DNA of 64,000 nucleotides from Microbacterium testaceum StLB037 (GTDB taxonomy: Bacteria > Actinomycetota > Actinomycetes > Actinomycetales > Microbacteriaceae), in the NCBI RefSeq assembly GCF_000202635.1, contig NC_015125.1, positions 2,108,001 through 2,172,000 on the forward strand, in the 5' to 3' direction. The translations under genes were made by a program, and so were the position numbers. The notes below the pieces were generated by a model. It had not been told where the DNA came from. It ran no database searches and saw only the letters and a program-made list of their open reading frames with translations. Below are positions 1 to 64,000 of the stretch, piece by piece; position 1 is the first letter of the stretch; the number at the start of each line of letters is the position of its first letter.

Positions 1-566
1 AGCTCTCGAGCGAACAGGCCGAGGGCGATCTTGGATGCCGCGTAGGCGCGCTGGCCGTTGTAGCCGCGGGCGCTCTCCAGGTCGTCCCAGTCGATGCGAC
101 CGCGGGCGGCGGCGACGCTCAGCTGCGTGACCACCCGCGCCCCGCCGGTTCTCAGGAGCGGCAGCAGGTGTCCGACGAGAGCGACGTGGCCGAGGTGGTT
201 CGTCCCGAACTGCAGCTCGTGCCCGTCGACGGTCGTCTGCCGCTCCGGCGGGGTCATGACCCCGGCGTTGTTGACGAGCAGGTGCACCGGCATCCCTCCC
301 TCCCGCAGGGCGGCACCGAACGCCGCCACGGACTCGAGAGACGCGAGGTCGAGATCATGCACCTCGATCCGCGCGGAGGGGTGACGATCCCGGATGCCAC
401 GCGCCGCCCGCTCGCCCTTCTCCCGGTTGCGGACGGGGAGCACCAGCTCGGCCCCGGCCGCCGCGAGGCGCTCGGCCATGACGAGTCCCATGCCGTCGCT
501 GCCGCCGGTCAGGACGACGCGGCGGTCGGCGAGGGAGGGGAGGGGAAAGGTGATGTCGCGGGTCAT
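1..566 (-). CDS. SDR family oxidoreductase (partial)
   Basis: Short-chain dehydrogenase/reductase of the retinol-dehydrogenase-like type; an NAD(P)-dependent oxidoreductase whose substrate cannot be told from sequence. The product begins MTRDITFPLPSLADRRVVLT. It has the nucleotide-binding glycine motif TGGSDGMG near residue 20, the NNAG motif followed by VMTPP near residue 98, and the active-site region YAASK close to the window edge. About 188 residues are visible; the gene runs off base 1, so the C-terminus is missing. The ATG at 566 is preceded by GGAG-like bases on the minus strand. A MmyB-type regulator gene is divergent at 718, and SDR genes are common targets of such regulators in actinobacteria, so local control is plausible. 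The family is certain; the reaction is not. Confidence 0.85.
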   Translation of the reverse strand, partial: MTRDITFPLPSLADRRVVLTGGSDGMGLVMAERLAAAGAELVLPVRNREKGERAARGIRDRHPSARIEVHDLDLASLESVAAFGAALREGGMPVHLLVNNAGVMTPPERQTTVDGHELQFGTNHLGHVALVGHLLPLLRTGGARVVTQLSVAAARGRIDWDDLESARGYNGQRAYAASKIALGLFARE

Positions 567-717
567 GGGGGCTCCTCGTTCGGTCGTCGCCCCAGCATCA
601 CGTGATCGTCGGCGCGGAGACAGGGCCTGTCGATCCCCGGCTCGCGAGGCCCGGGTTCGTGAGAGGGGGATCGGCGCGCCCTGGTTCGTGGCGGCCCGGG
701 ACGGTAGACAGGACCCC

Positions 718-1557
718 GTGATCGATCGAGCCGCGCTGGCGGACTTCCTGCGCACGCGCCGCGAGGCGCTGCAGCCCGAGGACGTGGGCCTGCCCCGCGG
801 CGTGCGGCGGCGCACCCGCGGCCTGCGGCGCGAAGAAGCCGCCGCGCTCAGCCATATGTCGACCGACTATTACGCCCGCCTCGAGCGAGAGCGCGGACCG
901 CAGCCGTCGGAGCAGATGCTGGCATCCATCGCCCAGGGGCTCCACCTGTCGCGCGCAGAGCGCGATCACCTGTTCCGCTTGGCCGGGCACGTGCCCTCCG
1001 AGCACGGGCTCGACGGGGAGCACATCAGCCCGGGGCTCCTCCGCGTGCTCGATCGCCTCGACGACACCCCGGCGGAGGTCGTCACCGAACTCGGCGAGAC
1101 TCTGCGGCAGTCTCGCCTCGGCGTCGCCCTGATGGGCGACGCGGGTCTCCGCCATGGACCGATGCGGAGCCTCGGCTACCGCTGGTTCGCCGACCCGGCC
1201 TCGCGTGCGGTGTACGCCCCGGACGACCACGCGTTCCTCAGCCGTCTCTTCGCATCGGGGCTGCGCGAGATCGTCGGTCGACGCGGACCCGGGTCTCGCG
1301 CCGCGGGTCTCGCCGACGACCTGCTGCGCCGGAGCGAGGAGTTCCGCGCGCTGTGGGCTCTCCACGAGGTGGGGCTTCGGGCGAAGGACACCAAGCACTT
1401 CCTGCACCCGACCGTGGGAGAGATCGAGGTGCACTGCCAGACGCTGACCGACCCCGGAACGAGCCACTCGCTGCTCGTCTACACCGCGGCACCGGGGACG
1501 GAGAGCGCCGAGAAGCTGCGGCTGCTGGCCGTGGTCGGGCCCGGCGTCCCCGCGTGA
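718..1557 (+). CDS. XRE/MmyB-family transcriptional regulator
   Basis: DNA-binding regulator of 279 residues. An N-terminal Xre-type helix-turn-helix (about residues 10-80, with the typical stretch RRTRGLRREEAAALSHMSTD) is followed by a MmyB-like ligand-binding domain to the end (GYRWFADPASRAVY, then the VHC-like strand near the C-terminus). The reading frame is open far upstream, but homology begins at IDRAALADFLR, so I choose the GTG at 718 over the earlier in-frame starts. Such proteins usually sit next to, and control, an SDR or similar small-molecule enzyme; here the divergent partial SDR gene at 566 is the obvious candidate. The ligand is unknown. The 151 bases between the two starts must hold both promoters, but I see no clear operator there. 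Confidence 0.85.
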   Translation: MIDRAALADFLRTRREALQPEDVGLPRGVRRRTRGLRREEAAALSHMSTDYYARLERERGPQPSEQMLASIAQGLHLSRAERDHLFRLAGHVPSEHGLDGEHISPGLLRVLDRLDDTPAEVVTELGETLRQSRLGVALMGDAGLRHGPMRSLGYRWFADPASRAVYAPDDHAFLSRLFASGLREIVGRRGPGSRAAGLADDLLRRSEEFRALWALHEVGLRAKDTKHFLHPTVGEIEVHCQTLTDPGTSHSLLVYTAAPGTESAEKLRLLAVVGPGVPA

Positions 1558-1660
1558 GGCCGGGGCGGTGCCCGCGCCCGAGCTCGTACCCGTGCGTCCG
1601 CGCCCGCCCGCGCCCGCCGGCATCCGCCTGCGCCCGCCGCGCGGCGGGTAGCGTGCTGAC

Positions 1661-2827
1661 ATGCGCGAGAACGTCCGCCGGGTGCGGCGCCCGGCCACCG
1701 GCGGAGCCCCGGCGTTCGACCTGACGTACGTGCGCTCCGGGCCGCGCGGGGCGACGCCCGTGCTCGTGATCCCGGGCGGGCCGGGACTCGCCTCGGTGCT
1801 GCCGTACCGGGGCCTCCGGCGCTGGGCCGCCCGGGGCGGGCTGGACCTGATCATGGTCGAGCACCGCGGTGTCGGTCGCTCCCGCAACGACCTGGCCGGC
1901 GATCCCCTTCCCCCCGAGGCCATGCGCATCACGGAGGTGCTCGACGATCTCGCGGCGGTGCTCGACGCGGAGGGTGTCGACCGCGCGGTGATCGTCGGCT
2001 CGTCGTACGGCAGTTACCTCGCCATGGCGTTCGGGGCTCGGCATCCGGAGCGGGTCCATGCCATGCTGCTCGATTCCGCCCTGCAGTCGGCCCATGACAT
2101 CGATCTTGAGCGCGCGTGCCTGCGGGAGCTGTTCTGGGATGCCGACGACGACATGGCGCGCGGGGTGAAGCGCCTCGTGGCCGCCGGGGTCTCGGAGCGG
2201 ATCGTGCTCGACATCGTCCGCGCCGCCTACGAGCTCGGCGGAACCGACCTCGTACACCCCCTCGTGCGGCACCGGCCCGGATTCGCGTGGCGCGCCCTGG
2301 GCGCCTACGCCACGCGCGACGCCGAGATCGCGCGGTTCCCGGGGATCTACGAGTTCGACCTCGTGGGCACGATCGCGTTCCGCGAGCTGGGCTACGGCGG
2401 CACCCCCGACGGCCACCCGCTCGATCCCGCGCGCACCTACCTCCCTCTCGCGCCCCGCTACCCGGCGTTCGTCGGAGAGCCGTACGACCTCATCGAGGCG
2501 GTCCGCTCCTTCGACTGGCCGCTCGTGGTGCTCTCGGGAGACCGCGACCTGCGCACCCCGTCGGCGATCGCCGAGCGGGTGGTCGCGGCGGCACCGGATG
2601 CCACCCTCGTGCGCATCCACAACGGCCACAGCGCCCTCGACACCCACCCGATGGCGCTGCTCAACGCGGTCCGACGGCTGGTTCGGGGCCAGCAGGACCG
2701 CCTCCCCGGCGACGAGCCCGCCCTCGACCGCCTGCCTCGGAAGGGGCTGTCGGCTGCCTTCCCCGGCCTCCTGCTGCACATCGCGCACCTCGACGCCCTG
2801 CTCCGCCGGCGCGTGCTGCGCCGCTGA
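1661..2827 (+). CDS. alpha/beta-fold hydrolase (proline-iminopeptidase-like)
   Basis: Cytoplasmic alpha/beta hydrolase of 388 residues, related to proline iminopeptidase/tricorn-interacting enzymes. The oxyanion segment IPGGPG lies near residue 37. The nucleophile elbow GSSYGS is at about 113-118 (Ser115). The acid is probably the Asp in SGDRDLRTP, and the base the His in IHNGHSALD near residue 325. The spacing fits the family, with the cap domain in between. No signal peptide is present, so the substrate is likely a short peptide or small ester. The gene stands alone, with about 100 bases before it and 195 after it. The fold is certain; the specific peptidase activity is only suggested. Confidence 0.8.
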   Translation: MRENVRRVRRPATGGAPAFDLTYVRSGPRGATPVLVIPGGPGLASVLPYRGLRRWAARGGLDLIMVEHRGVGRSRNDLAGDPLPPEAMRITEVLDDLAAVLDAEGVDRAVIVGSSYGSYLAMAFGARHPERVHAMLLDSALQSAHDIDLERACLRELFWDADDDMARGVKRLVAAGVSERIVLDIVRAAYELGGTDLVHPLVRHRPGFAWRALGAYATRDAEIARFPGIYEFDLVGTIAFRELGYGGTPDGHPLDPARTYLPLAPRYPAFVGEPYDLIEAVRSFDWPLVVLSGDRDLRTPSAIAERVVAAAPDATLVRIHNGHSALDTHPMALLNAVRRLVRGQQDRLPGDEPALDRLPRKGLSAAFPGLLLHIAHLDALLRRRVLRR

Positions 2828-3022
2828 TCCGCGGCGCCGGGGCGTGGCATCCGGATCTCGTGCGGGACGCCCTGGCTCGAGAACACGCGCGTCGGGGACC
2901 TCCGCGGGACGATGCAGGGCCCGTGGGCCCGTCGCCGTGAGCGGCGCGGGACGGCACGACCCGCGCGGAGTGCCGTGTCAAGGATCTGGCCGAACCCGGA
3001 CCCCGGGCCCAAGCTGACGCGC

Positions 3023-4069
3023 GTGACCGACGGCGACCATCCCCGCTTCCCCCTCCTGCTCCCACCCGACACGGCCGGCCTCGACGGCATGCGCGCGACG
3101 CTGACGGGGGCGGATGCCGTCGGCGACCTCGGTACCGACCTCGCCGCCACGCTCGCCTGGGTGACGAGCGTCGCGCGGCCGCACTCCCTCGCGACGACCT
3201 GGGAGCTGCTCGCCTCGGTCGCTGCGCGCGACGTCGCCGCGGCGAGGATGCTGGAGCCGCACCTCGACGCCCTCGCGATCCTCGACGAAGCCGCTGCGGC
3301 CGGGTTCGCACCCGACCTCGACACGAGCGGATCGTGGGGCGTCTTCGCCGCCGAGGGCCCGGGGATGCGACTCGAGGCGAGACGGGATGCCGGCACCTGG
3401 ACGCTGCACGGCACGAAACCCTGGTGCTCCCTCGCCGCCGACCTCGACCGCGCGCTGGTGACCGCGTGGGTCGATGACACGCACCGGCAGCTCTTCGCCC
3501 TCGACCTGCGCGACCCCGCCGTGACGGCGCGCCCCGGACCGTGGCACGCCCGTGGACTCGAGCGGGTCGTCAGCGCGCCGATCGACGTCGACGGCGCTCC
3601 GGCCGTCCCGGTGGGGGATGCCGGGTGGTACCTGCGGCGTCCCGGCTTCGCGCACGGCGGGGTCGGTGTCGCCGCGTGCTGGTGGGGCGGGGCCGTTCCC
3701 CTTCGCGACCCGCTCGCCGCGGCGGCGGCGCGAGACAGCGCCGACCAGCTCTCCCGCGTGCACCTCGCGCGCGCCGACGTCGCGCTGTGGGCCGCGCGCG
3801 CTGTGCTCGTCGAGACCGCGACGGTGTTCGGCGCCGGGGGAGAGGCATCCGAGGGTCTGCGGGCGAACCGCGCGCGCACCGTCGTCGCCGACGCCGTCGA
3901 GACGACCGTCGCCGAGGCCGCGCGTGCCCTCGGCCCGGGACCGCTCGTCGTCGACGAGGCTCATGCCCGCCGGGTCGCCGATCTGCAGGTCTACATCCGG
4001 CAGCACCACGGCGATCGCGACCTCGCGAGGATCGGCGCCGACATCGCGGCGGGGAACGCCGCATGGTGA
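3023..4069 (+). CDS. acyl-CoA dehydrogenase-like protein
   Basis: Protein of 348 residues resembling FAD-dependent acyl-CoA dehydrogenases. Recognisable parts are the middle beta-domain (SGSWGVFAAEGPGM, then LHGTKPWCSLA, the usual G-x-K-x-[FW] step) and the C-terminal helical bundle (AARAVLVETATVF onward). It is shorter than a standard 380-residue enzyme, and I do not see a clear catalytic Glu. It may be a divergent or non-catalytic member, or act on something other than an acyl-CoA. I use the GTG at 3023 because upstream residues are low complexity and unlike the family. Its stop overlaps the next start by seven bases (ATGGTGA at 4063), so it is co-translated with the deacetylase/methyltransferase and glycosyltransferase that follow. 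Confidence 0.7.
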   Translation: MTDGDHPRFPLLLPPDTAGLDGMRATLTGADAVGDLGTDLAATLAWVTSVARPHSLATTWELLASVAARDVAAARMLEPHLDALAILDEAAAAGFAPDLDTSGSWGVFAAEGPGMRLEARRDAGTWTLHGTKPWCSLAADLDRALVTAWVDDTHRQLFALDLRDPAVTARPGPWHARGLERVVSAPIDVDGAPAVPVGDAGWYLRRPGFAHGGVGVAACWWGGAVPLRDPLAAAAARDSADQLSRVHLARADVALWAARAVLVETATVFGAGGEASEGLRANRARTVVADAVETTVAEAARALGPGPLVVDEAHARRVADLQVYIRQHHGDRDLARIGADIAAGNAAW

Positions 4070-5424
4070 GCTTCGATCACCGCGATCCCGGAACCGCCGA
4101 GGACGTCTGGACCGCCGCCCTCGCCCGAGACCTCCCCGCCCTCGACCTCGATGTCGACCGGATCGTCGTCGTGGCCGCGCATCCCGACGACGAGAGCCTC
4201 GGCGCCGCGGGACTCCTCGCCACCGCCGCCGCCCGCGGCATCCCGATCGACCTCCTCGTCGTGTCCGACGGCGAGGGCTCGCACCCCGATTCGCCCACCC
4301 ACAGCCCGGCGACCCTGGCATTGCGCCGCCGCCGAGAGGTGTTCGCCGCGACCGAGATCCTCGGGCTGACGAATGCGCCGATCTTCCTCGGTCTCCCCGA
4401 CGGCGGCGCGGACGAGTACCGGGATGCCATCGCCGCGGCCCTCCACGACACTCTCGACCGCGCTGGTCCGTGCCGTGTGCTCGTGCTGTCGCCGTGGCGC
4501 GGCGACGGGCACCGCGATCACCGCGTGGTGGGCGAGGTCGTCGAGGAGGTCTGCGCCGCGAGGCGGATCCGCTCGCGCGCGTTCCCCATCTGGCTGTGGC
4601 ACTGGGGCGGCCCGGACGACGTCCCGTGGGAGCACGTCGAGCACCTGCCGCTGAGTCCGGACATCCAAGATGCCAAGACCCGCGCGCTCGCCGCGCACAC
4701 GAGCCAGATCCTTCCGCTGTCCGCCGCCCCCGGCGACGAGGAGATGATCCACACCCGCATGCGCGCGCATTTCGACCGGGACAGCGAGGTGTTCTTCGCC
4801 CCGGCCCGTGTGGAACGGCCCTCCGTCGGGCAGGAGTACTTCGACGACATGTACGCGCGGCACGACGACCCGTGGGGCTTCGACTCGCGCTGGTACGAGG
4901 AGCGCAAGCGCACCGTGCTCCTCGCCGCTCTGCCCCGCCACCGCTACCGCTCGGCGTTCGAGGCGGGATGCTCGACGGGGGCACTGACGGTCGAGCTCGC
5001 CGAACGGTGCGACCGGGTGTTCGCGGTCGACCTCGCGCCTGCCGCCCTCGACCGGGCGAGCGAACGCCTGGCCGGACGGGCGAGCGTCGAGCTCCGCCGC
5101 GCGACGCTCCCCGCCGAGTGGCCCGAGGGTGCGTTCGACCTCGTCGTGCTGTCGGAAGTGGCGTATTACTGGGCCGGCGCCGATCTCGACCGGGGTCTCA
5201 CCGCGAGCGTCGGCTCGATGAGCGCCGACGGTCATCTCGTGGCCTGTCACTGGCGGCATCCGGTCGCCGAATACCCGTGGACCGGCGACGACGTGCACGA
5301 CGCGCTCGCCGCGCGCCCCGACCTGGTGCGCCTCGTCCGGCATGAGGAGGAGGACTTCGTGCTCGAGGTCTTCGCGCGCCCCGGTGCGCGGTCGGTGGCG
5401 GCCGAGGCGGGACTCGTGCCGTGA
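4063..5424 (+). CDS. PIG-L deacetylase fused to NodS-like methyltransferase
   Basis: Bifunctional protein of 453 residues. The N-terminal half is a PIG-L/LmbE zinc-dependent N-acetylglucosamine deacetylase with AHPDDE at 39-44 (zinc ligands and base) and the second metal motif GHRDH near residue 148. The C-terminal half, from about residue 258, is a SAM-dependent methyltransferase. Its opening YFDDMYARHDDPWGFDSRWY and motif I (FEAGCSTGALT) are typical of the NodS group that N-methylates glucosamine units. The order suggests deacetylation of an amino sugar and then methylation of the exposed amine. The gene overlaps the acyl-CoA-dehydrogenase-like gene before it, and its TGA overlaps the GTG of the glycosyltransferase after it, so all three should act on one product, probably a glycoconjugate or glycolipid. 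ATG 4063 and GTG 4066 are both possible starts. Confidence 0.85.
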   Translation: MVSFDHRDPGTAEDVWTAALARDLPALDLDVDRIVVVAAHPDDESLGAAGLLATAAARGIPIDLLVVSDGEGSHPDSPTHSPATLALRRRREVFAATEILGLTNAPIFLGLPDGGADEYRDAIAAALHDTLDRAGPCRVLVLSPWRGDGHRDHRVVGEVVEEVCAARRIRSRAFPIWLWHWGGPDDVPWEHVEHLPLSPDIQDAKTRALAAHTSQILPLSAAPGDEEMIHTRMRAHFDRDSEVFFAPARVERPSVGQEYFDDMYARHDDPWGFDSRWYEERKRTVLLAALPRHRYRSAFEAGCSTGALTVELAERCDRVFAVDLAPAALDRASERLAGRASVELRRATLPAEWPEGAFDLVVLSEVAYYWAGADLDRGLTASVGSMSADGHLVACHWRHPVAEYPWTGDDVHDALAARPDLVRLVRHEEEDFVLEVFARPGARSVAAEAGLVP

Positions 5425-6140
5425 GGGCGGTGGCGGTGGTGATCCCCGCGCACGACGAGGAGGCGCTGATCGGGCGCTGCCTCGCCTCGGTGACCCGCGC
5501 GGTGGCGCACGCGCGCGAACGGGAAGCGGGGCTGGCCGCAACGGTCGTCGTCGTGCTCGACGCGTGCACCGACACGACGACCCCGCAGGTGCGACGCTGG
5601 CCGGTCGAGGCGGTCGAGATCTCGGCGCGCAACGTCGGCGCCGCCCGCCGGACAGGCGTCGCGCGCGCTCTCTCGTCCCTCGGGTCCGCTCCGGAGGACA
5701 CCTGGATCGCGATGACGGACGCCGACACCGTCGTGCCCCGAGACTGGATCACGCACCAGCTCGACCTGATGGATGCCGGGATCGACCTTGTCCTCGGAAC
5801 GGTCCGCCCCGACTTCGCCGACCTCAGCGCCCGCCACGCGGCCTACTGGCGCGCGACGCACCACCGGGGTCGGCCGCCGGGCAACGTGCACGGGGCCAAT
5901 CTGGGCGTGCGGGCGAGCACCTACGCCGAAGCCGGTGGCATCCGGGATCTCGTCGCGCACGAGGACGTCGACCTCGTCCGTGCGGTGCGGGCTCTCGGCG
6001 CGCGCGAGCGGGCGAGCGATGTGCACGAGGTCGAGACGTCGGGCCGGTTCACGGGGCGCGCCCCCGCCGGGTACGCCGCGTTCCTGCGTCGGGTGCACGA
6101 CTGGGTGGACGCGCCGCCGCTCGCGGCTCCCGGCGCCTGA
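5421..6140 (+). CDS. family 2 glycosyltransferase
   Basis: GT2-type (GT-A fold) glycosyltransferase of 239 residues. The start motif VVIPAHDEEALIG at residues 6-18 binds the nucleotide. The metal-binding DAD motif is at about 100-102 (MTDADTVVP). The acceptor-site HEDVDLVRAVRALG lies near residue 180. No transmembrane segment is seen, so it is soluble or peripherally bound. Its GTG start overlaps the stop of the deacetylase/methyltransferase gene (GTGA), making it the third gene of the compact unit. Related actinobacterial proteins occur beside PIG-L deacetylases, but the donor and acceptor sugars cannot be read from sequence. Confidence 0.85.
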   Translation: MRAVAVVIPAHDEEALIGRCLASVTRAVAHAREREAGLAATVVVVLDACTDTTTPQVRRWPVEAVEISARNVGAARRTGVARALSSLGSAPEDTWIAMTDADTVVPRDWITHQLDLMDAGIDLVLGTVRPDFADLSARHAAYWRATHHRGRPPGNVHGANLGVRASTYAEAGGIRDLVAHEDVDLVRAVRALGARERASDVHEVETSGRFTGRAPAGYAAFLRRVHDWVDAPPLAAPGA

Positions 6141-6226
6141 ACCATCGGACGAGCGTTCGTCAACCACCTCGGTCGCTCCCGTCGCACCGCGCAGACTGGC
6201 CGTCCCCCGGAACGAGAGGCACCACC

Positions 6227-7408
6227 ATGAAGGCACTGACCTGGCAGGGCACGCGCAACGTGAGCGTCGAGGAGGTCCCCGACCCCGAGATCCTCGAGCC
6301 GACCGACGCGATCGTGAAGATCACCTCGACGGCGATCTGCGGCTCCGACCTGCACCTGTACGAGCTTTTCGGCCCCTTCATCGACAAGGGCGACGTGCTC
6401 GGCCACGAGCCGATGGGCGTCGTCGTCGAGGTCGGCTCGGCCGTGACGAACCTCGCCGTCGGCGACCGCATCGTCGTCCCCTTCAACATCTCGTGCGGAC
6501 ACTGCTTCATGTGCCGCCGCGGCCTGCAATCGCAGTGCGAGACGACGCAGGTGCGCGAGTACGGCAGCGGCGCGGCGCTCTTCGGCTACACCAAGCTCTA
6601 CGGTCAGGTGCCGGGCGGCCAGGCGGAGTACCTGCGGGTGCCGCTCGCCGACTACAACCACATCCGCGTCGGCGACGACCTGCCGGACGACCGCTACCTC
6701 TTCCTCAGCGACATCGTCCCCACCGCCTGGCAGGGCGTGCAGTACGCGAACGTGCCCGAGGGCGGCACGCTCGCGGTCATGGGCCTCGGCCCGGTCGGCC
6801 AGTTCGCCGCCCGCATCGGCGTGCACCTCGGCTACCGCGTGCTCGCGATCGAGCCGGAGGCGGAGCGTCGCGCGATGGCCGAGCGCCACGGCATCCTGAC
6901 CTACGACCTGACCGACACGGTGGTCGACGAGCTGATCGACCTCACCGAGGGGCGCGGAGCGGACGGGATCGTGGATGCCGTCGGCATGGAGGCGCACGGG
7001 AACGGGGCCGTCAAGCTGGCCCAGAACGCCGTCGGGCTGCTTCCCGACGCGCTCGCGCAGAAGCTCATGGACAAGGCCGGCCTCGACCGCCTCGCCGCGG
7101 TCTACGCCTCGATCGACCTCGTGCGCCGCGGCGGCACGGTCTCGCTCAGCGGTGTGTACGCCGGCGAGGCCGACATCCTGCCGATGAAGACGATGTTCGA
7201 CAAGCAGCTGAACTTCCGCATGGGCCAGTGCAACGTCAAGCGCTGGATCGACGACCTGCTGCCGCTGGTCGAAGACCCCGCGGACCCGCTCGGCGTGATG
7301 GACCTTGTCACGCACCACGCCCCGCTCGAGGACGCCCCTCGTCTGTACGAGACGTTCCAGAAGAAGGAGGACGGCTGCATCAAGGTGGTGCTCCGCCCCG
7401 GTTCCTGA
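6227..7408 (+). CDS. zinc-dependent alcohol dehydrogenase (formaldehyde-dehydrogenase-like)
   Basis: Medium-chain, zinc-dependent alcohol dehydrogenase of 393 residues, close to the glutathione-independent formaldehyde dehydrogenase / threonine dehydrogenase branch. Catalytic zinc ligands are Cys38 (AICGSD) and His60-Glu61 (GHEPMG). The structural-zinc cysteines are at about 90, 93, 96 and 104 (CGHCFMCRRG onward). The NAD-binding motif GLGPVGQFAARIG lies near residue 186. A long insert after the Rossmann core is normal for this branch. The ATG at 6227 has the ribosome site GAGAGG seven bases upstream. The gene appears monocistronic, with a strong hairpin (7467-7502) after it. The true substrate could be an aldehyde or a secondary alcohol. 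Confidence 0.88.
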   Translation: MKALTWQGTRNVSVEEVPDPEILEPTDAIVKITSTAICGSDLHLYELFGPFIDKGDVLGHEPMGVVVEVGSAVTNLAVGDRIVVPFNISCGHCFMCRRGLQSQCETTQVREYGSGAALFGYTKLYGQVPGGQAEYLRVPLADYNHIRVGDDLPDDRYLFLSDIVPTAWQGVQYANVPEGGTLAVMGLGPVGQFAARIGVHLGYRVLAIEPEAERRAMAERHGILTYDLTDTVVDELIDLTEGRGADGIVDAVGMEAHGNGAVKLAQNAVGLLPDALAQKLMDKAGLDRLAAVYASIDLVRRGGTVSLSGVYAGEADILPMKTMFDKQLNFRMGQCNVKRWIDDLLPLVEDPADPLGVMDLVTHHAPLEDAPRLYETFQKKEDGCIKVVLRPGS

Positions 7409-7466
7409 CGGCCGGAGCGGCCGCGGTGCCGTGACGCGGCCGGACCGTCCTGCGGAGAACGGCGGT

Positions 7467-7502
7467 GGCACGCCGGGCACGGGTCCTCCGTGGCGGCGTG
7501 CC
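7467..7502. terminator. bidirectional hairpin terminator
   Basis: Nested perfect stem: GGCACGCCG (7467-7475) pairs with CGGCGTGCC (7494-7502), and an inner CACGG/CCGTG pair (7478-7482 with 7488-7492) closes over GTCCT. It lies between two converging genes, the alcohol dehydrogenase and the ATP-grasp gene. There is no T-run, as is usual in high-GC actinobacteria. Confidence 0.6.
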
Positions 7503-7553
7503 GGCCGCGAACTCCGCGGGACGGCACGGCGCCCGACTCCGGATGCCGGGAAG

Positions 7554-8777
7554 TTACACGCGGCCCGCGTGCACGGCCTCGAGGGCCGCGGCGTCCGCGT
7601 CGCTCATGCCGTCGATCGCCTCGCCGTTCCACACGATGTCGTCGCCGAGCGCCGCGAGGATCTCTTTGCGGTCGCCGTGCGAGATCTTCGCGCCGTGGAC
7701 GATCGTGGCCGGGCTCCAGAGCATCGCGGCTCCGTCCCACCACCCCGCGCCCACGTCGCGCACGTGGAGCAGGTCGTGCAGGGTCTTGGGCAGGTGCGAC
7801 AGCGGCTCGGTGAACGCGTCCGCGACGACGGCGAGCGTGATCTGGCGCTCGGTCCCGGGAACGGCGACGACGGGCTCGGCCAGCTCGCCCTCGATGGCCT
7901 TCGACACGTCCTCGGCGTCGAGCAGGATGACACCGTTGGTGGGGCGCGGGTTGCACTCGATGATCTTGTAGTCGGGGGCGGCGTCGGTGCCGTGGTAGAC
8001 GAAGTCGAACGAGATCTGGCCGGTGAACCCGGGGTCGAGGGTGTCGACGATCTGCTGCGTGTAGCGCAGGGTGTCGGTGCTGTCGACGGCGATGAACGCG
8101 ATCGCGGTGGAGTGCGCCCACTGCTCGGCGGCCTTGTAGGTGGTGTGCGCCTGCACCTTGCCGTCGACGACGACGCTGTACGTGCAGACCATCGGCCCGT
8201 CGACGAACGGCTGGACCAGCCACGGCTGCTCGGGGGTGGGGACGCACTCCTCGACGGGGATCTTGCCGGCGAGCGGACCGGTGTTGGTCAGCAGGCCCAC
8301 CCCGCCCCGCGAGAACGCCGCGCGGGCGAAGTAGCGGGGGAAGCTGTCGATCGCGGTGCGCAGCTCCTCGGGGGAGGTGACGATGACCGTCTCGGGGATG
8401 GGCACCCCGGCATCCTGAGCCAGGCGCTGGAAGCTGGCCTTGTCGTGGAGGCGGGCGAGGTCGGCGAACGTGCCGGAGAAGAGGCGGACGCCGGAGGGGA
8501 GATCGGCCACGCGCGCGGCGAGGTAGAAGACCTCCTCGAACGTCGGGATGATCAGGTCGATGTCGTGCTTCTCGACGTAGTCGCCCACCGTGGCGATGAA
8601 GGCGTCGGTCTCGAACCGCGGCGACGGGGTGGCGAGGTGGCCGGCGAGGAAGCGCGAGTGGTTGCCCACCGCTCCGTCGTAGGTGTCGCTGGCGAAGACC
8701 GTGTGGCCGACGCTCCCGAGCTTGCGGATGAGGTCGAGGGCGAAGGTGTTACGGGAACTGGTGACGAGCACGCGCAT
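7554..8777 (-). CDS. ATP-grasp domain protein
   Basis: Protein of 407 residues with an N-terminal Rossmann-like pre-ATP-grasp segment (MRVLVTSSRNTFALDLIRKL) and a central ATP-grasp domain. The ATP-binding lysine region is near residue 110 (KASFQRLAQDAGVPIPETV). The metal-binding strand carries the acidic/Asn motif KIIECNPRPTNG near residue 270. ATP-grasp enzymes join a carboxylate to an amine or thiol through an acyl phosphate; the substrates here are unknown. I start at the ATG at 8777, where homology begins, rather than at the longer in-frame start at 8897. It is divergent, with 118 bases between starts, from a circularly permuted ATP-grasp/alpha-E/transglutaminase operon, which hints at a shared amide-bond-forming role. 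Confidence 0.8.
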   Translation of the reverse strand: MRVLVTSSRNTFALDLIRKLGSVGHTVFASDTYDGAVGNHSRFLAGHLATPSPRFETDAFIATVGDYVEKHDIDLIIPTFEEVFYLAARVADLPSGVRLFSGTFADLARLHDKASFQRLAQDAGVPIPETVIVTSPEELRTAIDSFPRYFARAAFSRGGVGLLTNTGPLAGKIPVEECVPTPEQPWLVQPFVDGPMVCTYSVVVDGKVQAHTTYKAAEQWAHSTAIAFIAVDSTDTLRYTQQIVDTLDPGFTGQISFDFVYHGTDAAPDYKIIECNPRPTNGVILLDAEDVSKAIEGELAEPVVAVPGTERQITLAVVADAFTEPLSHLPKTLHDLLHVRDVGAGWWDGAAMLWSPATIVHGAKISHGDRKEILAALGDDIVWNGEAIDGMSDADAAALEAVHAGRV

Positions 8778-8895
8778 GGAGGCACCCTTGGTCGTGGCGG
8801 CAGACGTAGGCGTCACTCTATCCATCTGCTGTGCCCTCGCGTGAGACGACCGTGGGGAAACCTTCCCGCAACACGGCCCTGAGTAGAGTCGTCGC

Positions 8896-10680
8896 ATGGG
8901 TGACCTGTTCGACGGTTACGGCTCCACGCTGGCGCCGCGCAAGACCGCTTCCGGCATCCCGGCGTTCGACGAGATGTTCGGCGTTCCGGCGAGTCCCGGA
9001 GAAGCCGCCCCCTCTCGCGAGGCGTACCGGGAGCTGTACCAGACGCTCGCGCAGATGACGCAGGAAGAGCTGCGCGGGCGCACCGAATCGCTCGCCAGTT
9101 CGTATCTCGCGCAGGGCGTGACGTTCGACTTCGCGGGCGAGGAGCGGCCCTTCCCGCTGGATGCCGTGCCCCGCGTCATCGCCTACGACGAGTGGTCGCG
9201 GATCGAGGCCGGCGTCAAGCAGCGCGTCCGCGCGCTCGAGGCGTTCCTCGACGACGCGTACGGCAACCAGCACTGCGTGCGCGACGGCATCCTGCCCGCG
9301 GGCCTCATCTCGTCGTCGCAGTACTTCTACCGCCAGGCAGCCGGCATCCGCAGTGCGAACGGCGTGCGCATCCAGGTGTCGGGCATCGACCTCATCCGTG
9401 ACGAGCACGGCGAGATGCGCGTGCTCGAAGACAACGTGCGCGTGCCCTCGGGGGTCTCGTACGTCATCTCGAACCGCCGGGTGATGGCGCAGACGCTGCC
9501 TGAGCTGTTCGTGTCGATGCGCGTGCGCCCCGTCGGCGACTACCCGAACAAGCTGCTCGCCGCCCTCCGCGCGTCGGCCCCGCCCGGGATCGACGATCCG
9601 AACATCGTCGTGCTCACGCCGGGCGTCTACAACTCGGCGTACTTCGAGCACACGCTGCTCGCGCGCCTGATGGGCGTCGAGCTGGTCGAGGGGCGCGACC
9701 TGCTGTGCATCGGCGGCAAGGTGTTCATGCGCACCACGCGCGGGCCGCAGCGCGTCGACGTCATCTACCGCCGCGTCGACGACGACTTCCTCGACCCGCT
9801 GCAGTTCCGCGCCGACTCGATGCTCGGTGCCCCCGGGCTCATGCTCGCCGCGCGCCTGGGCAACGTCACGATCGCGAACGCCGTGGGCAACGGGGTCGCC
9901 GACGACAAGCTGCTCTACACCTACGTGCCCGACCTCATCCGGTACTACCTCGCCGAGGAGCCCATCCTCAAGAACGTCGACACGTGGCGGCTCGAGGATC
10001 CGGGCGCTCTCGAAGAGGTGCTCGACCGGCTGCCCGAGCTCGTCGTGAAGCCCGTCGACGGCTCCGGCGGAAAGGGACTGGTCGTGGGACCGGATGCCTC
10101 GCCCGCCGAGCTCGACGCGCTCCGCAAGCGTCTGCTCGCCGATCCCCGCGGGTGGATCGCGCAACCGGTCGTCATGCTCTCGACCATCCCGACGCTCGTC
10201 GAGGACGGGATGCGTCCGCGGCACGCCGACCTGCGCCCCTTCGCCGTGAACGACGGCGACGACATCTGGGTGCTGCCCGGCGGGCTCACGCGCGTCGCCC
10301 TCCCGGAGGGCCAGCTCGTGGTGAACTCCAGCCAGGGCGGGGGCTCGAAGGACACCTGGGTGGTCGGCGGTGCGGCACCCTCGCACGTCGAGTACGGCCA
10401 GGGCCAGGGCGTCTCGGGACTCGTGGCCGATCAGGCCGCGGTGACCGAGTCGATCCCGATCATCTACGACGGTCAGCCGGCTCCCGCGACCGCGCCCCGT
10501 GATCCGCGCGCCGGCGGGCGGGAGCAGCAGGAACAGCAGCAGCAGGATGCCACCGTGCAGCACGGTCCGCAGGCGGAACAGCAGCAGCAACAGGCGTTCG
10601 CGGCGGGCCTGGACCCTTCGACGAGCTCAGGGTCCTCGATCGCGCCCGCGGGTGACGGACGGGAGCAGGGATCATGCTGA
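8896..10680 (+). CDS. circularly permuted type 2 ATP-grasp protein
   Basis: Predicted amide-ligase-like enzyme of 594 residues belonging to the circularly permuted ATP-grasp 2 family. The family core runs from about residue 20 to 510 (EMFGVPASPGEA; RVLEDNVRVPSGVSYV; KPVDGSGGKGLV; NSSQGGGSKDTWV), with the nucleotide- and metal-binding strands in the permuted order. Beyond residue 530 the protein carries an unusual tail rich in Gln, Ala and Gly, including runs of four and five Gln. The last part of this tail is encoded by a copy of the palindromic repeat found in both downstream junctions (10611-10635), so the repeat has become coding sequence here. The TGA overlaps an ATG (ATGCTGA, 10674-10680). 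The two genes that follow, alpha-E and transglutaminase-like, are the usual partners of this family. Confidence 0.88.
   Translation: MGDLFDGYGSTLAPRKTASGIPAFDEMFGVPASPGEAAPSREAYRELYQTLAQMTQEELRGRTESLASSYLAQGVTFDFAGEERPFPLDAVPRVIAYDEWSRIEAGVKQRVRALEAFLDDAYGNQHCVRDGILPAGLISSSQYFYRQAAGIRSANGVRIQVSGIDLIRDEHGEMRVLEDNVRVPSGVSYVISNRRVMAQTLPELFVSMRVRPVGDYPNKLLAALRASAPPGIDDPNIVVLTPGVYNSAYFEHTLLARLMGVELVEGRDLLCIGGKVFMRTTRGPQRVDVIYRRVDDDFLDPLQFRADSMLGAPGLMLAARLGNVTIANAVGNGVADDKLLYTYVPDLIRYYLAEEPILKNVDTWRLEDPGALEEVLDRLPELVVKPVDGSGGKGLVVGPDASPAELDALRKRLLADPRGWIAQPVVMLSTIPTLVEDGMRPRHADLRPFAVNDGDDIWVLPGGLTRVALPEGQLVVNSSQGGGSKDTWVVGGAAPSHVEYGQGQGVSGLVADQAAVTESIPIIYDGQPAPATAPRDPRAGGREQQEQQQQDATVQHGPQAEQQQQQAFAAGLDPSTSSGSSIAPAGDGREQGSC
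10611..10635. repeat. palindromic REP-like element, copy 1 (inside a CDS)
   Basis: 25-base element with 7-bp arms GGACCCT and AGGGTCC around TCGACGAGCTC. It lies in frame within the 3' end of the permuted ATP-grasp gene and is translated as about eight residues (DPSTSSGS). Three relatives follow at 10691-10715, 11661-11684 and 11683-11707. Confidence 0.75.
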
Positions 10681-10746
10681 GTCGCATCGCGGACCCTTCG
10701 ACAAGCTCAGGGACCAGGGAGGCCGACTCATGCTGAGTCGCATCGC
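10672..10746 (+). repeat. 19-bp direct repeat flanking REP-like copy 2
   Basis: TCATGCTGAGTCGCATCGC occurs at 10672-10690 and again at 10728-10746. Between the copies lie REP-like copy 2 (10691-10715) and 12 further bases. Each copy contains ATGCTGA, so the stop/start overlap of the operon junction has been duplicated. The first copy gives a truncated version of the start of the alpha-E gene. Confidence 0.8.
10674..10736 (+). other. bridging mini-ORF 1 (20 codons)
   Basis: The ATG at 10674 overlaps the stop of the permuted ATP-grasp gene, and the TGA at 10734-10736 overlaps the ATG (10730) of the alpha-E gene. It reads MLSRIA, identical to the start of the alpha-E protein, then passes through REP-like copy 2 without a stop. 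It could keep the two genes translationally coupled across the inserted repeat. Whether it is translated is unproven. Confidence 0.4.
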
Positions 10747-11662
10747 AGAGAGCCTGTTCTGGATCGGGCGGTACATCGAGCGCAGCGACGGGACCGCGCG
10801 CATCCTCGACGTGCACCTGCAGTTGCTCCTCGAAGACCCGTGGATCGACGAGGACACCGCGTGCCGGTCGCTGCTGAGCGTCATGGGCTCGGCCTGGCCC
10901 GAGAACGTCGATTCGGTGCGCCGCGACGACGTGCTGGCCCGCCTCGCGGTGGACCGCATGAACCCGTCGAGCATCGCCTACTCGATCACCGCGGCGCGAG
11001 AGAACGCCCGCCGGGCGCGGGAGATCGTCTCCACCGAGCTGTGGGAGATCCTCAACACCACGAACTCCCGGATGCCGCGACGCCTGCAGACCGAGAAGGT
11101 GCACGAGTTCTTCCAGTGGGTGCGCGAGCGCGCCGCCCTGGCCATCGGCATCGTCGACTCCTCGACGAACCGCGACGAGGCGTGGCAGTTCTTCACGCTC
11201 GGGCGCAGCATCGAGCGCACCGACATGACCGCGCGGCTGCTCGCGACGCGGTCGCTCACCGAGGTCTCGGGCCCCTCGTGGACGACCATCCTCCGCTCGT
11301 GCGGCGCGTACGAGGCGTACCTGCGGACCTATCGAGGGATGCCGAGTGCCCGCAACGCGGCGGAGTTCCTGTTGCTCGACCGTCTGTTCCCGCGCTCGAT
11401 CATCTACTCGATCCAGCGCGCCGAGGACTGCATGAGCGCGATCGACCCCCGCGCCGACCGCGTCGGCCACTCGAACACGGTGCTGCGGGCGCTCGGCCAG
11501 ATCCGCAACGATCTCGAGTACCGGCCGGTCAGCGACGTGCTCACCGACCTGCCCGAGCACATGCAGCGCGTGCAGACGGTGACGCGAGAGGCGTCCGAGG
11601 CGATCCGCTCGCGCTTCTTCCCGACGCAGGCCGAGCCCAGCTGGATCGGAGAGATCTCATGA
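10730..11662 (+). CDS. alpha-E domain protein
   Basis: All-alpha protein of 310 residues covering the whole alpha-E (bacterial domain of unknown function) family. It begins MLSRIAESLFWIGRYIERSD and keeps the conserved ExxxWxxRYxERxx-type helices (again near residue 155, FFTLGRSIERTDMTARLL). Established comparative work places alpha-E proteins with permuted ATP-grasp and transglutaminase-like proteins in predicted amide-ligation or peptide-tagging systems; no catalytic residues are known for it. The ATG at 10730 is chosen because the family starts there. Its TGA (11660-11662) overlaps another ATG that opens the second bridging mini-ORF. Confidence 0.88.
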   Translation: MLSRIAESLFWIGRYIERSDGTARILDVHLQLLLEDPWIDEDTACRSLLSVMGSAWPENVDSVRRDDVLARLAVDRMNPSSIAYSITAARENARRAREIVSTELWEILNTTNSRMPRRLQTEKVHEFFQWVRERAALAIGIVDSSTNRDEAWQFFTLGRSIERTDMTARLLATRSLTEVSGPSWTTILRSCGAYEAYLRTYRGMPSARNAAEFLLLDRLFPRSIIYSIQRAEDCMSAIDPRADRVGHSNTVLRALGQIRNDLEYRPVSDVLTDLPEHMQRVQTVTREASEAIRSRFFPTQAEPSWIGEIS

Positions 11663-11742
11663 CCCTTCCGCAGGCTCAGGGACCCCTTCGACAGGCTCAG
11701 GGACCCTCGGTGCGCCGCCGGGGTGAAGGGAACGGACGATGA
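11659..11742 (+). other. bridging mini-ORF 2 with REP-like copies 3 and 4
   Basis: The ATG at 11659 overlaps the alpha-E stop (ATGA), and the TGA at 11740-11742 overlaps the ATG (11739) of the transglutaminase gene; 27 codons lie between. The first part consists of two tandem REP-like units (11661-11684 and 11683-11707), read in frame as QAQGP repeats. This is the same arrangement as at 10674-10736, at the other junction of the same operon. Confidence 0.4.
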
Positions 11743-12584
11743 AACGTCTCCGTATCGAACACCAGACCGGCTTCGCCTACCCCGGCGACGTCTCGGCGTC
11801 GTACAACGAGGCACGCATGCTGCCGCACTCGACCGACAGCCAGTTCGTGCTGAGCTCGTCGCTCGACATCGAGCCGTCGACGTCGGTCAACCAGTACGTC
11901 GACTACTTCGGCACGCGTGTCGCCGCGTTCGACGTGCTCTCCCCGCACGCCGCCCTCACGATCACGGCGCGCTCGCTCGTCGAGGTGCGCCCGCGCCCGA
12001 TCGAGCACACCGACATGACGTGGGAGCAGCTCGCGGCCGAGGCGGACCGGTCGATCTCCACGGTCGAGCAGCTGACGCAGACGCGCCGGACGGCGCCGCA
12101 CCCCGAGGTGGCCGAGCTCGCGCGATCGATCGCCGCCCGGCACGATCGCCCCGGTCCCGCGGCGCACGCCATCGCGGAGGCGATCGGCGACGCGATCGAG
12201 TACATGCAGGGCGTCACGGGCGTCACCTCGACGGCCGTGGATGCCTGGGACGCGCGGAAGGGCGTCTGCCAGGACATCGCCCACATCGCGATCGGGGCCC
12301 TGCGCGAAGTCGGCATCCCGGCCCGCTACGTCTCGGGCTATCTGCACCCGAAGCCCTCCGCCGAGGTCGGAGAGGCCGTGACGGGAGAGTCGCACGCCTG
12401 GGTCGAGTGGTTCGCCGGCGATTGGCAGGGCTTCGACCCGACGAACAACATCGAGATCGGCGATCGCCACGTGCTCGTCGGTCGCGGTCGCGACTACAAC
12501 GACGTGCCGCCGCTGCGCGGTGTCTACGCCGGCCCCGGCAAGAGTCAGCTCAAGGTCAAGGTGACGATCACGCGCGAGACGTGA
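11739..12584 (+). CDS. transglutaminase-like family protein
   Basis: Cytoplasmic papain-fold protein of 281 residues. An N-terminal beta-rich domain (bacterial transglutaminase-like N-terminal region, residues 1-85) is followed by the transglutaminase core with a complete Cys-His-Asp set: Cys177 (GVCQDIAHI), His219 (GESHAWVEW) and Asp233 (GFDPTNN). Such enzymes hydrolyse or form isopeptide/amide bonds. Together with the permuted ATP-grasp and alpha-E proteins, this one may cleave or trim the amide product. No signal peptide is seen. The stop overlaps the end of the convergent TetR gene by 17 bases, so the two transcripts share their 3' ends. Confidence 0.88.
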   Translation: MKRLRIEHQTGFAYPGDVSASYNEARMLPHSTDSQFVLSSSLDIEPSTSVNQYVDYFGTRVAAFDVLSPHAALTITARSLVEVRPRPIEHTDMTWEQLAAEADRSISTVEQLTQTRRTAPHPEVAELARSIAARHDRPGPAAHAIAEAIGDAIEYMQGVTGVTSTAVDAWDARKGVCQDIAHIAIGALREVGIPARYVSGYLHPKPSAEVGEAVTGESHAWVEWFAGDWQGFDPTNNIEIGDRHVLVGRGRDYNDVPPLRGVYAGPGKSQLKVKVTITRET

Positions 12585-13194
12585 TGGCGCGGCCCAGCCC
12601 TGCCTGCACCTCGCGGTGCAGGTCCTCGAGGGTGGCGGTCTCGCCGGCGTCGTGGCGGCGGGCCCACTCGTCGAGGGTGGTCCGCATCTCGAGGCCGGCG
12701 ACACCCAGGGCGGTGCGGACGTCGAGCTCGGCGAGGCCGATCCGCTCGGCGATCTCGGGCACGAAGCGGTCGGCCGAGGTGACCTCGCGGCGGACGGCGG
12801 CGCCGAGCAGTGCGGGCTCGTGGGCGATGAGCCGCCGCACGCGCAAGAAGCGCTCGCGCGCGCGGGGATCGGCATCCAGAAGCTCCAGTTCGCGCGCGAA
12901 CACCTGACGGAGCGCGGTCAGCAGGGCCGCGATGTCGTCGCCCACCTCGGCGACCCCGGCGAGGGCGTCGGCGAAGCGACCGTCGTCGACGAAGACGGCG
13001 TCTTCCTTCGTGCCCGCGACGCGGAAGAAGGTGCGGGGGGAGACACCGGCGCGGGCGGCGATCTCGTCGACGGTCGTGCCGTGCACGCCCTTCTCCTCGA
13101 ACAGGTCGAGGGCGGCTGCGCAGATCTCGACCGACGTCTCGCGGCGGCGGCGGTCGCGGAGATCGCCGACGGGAGGTGTCGTGGGGGTGCTCAC
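12568..13194 (-). CDS. TetR family transcriptional regulator
   Basis: Repressor of 208 residues with a classical N-terminal helix-turn-helix (TSVEICAAALDLFEEKG, then TVDEIAARAGVSPRTFFR, residues about 15-60) and a divergent all-helical ligand domain. It is divergent from a DHA2-type drug exporter, the standard arrangement for a drug-sensing repressor. I place the start at the GTG at 13194. A longer in-frame start (13236) exists, but it would put the likely operator palindrome at 13221-13235 inside the coding region, and the extra residues do not resemble the family. The 3' end overlaps the convergent transglutaminase gene. Confidence 0.85.
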   Translation of the reverse strand: MSTPTTPPVGDLRDRRRRETSVEICAAALDLFEEKGVHGTTVDEIAARAGVSPRTFFRVAGTKEDAVFVDDGRFADALAGVAEVGDDIAALLTALRQVFARELELLDADPRARERFLRVRRLIAHEPALLGAAVRREVTSADRFVPEIAERIGLAELDVRTALGVAGLEMRTTLDEWARRHDAGETATLEDLHREVQAGLGRAITSRA

Positions 13195-13220
13195 ATCCGA
13201 TACGGTAGTCCATGTCTTCT

Positions 13221-13235
13221 TGGCAGTCACTGCCA
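13221..13235. promoter_or_regulatory. TetR operator candidate
   Basis: Perfect inverted repeat TGGCAG-TCA-CTGCCA in the 72-bp gap between the divergent TetR and exporter genes. It is about 30 bases before the exporter ATG. Confidence 0.6.
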
Positions 13236-13266
13236 TATTGTCTTCTCCTGCTGAGATTGGTCGCTC

Positions 13267-14736
13267 ATGGTCGCCACCGGAACCGTCCCCACCACCGCCC
13301 CGCCCGGAAAGCCCGCCGTGCGCCCCGGCGCGGTCATCGCCCTGCTCGTCGTCGCCGCGTTCGTCGTCATCCTCAACGAGACGGTCATGGGCGTCGCCCT
13401 TCCCGAGCTCATGCGCGAGCTCGACATCTCCGCCGCCACGGCCCAGTGGCTGACGACCGCGTTCCTGCTGACCATGGCGGTCGTGATCCCGACGACGGGC
13501 TTCCTCATCCAGCGGCTGCCGCTGCGGACCCTGTTCTTCACCGCCATGGGCCTGTTCACCCTCGGTACCGTGATCGCCTCGCTCGCGCCCGGTTTCAGCG
13601 TGCTGCTGGGCGCGCGCATCGTGCAGGCCTGCGGGACGGCGATCATGCTGCCGCTGCTGTTCACCACCGTGCTGAACGTCGTGCCGGCCCACCGCCGCGG
13701 GCGCATGATGGGCCTCATCTCGATCGTCATCTCGGTCGCCCCGGCCATCGGGCCGACCGTGTCGGGCCTGATCCTCTCGGTCTTCCCCTGGCGCGGGATG
13801 TTCGTCGTGATGGTCCCGATCGCCCTCGTCGCCATCGCTCTCGGCGCCCGCTGGGTGCGCAACCTCACCGACACGCGCCGCGTGACGCTCGACGTGATCT
13901 CGGTGGTGCTCTCGGCGCTGGCCTTCGGCGGCCTCATCTTCGGCCTGTCGAGCATCGGCGAAGCCGCGAGCGGGCACGAGATCGTGCCGGTCTGGATCCC
14001 GCTCGTCGTGGGCGTGGTCGCCCTCGCGGCCTTCGTCGTCCGTCAGCTGCGCCTCGGCTCGACCGACCGCGTCCTGCTGAACCTCGGTGTCTTCCGGCAC
14101 TCGTCGTTCACCCTCGCCGTGATCCTCGTCGTCGTGGCGATGACGATGCTCTTCGGCGTCCTCATCCTCCTGCCGATCTACCTGCAGAACGTCCTGGGTC
14201 TCGGGACGCTCCCGACCGGACTCCTCCTCCTGCCCGGAGGCCTGCTCATGGGGCTCATGGCCCCGCTGGTCGGCAATCTCTTCGACCGCTTCGGCGCGCG
14301 CCCTCTCGTGCTGCCCGGCGCGATCATCGCGAGCCTCGGGCTGTGGGGCTTCGCCACCCTCTCCGCCGAGACGGCGGCCGGCTTCGTGATCGCCGTGCAC
14401 TGCGTGCTGAGCCTCGGCCTGGCGTTCATGTTCACGCCGCTCATGACCTCGGCGCTCGGCTCGCTCCCGCGCGAGCTCTATCCGCACGGCTCCGCGATCG
14501 TCTCGACCGTGCAGCAGCTCGCGGGCGCCGCGGGGACGGCGGTGTTCGTGACGCTGATGACCGTGGGTGCCGCTTCGGCTGTCGACGGGGGAGCGAGTGT
14601 CGTGGATGCCACGGCCACCGGCATCCATTCCGCGTTCTTCCTCGCGGCGTGCCTGTCGATCGCGGTGATCGTGCTCGCGGCGTTCGTGCGGACGCCGAAG
14701 CAGGCCGAGGGTGTCGAGGGGATGCCTGTGCACTGA
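13267..14736 (+). CDS. MFS drug exporter, DHA2 family
   Basis: Integral membrane exporter of 489 residues with the length and 14-helix pattern of the DHA2 (proton-driven multidrug) family. Helix 1 carries the family signature LNETVMGVALPELMRELDIS. Motif C appears as SVAPAIGPTVSG near residue 160, which marks antiporters. The ATG at 13267 is the first with family homology. It is probably repressed by the divergent TetR protein through the palindrome at 13221-13235. The substrate is unknown; the closest named relatives are lincomycin/fatty-acid/drug exporters such as LmrB and EmrB. Confidence 0.88.
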   Translation: MVATGTVPTTAPPGKPAVRPGAVIALLVVAAFVVILNETVMGVALPELMRELDISAATAQWLTTAFLLTMAVVIPTTGFLIQRLPLRTLFFTAMGLFTLGTVIASLAPGFSVLLGARIVQACGTAIMLPLLFTTVLNVVPAHRRGRMMGLISIVISVAPAIGPTVSGLILSVFPWRGMFVVMVPIALVAIALGARWVRNLTDTRRVTLDVISVVLSALAFGGLIFGLSSIGEAASGHEIVPVWIPLVVGVVALAAFVVRQLRLGSTDRVLLNLGVFRHSSFTLAVILVVVAMTMLFGVLILLPIYLQNVLGLGTLPTGLLLLPGGLLMGLMAPLVGNLFDRFGARPLVLPGAIIASLGLWGFATLSAETAAGFVIAVHCVLSLGLAFMFTPLMTSALGSLPRELYPHGSAIVSTVQQLAGAAGTAVFVTLMTVGAASAVDGGASVVDATATGIHSAFFLAACLSIAVIVLAAFVRTPKQAEGVEGMPVH

Positions 14737-14744
14737 GGCGCTGG

Positions 14745-14769
14745 CCCGACCGTCAGCGAGACGGTCGGG
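14745..14769. terminator. bidirectional hairpin terminator
   Basis: Perfect 10-bp stem, CCCGACCGTC (14745-14754) with GACGGTCGGG (14760-14769), closing over AGCGA. It lies between the converging exporter and aldo-keto reductase genes. Confidence 0.7.
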
Positions 14770-14779
14770 ATCGCGCCCG

Positions 14780-15883
<1,104 letters not shown>

Positions 15884-15952
15884 TCAGCGCCTCAGGGTAT
15901 CGAGGAGGGACGAATCGCGGCCACCGGCCGCTGCGCGATGACGACGAGTCCG

Positions 15953-16963
15953 TCACCCCACGCGACGGGTCGACGCCCGCGGAATGACCGTCTCGAACGT
16001 CACGGGTGGGAGCGGGGCGGGCTCGCGGCCCTCGATCTTCGCGAGGACGAGGTCGGCGACCAGCCGCCCGAGTGCGGTGCCGTCGAGGTGCACGCTCGAC
16101 AGGCGGGGGAGGAAGAGGGATGCCAGGGGTGAATCGTCGTGTCCGATCACCGAGACGTCTTCCGGCACGTCGAGCCCGGCGGTGATCGCTGCGCCCGCGA
16201 CCATCGCTGCGATGTCGTCGTTGTAGGCGACCACCCCGGTCACCTCGTCGCGAACCCACCCGTGGACGAGCGTTTCGAGGTCGATCCCGGGCGCGTCCAC
16301 GAGCTCGGGTGGCGCGCACGTCATCCCTCGCGCCGTCGCGGCTCGCAGGGCGACGTCGTGTCGTTCGCGGCTCAGGTCGGCCAACCGCGGATCGGAGGTC
16401 GACGCGAACGCGATGCGGCGATGTCCGAGCTCGTACAGGTGCTGCACCTGCAGGGCGGGACCCGCACCGCCGACGCGCTCGGCCTCGCCCGCGGGAGCCT
16501 CCACGTCGGGGTCGGGGATGATGGCGCGGATGCCCTGCTCCCGCATGGCGGCCACGTCGGCGTCGGAGAACGGGAGGAAGCCGAAGACCACATCCGGATC
16601 GAGCAACTGCCACAGGGGGCGAGTCCTCCCGGTCGCGTGGGGCGTCCAGGTGACGAGGGTGTAGCCGGCCTCGTCGAGGAGGAGGGAAGCCTCCTCTATG
16701 TAGCGGCGCACGCTGTAATCCTGCGGCCAGTCGGGCAGGACGAGCAGGACGATGCGCGTCCGTCCGCTCGCGAGCGCCTGGGCGGCGGCGTGAGGGCGGT
16801 AACCGAGCGCCCTCGCGGCATCGAGCACGCGCTCGCGGGTCGAGGCGGAGATCGTCTGACCGGGGGTGTCGTTCAGCACGTAGCCGACCGTGGCGCGGGA
16901 GACGCCGACGGCGCGCGCGATGTCGGCCGCGGTCGCGCGGCGCGTCTGCGGAGCGGTCGTCAT
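15953..16963 (-). CDS. LacI family regulator of the rhamnoside operon
   Basis: Repressor of 336 residues: N-terminal LacI helix-turn-helix (ADIARAVGVSRATVGYVLN, residues about 13-31), hinge helix (RPHAAAQALASGRT), then a periplasmic-binding-protein-like sugar domain ending in TFETVIPRAST. It is divergent from the GPH symporter/rhamnosidase operon at 17118. Two copies of CTTGCACGCGCAAG lie between them and frame a promoter, so this protein most likely represses that operon and itself. Its recognition helix (SRATVGYV) differs from those of the two rhamnose-locus LacI proteins (SVGTVSNV), which fits a different operator. The inducer could be a rhamnoside or its hydrolysis product. Confidence 0.9.
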   Translation of the reverse strand: MTTAPQTRRATAADIARAVGVSRATVGYVLNDTPGQTISASTRERVLDAARALGYRPHAAAQALASGRTRIVLLVLPDWPQDYSVRRYIEEASLLLDEAGYTLVTWTPHATGRTRPLWQLLDPDVVFGFLPFSDADVAAMREQGIRAIIPDPDVEAPAGEAERVGGAGPALQVQHLYELGHRRIAFASTSDPRLADLSRERHDVALRAATARGMTCAPPELVDAPGIDLETLVHGWVRDEVTGVVAYNDDIAAMVAGAAITAGLDVPEDVSVIGHDDSPLASLFLPRLSSVHLDGTALGRLVADLVLAKIEGREPAPLPPVTFETVIPRASTRRVG

Positions 16964-17000
16964 GTCATCGCCTCTCGTGCGTTCTGATAGGGACACTCTA

Positions 17001-17081
17001 CTTGCACGCGCAAGTTGATCTTGGTATGTTCCATTCACTTGCACGCGCAAGCACCTCTAGATCGGCCCGTGAAACGTTTCA
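17001..17081 (+). promoter_or_regulatory. dual-operator promoter of the rhamnoside operon
   Basis: Candidate promoter TTGCAC (17002-17007), 17 bp, TATGTT (17025-17030). CTTGCACGCGCAAG occurs at 17001-17014, covering the -35, and again at 17038-17051, at the start of transcription; the copies are 37 bp apart. A different, perfect palindrome TGAAACGTTTCA follows at 17070-17081. It nearly matches the operator of the distant rhamnose operons (28781, 34916), implying control by two kinds of LacI protein. Confidence 0.7.
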
Positions 17082-17117
17082 TAGCCCGATCTCCCACTCG
17101 ACAATGGAGTCTTCGCG

Positions 17118-18461
17118 ATGAACGCCCCCTCCGAAAACGCTCCGGCTTCCGACATCCCGATGCCGCAGCCGATCCCGCCGGTCCCCGCCGCCATGGCAGA
17201 GGTGATCGACGTCGACGACGCCCCCGGGGAGATGCCCAAGGTCGGCCCCCGCTATATCTGGTTCATGACGCTCGCGCAGCTCGGCGTCTTCATGGCCTTC
17301 ATCACACCGCTGGCCATCTCGCTGACCATCCGCGTCAACACCCTCGCACCCGGACATCCCGAGTACCTCGGCTTCATCACCGGTGCCGGCGCGCTGTTCG
17401 TCATGCTCACTTCGCCCTTCATGGGGATCTGGAGCGACCGCACGCGCACCCGCTTCGGACGCCGCCGTCCGTTCATGCTGGGCGGGATGCTCATCGGTGT
17501 CGTGTCGCTGTTCGTGATGGCTCTCGCCCCAAACGTGTTCGTCGTCGGCCTCGGGTGGATCCTCGCGCAGTGGGGATGGGGCACCACCCTCAGCAACCTC
17601 AACATCTCGCAGGCCGACCGGCTGCCCGAGTCGCAGCGGGGTCGCGTGGCCGGACTGACGAGCTTCGCGACGCAGATCGCCCCTGTGTTCGGTGTGGTGC
17701 TCGCGCAGTTCTTCACGGCCGATGCGCTCCTGCTCTTCCTCGTTCCGGGAGCCGTCGGCGTCCTCTTCGTCGTGCTGTTCGTCACGCTCGTCCACGAGGA
17801 CGACAGCCGGTCGATCCCCAAGGATCCGATGACCGTGACGCAGATGCTCGCGAAGTACCTCTACAACCCCCGCAAGCACCCCGACTTCTCGTGGAACTGG
17901 CTGGGTCGCTTCCTCTTCTACACCGGCATCACCCTCAGCACGACGTACTCCGCGTTCTTCTTCGCCGACCGTCTGGGTGTCCCCGTGGAGTCGGTCACCG
18001 GGATCATCGCCTCGCTCAGCCTCGGCGGCATCCTCGCGGTGACGCTCGGCGCACTGGGGGGTGGCTTCCTGTCGGACCGCCTCCACCGCCGCCGTGTGTT
18101 CGTACTCGTGGGCGGGGTGATCATGGCCGCCGGCATGGTCACGCAGGGGCTCGCGCCCGACCTCACCTTCCTCATCGTCGGATCGTTGCTGGGCTCGGTC
18201 GGCCTGGGCATGTTCGCCGCCGTCGATACGGCGTTGCTGCTCGATGTGCTCCCCGAGCGCGAGACGGACGCCGGACGGTTCATGGGCATCGTCGGGTTCG
18301 CGACGTCGATTCCGCAGTCGATCGCCCCGCTGCTCGCTTCCGCGATCCTGCTGATCGGCGTCAGCGGCGACGCCCGCAACTACACGCTCGTGTACATCGT
18401 CGGTGCCGTTTGCGTCGTCCTCGCCGGTGCCGTCGTGCTCCGCATCCGCTCGGTCCGCTGA
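17118..18461 (+). CDS. GPH-type sugar symporter (MFS)
   Basis: Membrane transporter of 447 residues with about 12 helices. The loop 2-3 signature SDRTRTRFGRRRPFMLGG is diagnostic of the glycoside-pentoside-hexuronide:cation symporter family and its SLC45-like relatives. As first gene of an operon with an alpha-L-rhamnosidase and a GH3 glucosidase, neither of which has a signal peptide, it probably imports intact rhamnosides or rhamnose-containing oligosaccharides for hydrolysis inside the cell. An N-terminal tail of about 45 residues, rich in Pro and Ala, precedes the first helix. It is 36 bases upstream of the rhamnosidase gene. Confidence 0.88.
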   Translation: MNAPSENAPASDIPMPQPIPPVPAAMAEVIDVDDAPGEMPKVGPRYIWFMTLAQLGVFMAFITPLAISLTIRVNTLAPGHPEYLGFITGAGALFVMLTSPFMGIWSDRTRTRFGRRRPFMLGGMLIGVVSLFVMALAPNVFVVGLGWILAQWGWGTTLSNLNISQADRLPESQRGRVAGLTSFATQIAPVFGVVLAQFFTADALLLFLVPGAVGVLFVVLFVTLVHEDDSRSIPKDPMTVTQMLAKYLYNPRKHPDFSWNWLGRFLFYTGITLSTTYSAFFFADRLGVPVESVTGIIASLSLGGILAVTLGALGGGFLSDRLHRRRVFVLVGGVIMAAGMVTQGLAPDLTFLIVGSLLGSVGLGMFAAVDTALLLDVLPERETDAGRFMGIVGFATSIPQSIAPLLASAILLIGVSGDARNYTLVYIVGAVCVVLAGAVVLRIRSVR

Positions 18462-18497
18462 CCCTCCGTCTCGCCCCACCTCGAAGGAGCCTCCCTC

Positions 18498-20987
18498 ATG
18501 ACAACCCCGACCCAAGGCGCGTTCATCACGTCCGCCGCCTCCACCGGCCGCGAGGGTGAACCCGCGATGTACCTCCGCCGCGCGTTCTCGCTCGCGGAGC
18601 GCCCCGTGCGGGCCACGCTCCGCCTCACCGCGCTCGGCGTCGTCGAGGCGCGCGTGAACGGTGCCGTCGTGGGGGACGAGGTGCTCGCGCCGGGCTGGAC
18701 CTCGTACCGGCACCGCCTCGTGGTCTCGGAGCACGACGTGACCGACGACCTCGTCGTGGGCGAGAACGTCCTCGGCGCGATCGTCGGCGAGGGGTGGGCG
18801 CTGGGCCGCCTCGGCTGGGAGAACAAGCGCAACCACTACGCCGAGCGTCCGGCGCTCTTCGCCGAACTCGTGCTCGACTTCGGTGGCCGCACCGAGGTCA
18901 TCGCGAGCGACGGGTCGTTCCGCGCGGGTACCGGTGGCATCCGGGACAACGGCATCTACGACGGCGAGACGTTCGACGCGCGCCTCGAGCCCTCGGGGTG
19001 GGATGCCGCGGGCTTCGACGACTCCGCATGGGGCGACGTCGAGACGGTCGAGTGGCCCCTCGAGGCGCTCATCGACTCGCCGGCCGAGCCGATCCGCCGC
19101 GTCGAGGAGCTCGCTCCGGTCGCGGTCATGACGACGCCCTCGGGCAAGACGGTCGTCGACTTCGGGCAGAACCTGTCCGGTCGCGTGCGCTTCACCGTCA
19201 CCGCCGAGGAGGGTGCCGTCATCACCCTCCGGCATGCCGAGGTCATGGTCGCGGGCGAGATCGACATGGAGACGGTCCGCACCGCGAAGGCGACCGACCG
19301 CTTCATCTCGGCCGGTGGCACCGACACGTGGGAGCCGCGCTTCACCTTCCACGGCTTCCGCTACGTCGAGGTCGAGGGGTGGCCCGGCGAGCTCGACCCG
19401 GCCGCGATCCGCGCGGTCGTCACGCACTCCGACATGACGCGGATCGGGTGGCTCGAGACCAGCGACCCCCTGCTGAACCAGCTGCACTCCAACGCGGTGT
19501 GGTCGATGCGCGACAACTTCGTGGGCGTCCCGACCGACTGCCCTCAGCGCGACGAGCGTCTCGGATGGACGGGCGACATCAACGCTTTCGCGCCCACCGC
19601 GGCCTTCCTCTACGACGTGCGCGGCGTCCTCGGCTCGTGGCTGCGCGACCTGGCTCTCGAGCAGAAGGCCATGGGCTTCGTACCTTGGGTCGTGCCCGAC
19701 GTGCTGTCCACGCCGTCGTCGCCCACAGCACTGTGGAGCGACGTCGCGGTGAGCCTCCCGTGGGCGCTGTACCGCGAGTACGGCGACACCGGCATCCTCG
19801 CTCAGGCGTACGAGTCGATGACGACGTTCATCCGACAGGTGGCGGGTCTCCTCGACGACGACGGACTCTGGAGCACCGGCTTCCAGTACGGGGATTGGCT
19901 CGACCCCGACGCCCCCGACGACAACCCCGCGGGAGGCAAGACCGACCGCCACCTGGTCGCCTCGGCCTATCTGTGCAAGACGACGCGCGAGATGGCCGAG
20001 ACGGCGCGCATCCTCGGTCGCGATCAGGATGCCGCGGAGTTCGGAGCCCTCGCCGCGCACGTTCGCGCCGCGTTCCGCCGTGAGTACGTCACCGAGAAGG
20101 GTCGCGTCGCCGGGGAGACCGTGACGGGCTACTCGCTCGCGATCACCTTCGGCATCCTGGACGACGACCAGCGCGCGCACGCGGGCGATCTGCTCGCGCG
20201 TCTGGTGGCGAAGGCGGGGTACCGCATCTCCACCGGCTTCGCGGGCACCCCGCTCGTCACAGACGCCCTCTCGAGCACCGGCCACCTCGACGAGGCCTAC
20301 CTGCTGCTGCTCGAGACGGGGTGCCCGTCCTTCCTCTACCCGGTCACCATGGGTGCGACCACGATCTGGGAGCGGTGGGACTCGGTGCGCCCCGACGGCA
20401 CGATCAACCCGTCGGGGATGACCTCTCTGAACCACTACGCGCTGGGCGCCGTGGTCGACTGGATGCACCGGACGATCGGAGGTCTGACCGCGATCGAGCC
20501 CGGGTACCGCCGCGTGCGTATCGCCCCCCTCGTCGGAGGTGGCCTCACCTCGGCATCGCTCCGCCACACGATCGCCGCCGGGGACGTGGAGGTGTCGTGG
20601 AAGCGCGAGGCCCAGAGCATGACGCTGACGGCGACGGTGCCCGAGGGGGTCACCGCCGAGATCGCGCTTCCGCTGCACCCGGATGCCGAGATGCACGAGG
20701 TCGGCGGCGGCACGCACAGTTGGACCTACGGCGTGCCCGTGGCGACCGGCGGCAGCTACGATCTCGACTCCACGCTCAAAGAGATCGCCGATGACGCCGC
20801 GGCCTGGCGCGCGTTCTTCGACGCGTTCTCCACGCATTTCCCCGGGGTGCCGCTGGACGGTACCGCCCCCGAGGCGGCGTTCATGACCGTCAATACGATG
20901 CTCGAGTACGTGCCCGGCGCGTCCGACGAGCTGCGCGGCGACCTCGCCGCCGCCCTCGCCCGCGTCTCCGAAGGAGCCTCCTCATGA
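18498..20987 (+). CDS. alpha-L-rhamnosidase, GH78
   Basis: Intracellular alpha-L-rhamnosidase of 829 residues, inverting, releasing terminal L-rhamnose. Domains in order: N-terminal beta-sandwich (CBM67-like/Bac_rhamnosid_N, to about 330), the (alpha/alpha)6 catalytic barrel (about 330-690) and a C-terminal beta domain. The catalytic-acid segment PTDCPQRDERLGWTGD lies near 343-358. The second key region, TIWERWDS, is near residue 622. After the usual end there is an extra helical tail of about 70 residues. There is no signal peptide, so the substrate must be imported, presumably by the preceding symporter. The stop overlaps the GH3 start (ATGA). The released rhamnose would feed the pathway encoded from 28.8 to 40.4 kb. 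Confidence 0.93.
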   Translation: MTTPTQGAFITSAASTGREGEPAMYLRRAFSLAERPVRATLRLTALGVVEARVNGAVVGDEVLAPGWTSYRHRLVVSEHDVTDDLVVGENVLGAIVGEGWALGRLGWENKRNHYAERPALFAELVLDFGGRTEVIASDGSFRAGTGGIRDNGIYDGETFDARLEPSGWDAAGFDDSAWGDVETVEWPLEALIDSPAEPIRRVEELAPVAVMTTPSGKTVVDFGQNLSGRVRFTVTAEEGAVITLRHAEVMVAGEIDMETVRTAKATDRFISAGGTDTWEPRFTFHGFRYVEVEGWPGELDPAAIRAVVTHSDMTRIGWLETSDPLLNQLHSNAVWSMRDNFVGVPTDCPQRDERLGWTGDINAFAPTAAFLYDVRGVLGSWLRDLALEQKAMGFVPWVVPDVLSTPSSPTALWSDVAVSLPWALYREYGDTGILAQAYESMTTFIRQVAGLLDDDGLWSTGFQYGDWLDPDAPDDNPAGGKTDRHLVASAYLCKTTREMAETARILGRDQDAAEFGALAAHVRAAFRREYVTEKGRVAGETVTGYSLAITFGILDDDQRAHAGDLLARLVAKAGYRISTGFAGTPLVTDALSSTGHLDEAYLLLLETGCPSFLYPVTMGATTIWERWDSVRPDGTINPSGMTSLNHYALGAVVDWMHRTIGGLTAIEPGYRRVRIAPLVGGGLTSASLRHTIAAGDVEVSWKREAQSMTLTATVPEGVTAEIALPLHPDAEMHEVGGGTHSWTYGVPVATGGSYDLDSTLKEIADDAAAWRAFFDAFSTHFPGVPLDGTAPEAAFMTVNTMLEYVPGASDELRGDLAAALARVSEGASS

Positions 20988-23236
20988 CCCTCGACCCCTC
21001 GCAGCTGACTCTCGAGCAGAAGGCCTCGCTCCTTTCCGGCCGCGACTTCTGGTCGACGAAGGAGATCGCCGAAGCGGGCATCGCCTCGATCGTCTTGACC
21101 GACGGTCCGCACGGCATCCGGCGTCAGAAGGGGGATGCCGACCACCTCGGCATCCACGACAGCCTGCCCTCGACGTGCTTCCCACCGGCTGTGGCGATCG
21201 GCTCCAGCTGGGATCCTGAGCTGGCGCGAGCGGTCGGTGGAGCGGTCGGCGAGGAGGGCGTCGCGTTCGGAGTGTCCGTCGTTCTCGGCCCGGGCATCAA
21301 CATAAAGCGCTCGCCGCTGTGCGGCCGCAACTTCGAGTACTACTCGGAGGATCCGCTGCTGTCGGGTGCGCTGGGCGCCGCGCACGTGATCGGGCTGCAG
21401 GCTGCCGGTCCCGGCGCCTCAGTGAAGCACTTCGCCGCCAACAACCAGGAGACCGAGCGCATGCGCGTGAGCGCCGAGGTCGACGAGCGCACGCTGCGCG
21501 AGATCTACCTTCCGGCCTTCGAACGTGTCGTGAAGGAAGCTGCGCCGGCGACGGTGATGTGCTCGTACAACAAGGTGAACGGCGTCTCTGCGTCGCACAA
21601 CCGGTGGTTACTCACCGAGGTGCTGCGAGGGGATTGGCGATACGAGGGGGCCGTCGTCTCGGACTGGGGCGCCGTCAGTGACCGCGTCGAGGGCGTGCGC
21701 GCCGGCATGGACCTCGAGATGCCCGGCAGCAACGGCACCACCGACGCCCAGGTCGTCGAAGCCGTGCGGCGGGGCGAGCTCGATGAGGCCCTCGTCGACG
21801 CGTCGGCGCGACGCGTGCTGCAGCTCGCCGAGCTTGCGTACGAGGCCACCGACGAACTCGACGTCGACGGGCACCACGCCGTCGCGCGTCGAGCGGCGGC
21901 CGAGTCGGTCGTGCTGCTGAAGAACGACGGCGTGCTGCCGATCGCCGGGGGGAAATCGATCGCCGTCCTGGGCGCGTTCGCCTCCCAGCCGCGCTACCAG
22001 GGCGGGGGAAGCTCGCACATCAACCCCACACGCGTCGACGCGGCGCTCGACGAGATCCGCGCGTTCGCTCAGGCGCACGGATCCACGGTGGACGCCTCCG
22101 CCGGATTCACCCTCGAAGGTGCCGATGAGGACGCTGGTCTCGCGTTGCGCGCCGAGGCCGTGGCGATCGCGACAGCGGCCGACGTCGCCGTCGTCTTCGC
22201 GGGGCTGAGCGATCGCGAAGAGTCCGAGGGCTTCGACCGCACCACGCTGATGCTGCCCGAGGCTCAGGTCGCGCTCATCCGTGCCGTCGCCGCAACGGGT
22301 ACGCCCACCATCGTCGTGCTCTCCAACGGTGGCGTGGTCTCGCTCGAGGGATGGCACGACGAGGTCGCCGCGATCGCCGAAGCGTGGCTGCTGGGCCAGG
22401 CGGGTGGCGGGGCGATCGCCGACGTGCTGTTCGGCGCGGTGAACCCGTCGGGTCATCTCGCCGAGACGATCCCGCTGCGACTCGAAGACACCCCGAGCTG
22501 GCTGAACTTTCCGGGCGAGCAGGGTCACGTGCGGTACGGCGAGGGCGTGTTCGTCGGCTACCGGCACTACACGACCGCGGGTGTCCCCGTGCGATATCCC
22601 TTCGGACACGGGCTGTCGTACACGACCTTCCGAACGGATGCCGTCGAGGCGGAGGTCGTCGGCGATGACGCGGTGGACGTCGCGGTCACCGTCACGAACA
22701 CGGGGAAGCGGACCGGAAAGCACGTCGTGCAGGTCTACGTCTCGACCGACACCGGCCCCGTTCGCCGACCCCTGCGCGAGCTGCGGGCGTTCGAGAAGGT
22801 GTCGCTCGAGCCCGGTGAGACGCGTCGGGTCGAGCTGCGGTTGGACCGACGTGCCTTCGCCTACTGGGACATCGAGCAGCACGACTGGGTGGTGCCCGCG
22901 GGGGAGTACACCGTCCAGGTGTGCTCGGACGCGTCGACCGTGCTCGTCGAAGAGCGCGTCGCACTGGCGGGCGATGCGCTCGTGTGTGAGCTGACGATGG
23001 AGTCCACGGTGGGCGACTGGTTCGGTCACCCCGTCGTGGGTCCCGCGCTCATGGCCGGGCTGACGGCATCCATGACTCCGGAACAGGCCGAGCAGGCCGA
23101 GCAGAACCCGGATGGGCTCAAGATGGTCGAGTCGATGCCGATGCAGCAGTTCCTCGTTTTCACGAACGGGGCGATCCCGATCGAGGCCCTCGAGCAGCTC
23201 ATCGACCTCAGCAAGGCCCCGGTGGCGGTGGTCTGA
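20984..23236 (+). CDS. GH3 beta-glucosidase-like glycoside hydrolase
   Basis: Retaining glycosidase of 750 residues: GH3 N-terminal TIM-like domain, alpha/beta C domain (VLLKNDGVLPI near residue 310) and fibronectin-III-like domain (HVVQVYVSTD onward). The nucleophile is Asp227 in VVSDWGAV. The substrate-binding KHFAANNQETERM is near residue 148. A tail of about 70 residues with many Met and Gln follows the normal end. No signal peptide is present. It probably removes beta-linked glucose or a similar sugar from the same imported glycoside that the rhamnosidase acts on, as in rutinosides or saponins. It overlaps the rhamnosidase stop by four bases, and the next gene starts two bases after it. 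Confidence 0.92.
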   Translation: MTLDPSQLTLEQKASLLSGRDFWSTKEIAEAGIASIVLTDGPHGIRRQKGDADHLGIHDSLPSTCFPPAVAIGSSWDPELARAVGGAVGEEGVAFGVSVVLGPGINIKRSPLCGRNFEYYSEDPLLSGALGAAHVIGLQAAGPGASVKHFAANNQETERMRVSAEVDERTLREIYLPAFERVVKEAAPATVMCSYNKVNGVSASHNRWLLTEVLRGDWRYEGAVVSDWGAVSDRVEGVRAGMDLEMPGSNGTTDAQVVEAVRRGELDEALVDASARRVLQLAELAYEATDELDVDGHHAVARRAAAESVVLLKNDGVLPIAGGKSIAVLGAFASQPRYQGGGSSHINPTRVDAALDEIRAFAQAHGSTVDASAGFTLEGADEDAGLALRAEAVAIATAADVAVVFAGLSDREESEGFDRTTLMLPEAQVALIRAVAATGTPTIVVLSNGGVVSLEGWHDEVAAIAEAWLLGQAGGGAIADVLFGAVNPSGHLAETIPLRLEDTPSWLNFPGEQGHVRYGEGVFVGYRHYTTAGVPVRYPFGHGLSYTTFRTDAVEAEVVGDDAVDVAVTVTNTGKRTGKHVVQVYVSTDTGPVRRPLRELRAFEKVSLEPGETRRVELRLDRRAFAYWDIEQHDWVVPAGEYTVQVCSDASTVLVEERVALAGDALVCELTMESTVGDWFGHPVVGPALMAGLTASMTPEQAEQAEQNPDGLKMVESMPMQQFLVFTNGAIPIEALEQLIDLSKAPVAVV

Positions 23237-23238
23237 TC

Positions 23239-24729
23239 GTGACCATCTCTTTCGAACGGACCGTCCTGCTCACCGGTGCCACGGGCAACTGGGGACGCGC
23301 CGCTCTGCGCGCGTTCCGTGCGCGCCCCGACATCCGCGTGCGGGCTTTCGCGCTCCCCACGCCTGCCGACGACGCGGTCCTCGCGGAATTCGAGGGGATG
23401 CCGAACCTCGAGGTCGTGCGCGGGGACCTCACGCGGTTCGCCGACGTGCGGGCGGCGATCCGCGACGTCGATGTCGTGCTGCACGTCGGGGCGGTCGTCT
23501 CGCCCTTCGCCGACGAGCGGCCCGACCTCGCGCGGCGCGTGAACATCGGGTCGATGCAGAACCTCATCCGCGCGGTGAAGGAACTGCCCGATCCCGGTGC
23601 CGTCGCGATCGTCGGCATCGGCTCGGTCGCCGAGACCGGGGACCGGCAGGAGCCCGTCCACTGGGGGCGCGTCGGCGACCCGCTCCGGGTGTCGCAGTTC
23701 GACGAGTACGGCCAGACGAAGATCGTCGCGGAGCGTCTGCTCGTCGATTCGGGACTGCCGAAGTGGGCGTGGCTGCGCCAGACCGGGATCTTCCACGCCG
23801 GCATGCTCGAGATCCGCGACCCGATCATGACGCACTCGCCGTTCGCGGGGGTCATGGAGTGGGCGACGGCGGAGGATTCGGCGCGCCTGCTCGTGGGCGC
23901 GGCATCCGCCGACGTTCCCCCCGACTTCTGGGGCGGCGTCTACAACATCGGCGGGGGCGAGCAGTGGCGACTGACCAATTGGCAGCTGCAGAACCTCATC
24001 GCCGGGGCGCTCGGCGTGCCCGACATCCGCCGCTGGTACGACCGCAACTGGTTCGCGCTGAAGAACTTCCATGGGCAGTGGTACACCGACAGCGACCGGC
24101 TGAACGAGCTCATTCCCTTCCGGAAGGACACGGTGGCGGATGCCATGACTCGGGCGATCGAGGCCGCTCCGGCCGCGGTGCGCTCGGCGGGGAGAGTGCC
24201 GCCGTGGATCGTGAAGAACTTCGTGATGAAGCCGCTGACGCGGAAGCCCCGCGGCACGATGGCCGCCGTGCGCGCGGGTCGCGCCGACGAGATCGCGGCG
24301 TCCTTCGGCTCGCGTGAGGCGTGGGAGGCGATTGGCGACTGGAGCACGTTCACCGTTCCGGAGCCGTCGCGCGTGCCGCAACTGCTCGATCACGGGTACG
24401 ACGAGTCCAAGCCGGCCGCGGCGTGGACCGCCGATGACGTCGCGGGCGCGGCCGACTTCCGTGGTGGGGAGCTGCTCAGCACGGACGTCGGGGCGGCGTC
24501 GACGCCGCTTGTCTGGCGCTGCGCGCTCGGACACGTCTTCGCCGGCAGCCCGCGCCTGATCTTGACGGCCGGGCACTGGTGTCCCGATTGTGTGCGCGAT
24601 CCTGCGGGCTACGGGCGCCAGGCCGAGGCGAATCAGCACCTTGCGCAGGTGGAGATGCCGGCGGCGGCCCGCCGCGTCGCGGCGGGGGCGGACGCGCGGC
24701 GTGGGGCGGCCGGTGCCGTGTCGGCATGA
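23239..24729 (+). CDS. NAD-dependent epimerase/dehydratase-like protein with zinc-ribbon tail
   Basis: Extended SDR protein of 496 residues. The Rossmann motif TGATGNWG is at about 13-20. DLTRFADVRAAIRDVDVVLHVGA and the active-site-like YGQTK are present, so it looks enzymatically competent. The C-terminal 130 residues are unusual: after a helical linker comes WRCALGHVF, then GHWCPDCV, a CxxxH...CxxC pattern that probably binds zinc. A Rossmann dehydrogenase with a zinc-ribbon end is not a standard arrangement I can name. The GTG start is two bases after the GH3 stop, and the gene's own stop overlaps the next start, so it belongs to the rhamnoside operon. It may oxidise or epimerise a released sugar or aglycone. 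Confidence 0.75.
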   Translation: MTISFERTVLLTGATGNWGRAALRAFRARPDIRVRAFALPTPADDAVLAEFEGMPNLEVVRGDLTRFADVRAAIRDVDVVLHVGAVVSPFADERPDLARRVNIGSMQNLIRAVKELPDPGAVAIVGIGSVAETGDRQEPVHWGRVGDPLRVSQFDEYGQTKIVAERLLVDSGLPKWAWLRQTGIFHAGMLEIRDPIMTHSPFAGVMEWATAEDSARLLVGAASADVPPDFWGGVYNIGGGEQWRLTNWQLQNLIAGALGVPDIRRWYDRNWFALKNFHGQWYTDSDRLNELIPFRKDTVADAMTRAIEAAPAAVRSAGRVPPWIVKNFVMKPLTRKPRGTMAAVRAGRADEIAASFGSREAWEAIGDWSTFTVPEPSRVPQLLDHGYDESKPAAAWTADDVAGAADFRGGELLSTDVGAASTPLVWRCALGHVFAGSPRLILTAGHWCPDCVRDPAGYGRQAEANQHLAQVEMPAAARRVAAGADARRGAAGAVSA

Positions 24730-25562
24730 CCGTCTCGTTCCATGCGGGAGCCGTGCCGGGTCGGCACGGGGCGGTCCCGATTCGCACTTACACCCTCGAT
24801 GAGTCGCCCCGCGGCACACGGACGCCGCTCGTCTGGCTGCACGGCGGAGCCTTCGCGTACGGGGGCCTCGATCAACCGGAGTCGCACGCACCTGCGATGA
24901 GTGCGGCAGCGACGGGACGGACGATCGTCACGGTGGACTACCGTCTGGTCGGCCCGTGGAATCCGTTCTTCGACGTCAAGGACTCGTCGCTGACCGGCAT
25001 CCGCTTTCCGATTCCGTTCGATGATGTGCTCGACGTCATCACCGCGGTCGCCGGGGAGGCCCCGCGAGGGCACATCCTGCTCGGCGGGGCCAGCGCGGGA
25101 GCGTGCCTGGCCGCCGCTGCCGCGCGCGATCTGGCACAGCGCCGATCCGCCTCCGTCCGCGGCCTTGTGCTGGCCTACGGAACATTCCACGCGCAGTTGC
25201 CTGCGATTCCGGCGGAACTGCGCTCGCGGATGCGCGGTCGGCACTGGTTCTCGCAGTTCCGCCCGGCGACCGTGCGTCGGATGAACCACAACTACGCCGG
25301 GAGCGTCGCCGCGATGCAGGATCCGCGTGCCTTCCCCGGTGGACACGATCTGACGGGGCTCCCCGACACCCTCATGCTCGACGCCGACCGCGATTCGCTG
25401 CGCGCGTCGGGCGGGGCGTTCGCCGAGGAGCTTCGTCGTGCGGGTGTGCCGCTGCGGTACGAGGTGGTCCCCGAGACGCCGCACGGGTTCCTCAACCGAC
25501 CCGGAACACCGGGCTATGACGCCGGTGTCCGCATCATGACCGATTGGCTCGGAGGGCGCTGA
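24726..25562 (+). CDS. alpha/beta hydrolase (esterase/lipase-like, HSL type)
   Basis: Hydrolase of 278 residues of the hormone-sensitive-lipase-like esterase group. The oxyanion motif HGGA is at 39-42. The nucleophile elbow is GASAG at 121-125 (Ser123). The Asp in DADRDSLRASG is near residue 219, and the base His is in PETPHGFLNRP near residue 255. No signal peptide is visible. As last gene of the rhamnoside operon it could deacetylate or de-esterify an imported glycoside. Its ATG overlaps the preceding stop (ATGA). A strong hairpin at 25620-25653 ends the operon. Confidence 0.82.
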   Translation: MTVSFHAGAVPGRHGAVPIRTYTLDESPRGTRTPLVWLHGGAFAYGGLDQPESHAPAMSAAATGRTIVTVDYRLVGPWNPFFDVKDSSLTGIRFPIPFDDVLDVITAVAGEAPRGHILLGGASAGACLAAAAARDLAQRRSASVRGLVLAYGTFHAQLPAIPAELRSRMRGRHWFSQFRPATVRRMNHNYAGSVAAMQDPRAFPGGHDLTGLPDTLMLDADRDSLRASGGAFAEELRRAGVPLRYEVVPETPHGFLNRPGTPGYDAGVRIMTDWLGGR

Positions 25563-25619
25563 GGTCTCGGCATCCGAGATCGGGGAGTCTTCTGTATCAC
25601 GGACTCCGTCCGACGACGA

Positions 25620-25653
25620 CGGGGCGGAGGGCGCGCCATCGCCCTCCGCCCCG
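25620..25653. terminator. bidirectional hairpin terminator
   Basis: Perfect 13-bp stem: CGGGGCGGAGGGC (25620-25632) with GCCCTCCGCCCCG (25641-25653), loop GCGCCATC. It ends the rhamnoside operon and the converging secreted glycosidase gene. Confidence 0.75.
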
Positions 25654-25664
25654 CCGGGTCCGAT

Positions 25665-27449
25665 TCAGCCGACCTTGGTGATCTCCCAGCGCTGGTTCGC
25701 GCTGCCGGTTCCGGGCCACTGAATGATCTTCGCGCCGTTCGCCGTAGACGCGCCCGTGACGTCGAGCACCTTGCCGCTGCCGCGGTTGGTGATCGTCAGG
25801 GCCCCGTCGCCGGAGCTGGTCAGCGTCCACTGCTGGCTCGCGCGACCGGCATCGGTGGACTGTACGATCTGCGCACCGTTCGCGGTCGAGGCACCCGACA
25901 CCTCCAAGACCTTGCCGCTGTTGCGGTTGACGATCTTCACCGCGCCGTTCCCGGCGTCGGCGAAGCTCCACTGCTGGTTCGGCGTCGCGCGGTACTCCCA
26001 CTGCAGGGCCTCGGCACCGTCGGCGGTCGAGGCGGAACCGATGTCGATGGCACGGTTGCTGCTCTTGCTCGACACTTCGAACTGGGCCGTGGTGTCGAGG
26101 GTGATTCTGATCGAGGAGATCTGGTCGTTGTTGCCCGTCTGGCGCAGGTCGAGGTTGGTGCTCGTGAACGTCCACGGGGTGCCCGACAGGTTGTCGTCGG
26201 CGTAGGCGACCACCTTGTATCCCGGCGGGACCGCGACGGAGGAGATCGCGTCGTTGCCGATGCCCTTCGCCTGCAACTGCGCGATCGTGTAGGTGCCGAT
26301 TCCCAGGGCGGCGTTGGCACCCGCGCGATCGGTGTCGGCGTAGACGGTCGGCAGGGTCAGCGCGGGAGCGTTCAGCGAGGCCCCGTCGAACGGTACGACG
26401 ATGACCTTGCTGCCGTGGCCGTCGTTGCCGTTCTCCTGGTTCTTCTCCACGTCGACCACGGCGAACGTCATGGCGGTGGGGACGCCGTTCTCGATGTACA
26501 TCGAGGGACGCTCGAGCTTCGCCCAGTGGTTCTTGGTGCCGTCGGTGTAGGTGGTGAAGTCGACGTTCGCGTCGTACGCGACGCCGGGTTGCAGAGTCCA
26601 GTTCGTGGCGCCGTCGGTGGAGGTGTAGTGGTACGCCTTCTTCGCCGACCACGAGTTGAAGATGACGTGGTACTGGCCGCCGCTATACCAGATCAGCGGA
26701 TCCTCCATGTCATCGGTGGGGCTTCCCGTGATGGATGAGAACAGCGGCGGGTTCTGCACCGTGTACGGTCCCACGACGTTGTCGGCGACAGCCGTCTGGA
26801 AGCCGTTGACGATGGCGTGGTACTTCCCGTCGGGACCGAGGATCGTGCGGAAGTTCCCGCCGGTGTTGAACGTGCTCGAATAGGGACCGGATGCCACCTG
26901 CACCTGACCCTGCGCGGTCCAGGGCCCGTTCAGCGAGGGGGAGGTGAAGACGCGCGCGTCGGAGAAGCCGCTGATGGTGACGGCGTAGGTGCCGTCCTTC
27001 AGCTGGACGGGGGTGACGTTGTGGCCGTGGCCGCCGTCGACGTCGGGCCACATCAGACCCTGGTCGGTGTACGGACCGTACAGGTTGTCGCTGACGGCCG
27101 AGACGGCGTACGAGTCGTAGCGCCACGCTTCGTGGCCCTCGGACTCCGGCCAGCGGCTGGCGAACATGTGGTACTTGCCGTCGGCTCCCTTGATGATGCC
27201 GCCGTCCCAGTACACCCAGTTCGCGAGCGTCTTGTCTTCGAGGCCGTTGGACTGGTCGCGCGGGCCCACCGTGGCTGCGCCCCACGCCGTCGTGGACAGA
27301 GATCCGACGATCGGGGCGGGCTTGATGTACGTCAGGAACTGTGTGGCGGCAGCGGCGCCACTCGCTGGGACGGCGAGGGCCACGGCGACGGCAGCCGCCG
27401 AGACGACGGCCGCGATCCTGCTTCTTCTCTTCACGGATGCACTCCTCAT
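25665..27449 (-). CDS. secreted beta-propeller glycosidase-like protein with ricin-type lectin domain
   Basis: Exported protein of 594 residues. A signal peptide covers about residues 1-35 (basic start, hydrophobic run, cleavage after GAAAA). Residues about 36-330 show repeated blade motifs (VYWDGGIIKGADGKYHMFAS; GPYTDQGLMW; MEDPLIWYSGGQYHVIFNSW) like five-bladed GH43/GH117-type hydrolases. A segment near 360-450 (GIGNDAISSVAVPPGYKVVAYADDN) resembles a beta/gamma-crystallin-type fold. The last 140 residues form a ricin-type beta-trefoil with three QxW repeats (NQQWSF, SQQWTL, NQRWEI), a carbohydrate-binding module. The ATG at 27449 is chosen because the signal peptide starts there. Substrate unknown; a plant polysaccharide is likely from context. 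It is a single gene. Confidence 0.75.
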   Translation of the reverse strand: MRSASVKRRSRIAAVVSAAAVAVALAVPASGAAAATQFLTYIKPAPIVGSLSTTAWGAATVGPRDQSNGLEDKTLANWVYWDGGIIKGADGKYHMFASRWPESEGHEAWRYDSYAVSAVSDNLYGPYTDQGLMWPDVDGGHGHNVTPVQLKDGTYAVTISGFSDARVFTSPSLNGPWTAQGQVQVASGPYSSTFNTGGNFRTILGPDGKYHAIVNGFQTAVADNVVGPYTVQNPPLFSSITGSPTDDMEDPLIWYSGGQYHVIFNSWSAKKAYHYTSTDGATNWTLQPGVAYDANVDFTTYTDGTKNHWAKLERPSMYIENGVPTAMTFAVVDVEKNQENGNDGHGSKVIVVPFDGASLNAPALTLPTVYADTDRAGANAALGIGTYTIAQLQAKGIGNDAISSVAVPPGYKVVAYADDNLSGTPWTFTSTNLDLRQTGNNDQISSIRITLDTTAQFEVSSKSSNRAIDIGSASTADGAEALQWEYRATPNQQWSFADAGNGAVKIVNRNSGKVLEVSGASTANGAQIVQSTDAGRASQQWTLTSSGDGALTITNRGSGKVLDVTGASTANGAKIIQWPGTGSANQRWEITKVG

Positions 27450-27545
27450 CGAGCGTTCGTCGGCACCACAGGGGGAGGTGGTGCCTGTCGAGTGGGGGTC
27501 CTCGACAGTCACCTAGGGAACCACGTCGGAACAACGCCGTCAAGA

Positions 27546-27560
27546 ATTCATTAGATGAAT
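27546..27560. promoter_or_regulatory. operator-like palindrome before the secreted glycosidase
   Basis: Perfect inverted repeat ATTCAT-TAG-ATGAAT in an AT-rich patch, about 100 bases before the secreted glycosidase gene. A second palindrome, CGGAATTCCG, lies at 27575-27584. A minus-strand TTGACG (27540-27535) nearby could be a -35 box. The rest of 27450-27681 holds nothing I recognise. Confidence 0.4.
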
Positions 27561-27681
27561 ATGGGTTTGCATGGCGGAATTCCGAACCGATGCGTGCTTT
27601 TGTTGGAGAATCCGCCTTATTTCATCCGACATATCCCCGAGTGATCGCCGTTCGCGCGCCTCACGCGTGCCCGGTCGGAGG

Positions 27682-28692
27682 CTAGGGCGCCCCCGTCGAC
27701 GCCCGCGCGACGAGTTCGGGCGCGAACACCGTCTGCCGGGTCGCTCGCCCGGGATCATCGGCCTCGTCGAGCAGGATACGCATCGCCGTTCCCCCGATGA
27801 GCGCACTCGGCTGGCGTACCGAGGTGAGTGGCACGGCCGCGGCGGCGGCGAAGGGGATGTCGTCGAAGCCGACGACGGCGATCTCGTCGGGCACGAGGAC
27901 GCGCCCGTCGACGATCAGGCCCTGGAGGAGTCCGAGCGCGACGAGGTCGTTGCCGGCGAACACCGCGTCGGGGCGGTCGGAGCGATCCCGCGCGAGAAGG
28001 CGCCGCGCGGCCGCGACGCCCTCGTCGACCGTGAGGGCGTGGGTCGGGACGACCTCGAGCGTGGCGCGATGCGTGCTGTTCTCGACCGCGCTGCGCGCCC
28101 CGGCGAGACGGTCGGTCACCTGCCGGATGTCGAAGCCTCCGCCGACGAAAGCGAGGCGCCGACGACCGCGTTCCAAGAGGTGCTCCGCCGCCAGTCTTCC
28201 GCCCGCCACGCTGTCGACCGAGACCGAGGAGAACTGCGCGTCGCCGGAGAAGCGGTCGATGAGGACGGACGGGATGCCGCGGGCTCGCAGCCGCGTCAAC
28301 CGTGCGGTGACATCTCCGAACGGAGCGATGAGGAGCCCGCGCACCATCTGCTGCTCGAAGAGGTCGATGTAGAGCGTCTCCCGAGCGGCATCCTCGTCGC
28401 TGTTGCCGTGGAGGAGGGCGAGTCCCCGGGCGGTCGCCTCGTTCTCGGCACCCCCGACGACGTCGGCGAAGAACGGATTGCGCCCATCCAACGCGACGAA
28501 GCCGACCGTCGTGCTGACCCCGGCGCGGAGCTGGCGAGCGGCGTCGTTGCGCACGTAGCCGAGCTCTTCGATAGCCCGGTTCACGCGCTCGATCGAGCCC
28601 GCGGAGACGGCGTCGGGGCGGTTGAGGACGTTGGAGACGGTGCCCACGGACACGCCGGCGAGGGTTGCGACATCGCGGATGCTGATCGACAC
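27682..28692 (-). CDS. LacI family regulator, rhamnose transport operon
   Basis: Repressor of 336 residues. The helix-turn-helix IRDVATLAGVSVGTVSNVLN occupies residues 5-24, followed by the hinge region ARQLRAGVSTTVGFV and the sugar-sensing domain. The start is the GTG at 28692. It is divergent from the rhamnose ABC importer operon, and the palindrome CTGAAACGATTCAG lies just downstream of that operon's promoter. The helix-turn-helix is almost the same as that of the LacI protein at 33869-34867, which sits beside an identical operator, so the two are paralogues likely to share targets. The inducer is probably L-rhamnose, L-rhamnulose or a phosphorylated intermediate. Confidence 0.9.
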   Translation of the reverse strand: MSISIRDVATLAGVSVGTVSNVLNRPDAVSAGSIERVNRAIEELGYVRNDAARQLRAGVSTTVGFVALDGRNPFFADVVGGAENEATARGLALLHGNSDEDAARETLYIDLFEQQMVRGLLIAPFGDVTARLTRLRARGIPSVLIDRFSGDAQFSSVSVDSVAGGRLAAEHLLERGRRRLAFVGGGFDIRQVTDRLAGARSAVENSTHRATLEVVPTHALTVDEGVAAARRLLARDRSDRPDAVFAGNDLVALGLLQGLIVDGRVLVPDEIAVVGFDDIPFAAAAAVPLTSVRQPSALIGGTAMRILLDEADDPGRATRQTVFAPELVARASTGAP

Positions 28693-28735
28693 GGTGCCCC
28701 CTCACGTCACGATCCGGTCTCGACGTGATCCTGAC

Positions 28736-28793
28736 TTGACCGCATCGTCGGACTCACCCTACAGTGACTGGCATCCAATCTGAAACGATTCAG
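28736..28793 (+). promoter_or_regulatory. promoter and LacI operator of the rhamnose importer operon
   Basis: TTGACC (28736-28741), 18 bp, TACAGT (28760-28765), then CTGAAACGATTCAG at 28780-28793. The operator lies just past the expected transcription start, a roadblock position. Its core TGAAACGATTCA recurs at 34916-34927. Confidence 0.75.
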
Positions 28794-28836
28794 ATTTCGG
28801 CCGGGCGACCGGCTCCACCCTCAACGAGGAGGCCGC

Positions 28837-30369
28837 ATGGCTGACGCGACGGACGCGACACCCGCCCCGCCCGATCACGCGCTCGAGCTGCGACGCGTGA
28901 TGAAGTCGTTCGGCCCCGTGGTCGCCCTGCGGTCGGGGAGCCTCGTGCTCGATCGCGGTTCGATTCACGCGCTGATCGGGGAGAACGGGGCCGGCAAGTC
29001 GACTCTCGTGAAGATCATCGCGGGGCTGTACCGCCGCGATGACGGCGACTTCCTGCTCGACGGCGAGAGCGTCGATTTCGCCAGCACGGCGCAGTCGAAG
29101 GCCGCCGGCATCGCGGTGATCTACCAGGAGCCGACGCTCTTCCCCGACCTCTCGGTCACCGAGAACATCTTCATGGGCCGTCAACCGACCGGGCGCCTCG
29201 GTCGCATCGATCGCGCGGCGATGCGCGAAGAGGCGACGCGCATCTTCCAGCGTCTCGGCGTCGCTCTGGATCCCGATCGGGTGACCGAGGGCCTCTCGAT
29301 CGCCGACCAGCAGATCATCGAGATCGCGAAGGCCATCTCCCTCGACGCCCGCGTGCTGATCATGGACGAGCCCACCGCCGCACTCAGCGGCGTCGAGGTC
29401 GAGCGCCTGTTCGCGGTCGCCCGGAGCCTGCGCGACGAGGGTCGCGCCCTCCTGTTCATCTCGCACCGCTTCGACGAGGTGTTCGCCCTGTGCGACACCG
29501 TCACCGTCATGCGCGACGGGGCATACGTCCACACCACGCCCCTGGCCGACACCACGGTCGACGACCTGGTCCGCCAGATGGTCGGCCGAGACGTGACCGA
29601 ACTCTTCCCGAAGCTGCCGTCCACCCCCGGCGACGTCGTGCTCGAGGTCGAGGGGCTCACGCGACCCGGTGTGTTCCGCGACGTGTCGTTCTCCCTGCGC
29701 GCCGGCGAGATCGTCGGTCTCGCGGGACTCGTCGGTGCCGGGCGCAGCGAGGTCGCCCGCGCGATCTTCGGCGTCGACGCCTACGAGTCGGGAACGGTCC
29801 GACTGGGTGGCACGGTCCTCCCCAAGGGGAGTGTCCGTCAGGCGACCGCCCGCGGTCTGGCCCTCGTGCCCGAGGATCGCCGCAAACAAGGGTTGGTGCT
29901 CGACGAGGGCGTCTCGCGCAACATCACCCTGGCGATCCGCTCGAAGCTCTCCCGCTGGGGGCTGCTGCGCACGACCGACGAGAACCGCGCCGCCCGGGAG
30001 TGGGCGAGCCGCCTCGAGGTCAAGACCGCCGCGCTGGATGCCACCGCGGGAACGCTCAGCGGAGGAAATCAGCAGAAGGTCGTCATCGGGAAATGGCTCG
30101 CGACCCAGCCCCGGGTGCTGATCGTCGACGAGCCCACCCGCGGCATCGACGTGGGCACGAAGTCCGAGGTGCACCGCCTGCTCTCCGAACTCGCGCAGCA
30201 GGGCCTCGCGATCCTCATGATCTCGAGCGAGCTCCCCGAGGTACTCGGGATGGCCGACCGCGTCCTCGTCATGCGCGAGGGACGCCTCACCGGAGAATTC
30301 GCCCGAGCGGATGCCACCCCCGAAACGATCATGTTCGCTGCGACCGCCGATGCGGAGGGCATCCGATGA
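28837..30369 (+). CDS. rhaT: rhamnose ABC transporter ATP-binding protein
   Basis: Double-length sugar ATPase of 510 residues (CUT2 family). It has two ABC domains: Walker A GENGAGKS (48-55), signature and Walker B ([13 protein letters not shown] near 170) in the first half, and a degenerate Walker A (GLVGAGRSE) with intact LSGGNQQKV and VDEPTRGID in the second. This asymmetry is normal for RbsA/RhaT proteins. It powers uptake through the two permeases that follow, each overlapping by four bases. The assignment to rhamnose comes from the shared operator and the adjacent catabolic genes, since CUT2 ATPases look alike for many sugars. Confidence 0.9.
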
Positions 30370-31400
30370 GTACCGCCACCCCCGTCCGGCCGGGTGCCAG
30401 CCCCGCCGCGAAGCTCGTCTCGCACGTCGCCACGGCGCGCGAGAGCGGCATCGTCCTCGCTCTCGTGCTCATCGTCGTCATCGCGACGCTGAACAACCCG
30501 ACCTTCCTCTTCTCTCCCGACGGCTTCCGCGACCTGCTGTTGACGCCGTCGCTGCTGCTGCTGGTAGCCGTCGGTCAAGCCATCGTCATCGTCACGCGCA
30601 ACGTCGACCTCTCGGTCGGATCGGTCGTGGGCCTGACCGCGTACCTGACCGGCCGCCTGTTCATCGACGTCCCGGGCCTGCCCCTGGTGGTGGTGTTCCT
30701 CGCGGGCATCGTCGTCGGCGGCATCCTGGGCCTGATCAATGGCGCGCTCGTCGCGTACGCGAAGGTCCCCGCGCTCGTCATCACGCTCGGAACGATGTAC
30801 ATCTACCGCGGCATCAACGTCGCGTGGGCGGGCAGCAACCGGGTGAACGCCTCCGACCTGCCCGGCAGCTTCCGCGACCTCGGCACGGGCCAGGTGCTCG
30901 GCATCCCGATCCTGACGATCCTCGCGGTGGTCGTGCTCATCGGTGCGGCGTGGTACCTGCGCAACCTCCGCAGCGGCCGCGAGCTGTACGCGATCGGCTC
31001 CGACCCGGCCGCGGCCCACCTCTACGGCCTCAAGGTCAACCGCCGCATCATCGGCGCGTTCGTCACGAGCGGCGCTCTCGCGGGTCTCGCCGGCGTGCTG
31101 TACGCGGCGCGCTACGGCACGGTCGCCTCGAACGCCGGCTTCGGCTGGGAACTGCAGGCGATCGGCGCGGCCGTCATCGGCGGCGTCGCCATCTCGGGCG
31201 GCGTCGGCTCGGTCTGGGGCGCCGCGATCGGTGCCTACCTGCTGCTGACCATCAACCGTGCACTGCCGATCCTCGGCATCGACGACTTCTGGCAGCGGGC
31301 CGTGGTCGGTGCGCTCATCCTCGGCGCGATCGTGCTCGACCGCGTGCTCGCCGTCCGCCAGTCCCGCAAGCTCACCGCAGAGAGGGAGACGGGCCGATGA
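30366..31400 (+). CDS. rhaP: rhamnose ABC transporter permease
   Basis: CUT2-type (RbsC-like) permease of 344 residues with about nine or ten hydrophobic helices. It has the family motif [22 protein letters not shown] near residue 75 and, towards the C-terminus, [20 protein letters not shown]. The ATG at 30366 overlaps the ATPase stop, and the TGA overlaps the second permease, so the two permeases are made together as the expected heterodimer. It transports L-rhamnose delivered by the lipoprotein encoded at 32544. Confidence 0.9.
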
Positions 31401-32461
31401 CCTCCACCGCCGTCGACGACCGCGCCCGCACCTACCGCGCGCACGCCCGCCCGTTCTGGCGCCGCGCCCTGTTGACGCGCGAGGCCGCCATCATCGGCAT
31501 CCTGTTGCTCGTCATCGCCGTGTCGCTCGCGACCGTGCGCAACTTCGACAGCCCGCTCACGGTCACGTACCTGCTGCGGGACATCGCGCCGATCCTGTTG
31601 ATCGCGCTGCCGATGACCCTCATCATCATCACCGAGGAGATCGACCTCTCGGTGGCGAGCATCGTGGGCCTGTCGAGTGTCACGGTCGGTGTGCTGACGC
31701 AGTCGGGGTGGCCTTTCGAGTTGGCGGCCCTCGCGGCCATCGTCGTCGGCCTCGTCGCCGGGGCGATCAACGGCTTCCTCGTCACCGTCGTGGGCCTGCC
31801 CTCCCTTGCCGTCACGATCGGGACGCTCGCGCTCTTCCGCGGGATCGCCGTGGGCCTGCTCGGCACCGAGGCGGTCACCGAGTTCCCCGAGACGTGGACC
31901 GACCTCGCGAAGGCGAACATCCCCGGGACCCCGCTCCCGCTGATCATGATCCCGTTCGTCGTGCTGGCGATCGTGTTCGCCGTGCTGTTGCACCTCACCT
32001 CTTTCGGTCGGTCGCTGTACGCGATCGGTCTGAACAAAGAGGCGGCGCAGTTCTCCGGGATCGACGTCGCCCGCACCAAGTTCCTGCTGTTCGTCATGAG
32101 CGGCACCGTCTCGGGCTTCGCCGGGGTGTACTTCACCCTGCTCTACAGCAATGCCCGCGGCGAGAACGCCATGGGCATGGAGCTGCAGGTCATCGCGGCG
32201 GTGCTGCTCGGCGGCGTGTCGATCTTCGGCGGCCGCGGCGCGCTCCACGGCGTCATCGCCGGCGTGCTGCTCATCGGCACGCTGGGCAGCGCCCTCCGTC
32301 TCGCCGGCGTCACCAGCGACATCATCAACGTCATCACCGGAGCGCTGCTCGTGCTCTCGGTGGTGTCGGCCAGCCTCCTCGCCTGGCTGCAGGCTCGACG
32401 CGTCACCGCGCTCGGCAAGAGGAAGAGCGTGCGGCCGACCGCCCCCGCGTCGATCGCCTGA
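31397..32461 (+). CDS. rhaQ: rhamnose ABC transporter permease
   Basis: Second CUT2-type permease, 354 residues. The characteristic stretch LIIITEEIDLSVASIVGLSS is near residue 75, and LLGGVSIFGGRGALHG is near residue 275. It overlaps the first permease by four bases. An N-terminal cytoplasmic tail of about 25 residues is rich in Arg and Ala. It pairs with RhaP to form the membrane channel. The next gene, for the binding protein, is separated by 82 bases that contain a 15-bp tandem repeat, so the tightly overlapped part of the operon ends here. Confidence 0.9.
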   Translation: MTSTAVDDRARTYRAHARPFWRRALLTREAAIIGILLLVIAVSLATVRNFDSPLTVTYLLRDIAPILLIALPMTLIIITEEIDLSVASIVGLSSVTVGVLTQSGWPFELAALAAIVVGLVAGAINGFLVTVVGLPSLAVTIGTLALFRGIAVGLLGTEAVTEFPETWTDLAKANIPGTPLPLIMIPFVVLAIVFAVLLHLTSFGRSLYAIGLNKEAAQFSGIDVARTKFLLFVMSGTVSGFAGVYFTLLYSNARGENAMGMELQVIAAVLLGGVSIFGGRGALHGVIAGVLLIGTLGSALRLAGVTSDIINVITGALLVLSVVSASLLAWLQARRVTALGKRKSVRPTAPASIA

Positions 32462-32477
32462 ACCCCGCCCACCACCC

Positions 32478-32530
32478 GCACCACCACCACCCGCACCACC
32501 ACCACTTGCACCACCACCACTTGCACCACG
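32478..32530 (+). repeat. 15-bp tandem repeat before the binding-protein gene
   Basis: Three full units of GCACCACCACCACYY (32478-32492, 32493-32507, 32508-32522) and half a fourth (to 32530). They fill the gap between the second permease and the binding-protein gene and end 13 bases before its ATG. No stem can form because one strand has almost no G. It may act as an unstructured leader or mRNA boundary. Confidence 0.8.
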
Positions 32531-32543
32531 GAAGGAAACAACG

Positions 32544-33584
32544 ATGTTCGCATTCACCCGCAAGACCCGCGTCGGCACCGCTGCCGCCGCCCTGACCCTG
32601 GCGGTCACCCTCCTCGCCACCGGCTGCTCCGGCGGCGCCGGCGGAGGCTCGAGCGAGGGAGGCGACGGCGGCAACCTGTCGATCACGTTCCTCCCGAAGA
32701 ACCTCGGCAACCCGTACTTCGAGACCTCGAACAAGGGTGGCGAAGAGGCCATCAAGGAGTTCGGCGGCACCTTCGAGCAGGTCGGCCCCAGCGAGGCGAC
32801 GCCCACCTCGCAGGTGCAGTACATCCAGACCGCGGCCCAGCAGGGTGTGGGCGGGCTCGTCATCTCGGCGAACGACCCCTCCGCCATCTGCGACGCTCTC
32901 GACGAGGCCCGCAGCGCCGGGGTGAAGGTCGTGACCTTCGACTCCGACACCGACGCGAAGTGCCGCGACCTCTTCATCAACCAGGCCACGGCCGACGGCA
33001 TCGCCAAGGTGCAGGTCGACCTGGTCGCGAAGCAGATCGGCGACGCCGGTCAGGTGGCCATCCTCTCGGCGGCCGCGAACGCGACGAACCAGAACACCTG
33101 GATCGAGCTCATGAAGAAGGACTTCGCCGCCAACCACCCGAACATCGAGCTCGTCGACGTCGTCTACGGCGACGACGACGATCAGACCTCGTTCGACCGC
33201 ACCGCGGCCCTGCTGCAGACCTACCCCAACCTCAAGGGCATCGTCTCGCCGACCACCGTCGGCATCGCCGCGGCCGGTCGTTACCTCTCGACCTCGGAGT
33301 ACAAGGGCAAGGTCGCGCTGACCGGTCTCGGTACGCCGAACCAGCTGCGCGAGTACGTGCAGGACGGCACCATCACCTCGTTCGCCCTGTGGAACCCGGC
33401 CGACCTCGGGTACCTGTCGGCGTACGCGACGAAGGCGCTGATCGACGGCACCATCACGGGCAAGGAGGGCGACACCTTCGAGGCCGGCAAGCTCGGCTCG
33501 TTCACCGTCGGCGCCGACGCCACGGTGCTCCTGGGCGACCCCTACGTGTTCGACGCCTCCAACATCGGGAACTTCGACTTCTGA
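32544..33584 (+). CDS. rhaS: rhamnose ABC transporter substrate-binding lipoprotein
   Basis: Periplasmic-binding-type sugar protein of 346 residues anchored to the cell surface. The N-terminus has a lipoprotein signal with lipobox LLATGC (Cys near residue 28), followed by a Gly/Ser linker. The mature part is the peripla_BP_4 fold (ITFLPKNLGNPYFETSNKGG; GGLVISANDPSAICDALDEA; AAGRYLSTSEYKGKVALTGLG) seen in RhaS proteins of CUT2 rhamnose importers. A clear ribosome site (GGAAGGA) precedes the ATG. It is followed by a terminator at 33602-33632. Confidence 0.9.
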   Translation: MFAFTRKTRVGTAAAALTLAVTLLATGCSGGAGGGSSEGGDGGNLSITFLPKNLGNPYFETSNKGGEEAIKEFGGTFEQVGPSEATPTSQVQYIQTAAQQGVGGLVISANDPSAICDALDEARSAGVKVVTFDSDTDAKCRDLFINQATADGIAKVQVDLVAKQIGDAGQVAILSAAANATNQNTWIELMKKDFAANHPNIELVDVVYGDDDDQTSFDRTAALLQTYPNLKGIVSPTTVGIAAAGRYLSTSEYKGKVALTGLGTPNQLREYVQDGTITSFALWNPADLGYLSAYATKALIDGTITGKEGDTFEAGKLGSFTVGADATVLLGDPYVFDASNIGNFDF

Positions 33585-33601
33585 GTCGAAGCCTCCGCTC
33601 C

Positions 33602-33632
33602 GGCCCCGGCCGCCCTCGTGGCGGTCGGGGCC
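33602..33632 (+). terminator. terminator of the rhamnose importer operon
   Basis: 13-bp stem with one mismatch, GGCCCCGGCCGCC (33602-33614) with GGCGGTCGGGGCC (33620-33632), followed by TTCGTCATTCT. Confidence 0.7.
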
Positions 33633-33700
33633 TTCGTCATTCTCGGGGCCAGGTGTCTCGTGCGAGCGATGCACACGGCGTCGGAGGGAGGAGAACCGGG

Positions 33701-33756
33701 GAGCGGAGGACTCCGGATGGGTGGATCGTCCTCCCGTCCCGGGGAGTCCTCCGCTC
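33701..33756. repeat. 14-bp inverted repeat
   Basis: GAGCGGAGGACTCC (33701-33714) and its exact complement GGAGTCCTCCGCTC (33743-33756) with a 28-base loop. It lies between the importer terminator and the 3' end of the next LacI gene, so it may end that minus-strand transcript. Otherwise I see nothing in 33633-33868. Confidence 0.6.
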
Positions 33757-33868
33757 GCGGGTCAGCGAGTGCAGCCGGAGCTCGCGCTCGACTCGACCGC
33801 GCAGACCCGCGGTCGCATCCCCGGGGCGTGGGCCAGCAACGCACCGCGCTTCGTTCGTCGCGCGCGTC

Positions 33869-34867
33869 TCAACCGCTCGATGCCCGCACCACGAGCTCCG
33901 GGCGGAACCGCACCTGCCGCTCGGCCGGGTCGACGCCGCCGTCGAGCTGGCGCAGCAGAAGGTCGACCGCGGTCGAGCCGAGGGCCTCGGCGGGCTGTCG
34001 CACCGAGGTGAGGGGCACCACGGTCGCGGCGGCGAAGTCGATGTCGTCGTAGCCGACGAGGGCGATGTCGTCGGGCACGCGGATGTCGCCGAGCATCGTG
34101 AGCGCCTGCAGCACGCCCACCGCGAGGAGGTCGTTGGCGGCGAACACCGCGTCCGGTCGGTCGTCGCGCTCGCGCAGCCCCTCGCCGGCGGCGCGGCCGG
34201 CGAGGACGGTCATGGCATCCGTCTCGATGATCTCAAGGGTCGCGCCCTCGACCTCGCCGACCGCGCGACGAGCGCCGGTGAGGCGGTCGGCGACCTGTCG
34301 GGTGGTGAGGGGGCCGGCCACGAACGCGATACGCCGTCGGCCCTGGGCGAGCAGGTGCGCCACCGCGAGGGAGCCCCCCTCGACGTCGTCGACCGAGACG
34401 GTGCAGACGTCGTCGCCGGGGGTCTGCTCATCGACGAGGACGACCGGGATGCCGGCGGCCGCGAGATGCTCCACGACGTCTCCGCCGGCGTCGGCAGGCG
34501 TGAGAAGAACCCCGGCGACCCGCTGCTCGCGGAACTGATCGAGGTAGAGGCGTTCCTGGTCGGCGTCGGCGCCGCTGGATCCGAGGAGGACGACGTATCC
34601 GTCGGCGGCGGCGCGCGCTTCGGCGCCGCGGGCGACGGCGGCGAAGAAGGGGTTGCCCACGTCGAGCACGATCAGCGCGATCGCGCGGCTCCGGCCGGCG
34701 CGCAACTGGCGGGCGGCGTCGTTGCGCACGTAGCCGAGGGCGTCGATGGAGGCGCGGACGCGCGCGACGACCGCGGGCGACACGGTGTCGCGACCGTTGA
34801 GCACATTCGAGACGGTGCCCACCGAGACGCCGGCGTGCGCGGCGACGTCCTTGATTTTGACCGCCAT
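33869..34867 (-). CDS. LacI family regulator, rhamnose catabolic operon
   Basis: Repressor of 332 residues. The helix-turn-helix IKDVAAHAGVSVGTVSNVLN lies at residues 4-23 and has the same recognition residues as the LacI protein at 27682-28692. The hinge GYVRNDAARQLRAG is also identical. The effector domain is more diverged. It is divergent from the mutarotase/isomerase/aldolase/kinase operon, and TGAAACGATTCA (34916-34927) lies between the two starts. I start at the ATG at 34867, where homology begins, not at the in-frame 34900. Two near-identical DNA-binding domains with different sensor domains suggest two signals feeding one regulon. Confidence 0.9.
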   Translation of the reverse strand: MAVKIKDVAAHAGVSVGTVSNVLNGRDTVSPAVVARVRASIDALGYVRNDAARQLRAGRSRAIALIVLDVGNPFFAAVARGAEARAAADGYVVLLGSSGADADQERLYLDQFREQRVAGVLLTPADAGGDVVEHLAAAGIPVVLVDEQTPGDDVCTVSVDDVEGGSLAVAHLLAQGRRRIAFVAGPLTTRQVADRLTGARRAVGEVEGATLEIIETDAMTVLAGRAAGEGLRERDDRPDAVFAANDLLAVGVLQALTMLGDIRVPDDIALVGYDDIDFAAATVVPLTSVRQPAEALGSTAVDLLLRQLDGGVDPAERQVRFRPELVVRASSG

Positions 34868-34905
34868 GATCCGACGACGATATCGCACGCGTCGGCGCAT
34901 CGTGC

Positions 34906-34927
34906 TACCGTGTCGTGAAACGATTCA
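34906..34927 (+). promoter_or_regulatory. -10 box and LacI operator of the rhamnose catabolic operon
   Basis: A possible -10 TACCGT at 34906-34911 is followed by TGAAACGATTCA at 34916-34927, identical to the core operator at 28781-28792. No convincing -35 is seen. Confidence 0.7.
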
Positions 34928-34949
34928 TTCTCGAGGAAGAGAACTCTCC

Positions 34950-35450
34950 ATGCCCGCCCGTGTCTGCTTCGAACTCCGCGTTCGACCTGAGCTGATCGAC
35001 GAGTACGTCGCCCGGCACACGCCGGTCCGCGCCGACATGCTCGCCGAGATCGCCGCCGCCGGACGCCGCAACTACTCCCTGTTCCTCGGAGAGGGCGGGC
35101 GGCTCATCGGTTACTACGAGACCGACGACGACGCGGCCGCCCAGGCCTACCTCGCCGCCTCTCCCATCGCCGCGGCGTGGGAGGCGGAGATGGCCCCGTA
35201 CTTCCTCGGCCTCGAGGGGCGTCCCGATCAGGCCGCCACCCCGCTCACCGAGGTCTTCCACCTCGCCGACCAGCTCGCCGGTGTCGCCGGCGCCGCACAC
35301 GACGGCACCGCACACGACGGCACCACCCGCCCCGGCACCACCCGCCCCGGCACCACCCGAACCGTCACCGCGCACACCAACGCCGCGCTTACCGACGACG
35401 CGCGCCCCGAGACCACGGCATCCGCCCCGACCGAAAGCACCCCCTCATGA
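34950..35450 (+). CDS. rhaM: L-rhamnose mutarotase with repeat tail
   Basis: Interconverts alpha and beta anomers of L-rhamnose. The first 105 residues are a complete RhaM domain (ferredoxin-like dimer): catalytic His23 in YVARHTPV, NYSLFL near residue 42, then IGYYET and a late Trp in AAAWEAEM. The family is normally about 105 residues; this protein has 166. The extra C-terminal part includes five pentapeptide repeats (AHDGT, AHDGT, TRPGT, TRPGT, TRTVT) encoded by a 15-bp tandem repeat, and looks unstructured. Its stop overlaps the isomerase start (ATGA). Ribosome site GAGGAAGAG precedes the ATG. Confidence 0.9.
   Translation: MPARVCFELRVRPELIDEYVARHTPVRADMLAEIAAAGRRNYSLFLGEGGRLIGYYETDDDAAAQAYLAASPIAAAWEAEMAPYFLGLEGRPDQAATPLTEVFHLADQLAGVAGAAHDGTAHDGTTRPGTTRPGTTRTVTAHTNAALTDDARPETTASAPTESTPS
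35295..35369 (+). repeat. 15-bp tandem repeat coding for the mutarotase tail
   Basis: Two units of GCACACGACGGCACC (35295-35309, 35310-35324), two of ACCCGCCCCGGCACC (35325-35339, 35340-35354) and a degenerate fifth (35355-35369). Units are in frame and encode pentapeptides. Changes in copy number would alter tail length without a frameshift. Confidence 0.85.
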
Positions 35451-36613
35451 CGACGCTGTCTCCCGAGATCCTCTCGACCCTCGAAGCCCAGGCCATCGAA
35501 CTGCCCTCGTGGGCCTTCGGCAACTCCGGCACGCGGTTCCGCGTGTTCCCCACCGCCGGCACCCCGCGCGACCCGTTCGAGAAGATCGCGGATGCCGCCG
35601 AGGTCAACCGCCTGACCGCCCTCGCCCCCACGGTGGCCCTGCACATCCCGTGGGATCTCGTCGACGATTACACCGCCCTCCGCCGCCACGCGGAGGACCT
35701 CGGCGTGAAGCTCGGCACCGTCAACTCCAACACGTTCCAGGACGAGGACTACAAGTTCGGCGCCCTCACCCACCACGACGAGCGCATCCGCCGCAAGGCC
35801 ATCGACCACCACCTGGAATGCATCGACGTGATGGATGCCACGGGCTCACGCGATCTGAAGATCTGGCTGGCGGAGGGCTCGAACTACCCCGGTCAGAACG
35901 ACATGCGCGGCCGCCAGGACCGCCTGCAGGACTCGCTGCAGCAGATCTACGCGCGCCTCGGCGACGACCAGCGTCTCGTGCTGGAGTACAAGTTCTTCGA
36001 GCCGTCGTTCTACCACACCGATGTTCCGGACTGGGGGACGTCGTACGCCCAGGTCGCCGCCCTCGGCGACAAGGCGATGGTCTGCCTCGACACCGGTCAC
36101 CACGCGCCGGGCACGAACATCGAGTTCATCGTCATGCAGCTGCTGCGCCTCGGAAAGCTCGGCTCGTTCGACTTCAACTCGCGCTTCTACGCTGACGACG
36201 ACCTCATCGTGGGTGCGGCCGACCCGTTCCAGCTCTTCCGCATCCTCACCGAGGTCGTGCGCGGGGGCGGCCTGAACAACCCCGACGTGGCCTTCATGCT
36301 CGACCAGTGCCACAACATCGAGGACAAGATCCCCGGCCAGATCCGCTCGGTGCTGAACGTGCAGGAGATGACGGCGCGCGCGCTCCTCATCGACCGCGAC
36401 GCCCTGGATGCCGCGCAGCAGGCGAACGACGTGCTCGGTGCGAACGCGGTGCTCATGGACGCCTTCTACACGGACGTGCGCCCGGCCCTCGCCGAGTGGC
36501 GGGAGTCGCGGGGCCTTCCCGCCGACCCGATGGCCGCGTTCGCGGCATCCGGATACCTGCCCCGCATCGCCGAAGAGCGCGTCGGCGGCACCCAGGCCGG
36601 CTGGGGCGCCTGA
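35447..36613 (+). CDS. rhaI: L-rhamnose isomerase
   Basis: Metal-dependent TIM-barrel isomerase of 388 residues converting L-rhamnose to L-rhamnulose. It is of the Pseudomonas/actinobacterial RhaI type, not E. coli RhaA. Visible active-site pieces are LHIPWDLVDDY, WLAEGSNYPGQNDMRGR, the metal ligands in LEYKFFEP and CLDTGHHAPGTNIE, then DFNSRFYADDDL. It overlaps the mutarotase stop by four bases and is followed by a 205-bp gap with a long hairpin before the aldolase/dehydrogenase gene. Length and motifs fit the family. Confidence 0.93.
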   Translation: MTTLSPEILSTLEAQAIELPSWAFGNSGTRFRVFPTAGTPRDPFEKIADAAEVNRLTALAPTVALHIPWDLVDDYTALRRHAEDLGVKLGTVNSNTFQDEDYKFGALTHHDERIRRKAIDHHLECIDVMDATGSRDLKIWLAEGSNYPGQNDMRGRQDRLQDSLQQIYARLGDDQRLVLEYKFFEPSFYHTDVPDWGTSYAQVAALGDKAMVCLDTGHHAPGTNIEFIVMQLLRLGKLGSFDFNSRFYADDDLIVGAADPFQLFRILTEVVRGGGLNNPDVAFMLDQCHNIEDKIPGQIRSVLNVQEMTARALLIDRDALDAAQQANDVLGANAVLMDAFYTDVRPALAEWRESRGLPADPMAAFAASGYLPRIAEERVGGTQAGWGA

Positions 36614-36658
36614 CCGCAACCGCTGCGGGCGCTCGCGCGTAAGCGCTTCGCAGCGACC

Positions 36659-36713
36659 GAGTGTCCAAAACACCCGGAGCCGCGCGAAAAACCTCCGGGT
36701 GTTCTGGACACTC
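36659..36713. repeat. long inverted repeat inside the rhamnose operon
   Basis: Arms at 36659-36679 and 36693-36713 pair over 21 positions with one mismatch; the core is GTGTCCAAAACACCCGGAG on the left. The loop is 13 bases, CCGCGCGAAAAAC. It sits in the 205-bp gap between the isomerase and aldolase/dehydrogenase genes. It may be an attenuator, a processing site or a copy of a genomic repeat. Confidence 0.85.
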
Positions 36714-36818
36714 AGCGACAGAACCGACGCCGGGAGCGCGACGCGCACCGCGCGACCCGCGACGCAACGCACACGACACCACGCACGACACGACCCATCA
36801 CACGACGAGGGAAACGAC

Positions 36819-38855
36819 ATGACCACCTCCACCGCGCACGAGCTCGTCGAGCGCAGCAATCGCCTCGGCTCCGACCCCAAGGTCACCAACTACGCCGGCG
36901 GCAACACCTCCGCCAAGGGCACCGACATCGACCCCGTCACCGGCGAGCCGGTGGAGCTGTTGTGGGTCAAGGGCTCGGGCGGAGACCTGGGCACGCTCAC
37001 CGAGAAGGGGCTCGCCGTCCTGCGCCTCGACCGCATGCGCGCGCTCGTCGATGTGTACCCCGGGATCGAGCGCGAAGACGAGATGGTCGCCGCGTTCGAC
37101 TACTGCCTGCACGGCAAGGGCGGGGCGGCTCCCTCGATCGACACCGCGATGCACGGACTCGTGGATGCCGCGCACGTCGACCACCTGCACCCCGACGCGG
37201 GGATCGCGATCGCGACCGCCGCCGACGGCGAGGAGCTGACGCAGAAGATCTTCGGCGACAAGGTCGTGTGGGTGCCGTGGCGTCGTCCCGGCTTCCAGCT
37301 GGGGCTCGACATCGCCGCGATCAAGGAGGAGAACCCGCAGGCGATCGGCACGATCCTCGGTGGCCACGGCATCACCGCGTGGGGTGACACCTCCGAGGAG
37401 GCCGAGTGCAACAGCCTGTGGATCATCGACACCGCGCAGGCCTACATCGACGAGCACGGTGCGGCCGAGCCGTTCGGCGGGGTGCGCGCGGGCTTCGCCG
37501 CTCTGCCCGAGGCCGAGCGTCGCGCGAAGGCGGCGGCGCTGGCCCCGACGATCCGCGGGCTCGCCTCGACCGACAAGCCCATGGTCGGTCACTTCACCGA
37601 CGCCGACGTCGTGCTCGACTTCCTGGCATCCGAGAAGGCTCCCGCCCTGGCCGCGCTCGGCACGAGCTGCCCGGACCACTTCCTGCGCACCAAGGTGAAG
37701 CCGCTGATCCTCGACCTGCCCGCCGACGCGTCGGTGGAGGAGGCGATCGCGCGGCTGAAGGAGCTGCACGTCGCCTACCGCACGGACTACCAGGCGTACT
37801 ACGACGCGCATGCCACCGCCGACAGCCCGGCGATCCGCGGCGCCGACCCGCTCATCGTGCTCGTCCCGGGCGTCGGCATGTTCTCGTACGGCGCGAACAA
37901 GCAGACCGCGCGCGTGGCGGGCGAGTTCTACGTCAACGCCATCAACGTCATGCGCGGCGCCGAGGCCCTCTCGACCTACTCTCCGATCTCGGATGCCGAG
38001 AAGTTCCGCATCGAGTACTGGGCGCTCGAGGAGGCCAAGCTCCAGCGCATGCCGAAGCCCAAGACGCACCAGGGTCGGATCGCGTTCGTCACGGGTGCGG
38101 CATCCGGAATCGGCAAGGCCATCGCGACCCGCCTCGCCGCGGAGGGTGCGTGCGTCGTCGTCGCCGACCTCGACCTCGAGAAGGCGCGAGCGGTCGCCGC
38201 CGAGCTCGGCTCGACCGACGTCGCGATCGGGGTCGCGGCGAACGTGGCGGATGCCGAGGGCGTGCAGGCCGCGATCGACGCCACCGTGCTCGCGTTCGGG
38301 GGCATCGACCTCGTCGTGAACAACGCCGGTCTCTCGCTGTCGAAGCCGCTGCTCGAGACCACCGAGAAGGACTGGGACCTGCAGCACGACGTCATGGCCA
38401 AGGGCTCGTTCCTCGTGTCGAAGGCGGCGGCCAAGGCCCTCATCGCGCAGGGCATGGGGGGAGATGTCATCTACATCTCGTCGAAGAACTCCGTGTTCGC
38501 CGGTCCGAACAACATCGCCTACTCGGCGACCAAGGCCGACCAGGCGCACCAGGTGCGCCTGCTCGCGGTCGAGCTCGGCGAGTACGGGGTGCGCGTCAAC
38601 GGCATCAACCCCGACGGGGTCGTGCGTGGCTCGGGCATCTTCGCCGCCGGCTGGGGCGCGAACCGCGCCGCCACTTACGGCGTCGATGAGAAGGACCTCG
38701 GTCAGTTCTACGCCAACCGCACGATCCTCAAGCGCGAGGTCGTGCCCGAGAACGTCGCCGACGCGGTGTTCGTGCTGACCGGCCCCGAGCTCTCGCGCAC
38801 GACCGGCCTGCACGTGCCCGTCGACTCGGGCGTCGCGGCGGCGTTCCTGCGATGA
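36819..38855 (+). CDS. rhaEW: bifunctional rhamnulose-1-phosphate aldolase / L-lactaldehyde dehydrogenase
   Basis: Fusion of 678 residues. The N-terminal half (about 1-400) is a class II aldolase ([13 protein letters not shown]; zinc histidines in [12 protein letters not shown] and LGGHGITAW), cleaving rhamnulose 1-phosphate to dihydroxyacetone phosphate and L-lactaldehyde. The C-terminal half (from about 415) is an SDR with [16 protein letters not shown] and the active-site YSATK, oxidising lactaldehyde to L-lactate. This RhaEW layout replaces separate RhaD and AldA. The order also has the lactate dehydrogenase gene shortly downstream. The ATG is preceded by GAGGGAAACG, and the stop overlaps the kinase start (ATGA). 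Confidence 0.93.
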
Positions 38856-40375
38856 GCGGGACGTCGTCGGGCAGCGCCGCCGGAGAGGGCGGAGGCGTGG
38901 CGGCCGCGGCCTCGGGAGCTCCGGTACCCGCGGCCGGAGCCTCGGCCCCCGCGGCGGGTGCGCCCGCCGCCCAGGCGCCCGGCGCCGTCCGCGCCGTCGC
39001 CGCCGTCGATCTCGGGGCCACGAGCGGCCGCGTGATGATCGGGCGGGTCGGCGACGGGGTGCTCGAGCTCGAGCAGGTCGCGCGGTTCCCCAACGGCCCG
39101 GTCGAACGCGCCGACGGTTGGCACTGGGACATCGAGGCGCTGTGGGATCACGTGCGCGCAGGGCTCGTCGAGGCCCTCCGCCGCGAGCCCGGCATCGAGA
39201 GCGTCGGCATCGACTCGTGGGCCGTCGACTACGGCCTGCTCGGTGCGGACGGCCTGCTCGCCGAGCCGTTCCACTACCGCGACGAACGCACGGCGCGCGG
39301 GGTGGACGCGGTGCACGGCATCGTCCCGTTCGAGGAGCTGTACCGTCGCAACGGCCTGCAGTTCCTCCCGTTCAACACGCTGTACCAGTACGCCGCCGAC
39401 CCGCAGCTGGCCGCCGCCGAGACGAGCCTGCTCATCCCCGACCTCCTCGCCGAGCGGCTCACCGGCCGCCGGGTCGCCGAGCGCACGAACGCCTCGACCA
39501 CGGGGCTCGTCGACGTGCACACGGGGGAGTGGGACCTCGCTCTCGCCGAGGTGCTCGGCATCCCTTCGCTCGTCCTGCCGCCCCTGGTCGATCCCGGGGA
39601 GACGATCGGACGCGCGCGCGGGCTGGGCGATGTCCCGGTGGTCGCGGTCGGCTCGCACGACACCGCCTCGGCGATCGTCGCCGTCCCCCTGTCGTCGCCG
39701 AATGCCGCGTACATCTCCTGCGGGACCTGGGGGTTGGTCGGGCTCGAGCTCGATGCGCCGATCGTGACGGATGCCGCCCGCGCGGCGAACTTCACGAACG
39801 AGGGAGGCGTGGACGGGCGCGTGCGCTTCCTCCACAACGTCACGGGCCTGTGGCTGTTGAGCGAGACCGTGCGGGCGTGGGCGGAGCGCGACGGCGTCGC
39901 GGTCGACCTCCCCGCGCTCCTGGCGGCCGCCGCCGTCGAACCGGCGCCCGCGCGTCTCTTCGACGCCGACGACCCCTCGCTGTCGACGCCCGGAGACATG
40001 CCGGCGCGCATCGCGACCCTGCTCGGGATGCCGGAACCCGGCGTCGCGGAGCGCGCCGCCTTCGCGCGGGTCATCGTCGAGAGCATCGCGGACGCCTTCG
40101 CGCGAACGCTGCGGACGGCGGGGGAGCTCGCGGGGCGCGACATCGATGCCGTGCACCTCGTCGGCGGGGGAGCGCTCAACGCGCTGCTGTGCCAGGCGAC
40201 CGCGGACCGCAGCGGAGTACCCGTGCTCGCGGGTCCGGTCGAGGCCACCGCGCTCGGCAACGTCCTGGTCCAGGCGCGCGCCCTCGGCTGCTTCGGCGCC
40301 GACGCGTCGCTCGAAGAGCTGCGCGATCGCGTGGCATCCGCTTTCCCCGCGGTCAGATTCGATCCCCGCTCCTGA
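38852..40375 (+). CDS. rhaB: rhamnulokinase
   Basis: FGGY-family sugar kinase of 507 residues phosphorylating L-rhamnulose at O1. The phosphate-1 motif [10 protein letters not shown] starts at residue 53. [15 protein letters not shown], the adenosine-side [12 protein letters not shown] and [18 protein letters not shown] follow in family order. The first 45 or so residues are an Ala/Gly/Pro-rich extension absent from most RhaB proteins. Either it is real, or translation starts later than the ATG at 38852, which overlaps the preceding stop by four bases. Coupled translation favours the early start. Confidence 0.92.
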
Positions 40376-40412
40376 AAATCCCGGCCCGCGGACGACCCGA
40401 CAGGCCTTATGC

Positions 40413-40427
40413 TGTGGTCAGACCACA
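40413..40427. promoter_or_regulatory. GntR/LldR-type operator before the lactate dehydrogenase gene
   Basis: Perfect palindrome TGTGGTC-A-GACCACA. Its core TGGTCAGACCA matches the TNGTNNNACNA pattern bound by LldR and other FadR-type GntR repressors of lactate genes. No GntR gene is adjacent, so the regulator would be elsewhere or be the one at 56287. Confidence 0.6.
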
Positions 40428-40443
40428 CGAAAGCGAGACACCC

Positions 40444-41700
40444 ATGGTGCAGCGACAGCTCCCCAAAGTCGGCGAGCTCCTCGAGCTCATGCAGTTCAAG
40501 AAGCCGGAACTCGACGCGCGCAAGCGCCGCCTCGACGCCGCGCTCACGATCGGTGACCTGCGCGCGATCGCCAAGCGGCGCACGCCCAAGGCGGCCTTCG
40601 ACTACACCGACGGCGCCGCCGAGGGCGAGCTCTCGCTCGACCGCGCCCGCCGCGCGTTCGAGGACGTCGAGTTCCACCCCGACATCCTTCGGCCGGCGAA
40701 CGAGGTCGACACCTCGTGCGAGATCCTCGGCGGCCCCTCGGCTCTGCCGTTCGGCATCGCGCCCACCGGCTTCACCCGCCTGATGCAGACCGAGGGCGAG
40801 ACCGCGGGGGCGTCCGCGGCGGCGGCCGCCGGCATCCCGTTCACCCTGTCGACCCTCGGGACGACCTCGATCGAGGGGGTGAAGGCCGCCAACCCCGTCG
40901 GCCGCAACTGGTTCCAGCTGTACGTGATGAAGCAGCGCGAGATCTCGTACGGTCTGGTCGAGCGCGCCGCGAAGGCCGGGTTCGACACGCTGCAGTTCAC
41001 CGTCGACACCCCCATCGCCGGCGCGCGTCTGCGCGACAAGCGCAACGGCTTCTCGATCCCGCCGCAGCTCACCGTCGGCACGATCGTCAACGCGATCCCG
41101 CGTCCGTGGTGGTGGTACGACTTCCTCACCACGCCCAAGCTGGAGTTCGCCTCCCTCAGCACGACCGGCGGCACCGTCGGCGAGCTGCTGAACGCGGCGA
41201 TGGACCCGACGATCAGCTACGACGACCTCGACATCATCCGCGGCATGTGGCCGGGCAAGCTCGTCGTGAAGGGTGTGCAGAACGTCCAGGATGCCGCGCG
41301 CCTGGTCGACCTCGGCGTGGACGGCATCGTGCTCTCGAACCACGGCGGGCGTCAGCTCGACCGCGCGCCGATCCCGTTCCGCCTGCTGCCCCACGTCGTG
41401 CGCGAGGTGGGTAAGGACGCCACGGTCATGGTCGACACCGGCATCATGAACGGCGCCGACATCGTGGCATCCATCGCCCTGGGCGCGAAGTTCACGCTCA
41501 TCGGCCGCGCGTACCTCTACGGTCTGATGGCCGGCGGTCGCGAGGGCGTGGACCGCACGATCGCGATCCTGCGCAGCGAGATCGAGCGCACGATGACCCT
41601 CCTCGGCGTCTCGTCGCTCGCCGAGCTCGAGCCGCGGCACGTCACCCAGCTCACGCGGCTGGTGCCGGTGGCGGGCCAGGGGGTCGACGCGCGCGTCTGA
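40444..41700 (+). CDS. lldD: FMN-dependent L-lactate dehydrogenase
   Basis: Alpha-hydroxy-acid oxidase family flavoenzyme of 418 residues. The FMN-binding TIM barrel starts near residue 50 ([12 protein letters not shown]). The key catalytic segment is [13 protein letters not shown] near residue 300, with His as base and Arg binding the carboxylate. The length fits quinone-linked LldD. It lies 68 bases after the rhamnulokinase gene, with its own operator-like palindrome, so it can be made with or without the rhamnose operon. Rhamnose breakdown through the RhaEW fusion gives L-lactate, which this enzyme would oxidise to pyruvate. An alternative substrate such as glycolate cannot be excluded. 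Confidence 0.87.
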
Positions 41701-41716
41701 GGCCCGCCGGGCGACG

Positions 41717-41750
41717 GTGCGCAATCTCCGCGACGTGCGCAATCTCCGCG
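41717..41750. repeat. short direct repeat after the lactate dehydrogenase gene
   Basis: GTGCGCAATCTCCGCG at 41717-41732 and 41735-41750. Inverted relatives GAGGTTGCGCGC follow near 41770-41800. The remainder of the 122-bp convergent gap holds nothing else recognisable; the set may serve as a terminator. Confidence 0.55.
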
Positions 41751-41822
41751 CGGTCGCGGTGTTTGTGGCTGAGGTTGCGCGCGTCCATGAGGTTGCGCGC
41801 GCCGGGCGCGACTCGCCGGCCC

Positions 41823-42446
41823 TCAGCGCGGCGGTGCGAGCAGGCCCCCGAGAGCGCCGAGCACGTCGGCGAGGGGCATCGAGGGCTCGAGCAGCCACTG
41901 CACCTGCAGGCCGTCGGAGGCCGCGATCAACAGCGCGGCGACCTGGTCGGGGTCGCAGTCGGCGCGGACGCGGCCGTCGGCCTGCTCGGCGCGGAGCCGA
42001 TCGGCGAGTTCCTCGCGCAAGCGGGCGAAGCGGTCGGTGAAGTATTCGCGGGCGGTCGCGCTGTCGGCCTTGAGCGAGGTGGCGACGAGCGTCGTGTAGA
42101 GCTCGACGAGGCCGGGGACCGAGGTGTTGTTCTCGGCGGAGTCGGTGAGCGACGACAGGGCGGTCGCGTCGGGGGCGCTCGGCGTCGACTTCGCCGCGTG
42201 GTCGTAGACCGCGACGAGCAGTTGCTCGCGCGAGTCGAAGTAGTGCAGGAGCGCCGCGTGCGAGACGCCGAGCGCCCGCGCGATGCTCCGGAGCGAGGCT
42301 CCCTCCGCCCCGCGTTCTGCGAAGACGTGGATCGCGCGGTCGAGGATCTCCTGCCGTCGCGCGACGCCCTTCGTGTAGGCGCCGGAGCGTCCGAGGCGGT
42401 CGTCGCCCTCGCTGGCGGGGGCCTCGGCCTCGTCGTCGCTGGTCAC
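41823..42446 (-). CDS. TetR family transcriptional regulator
   Basis: Repressor of 207 residues. A polar N-terminal tail of about 25 residues (rich in Asp, Glu and Ala) precedes the helix-turn-helix (ILDRAIHVFAERG, then LRSIARALGVSHAALLHYF, residues about 34-75). The C-terminal domain resembles the BetI/AcrR-like type. The start is the GTG at 42446. It is divergent from the sugar isomerase/oxidoreductase pair, and CGACCA-G-TGGTCG lies between them, so it probably controls those two genes and itself. Ligand unknown. Confidence 0.87.
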   Translation of the reverse strand: MTSDDEAEAPASEGDDRLGRSGAYTKGVARRQEILDRAIHVFAERGAEGASLRSIARALGVSHAALLHYFDSREQLLVAVYDHAAKSTPSAPDATALSSLTDSAENNTSVPGLVELYTTLVATSLKADSATAREYFTDRFARLREELADRLRAEQADGRVRADCDPDQVAALLIAASDGLQVQWLLEPSMPLADVLGALGGLLAPPR

Positions 42447-42471
42447 CCCGTCAGTGTAGGGGAGATAAAAG

Positions 42472-42484
42472 CGACCAGTGGTCG
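42472..42484. promoter_or_regulatory. TetR operator candidate
   Basis: Perfect palindrome CGACCA-G-TGGTCG, bordered by AAAA on the left and TTTT on the right, in the 112-bp gap between the TetR gene and the sugar isomerase gene. Confidence 0.65.
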
Positions 42485-42558
42485 GTTTTGTGGTAGCGTT
42501 CCCGCAATGCCCTCGGCGCCACCCGCGGTGCCCTCGACGACGAGCAAGGAAAGGTCCG

Positions 42559-43383
42559 ATGTCGCTCCCTATCCCCTCCGTTCAGCTCTACACGCTGGCC
42601 GCAGAATTCACCGCCGACCCGGGCGGCTCGCTCGACCGCCTCGCCGCGATCGGCCTCCGCAACGTCGAGGCGTTCGATTTCGTGCGCCGTCCCGCGGAGA
42701 TCCGTGCGGCCCTGGATGCCAGCGGCCTGGCCTCCCCGACCGGACACGCCCCGCTGCTCTCGGACGAACTGTGGACTCCCGACGGCTCGATCCCCACCCC
42801 GGCTCCCGAGGTGGTCTTCGAGGCCGCCGCGCAGATCGGCATGTCGACCGTGATCGACCCCTTCGTGGACCCGGCGCGCTGGATGACCGCCGACGGGATC
42901 GCCGACATCGCCGAGCGTCTGAACAAGGCGGCCGACGTGGCCTCCACCTTCGGACTCAACGTCGGGTACCACAACCACGCGCAGGAGTTCCTGATCGACG
43001 TCGACGGCAAGAGCGGCTTCGAGCACTTCGTGTCGCTGACCGACGAGCGCGTCGCGATCGAACTCGACCTGTTCTGGGCGCTCACCGGCGGCCAGGACGT
43101 GCCGGCCCTCGTGCAGCGTCTCGGGTCGCGGCTCGTGGCCGTGCACGTCAAGGACGGCATCGTCCCCGTGCCCAACCCCTTCGCTCCGGATGCCGACCGC
43201 AGCGCCACGCGACAGCTCGACCAGCGTCGTCCCGGCGAGGGCCAGGTTCCCCTCGTCGAGGCCATGCAGGGTGCCGCCGACGTCAAGTACGCGGTCATCG
43301 AGTACGACCAGGCCCCCGGTGACGTGTTCGACGACATCGCCGCCAGCTACGCGTTCCTCCTCGAGAAGGGTCTCGCCGCGTGA
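42559..43383 (+). CDS. sugar phosphate isomerase/epimerase-like TIM-barrel protein
   Basis: Xylose-isomerase-like TIM-barrel protein of 274 residues (AP endonuclease 2 superfamily). Metal-ligand segments are visible: NVGYHNHAQEFL near residue 134, IELDLFWALTGG near 170, AVHVKDGI near 194 and a late Glu in VIEYDQAPGD. It overlaps the following Gfo/Idh/MocA dehydrogenase by four bases (GTGA), a common pair in catabolism of inositols, keto-sugars or glucosides by an oxidation/isomerisation route. I cannot name the substrate. There is no transporter gene nearby. Confidence 0.82.
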   Translation: MSLPIPSVQLYTLAAEFTADPGGSLDRLAAIGLRNVEAFDFVRRPAEIRAALDASGLASPTGHAPLLSDELWTPDGSIPTPAPEVVFEAAAQIGMSTVIDPFVDPARWMTADGIADIAERLNKAADVASTFGLNVGYHNHAQEFLIDVDGKSGFEHFVSLTDERVAIELDLFWALTGGQDVPALVQRLGSRLVAVHVKDGIVPVPNPFAPDADRSATRQLDQRRPGEGQVPLVEAMQGAADVKYAVIEYDQAPGDVFDDIAASYAFLLEKGLAA

Positions 43384-44510
43384 GCGCCCCGGTGGGAGTC
43401 GGCATCATCGGTGCCGGTGTCATCAGTGACACCTACCTGGAGAACCTCACGTCGTTCCCCGACGTGACGGTGCTCGCGGTCGGCGACATCGACATCGAAC
43501 GTGCCCGCGCCAAGGCGGAGAAGTACGGCGTCGCCGCGTGGGGCACCGCCGACGAGGTGCTCGGCAACCCCGACATCCAGGTCGTCGTCAACCTCACCAT
43601 TCCCGCCGTGCACGTCGAGGTCTCGTCCGCCGCGATCGCCGCGGGCAAGCACGTCTGGACCGAGAAGCCGCTCGGCCTCGACCGCGCCGGCACCGCGCAG
43701 CTTCTGCGCGACGCCGAGGCCGCGGGCCTGCGGATCGGCTCCGCCCCCGACACCGTGCTCGGACCCGGCTTCCAGTCCGCCAAGCGCGCGATCCTCGACG
43801 GCGTGATCGGTCAGCCCGTGTTCGCGCAGGCCTCGTTCCAGACGCAGGGGCCCGACCTCTGGCATCCGGGACCGCAGTTCCTCTTCGCGCGCGGGGCCGG
43901 CCCCCTGCTCGACATGGGTCCGTACTACCTGACGGCGCTCGTGAGCCTGCTCGGTCCGGTGGACCGGGTCGCGGCCCTCGGCGCGAAGCCGCAGGCGCAG
44001 CGCGAGATCCACGCCGGACCCGACGAGGGCACGTTCTTCGACGTCGAGGTGCCCACCACGGTGCAGCTTCTCGCGGCGTTCGAGAGCGGCCAGCAGGCGC
44101 AGGGGCAGTTCAGCTTCGACTCGGCGCTCGAGCGCCACGGTGTGCTCGAGATCCACGGCACCGAGGGCACGATCGTGCTTCCCGACCCCAACCGTTTCGA
44201 GGGGCCGACGCGGTACGTCAAGCCGCTCGGCGTGCTGCGCGACGGCGCCCGCTTCGACCAGCCGTGGATCGACGTCGAGCAGGAGGGCGTGGTCGTCGGC
44301 CGCGGTCTCGGCCTGCTCGACATGGTCCGCGCGATCGCGGAGGACCGCCCGCACGTCGCCACGGGTGAGCTCGGCTACCACGTGCTCGACATCATGCTGT
44401 CGGCCGAGGAGTCGATCGAGAACGCGGCCTTCACGACCGTCGAGAGCACGCTCGCGGCTCCCGTGCCGGTCGTGCCCCGCGACTTCGATCCCTTCGCGCG
44501 CACGATCTGA
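43380..44510 (+). CDS. Gfo/Idh/MocA family oxidoreductase
   Basis: NAD(P)-dependent sugar dehydrogenase of 376 residues. The Rossmann motif VGIIGAGVISDTYLENL is at 4-20. The family WTEKPLGLDRAG lies near residue 93, its Lys forming part of the active site. The second domain has the typical LLDMGPYYLTALVSLLGPV near residue 178 with a conserved Asp-x-Gly. GTG start overlapping the preceding stop. A terminator hairpin at 44519-44562 follows. It is likely to oxidise a sugar or cyclitol hydroxyl before or after the isomerase step. Confidence 0.87.
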   Translation: MSAPVGVGIIGAGVISDTYLENLTSFPDVTVLAVGDIDIERARAKAEKYGVAAWGTADEVLGNPDIQVVVNLTIPAVHVEVSSAAIAAGKHVWTEKPLGLDRAGTAQLLRDAEAAGLRIGSAPDTVLGPGFQSAKRAILDGVIGQPVFAQASFQTQGPDLWHPGPQFLFARGAGPLLDMGPYYLTALVSLLGPVDRVAALGAKPQAQREIHAGPDEGTFFDVEVPTTVQLLAAFESGQQAQGQFSFDSALERHGVLEIHGTEGTIVLPDPNRFEGPTRYVKPLGVLRDGARFDQPWIDVEQEGVVVGRGLGLLDMVRAIAEDRPHVATGELGYHVLDIMLSAEESIENAAFTTVESTLAAPVPVVPRDFDPFARTI

Positions 44511-44518
44511 TCGACCTG

Positions 44519-44562
44519 AACCCCGCCGAGGCGGCCCCTTCGTGGGTCGCGTCGGCGGGGTT
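44519..44562 (+). terminator. hairpin terminator
   Basis: Perfect 11-bp stem AACCCCGCCGA (44519-44529) with TCGGCGGGGTT (44552-44562), then TCGTCGTCGG. The rest of 44563-44722 contains a copy of the TGCGGTTTCGGCG intergenic motif (44677-44689). Confidence 0.7.
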
Positions 44563-44722
44563 CGTCGTCGGTGCGGGCTGCCGCCGCCGGCCGGGCCGCG
44601 TGCGGCGCCGAACCCGCACCCCGCTGCCGAGGCCGCACGCGTTTCGGTGCCATCTCGCGCGGGTTGGGCGGGCGGATGCGGTTTCGGCGGGTGTCCGTTC
44701 CGCGGAGGTGGTCAGCGCGATG

Positions 44723-45502
44723 TCACAGGCGGTCCCACGGCACCGCTGAGTACAGCGCGGTGAGGTCCGCGACGGCGTGAGGGGCCGCGGGGAGTTCGCG
44801 CGGGCCGATGCGCGAGACCGCGGAGACGCCGATGGAGTTTGCGGTGAAGGCTCCCGTGAACCGCGTCACGGTGTCGAGGGTGATCGGGGCGCACCGCGCG
44901 GGGTGACCGCGGGCAGCGAGCTGCTCGTCGAGGAGTTGCCAGGTGATGCCGTGCAACGAGGGGCCGTCCGGCCACACCACGCCGTCCTCGTCGAAGAAGC
45001 CGATGTTGGCGATCGTCGTCTCCGAGATGCGGCCGTCGGGTCCGACGAGGAGAGCGTCGTCGAAACCCTCTCGAACTGCCTGCTCGCCGTAGCGGATTTG
45101 CGCGAAAGCTCCGACGTGCTTGATGTGGGCGAACGGTCGGACGTAGGGGACGGGAAAAAGGGCCTGAGGTGCGTCGGTCGCGTCGACGGGAGGGCGCACG
45201 ACGGTCATGACGCGCGGCCGACCCGGCGATTCTTCGTACAGCGTGACGCGCAGGTAGCAGTCCGGCTGGTCGGCGACGGCGACTCGCATCCGGTCTCGAA
45301 CCAGCGCGGCATCCAGTTCCGAGCCGTAGAGCTCCGCGTGCGCAGCAGACAATCTCCGGAGGTGACGCTCCAGGCCGCGCGTGGCGCCGTTGCGCACCTG
45401 CATGGCGGTGAAGTGGCCATCATTCACCAGCGCGGGGCGCACCAACGCCTCGACCGACGCGGGACGACCGTCGATCGAGATCACCGGAAAGGTCGCACCC
45501 AT
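44723..45502 (-). CDS. class IV aminotransferase-like protein
   Basis: PLP-dependent fold-type IV protein of 259 residues, like aminodeoxychorismate lyase and branched-chain aminotransferases. The PLP lysine is Lys128 in HIKHVGAF. Glu161 in ISETTIANIGFF holds the ring nitrogen. The phosphate-binding end is less clear. No pabA/pabB gene is next to it, so I leave the substrate open: it may be aminodeoxychorismate lyase, a D-amino-acid or a branched-chain transaminase. It is a single gene, divergent from the small membrane-protein gene at 45606. Confidence 0.8.
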   Translation of the reverse strand: MGATFPVISIDGRPASVEALVRPALVNDGHFTAMQVRNGATRGLERHLRRLSAAHAELYGSELDAALVRDRMRVAVADQPDCYLRVTLYEESPGRPRVMTVVRPPVDATDAPQALFPVPYVRPFAHIKHVGAFAQIRYGEQAVREGFDDALLVGPDGRISETTIANIGFFDEDGVVWPDGPSLHGITWQLLDEQLAARGHPARCAPITLDTVTRFTGAFTANSIGVSAVSRIGPRELPAAPHAVADLTALYSAVPWDRL

Positions 45503-45553
45503 TCCTCCACGCTACGACGCTTCGCGGCGCGAAGACACTTCGTCAAGGAAAGT

Positions 45554-45572
45554 ACTTGCCTATATGGCAAGT
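45554..45572. promoter_or_regulatory. operator for the winged-helix regulator
   Basis: ACTTGCC-TATAT-GGCAAGT, a perfect 7-bp inverted repeat with a 5-base centre, 34 bases before the membrane-protein gene. It is the best target for the regulator encoded second in that operon. TTGACA (45575-45580) just after it may be a -35 box. Confidence 0.6.
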
Positions 45573-45605
45573 GCTTGACAGGATGGAGTCATCGGAAGGA
45601 ACCCC

Positions 45606-46037
45606 ATGGACACCCACCCCGCCCTCACCCCCGCGGAAGCGCGACACCTCCTCGACCGAGCCGACCGGCTGAGCCGTTCCGCTCACGACGCGACCCGGTG
45701 GCCCTACATCACCTTCATCGTGGCGCTCGGCGTGGCCACGGCGATGGGGACCTTCGCCATGGCTCTCGCGACGGGCGACGCCTTCGGCCCCGCTTACGTC
45801 GGCACGTTGGCCGTGGCCTTCGCGCTCATCCTCTTCTTCGTGATCAGCATCCAGGGTCGGGCGGCGTTCGCCCGGAGCCGCCGCTGGACGACGTACATCG
45901 CGAGCTGGTTCGTCACCTACGCGGCGGCGCTCGCCGTGGTGATCTTCGCGCACGGGTCGGTCGTGCTGGCGAGCGTCGCGTCGGGGCTCATCCTCGTCGT
46001 GTCGTTCCTCTGCGCCGCGCGCGAGGCTCGGTCATGA
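45606..46037 (+). CDS. small membrane protein
   Basis: Protein of 143 residues with four predicted membrane helices (about 35-55, 63-83, 95-118 and 119-138) after a soluble head of about 30 residues (TPAEARHLLDRADRLSRSA). I recognise no named family. Such proteins are regularly paired in actinobacteria with a one-domain winged-helix regulator, as here: the stop overlaps the regulator's ATG (ATGA). The regulator probably controls the pair through the palindrome at 45554-45572. Function unknown; a sensor or stress-linked membrane role is only a guess. Confidence 0.8.
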   Translation: MDTHPALTPAEARHLLDRADRLSRSAHDATRWPYITFIVALGVATAMGTFAMALATGDAFGPAYVGTLAVAFALILFFVISIQGRAAFARSRRWTTYIASWFVTYAAALAVVIFAHGSVVLASVASGLILVVSFLCAAREARS

Positions 46038-46345
46038 CCACGGCCGCACCCCACCCTCGGCACAAGCTCGACGAGCTGCTGCAGAACTCCGTGCGGTTCT
46101 CGATCGTCGCGGCCCTCGACCGGGCGAGCACCCTGAGCTTCAAAGAGGTTCGGGATGCCGTGGAGATCACGGACTCCGCCCTGAGCAAGCAGGTGTCGAC
46201 GCTGGAGGCGGCGGGCTACCTGTCGGTCGGCAAGTCTTTCGCCGGCAAGATGCCCCGCACCTCGCTCACGCTCACCAAGGAAGGCCGCGCCGCCTGGCGG
46301 GCGCACCTCGCGACCCTGCGCGAGATCGCGGGATCGCTCGACTGA
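46034..46345 (+). CDS. winged-helix transcriptional regulator
   Basis: One-domain regulator of 103 residues. The winged helix-turn-helix covers LNSVRFSIVAALDRASTLSFKEV-like residues (about 15-75), with recognition helix DSALSKQVSTLEAAGYLSV and the wing KSFAGKMPRTSLTLT. It belongs to the MarR/ArsR-like one-domain group (winged helix DNA-binding domain family) that works as a dimer and lacks a metal site. It overlaps the membrane-protein gene, so the two are co-expressed and probably autoregulated. Confidence 0.85.
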   Translation: MTTAAPHPRHKLDELLQNSVRFSIVAALDRASTLSFKEVRDAVEITDSALSKQVSTLEAAGYLSVGKSFAGKMPRTSLTLTKEGRAAWRAHLATLREIAGSLD

Positions 46346-46385
46346 GTCGGGCAGCCCGCCCAGACCGCCCAGACCGCACGCGTCC

Positions 46386-46489
46386 GCCGAGACCGCACCC
46401 TATGGACCGCCCGCGGGTGCGGTCTCGGCATGCGGGTGCGGTTTCGGCGAAGCCGTGGCGGCAGGGGCCGCTGCCCTGGCCGCCACGGC
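46386..46489. terminator. two hairpins between convergent genes
   Basis: GCCGAGACCGCACC (46386-46399) pairs exactly with GGTGCGGTCTCGGC (46416-46429). A second perfect stem is GCCGTGGCGGC (46452-46462) with GCCGCCACGGC (46479-46489). The first hairpin is built from an intergenic motif also seen at 44677 and 47695. They separate the winged-helix regulator and the S41 peptidase genes. Confidence 0.6.
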
Positions 46490-46528
46490 CGGGCCAGGGC
46501 CACGGCCGGGCCGGGGCCGCAGCCCGCG

Positions 46529-47530
46529 TCAGCGGCACCCCTGCCCGCCGAGCCACGCGCGCGCCGCCTCGGCCGCATCGACCGGGGCGGCTTCGTCGGG
46601 GGTGATCGGCGTCTCGGGGAACTCCGTGCCGGTGCGATCGGCGTAGATGCTCTGCGTGAGGATGATCCTCGCGCCGTCGTACAGGGGGATCGGGAGGTTC
46701 GCCGAGGTGTAGCCGGCGGTGGGCGCCCCGAAGAGGCGGACCCCCTCGATGCCTCGGAAAGCCGTGACGACGGCCTCCGCGCTCGATCCGGTCCCGGCAT
46801 CCTGGAGCACGGCGATCGGCGCGCCGCTGACCTTGCCGCGCGCGGTGACCGGCACGATCGTCTGGCCCTCCAGCCCTGCACCGTCCTCCTGCACGGTGAC
46901 CGAGGTCGAGGCGCCGCCCCGCGTGCGGAACGACAGCGCCGGACCGTCGGGGAGCAGGGCCGAGACGCCCGAGAGCATCGGGTACATGTTGCCGCCGCCG
47001 TTGCCGCGCACATCCACGATCCACCCGCACGCCTGGTCGGCGTGGGCGGCGATCCCGGTGGCCACGACGTCGGCGTAGTCCTGCTGCGCCCGGTCGTCGG
47101 GGTCGATCAGCTCGGGAAGGGTCACGACGCCCACCCCGCCGGACACCGTGACGGTCGGGAGGGTCGGGTCCGAGGCCTTCGCGTGCTCTCGGGCCGTCGG
47201 AGGCTGGAAGACGGAGTGCTTTCCTCCCGCCGCCCGGGTGGCCGCATCGATCAGCGGGTAGAGGTCCTCGTAACTGCGCGCGGCGGGCGCGGCGTGCACG
47301 AGTGCTGCCCGGGCCGCCGTCCATTCGGGCCCCGAGGCGTAGTACCCCGTGTCGAGGCGGTCGACGACGATCTCGGCGTACCGCTGCGGGGACGGCGGCA
47401 TCAGATACATGCCGAAGCGCGGGCCGTACTCGTGCAGTCCCCACGCGGCGGCCCCGCAGACGGCCAGCACGACCGCGGCCATCGCTCCGATCACGTACGG
47501 GCGTCGGCGGCGTTTCTCGGTTCGGATCAC
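46529..47530 (-). CDS. S41 family peptidase, membrane-anchored
   Basis: C-terminal-processing-type serine peptidase of 333 residues. One N-terminal membrane anchor (about 11-31) follows a basic start, so the enzyme faces outside. The S41 core contains DVRGNGGGNMYP near residue 173 and the catalytic Ser in GTGSSAEAVV near residue 250, followed by GAPTAGYTSANLP. No PDZ domain is seen. The start is uncertain: I use the GTG at 47530, just before the basic anchor; GGAAAG lies directly upstream. The frame is open as far as 47692, but those residues do not look like a protein domain. Substrate unknown. Confidence 0.8.
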   Translation of the reverse strand: MIRTEKRRRRPYVIGAMAAVVLAVCGAAAWGLHEYGPRFGMYLMPPSPQRYAEIVVDRLDTGYYASGPEWTAARAALVHAAPAARSYEDLYPLIDAATRAAGGKHSVFQPPTAREHAKASDPTLPTVTVSGGVGVVTLPELIDPDDRAQQDYADVVATGIAAHADQACGWIVDVRGNGGGNMYPMLSGVSALLPDGPALSFRTRGGASTSVTVQEDGAGLEGQTIVPVTARGKVSGAPIAVLQDAGTGSSAEAVVTAFRGIEGVRLFGAPTAGYTSANLPIPLYDGARIILTQSIYADRTGTEFPETPITPDEAAPVDAAEAARAWLGGQGCR

Positions 47531-47694
47531 CTTTCCATGCTCGCCATCCGCTCGGCGGGGCACATCCGTCCATCGGTGTATTCCGCCCGTCCGATCGGCG
47601 GACCGACCGTGCTTGTCCACGCGTGCGCGCGGACCTCCGGCCGCGTCGAGGCCGCATCCCTTCGCCCAAGCCGCATCCGATGGGCGGCACACGC

Positions 47695-47727
47695 GTGCGG
47701 TCTCGGCGAAAGCATGCGCTTTCGGCG
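47695..47727. repeat. intergenic GTGCGGTCTCGGCG motif
   Basis: GTGCGGTCTCGGCG at 47695-47708, followed by GCGCTTTCGGCGGTGG. Related copies: 44677-44693, 46416-46429 and 46435-46449. All are in gaps between genes. The remainder of 47531-47731 holds nothing else recognisable. Confidence 0.5.
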
Positions 47728-47731
47728 GTGG

Positions 47732-49414
47732 TCACTCCGCCCGAAGCCACGCGCCGGCGGGGAGCCGCATCCGCCCCGCACCGACGCGGACGTCTCGAGC
47801 CCGCTCGTCGAGGTTGGCCGCGAGCGTCACCCGCCCCTCCGCTGTCGTCACCCGCATCACCCACACGCGGGAGTCGGCGCTGCACCCGACCTCGACCGAG
47901 CTCCCCGCGAGGCTCGCGAGGACGTCGAGCGCTTCCGCCACGGGGTACGGCTCGCCGGAGGAGGACCGGATGCCACGGGGCCCCCACTCCTCGAAGAACG
48001 CCACCGACGCGATCCCCGGTGTCGTCAGCGCGGCGAGGCTCGCCACCGTCCAGGCTGCGAGCTCCGGTGCGCTCTGGCGCGGATCCGCCGCGTCGAGGAG
48101 AGCGGGGCCGTACCCCGCGCGCAGATCGGGTTCGCTCGGAACCGGTTCCGCCGTCGTCGCGACCGCGTCGACGTGCGGGCGCAGGGTCACGGGCCCGACG
48201 TGCACGGGGGTGCCCCCGGAGAGCTTCACCGCCTGGCGGGCGATGAGGGGCAGGATGCCGAGGGATTCCACGAGCTGCGCCGTCGCCCGCGCGTGGAACA
48301 GCGGCGTGAGGGCGAAGCCGACGCCGTCGAGGTCGTCGGGGAGCAGGGAGTGTCCTCGGTTCAGTTCCGTGAAGTGCGTCCGGGCTCCACCGACGACGGG
48401 CAGGTCGAGCCCCTCCGCGTGGAGCGCCTCGCGCAGTCCGGCCACGGTCGTGGCATCCGATACGTGCTTCTCGGGCCCGTCGCCGGCGAAGGCGCCGACC
48501 GTGCGCACGTCGAGGCCGCGCAGGGGCGCCACGGCCGCGCGCAGATGGCGGGGAGAGGCGCGCACGAAACGCACGTCGAGCGGGAGTCCGGACGCGGTGG
48601 CCCGATCGAGTGCCGCGCGCCACGCGGGTGAGGCGAGGTCGAGCTCGACGCGGACGAACGAGCCGACCGGGGCAGGAGGGGGCGCCGGGTCCGGCGCGGT
48701 CGCGGCGCCGACGCCGAGCGCGGGGACGACGCCGGCCGGCCGCAGGACCACCTCGTCATCGGCGGTCGCGAGGGGCTCCGCCGCACCGGTGGCGCGGAGC
48801 GTCACCGCTTGCCGCACGCGACTCCCCGCGGCGAGCCGGTAGGGGAAGGGGAGCTCGAGCGGGCGGCTGTACGTCTTGAACGAGGCATCCGTCCAGTTGC
48901 GCTGGTCCTCCATCTCGAACACGTCGCCCTCGAGGGTCATCGACAGGGCGAGGCCGCGGTGCTCCCAGGCCAGTGCCGCGATGTCCAACGCCGGCTGGTG
49001 GGGGCTGATCGCGCGCGGGAAGCGAGTGGCCTCGACGGCTCCCTCCGTGTGAGTGACGGTGAGGTCCGCCCCCGCCACCGCGGGAGGGTGCAGGACCACC
49101 AGGCCGAGGCGATTGGTCTCGACCTCGCGCTCCGCGACCACGTCGGCGACGACCTCGAGGCGCGCCCCGTCCACGCGCACCCCGACCGTGCCGACGATCC
49201 CGCCGCCCCGGACGTGCAGGGTCACCGCGGCCGGGCCGCTCTCGCACCGTTCGACGTCGAAGTCGACGGTTCCCCAGTCGCGGTCGCGCAGCACGAGACG
49301 GACGCTGCGGAGCACGACGACCCCGTCGACCGCGAGGTCGGCGAGCTCATCGCCGCGGCGCTCGAGCGACCACCGCCCGTCCGTCCACGCCGCGCCCGGC
49401 TCCGCCCACGTCAT
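47732..49414 (-). CDS. apnL: probable D-apionate lactonase
   Basis: Protein of 560 residues matching what I know of D-apionate lactonase (ApnL), which opens D-apionolactone to D-apionate. The N-terminal beta-sandwich contains LRSVRLVLRDRDWGTV and the characteristic EDQRNWTDASFKTYSRPLE near residue 195. A TIM-barrel-like middle (GLDVRTVGAFAGDG; HFTELNRGHS) and a short C-terminal beta domain follow. There is no signal peptide. It is the last gene of the minus-strand operon that starts at 56185; only one base separates it from the SDR gene before it. Identification rests on motif memory and on neighbours that form the rest of an apionate route. Confidence 0.65.
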   Translation of the reverse strand: MTWAEPGAAWTDGRWSLERRGDELADLAVDGVVVLRSVRLVLRDRDWGTVDFDVERCESGPAAVTLHVRGGGIVGTVGVRVDGARLEVVADVVAEREVETNRLGLVVLHPPAVAGADLTVTHTEGAVEATRFPRAISPHQPALDIAALAWEHRGLALSMTLEGDVFEMEDQRNWTDASFKTYSRPLELPFPYRLAAGSRVRQAVTLRATGAAEPLATADDEVVLRPAGVVPALGVGAATAPDPAPPPAPVGSFVRVELDLASPAWRAALDRATASGLPLDVRFVRASPRHLRAAVAPLRGLDVRTVGAFAGDGPEKHVSDATTVAGLREALHAEGLDLPVVGGARTHFTELNRGHSLLPDDLDGVGFALTPLFHARATAQLVESLGILPLIARQAVKLSGGTPVHVGPVTLRPHVDAVATTAEPVPSEPDLRAGYGPALLDAADPRQSAPELAAWTVASLAALTTPGIASVAFFEEWGPRGIRSSSGEPYPVAEALDVLASLAGSSVEVGCSADSRVWVMRVTTAEGRVTLAANLDERARDVRVGAGRMRLPAGAWLRAE

Positions 49415-49415
49415 C

Positions 49416-50168
49416 TCAGAGCGTCGTCATGCCGCCGTCGACGGCGAAGAGGGCCCCGGTGGCGAACGCTCCGTCGTCGGACGCGAGGAAGACCATGATC
49501 CCCTCGACGTCCTCCGGGGCGCCCGCGCGACCGAGCGGGATGCGCCCGATGATCGCGGCTCGCGCCGCGGGGTCGTCGGTGATCGTGGTCACGAGCGAGG
49601 TCTCGGTGTACGCGGGGACGACGGTGTTCACGAGGATGCCGCGATCGGCATATGCCGCGGCGACGGTGCGCGTGAGCCCGTGGATGCCGGCCTTCGTGGC
49701 GCTGTAGGCGGTGAAGTCGCGCCCCTCGCCGTTCAGTCCGGTGGGGCTGCCCGTGACGATGATCGACCCGCCCGTGTCGCGCATCGCACGGACGGCGTGC
49801 TTGATGGTGAGGAAGGTCCCCGTGAGGTTCACGTCGACGGTGCGCTGCCAGACGGCGAGATCGAGGTCCGCGATGGGAGCGTCCTGGCCGAACAGCTGTA
49901 CGCCCGCGTTCGCGACGACGACGTCCGGCGTCCACCCCGCTTCTCCCGCGTCGGCGAAGGCGGCCGCGACGGACTCCTCGTCGGAGATGTCGAGGACGGC
50001 GGCCCGCGCGGCCCCGCCGATCCGCGCGACGGCCGCGGCCGTGGCATCCGCGTCCCGGTCGCCGATGAGCACGCGGGCGCCCTCGCGGGCGAAGCGCACG
50101 GCGACGGCGAAACCGATCCCGGTGGCCGCGCCCGTGACGAGCGCGGTCTTTCCCTGAAGTCTGGTCAT
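49416..50168 (-). CDS. SDR family oxidoreductase of the apionate operon
   Basis: Classical short-chain dehydrogenase of 250 residues. TGAATGIG cofactor motif at about 12-19, NAG motif (VVANAGVQLFG) near 88, catalytic Ser in IVTGSPTG and Tyr/Lys in YSATKAG near 155. The C-terminal GALFAVDGGMTTL is typical. It lies between the putative oxidoisomerase and lactonase genes. It could oxidise apiose or another branched sugar to the lactone, or reduce an intermediate; neither can be decided from sequence. Confidence 0.88.
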   Translation of the reverse strand: MTRLQGKTALVTGAATGIGFAVAVRFAREGARVLIGDRDADATAAAVARIGGAARAAVLDISDEESVAAAFADAGEAGWTPDVVVANAGVQLFGQDAPIADLDLAVWQRTVDVNLTGTFLTIKHAVRAMRDTGGSIIVTGSPTGLNGEGRDFTAYSATKAGIHGLTRTVAAAYADRGILVNTVVPAYTETSLVTTITDDPAARAAIIGRIPLGRAGAPEDVEGIMVFLASDDGAFATGALFAVDGGMTTL

Positions 50169-50178
50169 TGCGGTGTCC

Positions 50179-51045
50179 TCAGCGCGAGATCTGGTCGAGG
50201 TGCAGCATGCGCGCGAGGTTCTTGTCGAGCTCGTCGTCGCGGAAGATCTTCTTCCAGTCGTCCTTGATGATGCTCTCGCGACCGTAGTCCATCGCGATGA
50301 GGCACGCGTCGCTGAACGGGTTGTCGCCGCGGAGGCCGTTCGCGAGCGCCACCTGCGTGTGGCCGTACAGGATGCTGCGCGCCGCCGCCTCGGGCACGCC
50401 CATGGTGTGGATCGCCTCGTCGAGCGCTTCGTTGAGGAGCGCCCCGATCATGCACGCGACGGTCTCGACGAGGGTCGGCTCGAGCTGGGCGAGCTGCTTG
50501 ACCGTGACCCAGTGCACGTCGATCACCGGGGCGTAGATCGCGCGGACGGTGGCCTCGACGATCGCCTTCTTCTCGGGGTCGTCGGACTCGATCGCGGCGA
50601 TCGCGTCCTGCGCGGCGGCGATGCCGCCGAACGTGTCGGCCCACTCCTCCTTCGTCGTGCGCTCGAGGAACACCGAGGGGTGGCAGGGGTGCGCGACGGC
50701 CTGCACGACGTCGCCGCGGGTGGTCAGCAGTCCCGCGTAGGCCGCGGCCGGGTCGAGCGTCAGCACGATCGCGCCCGGCTTCAGCTGCGGCACGAGCTCG
50801 GCGGTGACGGGCCCGAGGGCGAGGTCGGGCACGGCGAGCACGACGATGTCGGCGTCCGACACGGCATCCGCCGCGTCGGTCAGCTCGCGGCCCGCGGCGA
50901 GGGTGCGCTCGCGCCCCGCCGGGGAGTTCTCGACGTACGCGACCGGGTGGGCGGTGCGCGCGAGGTTGTTCGACACGCGCATGCCCATCTTGCCGCCCGC
51001 GCCGATGACGGCGATCGAGTGGAGGTCGGTGGTGGTCTCGGTCAT
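50179..51045 (-). CDS. apnO: probable D-apionate oxidoisomerase
   Basis: NAD-binding protein of 288 residues of the 6-phosphogluconate-dehydrogenase-like superfamily. Rossmann motif IAVIGAGGKMGMRVSNNLA at 11-29; then VLAVPDLALG, the VAHPCHPSVF segment, and an all-helical C-terminal domain (NEALDEAIHTMGVPE). This matches the ApnO type, which converts D-apionate to 3-oxo-isoapionate by oxidation with carbon-skeleton rearrangement. Its start is overlapped by the stop of the TIM-barrel gene upstream (ATGA). A general hydroxyacid dehydrogenase is the alternative. Confidence 0.7.
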   Translation of the reverse strand: MTETTTDLHSIAVIGAGGKMGMRVSNNLARTAHPVAYVENSPAGRERTLAAGRELTDAADAVSDADIVVLAVPDLALGPVTAELVPQLKPGAIVLTLDPAAAYAGLLTTRGDVVQAVAHPCHPSVFLERTTKEEWADTFGGIAAAQDAIAAIESDDPEKKAIVEATVRAIYAPVIDVHWVTVKQLAQLEPTLVETVACMIGALLNEALDEAIHTMGVPEAAARSILYGHTQVALANGLRGDNPFSDACLIAMDYGRESIIKDDWKKIFRDDELDKNLARMLHLDQISR

Positions 51046-51836
51046 GGGGTGCTCCTCAGGTAGTCGATGGTGGTGCGGGTCCACTCCCGCTCCAGACGAA
51101 GGGTGGTTTCGGCGTCCCCCTGCCAGGGGAGCCAGTGCTCGACGATCTCGTCGATCCCGCGCTCGCGGGGTCGGACGGTGTCGAGCAGATGGGGGTAGTC
51201 GTGCAGTCCGGCGCCCATCGGTACGCCGGTGTACTCGAAGCCGACCCAGCCGTCACGGCGCTGGAAGGCGAAATCCTTGACGTGCACATTGGCGACGAGC
51301 TCTTCGCACACCTCGACGCACGCTGCGGGCTGCTCGAGCCGAGCCACCACGTTCGCGGGGTCGAGACAGATGCCCAGGCTCTCGCTCGACAACGACCACA
51401 CCAGTTCGACGAGATCGGCCGTGGCGACCTGTTCGTAGGTCTCGAGGGCCAGGGTCACCCCGGCCGCCTCGAAGGAGGGCAGGGTGTCGGCGAGCCAGCG
51501 CTCTGCGCGAGCGAGGGACGGCGTGCCCTCGGGGCCGATGAGCATCGAGCGGATCAGCCGTGCGTCGAAGACCTCGGCGAGGCCCAGGAAACGGTGGAGC
51601 CGTTCGGGCGTGAGGCCCTTGGTGCCGAGCTGCACGGTGATCCCGAGGTCGCGGGCGGCGGCCGAGGCCTCGGACAGCTCGCGATCGCCCATGTACTCGA
51701 GGGGGGCGAAGTCGCAGATCTGGAAGAGGTCGACGTCGAGCGCACGGGTCGCTTCGAACGCCCCGCGCAGCGTGAGGGGCTCGGGGGCGCGCGCCGAATG
51801 CTGCCAGAAGAACGCGTAGGTCCCGAGGCCGATCAT
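51042..51836 (-). CDS. TIM-barrel protein, candidate 3-oxo-isoapionate decarboxylase
   Basis: Xylose-isomerase-like TIM-barrel protein of 264 residues. Metal-ligand strands: LALETYEQVAT near residue 147, GICLDPANVV near 178, VANVHVKDFAF near 202, and a late Glu in the C-terminal part. Superficially a sugar phosphate isomerase/epimerase, but in D-apionate clusters I recall a protein of this kind (OiaC) that removes CO2 from 3-oxo-isoapionate to give L-erythrulose. Its neighbours here, a putative oxidoisomerase on one side and erythrulose-phosphate isomerases on the other, are exactly the enzymes before and after that step. It overlaps both neighbours by four bases. The family is solid; the decarboxylase role is inference. 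Confidence 0.7.
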   Translation of the reverse strand: MIGLGTYAFFWQHSARAPEPLTLRGAFEATRALDVDLFQICDFAPLEYMGDRELSEASAAARDLGITVQLGTKGLTPERLHRFLGLAEVFDARLIRSMLIGPEGTPSLARAERWLADTLPSFEAAGVTLALETYEQVATADLVELVWSLSSESLGICLDPANVVARLEQPAACVEVCEELVANVHVKDFAFQRRDGWVGFEYTGVPMGAGLHDYPHLLDTVRPRERGIDEIVEHWLPWQGDAETTLRLEREWTRTTIDYLRSTP

Positions 51837-52600
51837 GCGCTCACCGCCGCGCGAGCGGCGGCCTCGTCGATGACTCGTCGAAGCTGTGCGGGATCGTGGG
51901 CGAAGCGCCCCAGGAACAGGCCGTCGACCGCGCCGTCCAGGTCGGTGAGAAGGCCGGGCCCCGCCGAGCCGCCGTAGACCACCGCGCTGCCCGTGCGTTC
52001 GGGCAGCGCGTCGAGAGCCTCGCGGAGCGCCCGCGTGACGCGGACGATGTGCGGAATGGATGCCGGAGACTCCGCGCCGATCGCCCACACCGGCTCGTAG
52101 GCGACGGTGACCGCACCGGCGGGGGCGCCCTCGAGATCCGCGTGCAGCTGCGCCACGACGGTCGCGGCAGCGACGTCGGACGCGGTTCTCTCGGTCTCCC
52201 CCAGACACAGCAGAGGGGTGAGACCCGCCGCCAAGGCCGCCGTGGCTTTCGCCGCCGTGTCGGCATCGGTCTCGCCGAAGAGGCGTCGGCGCTCGGCATG
52301 GCCGATCTCCGCATAGGAGACGCCGATCTCCGCGAGCTCCGACGCCGCGATCTCACCGGTGAAGGCCCCGCCCGGGTGGGCCGAGACATCCTGTGCGCCG
52401 ATCAGCACGCCCGTCCCGGCGAAGGCCTCGAGTGCCGCGGGGATCTGCAGATAGGTGGGGACGACGACGAGCCGCACGGCGCCGGAGGCGACGGCCGGAG
52501 TGTCGCGGACGACCCCGGCGACCTCGCGCAGCCACGCGAGAGCGCGGGAGTGCCCGAAGTACGTCTTCAGGCTCACTCCCACCCATACCGGCGCGGTCAT
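51833..52600 (-). CDS. triose-phosphate-isomerase-like protein, probable L-erythrulose 1-phosphate isomerase
   Basis: TIM homologue of 255 residues with the full catalytic set: Lys12 (SLKTY), His101 (AEIGHAERR) and Glu169 (AYEPVWAIG), plus the phosphate loop (YGGSAGPG). It differs from housekeeping TpiA in the start (VGVSLKTYFGH instead of GNWKMN). This matches the EryH/LerI group that converts L-erythrulose 1-phosphate to D-erythrulose 4-phosphate. It sits next to an RpiB homologue and a dihydroxyacetone-kinase-like gene, the known partners in erythritol and threitol breakdown. The start overlaps the RpiB stop by one base. Confidence 0.8.
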   Translation of the reverse strand: MTAPVWVGVSLKTYFGHSRALAWLREVAGVVRDTPAVASGAVRLVVVPTYLQIPAALEAFAGTGVLIGAQDVSAHPGGAFTGEIAASELAEIGVSYAEIGHAERRRLFGETDADTAAKATAALAAGLTPLLCLGETERTASDVAAATVVAQLHADLEGAPAGAVTVAYEPVWAIGAESPASIPHIVRVTRALREALDALPERTGSAVVYGGSAGPGLLTDLDGAVDGLFLGRFAHDPAQLRRVIDEAAARAAVSA

Positions 52601-53070
52601 CAGCAGGATCCGGTGTTCTCGTACGCGGTGAGGACGGCGACCTTCTCGGCGCTCGCCGACGACTCATCGAAGCGATAGGTGAGCCACTCGCGCACGAGGC
52701 GTCGCGCGAGCTCGATCCCGACGACGCGCTGCCCCATCGTGAGCACCTGCGCGTTGTTGGACAGAACCCCGCGCTCGACCGAGAAGGAATCGTGCGCGGT
52801 GACGGCGCGGATACCGGGGACCTTATTGGCCGCGATCGCCACGCCCAGCCCCGTCCCGCAGATCAACAGGGCGCGGTCGGCCTCGCCGTTGGCGACGCGG
52901 GAGGCCGCTTCGATCGCGACCGTCGGGTAGGGCGTGTGGCCCTCGGCATCCACTCCCACGTCGGTGACCGACACGACGCCGCCGTTCGCCTCGAGGTCGC
53001 GTTTGAGGATCTCCTTGTAGTCGAATCCGGCGTCGTCGGAGCCGATCACGATGCGCAGGGGAGAGGTCAT
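52600..53070 (-). CDS. RpiB-family isomerase, probable D-erythrulose 4-phosphate isomerase
   Basis: Ribose/galactose isomerase RpiB/LacAB family protein of 156 residues. [10 protein letters not shown] at 11-20, catalytic Cys71 in the ICGTGLG loop, and [13 protein letters not shown] near residue 82. Paralogues of this type (EryI) convert D-erythrulose 4-phosphate to D-erythrose 4-phosphate, which enters the pentose phosphate pathway. Housekeeping ribose 5-phosphate isomerase is the alternative, but the position between the TIM-like and kinase genes favours the tetrose role. Its start overlaps the kinase stop (ATGA). Confidence 0.82.
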
Positions 53071-54818
53071 GAGGGGGTTCCCTTCTCGGAAGCGGTCGCC
53101 AGGACGTCGGCGACCGCGGCGGTGATGAGCGCGAGCGAGACGGCGCCCGGGTCGGGGGTGCCCACGGCGTGCTCGCCGTGGGTGCGGGCGCGGCCCTTGC
53201 GGGGCAGCAGATCCGCGGTCGCCGAAGCGGCGCGATCCGCCGAGACGGCGGCGGCAGCCCAGGCGGCCGAGAGCGAGGCGCCGCCGTCGACCCCGTGCGC
53301 GAGGGTCGTGGCGAAGGGCACGAGCGCGTCGACGAGGGTCTTGTCGCCCAGCTCGGCCTTGCCGTAGTCGGTGACGGCGCGGGAAGCGGCGGAGACGCCG
53401 GCCGCCACGTCGGCGGCGGTCGGGGTGCCGCTGTCGCCGAGCGCGCGGGCGATCGCCGCGAGGATCACTCCCCACAGGGCTCCCGAGGTGCCGCCCGCGC
53501 GATCGGCCCAGGCATCGGCGGCGCGTTGCATCGTCGTGGCGGCCCCGGCGCCCGCCTCGGCGGCGGCGTCCGCTGCCGCCCGCGCCGCGTGGGCCCCGCG
53601 CTGCATCCCGATGCCGTGATCGCCGTCGCCGGCCACGGCATCCAGTCGTCCCAGCTCATCCACGTGCGCATCGATCGTGTCGGCGATCGCCGCCACCGCG
53701 AGACGGACGGTCTGTGCCGCCGCTCGCGAGGAGTCGTCGGCATCCGGGATCTCGTCGGCGACCGTGACCGTCGCCGCCGGGGCGGCTACGCGATCGGTCG
53801 CGGTGACGGCCCCGCGGCGGTAGGCGGGGGTGTCGACAGGGTGCTCCCACAGTGTGGCGAGCTCGTCGTCGAGCCAGTAGAGGGTCAGCGACGTGCCGGC
53901 CATGTCGAACGAGGTGCAGTACTCGCCCACGTGCGGGTCGACGATCTCGATACCGGCCTCTTCGAGCAACTGGGCGACGCGCCGGTACACGACGAACATC
54001 TCCTCGTACTTGAGCGAGCCGAGCCCGTTCAGGATCGGCACCACACGAGCACCGGACACGGATGCCACCCCGTCGGGGAGTTCGGCCGGGTCGAGGAGGG
54101 CCGCGACGAGCATCTCGGCGAGCCCGTCCGCGGTCGGGACGTCGGTCTCGTCGATTCCCTGTTCTCCGTGGATGCCGAGCCCGACCGCCATGCGGCCCTC
54201 GGCGACGGTGAACAGCGGGTCCTCGGCGCCCGGCAGGGTGCAGCCCGTGAACGCGACGCCGAACGAGCGGGTGCGTTCGTTCGCGAGGGCGGCGACGCGA
54301 GTCACTCCCTCGAGGTCGTCGCCGCGTTCGGCGGCGGCCGCGGCAGCGCGGAAGACCGTGAGATCGCCCGCGATGCCCCTCCGGCGGAGGCGCTCCGCGG
54401 GAGGCGCGGAGGAGATGTCGTCGGTGACGGTGACGGTGCGCGCGTCGATGCCCTCGCGACGCAGGCGCTCCTGGGCCGCGTCGAAGTTGAGGACGTCGCC
54501 GGCATAGTTGCCGTACGTGAAGAACACGCCGCCGCCGTTGTCGGCTGCGCGCGCCGCGCCGTACACCTGCTGCGTCGAGGGCGAGGCGAAGAGGTTGCCC
54601 ATCGCCGCGGCGTGCGCCAGGCCCGGGCCGACCAGGCCGCCGAACGCCGGGTAGTGGCCGGAGCCGCCGCCCACCACGACCGCGACCTGGCCGCGCGGCG
54701 AGGTCGTCGCGCGGGCGACGCCTCCCGGGATGCGGCGGACGTAGCGGCCGTTGGCGGCCACGAAACCGTCGATCATCTCGTCGGCGAACGCCGCGGGCTC
54801 GTTCCAGAGTCGGGTCAT
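53067..54818 (-). CDS. dihydroxyacetone-kinase family protein, probable L-erythrulose kinase
   Basis: ATP-dependent ketose kinase of 583 residues with DhaK and DhaL domains joined. DhaK (1-335): GGGSGHYP at 50-57 and the His that binds the keto group covalently, His217, in GLGIHGEQG. DhaL (from about 385): the metal-binding [10 protein letters not shown] and [10 protein letters not shown]. This single-chain form resembles LerK, which phosphorylates L-erythrulose at O1, as well as ordinary dihydroxyacetone kinase; the two erythrulose-phosphate isomerase genes directly downstream favour L-erythrulose. The open frame runs further upstream through the transporter gene, but the real start is the ATG at 54818, overlapping the transporter stop. 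Confidence 0.85.
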
Positions 54819-56185
54819 CGGGCCGGCTCCTCGACCTCGGCCGGTTCGGGTGTCGCCGCGCGGGCGGATGTCGTCCGGCGGGCGAGGACGATCATGAGGA
54901 TCGCGGAGACCAGCATCACAGCGCCGACGATGAACATCGGAACCTCGTAGCCGCCCGTCCAATCGTGCACGGCGCCGGTGACGTACGGGGCGCTGAAGCC
55001 GGCGAGGTTGCCGATCGTGTTGATGAGGGCGACGCCCGCCGCCGCCGCAGCGCCCGTGAGGAACTTCGTGGGCAGCGTCCAGAAGTTCGGCAGCGCGGCG
55101 AAGATCGCCATCGCGGTCAGCGTGATCACAGCGATCGTCAGGGCGGGTGAGCCCGCGAACAGGGCCAGCGGGATGCTGACCGCGCCCACCAACGCGGGGA
55201 CCACGATGTGCCACGTGCGCAGGCCTCGACGCGAGGCGTCGCGCGACCAGAAGTACATCGCGATCGCCGCCGGGACGTAGGGGATCGCGGTGATGAGGCC
55301 CTTCTGGAACACGTCGAAGGTGGCTCCGGTCTGCTCCTGGAACCCGTTGATGATCGTGGGGAGGAAGAACGCGAGGGCGTAGAGACCGTAGATGAAGCCG
55401 AAGTAGATGAACGACAGCATCCAGACGCGTCCGCTGCGGAAGGCGAAGCGCGCGGAGACGTGCTTCTGGCTCGCTGCGGTCGCGGCCGACTCCTTCGCGA
55501 GGGCGGCGGTCAGCCACTCCTTCTCGTCGGCGGCGAGCCAGCCCGCGTCGGCGGGCTTGTCCTTCAGGTAGAACCACGCGATGACGCCGATGACGATCGC
55601 GGGGATCGCGACGCCGAAGAACATGAAGCGCCACCCCTCGAGGCCGAAGAACATTCCGTGCTGCTGGATGAGGGCGCCGGCGAGGGGTGCACCGATCACG
55701 GTCGTGAGCGGCTGGGCGAGGTAGAAGAGCATCAGGATGCGACCGCGGTGCGCCGCGGGGACCCAGAGGCTGAGGAAGAGGATCGCTCCGGGGAAGAACC
55801 CGGCCTCTGCGACACCCAGGAGGAAGCGCAGGACCACCAGCTGCTCGAAGTTCTGCACCCAGGTGAACAGCAGGGCGACGATGCCCCAGGTCACCATGAT
55901 CCTGGCGAGCCAGCGGCGGGCGCCGAAGCGGTGCAGGGCGAGGTTGGAGGGCACCTCGAGCAGGATGTAGCCGACGAAGAAGACGCCGGAGGCGAAGCCG
56001 AACTGCGCGGCGCTCAGGGCGAGATCGTCGTTCATCCCGTTCGGGGCGGCGAAGCCGATCGCGGTGCGGTCGAGGTAGTTGATGAAGAACATCAGGGCGA
56101 CGAAGGGGACCAGCCGCCACGCCACCTTGCGAATGGCGCGGCGCGCGACGTCGGGTTCCGCCGCACGAGGGTGAGAGGTGTCCAC
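54815..56185 (-). CDS. MFS transporter, ACS (organic acid) family
   Basis: Membrane importer of 456 residues with 12 helices. The helix 1 motif FFINYLDRTAIGFAAPNGMNDD is the signature of the anion:cation symporter family, which takes up sugar acids and other organic anions. That suits D-apionate, which is an acid. It is the first gene of the minus-strand operon. I choose the GTG at 56185, which has GGAG seven bases upstream; an in-frame ATG at 56227 abuts the operator and has no ribosome site. The last bases overlap the kinase gene start. Confidence 0.87.
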   Translation of the reverse strand: MDTSHPRAAEPDVARRAIRKVAWRLVPFVALMFFINYLDRTAIGFAAPNGMNDDLALSAAQFGFASGVFFVGYILLEVPSNLALHRFGARRWLARIMVTWGIVALLFTWVQNFEQLVVLRFLLGVAEAGFFPGAILFLSLWVPAAHRGRILMLFYLAQPLTTVIGAPLAGALIQQHGMFFGLEGWRFMFFGVAIPAIVIGVIAWFYLKDKPADAGWLAADEKEWLTAALAKESAATAASQKHVSARFAFRSGRVWMLSFIYFGFIYGLYALAFFLPTIINGFQEQTGATFDVFQKGLITAIPYVPAAIAMYFWSRDASRRGLRTWHIVVPALVGAVSIPLALFAGSPALTIAVITLTAMAIFAALPNFWTLPTKFLTGAAAAAGVALINTIGNLAGFSAPYVTGAVHDWTGGYEVPMFIVGAVMLVSAILMIVLARRTTSARAATPEPAEVEEPAR

Positions 56186-56227
56186 GATGACTCCGTTCGA
56201 TGAGGGCGCTTCGGCGCGCACGTCCAT

Positions 56228-56249
56228 ATTGGCCAACCGGTTGACCAAT
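56228..56249. promoter_or_regulatory. GntR operator of the apionate operon
   Basis: 22-bp near-perfect palindrome centred on CCGG (left half ATTGGCCAACC, right half GGTTGACCAAT; one mismatch). It lies in the 101-bp gap between the divergent ACS transporter and GntR genes. It contains TTGGCCAA and TTGACCAA-type half sites as expected for FadR-type GntR proteins. Confidence 0.75.
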
Positions 56250-56286
56250 TGCAAGCGCGACGACGGCGCCACGCTAGGTTGAGGGG

Positions 56287-57015
56287 GTGCCCGCCTATCC
56301 CGCCGACCGCAGCCACGAGATCGCGGCCGCGCTCGAGGCCCTCCCCGCGGGCTCTCCGGTCAGCGAGGTCGCACGGCGACTGCTCGACCTCTTCACCACC
56401 GGCTCGATCGCGCCCGGAACACGTCTGCCCGCCGAACGCGCGCTCTCCACGACGCTCGGCGTCGGCCGCTCGGCCGTCCGCGAGGCGCTCGCCGCCCTCG
56501 AGATCCTCGGGATCGTCGACGTCCGCCCCGGGTCGGGCACGTACCTGCGCGGCACCGCGAGCTCCCTGCTCCCGCAGACGCTGCGCTGGGGACTGCTCCT
56601 CGGCGACACCGACACCGCCGAGCTCCTCGACCTTCGCGCGGGGCTCGAGATCTACGTCGCCCGCCTGGCCGCCGAGCGCGCGGACGCCGTCGCGAACGAA
56701 CGCCTCGCGGCCACGCTCGCCGACATGACGCGGTCGCAGGGCGACCTTCGCGCGTTCGCCCGCGCCGACCTCGCCTTCCACGACGCCCTCGGCCACGCCG
56801 CCGGCAACACCCTGCTCGTCGATCAGCTCAACGTCGTCCGCTCGCTCCTGCAGGTCTACGCCGACCGCGCGGTCCAGAGCGCCGACGACGCGACCCGGGC
56901 CATCGCCGAGCACGACGCCGTGCACCGGGCGATCCAGGCACGCGACGCCGACGCCGCGGCATCCGCGATGGCCGTCCACATGGCGACGGCGTCGGCTCGT
57001 CTCGTCGGGGAGTGA
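56287..57015 (+). CDS. GntR family regulator, FadR/FCD type
   Basis: Regulator of 242 residues. The winged helix-turn-helix (LFTTGSIAPGTRLPAERALST, then VGRSAVREALAALEILGIVDV, about 30-85) is followed by an FCD effector domain. Visible metal/ligand residues are DLRAGLEIYVARLAAERA, FARADLAFHDALGHAAGN and EHDAVHRAIQARD. FCD regulators sense organic acids, often sugar acids, fitting a D-apionate inducer. It starts with GTG at 56287, divergent from the operon it probably represses through the palindrome at 56228-56249. Confidence 0.9.
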   Translation: MPAYPADRSHEIAAALEALPAGSPVSEVARRLLDLFTTGSIAPGTRLPAERALSTTLGVGRSAVREALAALEILGIVDVRPGSGTYLRGTASSLLPQTLRWGLLLGDTDTAELLDLRAGLEIYVARLAAERADAVANERLAATLADMTRSQGDLRAFARADLAFHDALGHAAGNTLLVDQLNVVRSLLQVYADRAVQSADDATRAIAEHDAVHRAIQARDADAAASAMAVHMATASARLVGE

Positions 57016-57053
57016 TCGCGGGGTTGTGCGTTCCCAGAAGACGTCGTCTCTCT

Positions 57054-57083
57054 TTTTATGAGATAGTGCCCTAAGTCATAAAA
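57054..57083. promoter_or_regulatory. AT-rich promoter region with inverted repeat before the fic gene
   Basis: TTTTATGA (57054-57061) and TCATAAAA (57076-57083) form a perfect inverted repeat with a 14-base centre. A further related copy, TTATGAGTTA, lies at 57097-57106 across the start codon; TTATGAGATA is at 57056-57065. The region is strikingly AT-rich for this sequence. Confidence 0.6.
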
Positions 57084-57098
57084 GCTGGGGGATTTCTT

Positions 57099-58289
57099 AT
57101 GAGTTATGGCGAACGGCCGCTCCCCGGCCCCTCCTGGCCGGCGGTGGACGCCGAGACGCGGATCGGGATTCGGGCTGCCCGCGCGGGTCACGCGAGGGTC
57201 GCGTACGACGCATCCGTGCCGCCGATGATCGCCTCACGGCACCCCGTCCTGCTCCCCGAGGTCGCGGCTGACGCGGACGAGGCAGCTGCGGAACTCGCAC
57301 GATTCGATGCGGAGCTCGGCGGCAGGGTCGCCGGCTTCGCCCCTGTTCTCCTTCGCTCGGAAGCCGCGTCCTCCTCGCAGATCGAGAACCTCACAGCCTC
57401 AGCGCGCGCGATCTTCTCCGCCGAACTCGGAGCGAAGGGATCCCGGAACGCCGAGCTGATCGCCGCGAACACGCGCTCCCTGCAGGCGGCTCTCGGGCTC
57501 GCGGAGCAGATCACGCCCGCCACCATCGCGGCGATGCACCGGGTTCTGATGGAATCGCAGCCGCGACACACCCCCGGCGAGTACCGAGGCGAGCAGGTCT
57601 GGATCGGGACGCGAGGCGACTCGCCCGTCGGTGCCGAGTTCGTCCCACCCCATCACGAACGCGTCGCGCCCCTCATCGACGACCTCGCGGAGTTCGCGGT
57701 GCGCTGGGACGTGCCGTCGCTCACCTCTGTCGCGATCGCTCACGCGCAGTTCGAGACCATCCACCCCTATACCGATGGCAACGGTCGAACGGGGCGAGCC
57801 CTCGCGCAGTCGATGCTCCGCTACCGCGGCGTCACAAGGAACGTCGCCGTCCCTGTGTCGGCGGGCCTCCTCGCGGATGTCGACGGCTATCACGCCGCGC
57901 TGACCGCGTACCGCGCGGGAGACCCCAACCCCATCGTCCGCGCCTTCGCTGCCGCGGCTTTCCGCGCGGTGTCCAACAGTCGAGAGCTCGTCTCCGACAT
58001 CGACGCGATACGCGCGTCGTGGAACAGTCGGCTGACCGTCCGCCGTGACTCGAGCGCCTGGAGACTCCTCGACATCTTCTTGTCCCGACCCGTTCTCGAC
58101 TCGGCGACCGCCGCCCGGGAGCTCGGGGTCGCTCAACCCAACGTGTATCCGCCCTTGAAGGCCCTCGTCGACGCCGGGATCGTCCGCTCGAAAGCCGAGC
58201 ACAAGCTGGGCCCCTTCTGGCGAAGCGAGGAGATTCTGGACGCTGTCGACGCGTTCGCCGCGAGGGCGGGGCGTCGCCAGCGGGGGTGA
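57099..58289 (+). CDS. Fic family protein, autoinhibited type
   Basis: Fic-domain protein of 396 residues that would transfer AMP (or another NMP) to a target protein. The catalytic loop HPYTDGNGRTGR starts at His222. An N-terminal inhibitory motif of the [S/T]xxxE[G/N] class is present as SSQIEN at 92-97, so the enzyme carries its own brake (class II). The C-terminal 90 residues form a winged-helix domain (SATAARELGVAQPNVYPPLKAL), which may bind DNA and autoregulate through the repeats in the promoter. Single gene with an AT-rich leader, suggesting a recent arrival. A toxin-like, stress or self-regulating role is possible. Confidence 0.9.
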   Translation: MSYGERPLPGPSWPAVDAETRIGIRAARAGHARVAYDASVPPMIASRHPVLLPEVAADADEAAAELARFDAELGGRVAGFAPVLLRSEAASSSQIENLTASARAIFSAELGAKGSRNAELIAANTRSLQAALGLAEQITPATIAAMHRVLMESQPRHTPGEYRGEQVWIGTRGDSPVGAEFVPPHHERVAPLIDDLAEFAVRWDVPSLTSVAIAHAQFETIHPYTDGNGRTGRALAQSMLRYRGVTRNVAVPVSAGLLADVDGYHAALTAYRAGDPNPIVRAFAAAAFRAVSNSRELVSDIDAIRASWNSRLTVRRDSSAWRLLDIFLSRPVLDSATAARELGVAQPNVYPPLKALVDAGIVRSKAEHKLGPFWRSEEILDAVDAFAARAGRRQRG

Positions 58290-58402
58290 GTGGCGTCGCT
58301 CGCCACGAACGACTCCCTCGCGCGCATCGCGCGATTCCACGAGCGACACGATGTCCGTTCGGGTCGAGATCGTCGACGCGGGACGGTCTCCGTCGAAGAT
58401 CT

Positions 58403-59431
58403 TTACGCGGTCTCGCGCTGCCGTGGGGGGGCGGCGCTGCTCTCGCGCACGACGAGGGTCGGGGTGACGGCGGAGTCCGCGGGATGCCGGTTCTCCGTCA
58501 GCCACTCCTCGAGCAGCCCGAACGTCCGCCGGCCCAGATCGACGAAGTCCTGTCGCACGGTCGTCAGGGCCGGCATCCACATCCGTGCGAACGGTTGATC
58601 GTCGAAGCCGACGATGCTGATGTCCTGGGGAACCCGACGGCCGACCTCTTGGAAGGCGCGCGCGGCACCGATCGCGAGCTCGTCGTTGCCGCAGAGGAGA
58701 GCGGTGATGCTCGGGTCGCCGGTGAGCTTCTGCGCCGAGTCGTATCCCGAGGTGGGGGAGTAGCTGGCCTGCACGACCGGGGGGATGGGGGCGTCGGCTT
58801 CCTGCAGGGCCTTCCTCCACCCCCAGGCGCGTCCGCTCCGCGGCTTCGTCGCGGGGATGGCGAGGTGGTGCACCGTCGTGTGTCCGAGGGACAGGAGATA
58901 ACGGGTGGCCTCGTAGCCGCCGGCGGCATCGTCGAGGAACGCGTGCGGGGTCTCACCTGACGCGCGGCGTGCACCCGCCGCCGCGACGACGGGGAGCGTG
59001 GACGGGAGGGCGGCGAGGGTTGCGACGCCGACCTTGTCGAACTCGATCACGATCGCGCCCGCCAGGGGATGCGAGAGTGCGTTGTTCACCGATCGAGCGA
59101 TGTCGTCGGGGTCCCCGGACTCGACGACGGCGATGACGACCACGTATCCCGCTGCGCGGGCCGCCTCTTCGATCCCTTGCAGTGTTGCGGCGTATCCGTA
59201 CCGGATCGTGTTCCGCGCGAAGACGGCCACGGTGGACCGGCGCCCACTGACGAGGGACTGCGCCGCGGCGTTGGGGCGATAGCCGAGCTCAGCGACAGCG
59301 GCCTCGACTTTGACCCGCAGCTCGTCGCTCACGCGGACGCGGCCCGAGAGCACGCGCGAAACCGTGGAGAGGCTGACCCCTGCCTTGGTGGCGACGTCGA
59401 CGATCCCCGGGACGTGGCGATCGAGAGGCAT
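58403..59431 (-). CDS. LacI family regulator of the alpha-galactosidase operon
   Basis: Repressor of 342 residues with helix-turn-helix IVDVATKAGVSLSTVSRVLS (10-29), hinge RPNAAAQSLVSGRRS and a sugar-sensing domain. It is divergent from the GH36 alpha-galactosidase/ABC importer operon. Three related sites with core ACCAACGTT lie in the 135-bp gap, one close to its own start, so it should repress both directions. The likely inducer is galactose, melibiose or a raffinose-type sugar. Confidence 0.9.
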   Translation of the reverse strand: MPLDRHVPGIVDVATKAGVSLSTVSRVLSGRVRVSDELRVKVEAAVAELGYRPNAAAQSLVSGRRSTVAVFARNTIRYGYAATLQGIEEAARAAGYVVVIAVVESGDPDDIARSVNNALSHPLAGAIVIEFDKVGVATLAALPSTLPVVAAAGARRASGETPHAFLDDAAGGYEATRYLLSLGHTTVHHLAIPATKPRSGRAWGWRKALQEADAPIPPVVQASYSPTSGYDSAQKLTGDPSITALLCGNDELAIGAARAFQEVGRRVPQDISIVGFDDQPFARMWMPALTTVRQDFVDLGRRTFGLLEEWLTENRHPADSAVTPTLVVRESSAAPPRQRETA

Positions 59432-59444
59432 CCGGCCAGCCTAA

Positions 59445-59532
59445 TGACCAACGTTCATCTTTCGGACGTCCTTTTCTCTGACCAACGTTTGCAGAGCGGT
59501 GTCACCCGTGCTAGCTTGACCAACGTTTGCAG
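59445..59532 (+). promoter_or_regulatory. promoter and triple LacI operators of the GH36 operon
   Basis: Candidate promoter TTGCAG (59489-59494), 17 bp, TAGCTT (59512-59517). TGACCAACGTTTGCAG occurs at 59479-59494, covering the -35, and at 59517-59532, covering the start point; spacing 38 bp. A partial third copy, TGACCAACGTTCAT (59445-59458), lies 14 bases from the regulator's ATG. Confidence 0.75.
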
Positions 59533-59566
59533 GCCCGATGTCGGGTCAGGAAAGGCGAAGAAGCTT

Positions 59567-61756
59567 TTGACCACTCAGGTGATTTCCGAGCTCTCCGGTG
59601 CGGTCGACGCCCCGTGGGACTCCGTCGTCGCACTTCGGGCCGGTGGGGTGTCCCTCATTCTCGGCCTCCCCGACGACGCCCTCCCTTTCGTCATCCACTG
59701 GGGTGCGGATGCGGGTGCCCTGGATGCCAAAGAGCTCCGCGAGCTCGCCACCCACGCGTTGCCGCCCCTCGCGACCAACGGTGTCGACAGCAGCGTCGTC
59801 GCCTCGGTGCTGCCCGAGAACTCCCGCGGATGGACCGGAACGACCGGCCTGGCCGGGCACCGTTCGGGAAAGGCCTGGTCGACGAGGTTCGTTCCGGTCG
59901 CCGTCGAGGTCGCCGAGCAGGACGGGCAGGGCGGGTCCGTCGCGGTCCGCGCGATCGATGTCGACGCCGACCTCACCCTCGACCTGTCGATAGCCCTCCT
60001 TCCGAGCGGGCTCGCCCGCCTCTCCGCGGCGCTCACCAACACCGGCGAGAGCACCTACACGCTCGACGGACTGCAGCTGGCCCTGCCCGTGCCGACCCGG
60101 GCGGACGTCCTGTTCGACCTGGCCGGGCGCTGGGGCAAGGAGAAGGTCCCCCAGTGGCGCGAGTTCACGGTGGGCACGCACCTGCGCGAGGGGCGTCACG
60201 GACGCACCGGAGCGGATGCGGCGACGATCCTGACCGCGGGAACGGCCGATCTCGACTTCGGTCAGGGCGAGGCGTGGGGCCTGCACGTCGCCTTCAGCGG
60301 AAACCACCGCACGCTCGCCGAACGGGCGTTCTCCGGCGAGCGCCTTCTGCTCGGCGGAGAACTCCTCCTCCCCGGCGAGATCCAGCTCGGCCCCGGGGAG
60401 GGCTACGCGACGCCCGACGTCTTCGCCGCGTACGGCGCCGGCCTGGACGACGTGGCCGCGCGGTTCCACTCGTACCTCCGCGCCCGGCCCGGCCACCCCC
60501 GCACCGTGCGCCCCGTCGTGATGAACGTCTGGGAGGCCGTCTACTTCGACCACGACCTGACCCGGCTCCTCGAACTCGCGGATGCCGCGCAGCGCGTCGG
60601 TGTCGAGCGGTTCGTCCTGGACGACGGGTGGTTCGGATCCCGCCGCGACGACACCTCGGGCCTGGGGGACTGGATCATCGCCGAGGACGTCTGGGGAGGG
60701 GGGCGATTCCGTGCCCTCGTCGACGGCGTGAAGCAGCGGGGGATGCAGTTCGGCCTGTGGTTCGAGCCCGAGATGGTGAACGTGGCGTCGGAACTCGCGG
60801 CATCCCATCCCGAATGGCTGCTGCAGGTACCCGGTCGCCTGCCCATCGAGTTCCGCCACCAGCAGGTGCTCGACCTGTCGCACCCGGGCGCGTTCGCGCA
60901 CGTCGAGCGGCAGATCGTCTCCCTTGTGCGGGAGTACGGCATCGACTACATCAAGTGGGACCACAACCGGGACCTGATGGATGCCGGCTCCACGCGCACC
61001 GGGCGGGCGGGCGTGCACGAGCAGACTCTCGCGACGTACCGACTCCTCGACGCGATCCGCGCGGCCTGTCCGGGGCTGGAGATCGAGTCCTGCTCCTCGG
61101 GCGGTGCCCGCGTCGACCTGGAGATCCTGAACCACACCGACCGCGTGTGGGCGTCCGACTGCATCGATGCGCGTGAGCGCCAGCAGATCCAGCGCTGGAC
61201 GGCCCAGCTGCTGCCCCCGGAGCTCGTGGGAAGCCATGTCGGTGCCGAACGAGCGCACACCACCCGGCGCCAGTTCGACCTGGACTTCCGGGCGGCCACG
61301 GCGCTGTTCGGACACTTCGGAATCGAGTGGGATCTCACCGCCGCCTCTCCCGAGGATCTCGCCCGTCTCGCGGAGTGGGTCGACTACTACAAAGCCGTGC
61401 GGTCGCTGATCCACACCGGCACGATCATCCGGCGCACGCTGGAGAGCGGCGACCTGTGGCTGCACGGCAGCGTCAGCCCGGATCGGGGACGAGCCCTGTA
61501 CGCCCTGACCCTCCGGGAACGGCACGTGACGTGGCCGGCCGGACGCGTGCAGTTGCCCGGTCTGAACCCCCTCGCGCAGTACCGGGTCACGGTCGCCGGC
61601 CCCGGTGCCGACGCCCCCTACGACCCCCGGGTCCATCCTTCCTGGTACCGCACCGGCACCGTCCTCGCGGGATCCGCGCTCAGCGAGGTGGGACTGCACA
61701 TCCCCGCCCTCGACCCCGACACCACCGTTCTCCTCGACGTGGAGGCTCTCGCGTGA
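59567..61756 (+). CDS. alpha-galactosidase, GH36
   Basis: Cytoplasmic retaining alpha-galactosidase of 729 residues, the usual GH36 length. N-terminal beta-supersandwich, then the catalytic (beta/alpha)8 barrel from about 310 to 640 and a C-terminal beta domain. The barrel carries FVLDDGWFGSRRDDTSGLGDW, the nucleophile Asp465 in YIKWDHNRD and the acid/base Asp531 in SDCIDARERQ. I propose the TTG at 59567 (GAAGAAG just upstream, family length) as start; a GTG at 59579 is the alternative. The stop overlaps the permease start (GTGA). It hydrolyses sugars of the melibiose/raffinose type brought in by the ABC importer that follows. Confidence 0.9.
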   Translation: MTTQVISELSGAVDAPWDSVVALRAGGVSLILGLPDDALPFVIHWGADAGALDAKELRELATHALPPLATNGVDSSVVASVLPENSRGWTGTTGLAGHRSGKAWSTRFVPVAVEVAEQDGQGGSVAVRAIDVDADLTLDLSIALLPSGLARLSAALTNTGESTYTLDGLQLALPVPTRADVLFDLAGRWGKEKVPQWREFTVGTHLREGRHGRTGADAATILTAGTADLDFGQGEAWGLHVAFSGNHRTLAERAFSGERLLLGGELLLPGEIQLGPGEGYATPDVFAAYGAGLDDVAARFHSYLRARPGHPRTVRPVVMNVWEAVYFDHDLTRLLELADAAQRVGVERFVLDDGWFGSRRDDTSGLGDWIIAEDVWGGGRFRALVDGVKQRGMQFGLWFEPEMVNVASELAASHPEWLLQVPGRLPIEFRHQQVLDLSHPGAFAHVERQIVSLVREYGIDYIKWDHNRDLMDAGSTRTGRAGVHEQTLATYRLLDAIRAACPGLEIESCSSGGARVDLEILNHTDRVWASDCIDARERQQIQRWTAQLLPPELVGSHVGAERAHTTRRQFDLDFRAATALFGHFGIEWDLTAASPEDLARLAEWVDYYKAVRSLIHTGTIIRRTLESGDLWLHGSVSPDRGRALYALTLRERHVTWPAGRVQLPGLNPLAQYRVTVAGPGADAPYDPRVHPSWYRTGTVLAGSALSEVGLHIPALDPDTTVLLDVEALA

Positions 61757-62697
61757 ACACCCGCACCCGCTCCCTCGACACCCGCTCCCTCGACACCCGG
61801 GCGATCGTCGCCCCCCGGACCGCCCGCCGCCGCCGAGGGGATGCCAAGGTCGCGCTGTTCTTCATCGCGCCCGCCGCCCTCGGGTTCATCGCGTTCTACC
61901 TCGTGCCGTCGCTGCGCGGGATCTGGTTCAGCTTCACCGACCAGAACCTCATCGGAGCGGGCAAATTCATCGGTCTCGACAACTACACGCGCATGTTCGG
62001 CGATCCGCTGTTCTGGAACTCATTGTGGGTGACCCTCGAGTACGTCGTCATCAACATCGGCGTGCAGACGGTCCTCGCCGTCGGGATCGCGGTGCTCATG
62101 CATCGACTGACCCGATCCGCGGTGATCCGGGGCATCATCCTGCTGCCGTACCTCGTCGCCAACGTCGTCGTCGCCCTCGTGTGGTTCTGGATGATGGACT
62201 ACTCGACCGGCATCATCAACGTCTTCCTCGACTTCATCGGGGGCGACCGGATGGCCTTCTTCGGCAACGAGAACCTCGCCATCCCCACGATCGCCCTCAT
62301 CAACGTGTGGCGGTACGTCGGCTACACCGCGCTCCTGGTCTTCGCCGGGCTGCAGACCATCCCCGCCCAGCTCTATGAAGCGGCCGCGCTGGACGGCGCA
62401 TCCGAGGTGCGCATGTTCCGCTCGATCACCCTGCCGCTGCTGCGTCCGGTGCTCGCGCTGGTGCTCGTGATCACGGTCGTGGGGTCGTTCCAGATCTTCG
62501 ACACCGTGGCCGTGACGACCGAAGGCGGTCCGATCAACTCGACGCGCGTCATCTACTACTACATCTACCAACAGGCCTTCGAGCGGTTCGACCTCGGCTA
62601 CGCCTCCGCGATGTCCGTCTTCCTCCTGGTGGTGCTCGCGGTCGTCGCGTACTTCCAGCTGAAGATCATGCGCTCCAACTCGTCCGACCTGGCTTAG
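61753..62697 (+). CDS. sugar ABC transporter permease (MalF-like)
   Basis: CUT1-family inner permease subunit of 314 residues with six membrane helices and the EAA loop (YEAAALDGASEVRMFRSITLPLL near residue 210) that docks the ATPase. It overlaps the alpha-galactosidase stop (GTGA). The cytoplasmic N-terminus contains the doubled peptide RSLDT, encoded by a 15-bp tandem duplication (61765-61794). No ATPase gene is seen here; CUT1 systems of this kind often use a shared MsiK-type ATPase encoded elsewhere. Confidence 0.9.
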   Translation: MNTRTRSLDTRSLDTRAIVAPRTARRRRGDAKVALFFIAPAALGFIAFYLVPSLRGIWFSFTDQNLIGAGKFIGLDNYTRMFGDPLFWNSLWVTLEYVVINIGVQTVLAVGIAVLMHRLTRSAVIRGIILLPYLVANVVVALVWFWMMDYSTGIINVFLDFIGGDRMAFFGNENLAIPTIALINVWRYVGYTALLVFAGLQTIPAQLYEAAALDGASEVRMFRSITLPLLRPVLALVLVITVVGSFQIFDTVAVTTEGGPINSTRVIYYYIYQQAFERFDLGYASAMSVFLLVVLAVVAYFQLKIMRSNSSDLA

Positions 62698-62706
62698 GAG
62701 ATCCCG

Positions 62707-63669
62707 ATGACCGCTACTGCCACGCCGCCTCGGACCCGCCCGTCGGTGTCCCCGTCGTCCCGCCGAGAGGATCACGCCCCCGTTCGTCGCCCCCGCCGGA
62801 TCAACGTCGGTCGACTCGTCGCGTGGGCCGCGCTGATCGTGCTGCTCTTCGTCACGCTCTTCCCCTTCTATTGGATGCTGCGCACCGCCCTGTCGACCAA
62901 CACCGCCCTTTACACGAACGCGGGAAGCCTGCTGCCGGTCGAGTTCAGCTGGGGAGGGTTCGCCCGCGTGCTCGGTCTGTCATCGCCCGAGCAGGCTGCT
63001 GCCGAGGGCGGGACGACGGGGTCGATCAATTTCTGGCTGTACCTGCGGAACACCGTCATCGTCGCAACCGTCATCACCGTCGGGCAGGTGCTGTTCTCGT
63101 CGATGGCGGCCTACGCCTTCGCCCGTCTGGAGTGGAAGGGGCGCGATGCTGTCTTCTTCCTCTTCCTGACCGCGCTGATGATCCCGCCGATCTTCGTGCA
63201 GCTGCCGAACTTCATCCTCATCCGCGACCTCGGGCTGCTGAACACCCTGGCCGGCATCATCCTGCCGTTCTTCTTCATGACCCCGTTCGCCATCTTCTTC
63301 ATGCGGCAGTTCTTCCTCGGCATCAGCCGTGAGGTCGAGGAGTCCGCCAAGATCGACGGCGCCGGACACCTGCGCATCTTCTTCCGCATCGTGCTGCCGA
63401 TGTCGTCGACGCCCGTGTTCACGCTCGCGCTGCTGACGTACATCACCGCGTGGGGCGAGTACTTCTGGCCCCTGCTCGTCGGTCGCGCCGACGACTCCCG
63501 GGTGCTCACCGTCGCCCTCGGCATCTTCCGGTCGCAGACACCGCAGACCGGACCGGACTGGGCCGGGTTGATGGCGGGAACCCTCATCGCGGCGCTCCCG
63601 ATCTTCGTCCTGTTCATCCTTTTCGGCCGGAAGCTCGTCGACAACCTCGGCTACTCCGGCATCAAGTAG
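62707..63669 (+). CDS. sugar ABC transporter permease (MalG-like)
   Basis: Second CUT1 permease, 320 residues. Cytoplasmic Arg/Pro-rich N-terminus of about 35 residues, six helices, and the EAA loop (EESAKIDGAGHLRIFFRIVLPM near residue 215). Located nine bases after its partner, with ribosome site TTAGGAG seven bases before the ATG. It forms the channel with the MalF-like subunit. Followed by a hairpin (63688-63717) and then the binding-protein gene. Confidence 0.9.
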   Translation: MTATATPPRTRPSVSPSSRREDHAPVRRPRRINVGRLVAWAALIVLLFVTLFPFYWMLRTALSTNTALYTNAGSLLPVEFSWGGFARVLGLSSPEQAAAEGGTTGSINFWLYLRNTVIVATVITVGQVLFSSMAAYAFARLEWKGRDAVFFLFLTALMIPPIFVQLPNFILIRDLGLLNTLAGIILPFFFMTPFAIFFMRQFFLGISREVEESAKIDGAGHLRIFFRIVLPMSSTPVFTLALLTYITAWGEYFWPLLVGRADDSRVLTVALGIFRSQTPQTGPDWAGLMAGTLIAALPIFVLFILFGRKLVDNLGYSGIK

Positions 63670-63687
63670 GCCCCCCGGCCCCGAACT

Positions 63688-63717
63688 CCCGCCCGGCGCC
63701 CCGAACCGCCGGGCGGG
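63688..63717 (+). terminator. hairpin between permease and binding-protein genes
   Basis: Perfect 10-bp stem, CCCGCCCGGC (63688-63697) with GCCGGGCGGG (63708-63717). It could partly stop transcription or protect RNA ends, giving different amounts of permease and binding protein. Confidence 0.6.
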
Positions 63718-63753
63718 AACCGCAACGCACCTCCCATCACGAAAGGCACTCCC

Positions 63754-64000
63754 ATGCGCACCACCTCACGCGCGCGCCGCACCGTCGCGGTCGCCGCCCT
63801 CGCCGCAGCGGTTCCCGTCCTCCTCGCCGGCTGCTCGTCCGCGGGCACGGGCGACGGCTCGAACAGCCAGTCGATCACTTATTGGCTCTGGGACAGCAAT
63901 CAGCAGCCGGCCTACCAGCAGTGCGCCGACGACTTCCAGAAGTCCTCCGGCATCTCGGTCAAGATCGAGCAGTACGGATGGGCCGACTACTGGCAGGGCC
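63754..64000 (+). CDS. sugar ABC transporter substrate-binding lipoprotein (partial)
   Basis: Start of a CUT1 extracellular solute-binding protein; 82 residues are visible before the window ends. Lipoprotein signal peptide with twin basic start (MRTTSRARRT) and lipobox LLAGC (Cys near residue 27), then a Ser/Gly linker and the typical first strand ITYWLWDSNQQPAY. It would capture the galactoside for the two permeases just upstream. A good ribosome site (GAAAGG) precedes the ATG. Confidence 0.88.
   Translation, partial: MRTTSRARRTVAVAALAAAVPVLLAGCSSAGTGDGSNSQSITYWLWDSNQQPAYQQCADDFQKSSGISVKIEQYGWADYWQG

Follow-up and report, generated by a model that had tools for sequence, protein, structure and literature searches.

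The window, a stretch of 64,000 nucleotides, contains a run of eight co-directional genes on the minus strand, flanked by a divergent GntR/FCD regulator gene (Table 1). According to the gene calls for the window, neighbouring genes overlap or are separated by 10 bases at most, the intergenic distances from importer to ApnL being -4, -4, -1, -4, -4, +10 and +1 bases. Gene ends and order match those described earlier from the sequence alone (the sequence-only reading), and both the divergent regulator and the intervening palindrome were confirmed. Two starts are possible for the importer, an ATG at 56227, directly next to the palindrome, and a GTG at 56185. A consensus scan detected neither a sigma-70-like promoter nor an intrinsic terminator, a result of little weight for a high-GC actinobacterium, and nothing was found by tRNA and Rfam scans.

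Table 1. Genes and candidate operator of the cluster; positions refer to the window.
Feature	Position	Strand	Basis
ApnL-type D-apionolactonase (putative), divergent subfamily	47732..49414	-	NF049900 profile, 220 bits
Classical SDR, candidate NAD-dependent D-apiose 1-dehydrogenase	49416..50168	-	SDR family match
PGDH_C dehydrogenase, candidate D-apionate oxidoisomerase ApnO	50179..51045	-	PF16896
Xylose-isomerase-like TIM barrel, candidate 3-oxo-isoapionate decarboxylase OiaC	51042..51836	-	PF01261 (AP_endonuc_2)
TIM, candidate LerI	51833..52600	-	PF00121
RpiB, candidate DerI	52600..53070	-	PF02502 (LacAB_rpiB)
DhaK-DhaL fusion kinase, candidate LerK (L-erythrulose kinase)	53067..54818	-	PF02733+PF02734
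MFS importer, anion:cation symporter type, candidate D-apionate importer	54815..56227	-	PF07690
Candidate operator palindrome ATTGGCCAACCGGTTGACCAAT, 22 bases	56228..56249	.	one mismatched pair
Divergent GntR/FCD regulator	56287..57015	+	PF00392+PF07729

Occurrence of the core genes

Two sets of loci were compared: 40 stretches taken around ApnL relatives, from 37 genomes (one belongs to another family, the other 36 to the genus of the window), and 80 named actinobacterial ApnO loci; five genomes are common to both. Genes in the loci were called by our own codon-usage-based caller, and the thresholds for presence (e.g. 55% identity for the SDR, 28% for ApnL) were chosen after viewing the locus listing. 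Relatives of ApnO and OiaC occur together in 31 of the 40 stretches and in 77 of the 80 loci, so that their clustering goes beyond chance; LerK, RpiB, TIM, OiaC, ApnO and the GntR regulator are all found in 25 stretches and 57 loci. The genus of the 366-genome set used below is presumably Microbacterium, and five of the stretches recur among the named Microbacterium loci. RpiB and ApnO are the most conserved enzymes of the cluster in the genus, with identities of 79-97% and 77-95%, respectively.

Importer, LerK, RpiB/DerI, TIM/LerI, OiaC and ApnO form a core which is an already known kind of cluster. Plasmid stretches of Erwinia and Pantoea (16,783 bases each) carry it in nearly identical order, with a divergent RpiB, and contain no match to the SDR or to ApnL at 1e-5. 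The core free of SDR and ApnL, complete for apionate, is found in Streptomyces, some Arthrobacter, Erwinia and others. The earlier claim of one full actinobacterial pathway holds as far as the clustering of ApnL, ApnO, OiaC, LerK, LerI and DerI relatives is concerned; it is corrected as to the core, which is not specific to actinobacteria. An OiaC match was obtained in 15 of 396 genomes drawn over the phylum; since only four of them, the window's own genome included, reach at least 48% identity over the whole length, the core is uncommon across the phylum.

Homology of the encoded proteins

The ApnO candidate is a PGDH_C dehydrogenase, homologous to the solved structure 5t57 (E 7e-61), which we take to be ApnO, and to a protein of the R. 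etli apiose locus (41% identity); identity to the Erwinia and Pantoea proteins is 58-59%. The OiaC candidate, a xylose-isomerase-like TIM barrel, is encoded next to ApnO in a cluster without OiaK or RLP, and is 50-51% identical to the Erwinia/Pantoea protein adjoining ApnO. Three among its 120 best relatives listed carry the JGI name "3-oxoisoapionate decarboxylase", while no match was returned by NCBIfam or by a PDB search. Of the OiaC-bearing loci, none gave a match to OiaK and a single one, L077, gave a match to RLP (49%). An RLP-like piece was also seen by eye at the edge of L065.

The LerK candidate shows 59-61% identity to Erwinia/Pantoea, and 43% (DhaK) and 34% (DhaL) to R. etli; the genome also holds a split DhaK/DhaL pair elsewhere (39-40%). 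The RpiB candidate scores 149 bits on the DerI profile, versus 73 for the other RpiB of the genome, and is 42% identical to the R. etli RpiB, which passes that profile. Its score is below the cut-off of the DerI model (NF051858, 240 bits), whose name points to rhizobia, and it passes the NCBI ribose-5-phosphate isomerase model RPI_actino (206 bits, cut-off 168). The operon TIM is 37% identical to the second TIM of the genome and 48-49% to Erwinia/Pantoea; the R. etli TIM resembles this second TIM (38%, 8e-42) more closely than the operon one (36%, 2e-27).

For the importer, the best NCBIfam profile is the D-galactonate transporter (2A0114; 270 of 395 bits), and identity to the importer of the Erwinia/Pantoea core clusters is 66-68%. 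Within the full-context actinobacterial loci it was found in 31 of 32 without ApnL versus 14 of 34 with ApnL, a contrast that is not significant after allowing for phylogeny (median p 0.125). Homology and context support the proposal, already made from the sequence, that the cluster includes an importer of acid type and a local GntR regulator.

The ApnL protein is a divergent homologue of rhizobial ApnL and a putative D-apionolactonase. It matches NF049900 with an E value of 4.7e-65, its 220 bits remaining below the NCBI equivalog cut-off of 750; the rhizobial proteins score 1064 (R. etli) and 921 bits (Roseibium). Comparison with a rhizobial ApnL profile by hhalign gave E 3e-60 over 530 columns, covering the full length with 28% identity, and the motif FE.EDQRNW.DAS.KTY.RPL.LP.P is common to the window-type and rhizobial proteins (10/10 and 2/2 aligned). 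Because it misses the equivalog cut-off despite full-length homology, it was assigned to a divergent subfamily; its earlier placement in the ApnL family is thus borne out by homology, and not by the cut-off. In the 31 core-bearing stretches ApnL is more divergent than ApnO (44-82% versus 77-95% identity). A PDB search returned nothing, nor did a Pfam scan, whose set did not include PF25837; in the protein database its entry carries PF25838 and PF25837. NCBIfam cut-offs were rejected as arbiters of family membership, as the R. etli OiaK-like protein reaches only 467 of 700 bits, though ApnL of the same locus passes.

The SDR-ApnL pair and the candidate operator

In the SDR, the Asn-Ser-Tyr-Lys tetrad (N114, S141, Y155, K159), D37 and the TGAxxGIG motif are kept in five of five aligned sequences, as in classical SDRs. 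The best 25 of 228 SDR profiles all stay below their cut-offs and name other activities; the best PDB match, 4ni5, has no activity named.

The distribution of the SDR gene follows that of ApnL. Among 66 full-context loci, out of the 80 actinobacterial ones, 29 carry both genes, none the SDR only, five ApnL only and 32 neither; for the 98 ApnO-bearing genomes of the 366 in the genus, the corresponding numbers are 88, 0, 3 and 7. On the ApnO tree, the SDR tracks ApnL in seven of eight supported independent pairs (5 to 8 over 200 pairings) and opposes it in none (median p 0.016). The two genes share one locus and are mostly adjacent, though gene order varies between genera. ApnL stands without a nearby SDR in seven of the 80 named loci, five of them full-context, and likewise in six of the 94 genomes where ApnL is strongly matched; the SDR without ApnL was found in four of 366 genomes, where ApnO is likewise missing. 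These genome counts leave out G058, G163, G170, G046 and G342, whose ApnL matches are weak or fragmentary; none of these five genomes is listed for the SDR or for ApnO. A LacI-type gene separates SDR and ApnL in three Microbacterium loci (L062, L064, L065), and in G005, G110 and G197 they lie at a great distance from each other or on separate contigs. DNA identity to L051 and L053, calculated in 150-base steps, drops at the ApnO/SDR border from 83-96% to about 61-81%. SDR and ApnL are an add-on to the core; the SDR was rejected as a core member, being absent from all the full-context loci devoid of ApnL.

In R. etli and Roseibium, the gene immediately before ApnL encodes a Gfo/Idh/MocA oxidoreductase, which we take to be ApsD. 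The rhizobial proteins match no protein of the operon, where the SDR stands beside ApnL in place of a Gfo/Idh/MocA gene, and they gave three matches at 1e-10 in 120 loci (L042-L161), with 25-28% identity. The window has a gene of this family at 43392-44510, orthologous to genes in L042, L043, L045 and L082; it was rejected as ApsD, with 21% identity to the rhizobial proteins.

Taken with this rhizobial arrangement, the SDR-ApnL add-on makes a D-apiose 1-dehydrogenase the most likely identity of the SDR. The sequence-only reading had left the SDR without a step, and a likely one is now available from its linkage to ApnL and the rhizobial gene neighbour. That reading had also placed the start at D-apionate: the apionate steps are retained by homology, order and co-occurrence, and the start shifts, probably to D-apiose, because the cluster consists of a core plus the SDR-ApnL add-on. 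Literature searches, with most subscription journals outside their scope, found nothing on apiose and Microbacterium, or on apiose, Actinobacteria and short-chain dehydrogenases.

The GntR/FCD gene adjoins the core in most full-context loci, and a conserved palindrome lies between regulator and operon, as expected for the operator of a divergent promoter. The palindrome ATTGGCCAACCGGTTGACCAAT is the sole exact site in its own genome, while AACCGGTTGACCAA is found in 96 of the 98 ApnO-bearing genomes of the genus versus 4 of the 268 others. The exact operator core occurs in 74 of 95 upstream regions versus 61 of 19000 random windows; in the loci listed, some 30 to 200 nt separate it from the importer match downstream. 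The operator core is absent from 17 loci with a GntR match, including Streptomyces and Kitasatospora. Copies were detected upstream of detached ApnL or SDR-ApnL genes in nine loci. The 15 distant operator sites considered are a chosen sample, further sites in G145, G150, G154, G169, G273 and G399 having been left out. Nucleoside-hydrolase-like proteins of IUNH and Sde182 type are recurrent members among the candidate operator-linked genes.

Proposed pathway and comparison with known systems

Higher plants contain D-apiose in the rhamnogalacturonan II of their cell walls and in numerous glycosides. On the observed homology, gene order, co-occurrence and conserved operator, we consider it probable that the operon, under GntR control, takes both D-apiose and D-apionate to D-erythrose 4-phosphate, with the catalytic steps, the importer substrate and the regulator ligand all being predictions. 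The SDR would oxidise D-apiose at C1 to D-apionolactone, and ApnL would open the lactone to D-apionate, for which uptake through the MFS protein would be an alternative source. ApnO would then isomerise and oxidise D-apionate to 3-oxo-isoapionate, to be decarboxylated by OiaC to L-erythrulose; phosphorylation by LerK would give L-erythrulose 1-phosphate, which LerI and DerI would convert, via D-erythrulose 4-phosphate, to D-erythrose 4-phosphate. The SDR step would be the new part, replacing the unrelated Gfo/Idh/MocA-type ApsD of rhizobia.

It seems unlikely that the operon serves D-apionate only, with the SDR acting elsewhere in the pathway (e.g. in overflow reduction of L-erythrulose or 3-oxo-isoapionate) and ApnL handling imported apionolactone. 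The importer is indeed of organic-anion type, and the core is apionate-complete without SDR-ApnL in the lineages named above; yet the SDR is missing from all 32 full-context ApnL-less loci despite their ApnO core, and it adjoins ApnL also in the RLP-type apiose route of L046-L048 (ABC importer, OiaK-like, OiaX-like, ApnO, ApnL), where no window-type LerK or OiaC is found at the cut-offs used.

Slightly less probable still is a like chemistry on another branched aldonate or lactone, with a divergent ApnL-SDR pair of other sugar specificity. The low profile score of ApnL and its divergence relative to ApnO would fit such a reading, whereas ApnO and the later steps indicate, by homology, an apionate skeleton, and in sister loci of the same genomes the SDR is accompanied by an ABC importer and by proteins resembling OiaK and OiaX. 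Among 61 structures, the sister-locus ABC binding protein matches 4ry0, 5ibq and 5hsg, which presumably bind D-apiose; its top hit is 7e7m, named D-ribose binding protein. Breakdown of a tetritol (erythritol, threitol) or of L-erythrulose, in which the SDR would serve as tetritol dehydrogenase, was rejected as very improbable: LerK, LerI and DerI do belong to tetritol metabolism elsewhere among bacteria, as described in PMC10733421, but such a route has no need for ApnO, OiaC and ApnL, yet ApnO and RpiB are the best conserved, and the SDR tracks ApnL rather than the LerK-bearing core.

If the route from D-apiose and D-apionate to D-erythrose 4-phosphate is correct, the SDR would be an actinobacterial first-step enzyme, one not named by the annotation models tried; the SDR-ApnL pair would be a two-gene marker telling apiose-using from apionate-only strains, and the operator would lead to more pathway genes, for importers and candidate apiosidases, at other places in Microbacterium genomes. 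Quite tentatively, the SDR might be the first of a D-apiose 1-dehydrogenase family unrelated to ApsD, the operator might define an actinobacterial apiose regulon, and its IUNH- and Sde182-type members might represent a new glycosidase class that cleaves apiosides. Apiosidases are suggested here because nucleoside hydrolases act on furanosides, and apiose is found in that ring form.

Carter et al., in 2018, reportedly described D-apionate degradation via a xylose-isomerase-family decarboxylase, the OiaC route, which is also a MetaCyc pathway. Its ApnO, OiaC, DhaKL kinase, TIM and RpiB steps are common to the window operon. Erwinia sp. E602 and Pantoea sp. At-9b have the same core clusters, extended in the window by SDR and ApnL; their plasmids carry a sugar-binding regulator adjoining ApnO, whereas the window has a GntR/FCD regulator with its own operator. 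The rhizobial D-apiose locus, of RLP route (R. etli CIAT 652 pC, Roseibium plasmid), shares with the window ApnL and ApnO homologues and an oxidoreductase gene directly adjoining ApnL; it differs in having a Gfo/Idh/MocA enzyme, ABC import, and a kinase plus RuBisCO-like protein, in contrast to the SDR, MFS importer and OiaC of the window. We take ApsD to be the name of the EC 1.1.1.420 enzyme, of the Gfo/Idh/MocA family; the window SDR would share its reaction and its place beside ApnL, and belongs to an unrelated protein family. EC 1.1.1.420 is cited as D-apiose dehydrogenase in PMC11747546. The LerK-LerI-DerI tetritol module has the same last three steps as the window, but its substrate is derived from tetritols (PMC10733421) rather than from 3-oxo-isoapionate by OiaC. 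For the apiose cluster of E. coli ST131, which follows an isomerase-type route as in Pectobacterium carotovorum and is likened to the window by description only, PMC13001218 proposes two putative oxidoreductases in place of apsI, the first enzyme, and a replaced first enzyme would be the feature shared with the window.

Gene layout and enzymes of the operon

The eight genes run on the minus strand of a 3.98-Mb, single-contig genome, whose closest named relatives are Microbacterium, with junctions of -4, -4, -1, -4, -4, +10 and +1 bases. The arrangement read from the sequence alone, eight adjacent genes with gaps or overlaps of 10 bases or less and a divergent FCD-GntR gene with a palindrome between, was thus borne out.

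Features of the window and of two related loci (L numbers denote stretches fetched around relatives or operator sites)
Feature	Position	Remarks
Eight-gene run	window 56227 to 47732, minus strand	MFS importer / DhaK-DhaL fusion / RpiB-type isomerase / TIM-type isomerase / xylose-isomerase-like TIM barrel / PGDH_C dehydrogenase / classical SDR / 560-residue protein
ApnL-type protein gene	window 47732-49414	PF25838 and PF25837 listed in the protein database
Palindrome	window 56228-56249	22 bases, between GntR/FCD gene and importer
GntR/FCD regulator gene	window 56287-57015	divergent from the eight-gene run
Fic-domain protein gene	window 57225-58289	immediately after the GntR gene
GH78 alpha-L-rhamnosidase and GH3 genes	window 18498-23236	adjacent, about 24 kb off the operon
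Genes resembling L-rhamnose use	window 34950-40375	after the GH78/GH3 pair
GntP-family permease	L067:1043-2464	operator 61 nt in front; locus without MFS importer
FAD-linked sugar-lactone/alditol-oxidase-like gene	L055:17586-18830	several Microbacterium loci have a similar gene next to GntR or ApnL; L062 has the operator between such a gene and ApnL

The PGDH_C protein matched structure 5t57, which we take to be the D-apionate oxidoisomerase (ApnO) of Cupriavidus, with an E-value of 7e-61, and is 41% identical to a protein of the R. etli apiose locus. The TIM barrel was assigned to PF01261, presumably the family of 3-oxo-isoapionate decarboxylase (OiaC), and 3 of its best 120 relatives listed carry the JGI name 3-oxoisoapionate decarboxylase. 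The kinase and both isomerases show 34-43% identity to R. etli DhaK, DhaL, TIM and RpiB; they are extra copies, since the genome holds another RpiB (32% identical to the operon copy), another TIM (37%) and a split DhaK/DhaL pair (39-40%). The operon RpiB reached 149 bits with the DerI model, versus 73 bits for the other RpiB, is below the cut-off of 240 bits, and passes the actinobacterial ribose-5-phosphate isomerase model. Of the genome's two TIM proteins, the one encoded outside the operon is the closer to the R. etli TIM, a point against a LerI assignment of the operon copy.

The only NCBIfam model matched by the 560-residue protein was D-apionate lactonase, at 220 bits versus a cut-off of 750. 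A Pfam search, run on a copy without PF25837, returned no match for it. Profile comparison with rhizobial ApnL (D-apionolactonase) extended over 530 columns (E 3e-60, 28% identity), and the two share the motif FE.EDQRNW.DAS.KTY.RPL.LP.P. By sequence the protein is therefore an ApnL homologue, as the initial reading had it, of a divergent subfamily; we infer a lactonase activity from this kinship.

Taken as a whole, the cluster is best read as an operon for apiose and apionate, composed of a known core and an add-on, with D-erythrose 4-phosphate as predicted end product. Of the single full route proposed in the sequence-only reading, the core and the end product are upheld by homology, while its start should probably be changed: apiose is added, and SDR-ApnL becomes a second module.

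The SDR-ApnL pair and its likely step

Full context, at least 5.5 kb before and at least 2.5 kb after ApnO, was available for 66 of the 80 named actinobacterial ApnO loci: 29 carry SDR and ApnL, 5 ApnL alone, none SDR alone and 32 neither. ApnO is found in 98 of 366 genomes of the genus, and 88 of these have both genes, 3 only ApnL, none only SDR and 7 neither; over all 366, SDR occurs without ApnL in 4 and ApnL without SDR in 6 (five weak ApnL matches were left out of these counts). Among 8 supported independent pairs of the ApnO tree differing in ApnL, SDR differs the same way in 7 and the opposite way in none; over 200 pairings the number of agreeing pairs ranged between 5 and 8, with a median p of 0.016. 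SDR and ApnL are a second module, apart from the core.

The order ApnO-SDR-ApnL prevails in most Microbacterium, Quadrisphaera and Kineococcus, and ApnO-ApnL-SDR is found in Nakamurella and a Nocardioidaceae MAG; in Naasia, Planctomonas and Arthrobacter the pair is found on the far side of the regulator, and in Curtobacterium it is divergent. As exceptions to adjacency, a LacI-type gene separates the two in L062, L064 and L065, and they are far apart or on separate contigs in three genomes of the genus (G005, G110, G197). DNA identity between the window and loci L051/L053 is 85-93% per gene from GntR through ApnO; past the ApnO/SDR border it drops, to 76-77% for SDR and 67% for ApnL. The ApnO (91%), SDR (92%) and ApnL (85%) genes of L044 are close to the window while its upstream core is distant (73-80%), so that ApnO groups with the pair in this locus. 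Locus L045 (genome G342) holds window-type ApnL only as fragments (72-86% identical pieces), perhaps a decayed remnant, and yielded neither ApnO nor SDR at the cut-offs applied.

Three genomes with a window-type operon also contain a second, different apiose-type locus (L046, L047, L048), made of an ABC importer, an OiaK-like kinase, ApnO, ApnL and an OiaX-like RuBisCO-like protein (in L046, 393 of 700 bits for OiaK and 456 of 700 for OiaX); a GntR gene lies nearby, as does an SDR that shares 65-67% identity with the window's. A fourth such locus, L049, ends at a contig end, and an SDR at 67% lies on another contig of its genome. The binding protein matches 4ry0, 5ibq and 5hsg, presumably D-apiose-binding proteins, as second, third and fifth of 61 structures. 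A conserved extended SDR of 321-328 residues adjoins the second-type locus in all four cases.

The link of SDR to ApnL thus holds in two pathways with different steps after 3-oxo-isoapionate, and SDR should therefore act before that point. The position just before ApnL, held by SDR in Microbacterium, is taken in R. etli and Roseibium by a gene for a Gfo/Idh/MocA oxidoreductase; no SDR match was obtained in the R. etli and Roseibium apiose stretches at 1e-5, nor in 72,556 plasmid records at 1e-50. On the simplest reading, the SDR would oxidise D-apiose to a lactone, which ApnL would open. The window SDR keeps the SDR tetrad and aspartate D37; such an aspartate favours NAD+ in SDRs. Two loci, listed in this order as an Acidimicrobiaceae MAG (L152) and another actinomycete MAG (L149), have ApnL without SDR, and a 337-residue protein, with an aldo-keto-reductase-like frame by eye in L152, adjoins ApnL; this would fit a dehydrogenase being needed beside ApnL. 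The SDR appears to be of a family new to the first apiose step; we know of no earlier association of an SDR-type family with D-apiose oxidation.

Among full-context loci, 31 of the 32 that lack ApnL carry the MFS importer, versus 14 of the 34 that have ApnL, a pattern expected of a D-apionate importer that becomes unnecessary when the cell produces apionate itself. Correcting for phylogeny leaves only about 3.5 pairs to 0 (median p 0.125), and the contrast is therefore no more than suggestive.

The operator and a probable wider regulon

The exact core ACCGGTTGACC occurs in 74 of 95 regions upstream of GntR, versus 61 of 19,000 length-matched random windows drawn from these loci. Seventeen of the 95 lack it throughout the locus, including those of Streptomyces, Kitasatospora, Nakamurella, Planctomonas and the MAG loci L149 and L152, and the operator is therefore not common to all loci. 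Within the genus, AACCGGTTGACCAA was found in 96 of 98 ApnO-bearing genomes versus 4 of 268 others, and its reversed control pattern once in 366 genomes. Of the four ApnO-less genomes, G052 has a lone ApnL behind the site, core genes adjoin the site in G104 and G170, and the G246 copy falls within a predicted gene. The window's genome has the operator once without mismatch, between GntR and importer; a second hit, carrying 3 mismatches, is no better than what the control pattern yields. Nine loci with ApnL or SDR genes detached from the core (L062, L064, L065, L068, L107, L127, L129, L145, L161) have an additional copy in front of these genes, which therefore probably belong to the same regulon.

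Twenty stretches were fetched around chosen operator sites in other genomes, 15 of these sites lying away from a core operon. At nine of the 15, the site is followed by a single gene or short run that includes an IUNH- or Sde182-type nucleoside-hydrolase-like protein (L212, L213, L218, L219, L220, L221, L224, L225, L226), called by Pfam for six proteins in six stretches and otherwise by similarity or by eye; L218/L220 and L219/L221/L224 look orthologous, so the independent cases are fewer. Cleavage of apiosides by these proteins would be a guess. By comparison, the genome of the window contains a total of 2 IUNH genes. Such folds also lie behind or beside the operator in L059, L070, L084, L101 and L228, and Planctomonas (L125) has relatives near SDR, Quadrisphaera (L109) near the core.

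Two further far sites (L215, L223) lead a CUT2 ABC set with DUF2291; the operator is close to such sets in L062, L106 and L231 as well. This importer type, also with DUF2291, is annotated in the Roseibium apiose locus L179, and the operator-linked sets are candidate apiose importers. In L214 the site leads, as judged by eye, an oligopeptide-type ABC next to a GH3-like gene, in L217 it lies between a Gfo/Idh/MocA-like gene (25-27% identical to rhizobial ApsD) and a CUT1-like ABC set, and in L222 and L229 it falls inside predicted genes.

The core in other bacteria

Of the 80 named ApnO loci, some on short contigs, 77 have OiaC and 63 have LerK; the core is shared by Streptomyces, Arthrobacter, Agreia, Curtobacterium and Actinoplanes, among others. 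A close OiaC was found in only 4 of 396 genomes drawn over the phylum, the window's own among them. Tblastn at 1e-5 gave no SDR or ApnL match in the 16,783-base stretches of Erwinia and Pantoea. Plasmids of Erwinia sp. E602 and Pantoea sp. At-9b carry MFS-kinase-TIM-OiaC-ApnO in the same order as the window, with proteins 48-68% identical, and differ in that a divergent RpiB gene stands before the cluster and a gene for a sugar-binding regulator after it. A complete apionate route in a single cluster is nothing new by itself, because the core is known from Erwinia, Pantoea and several actinobacterial genera.
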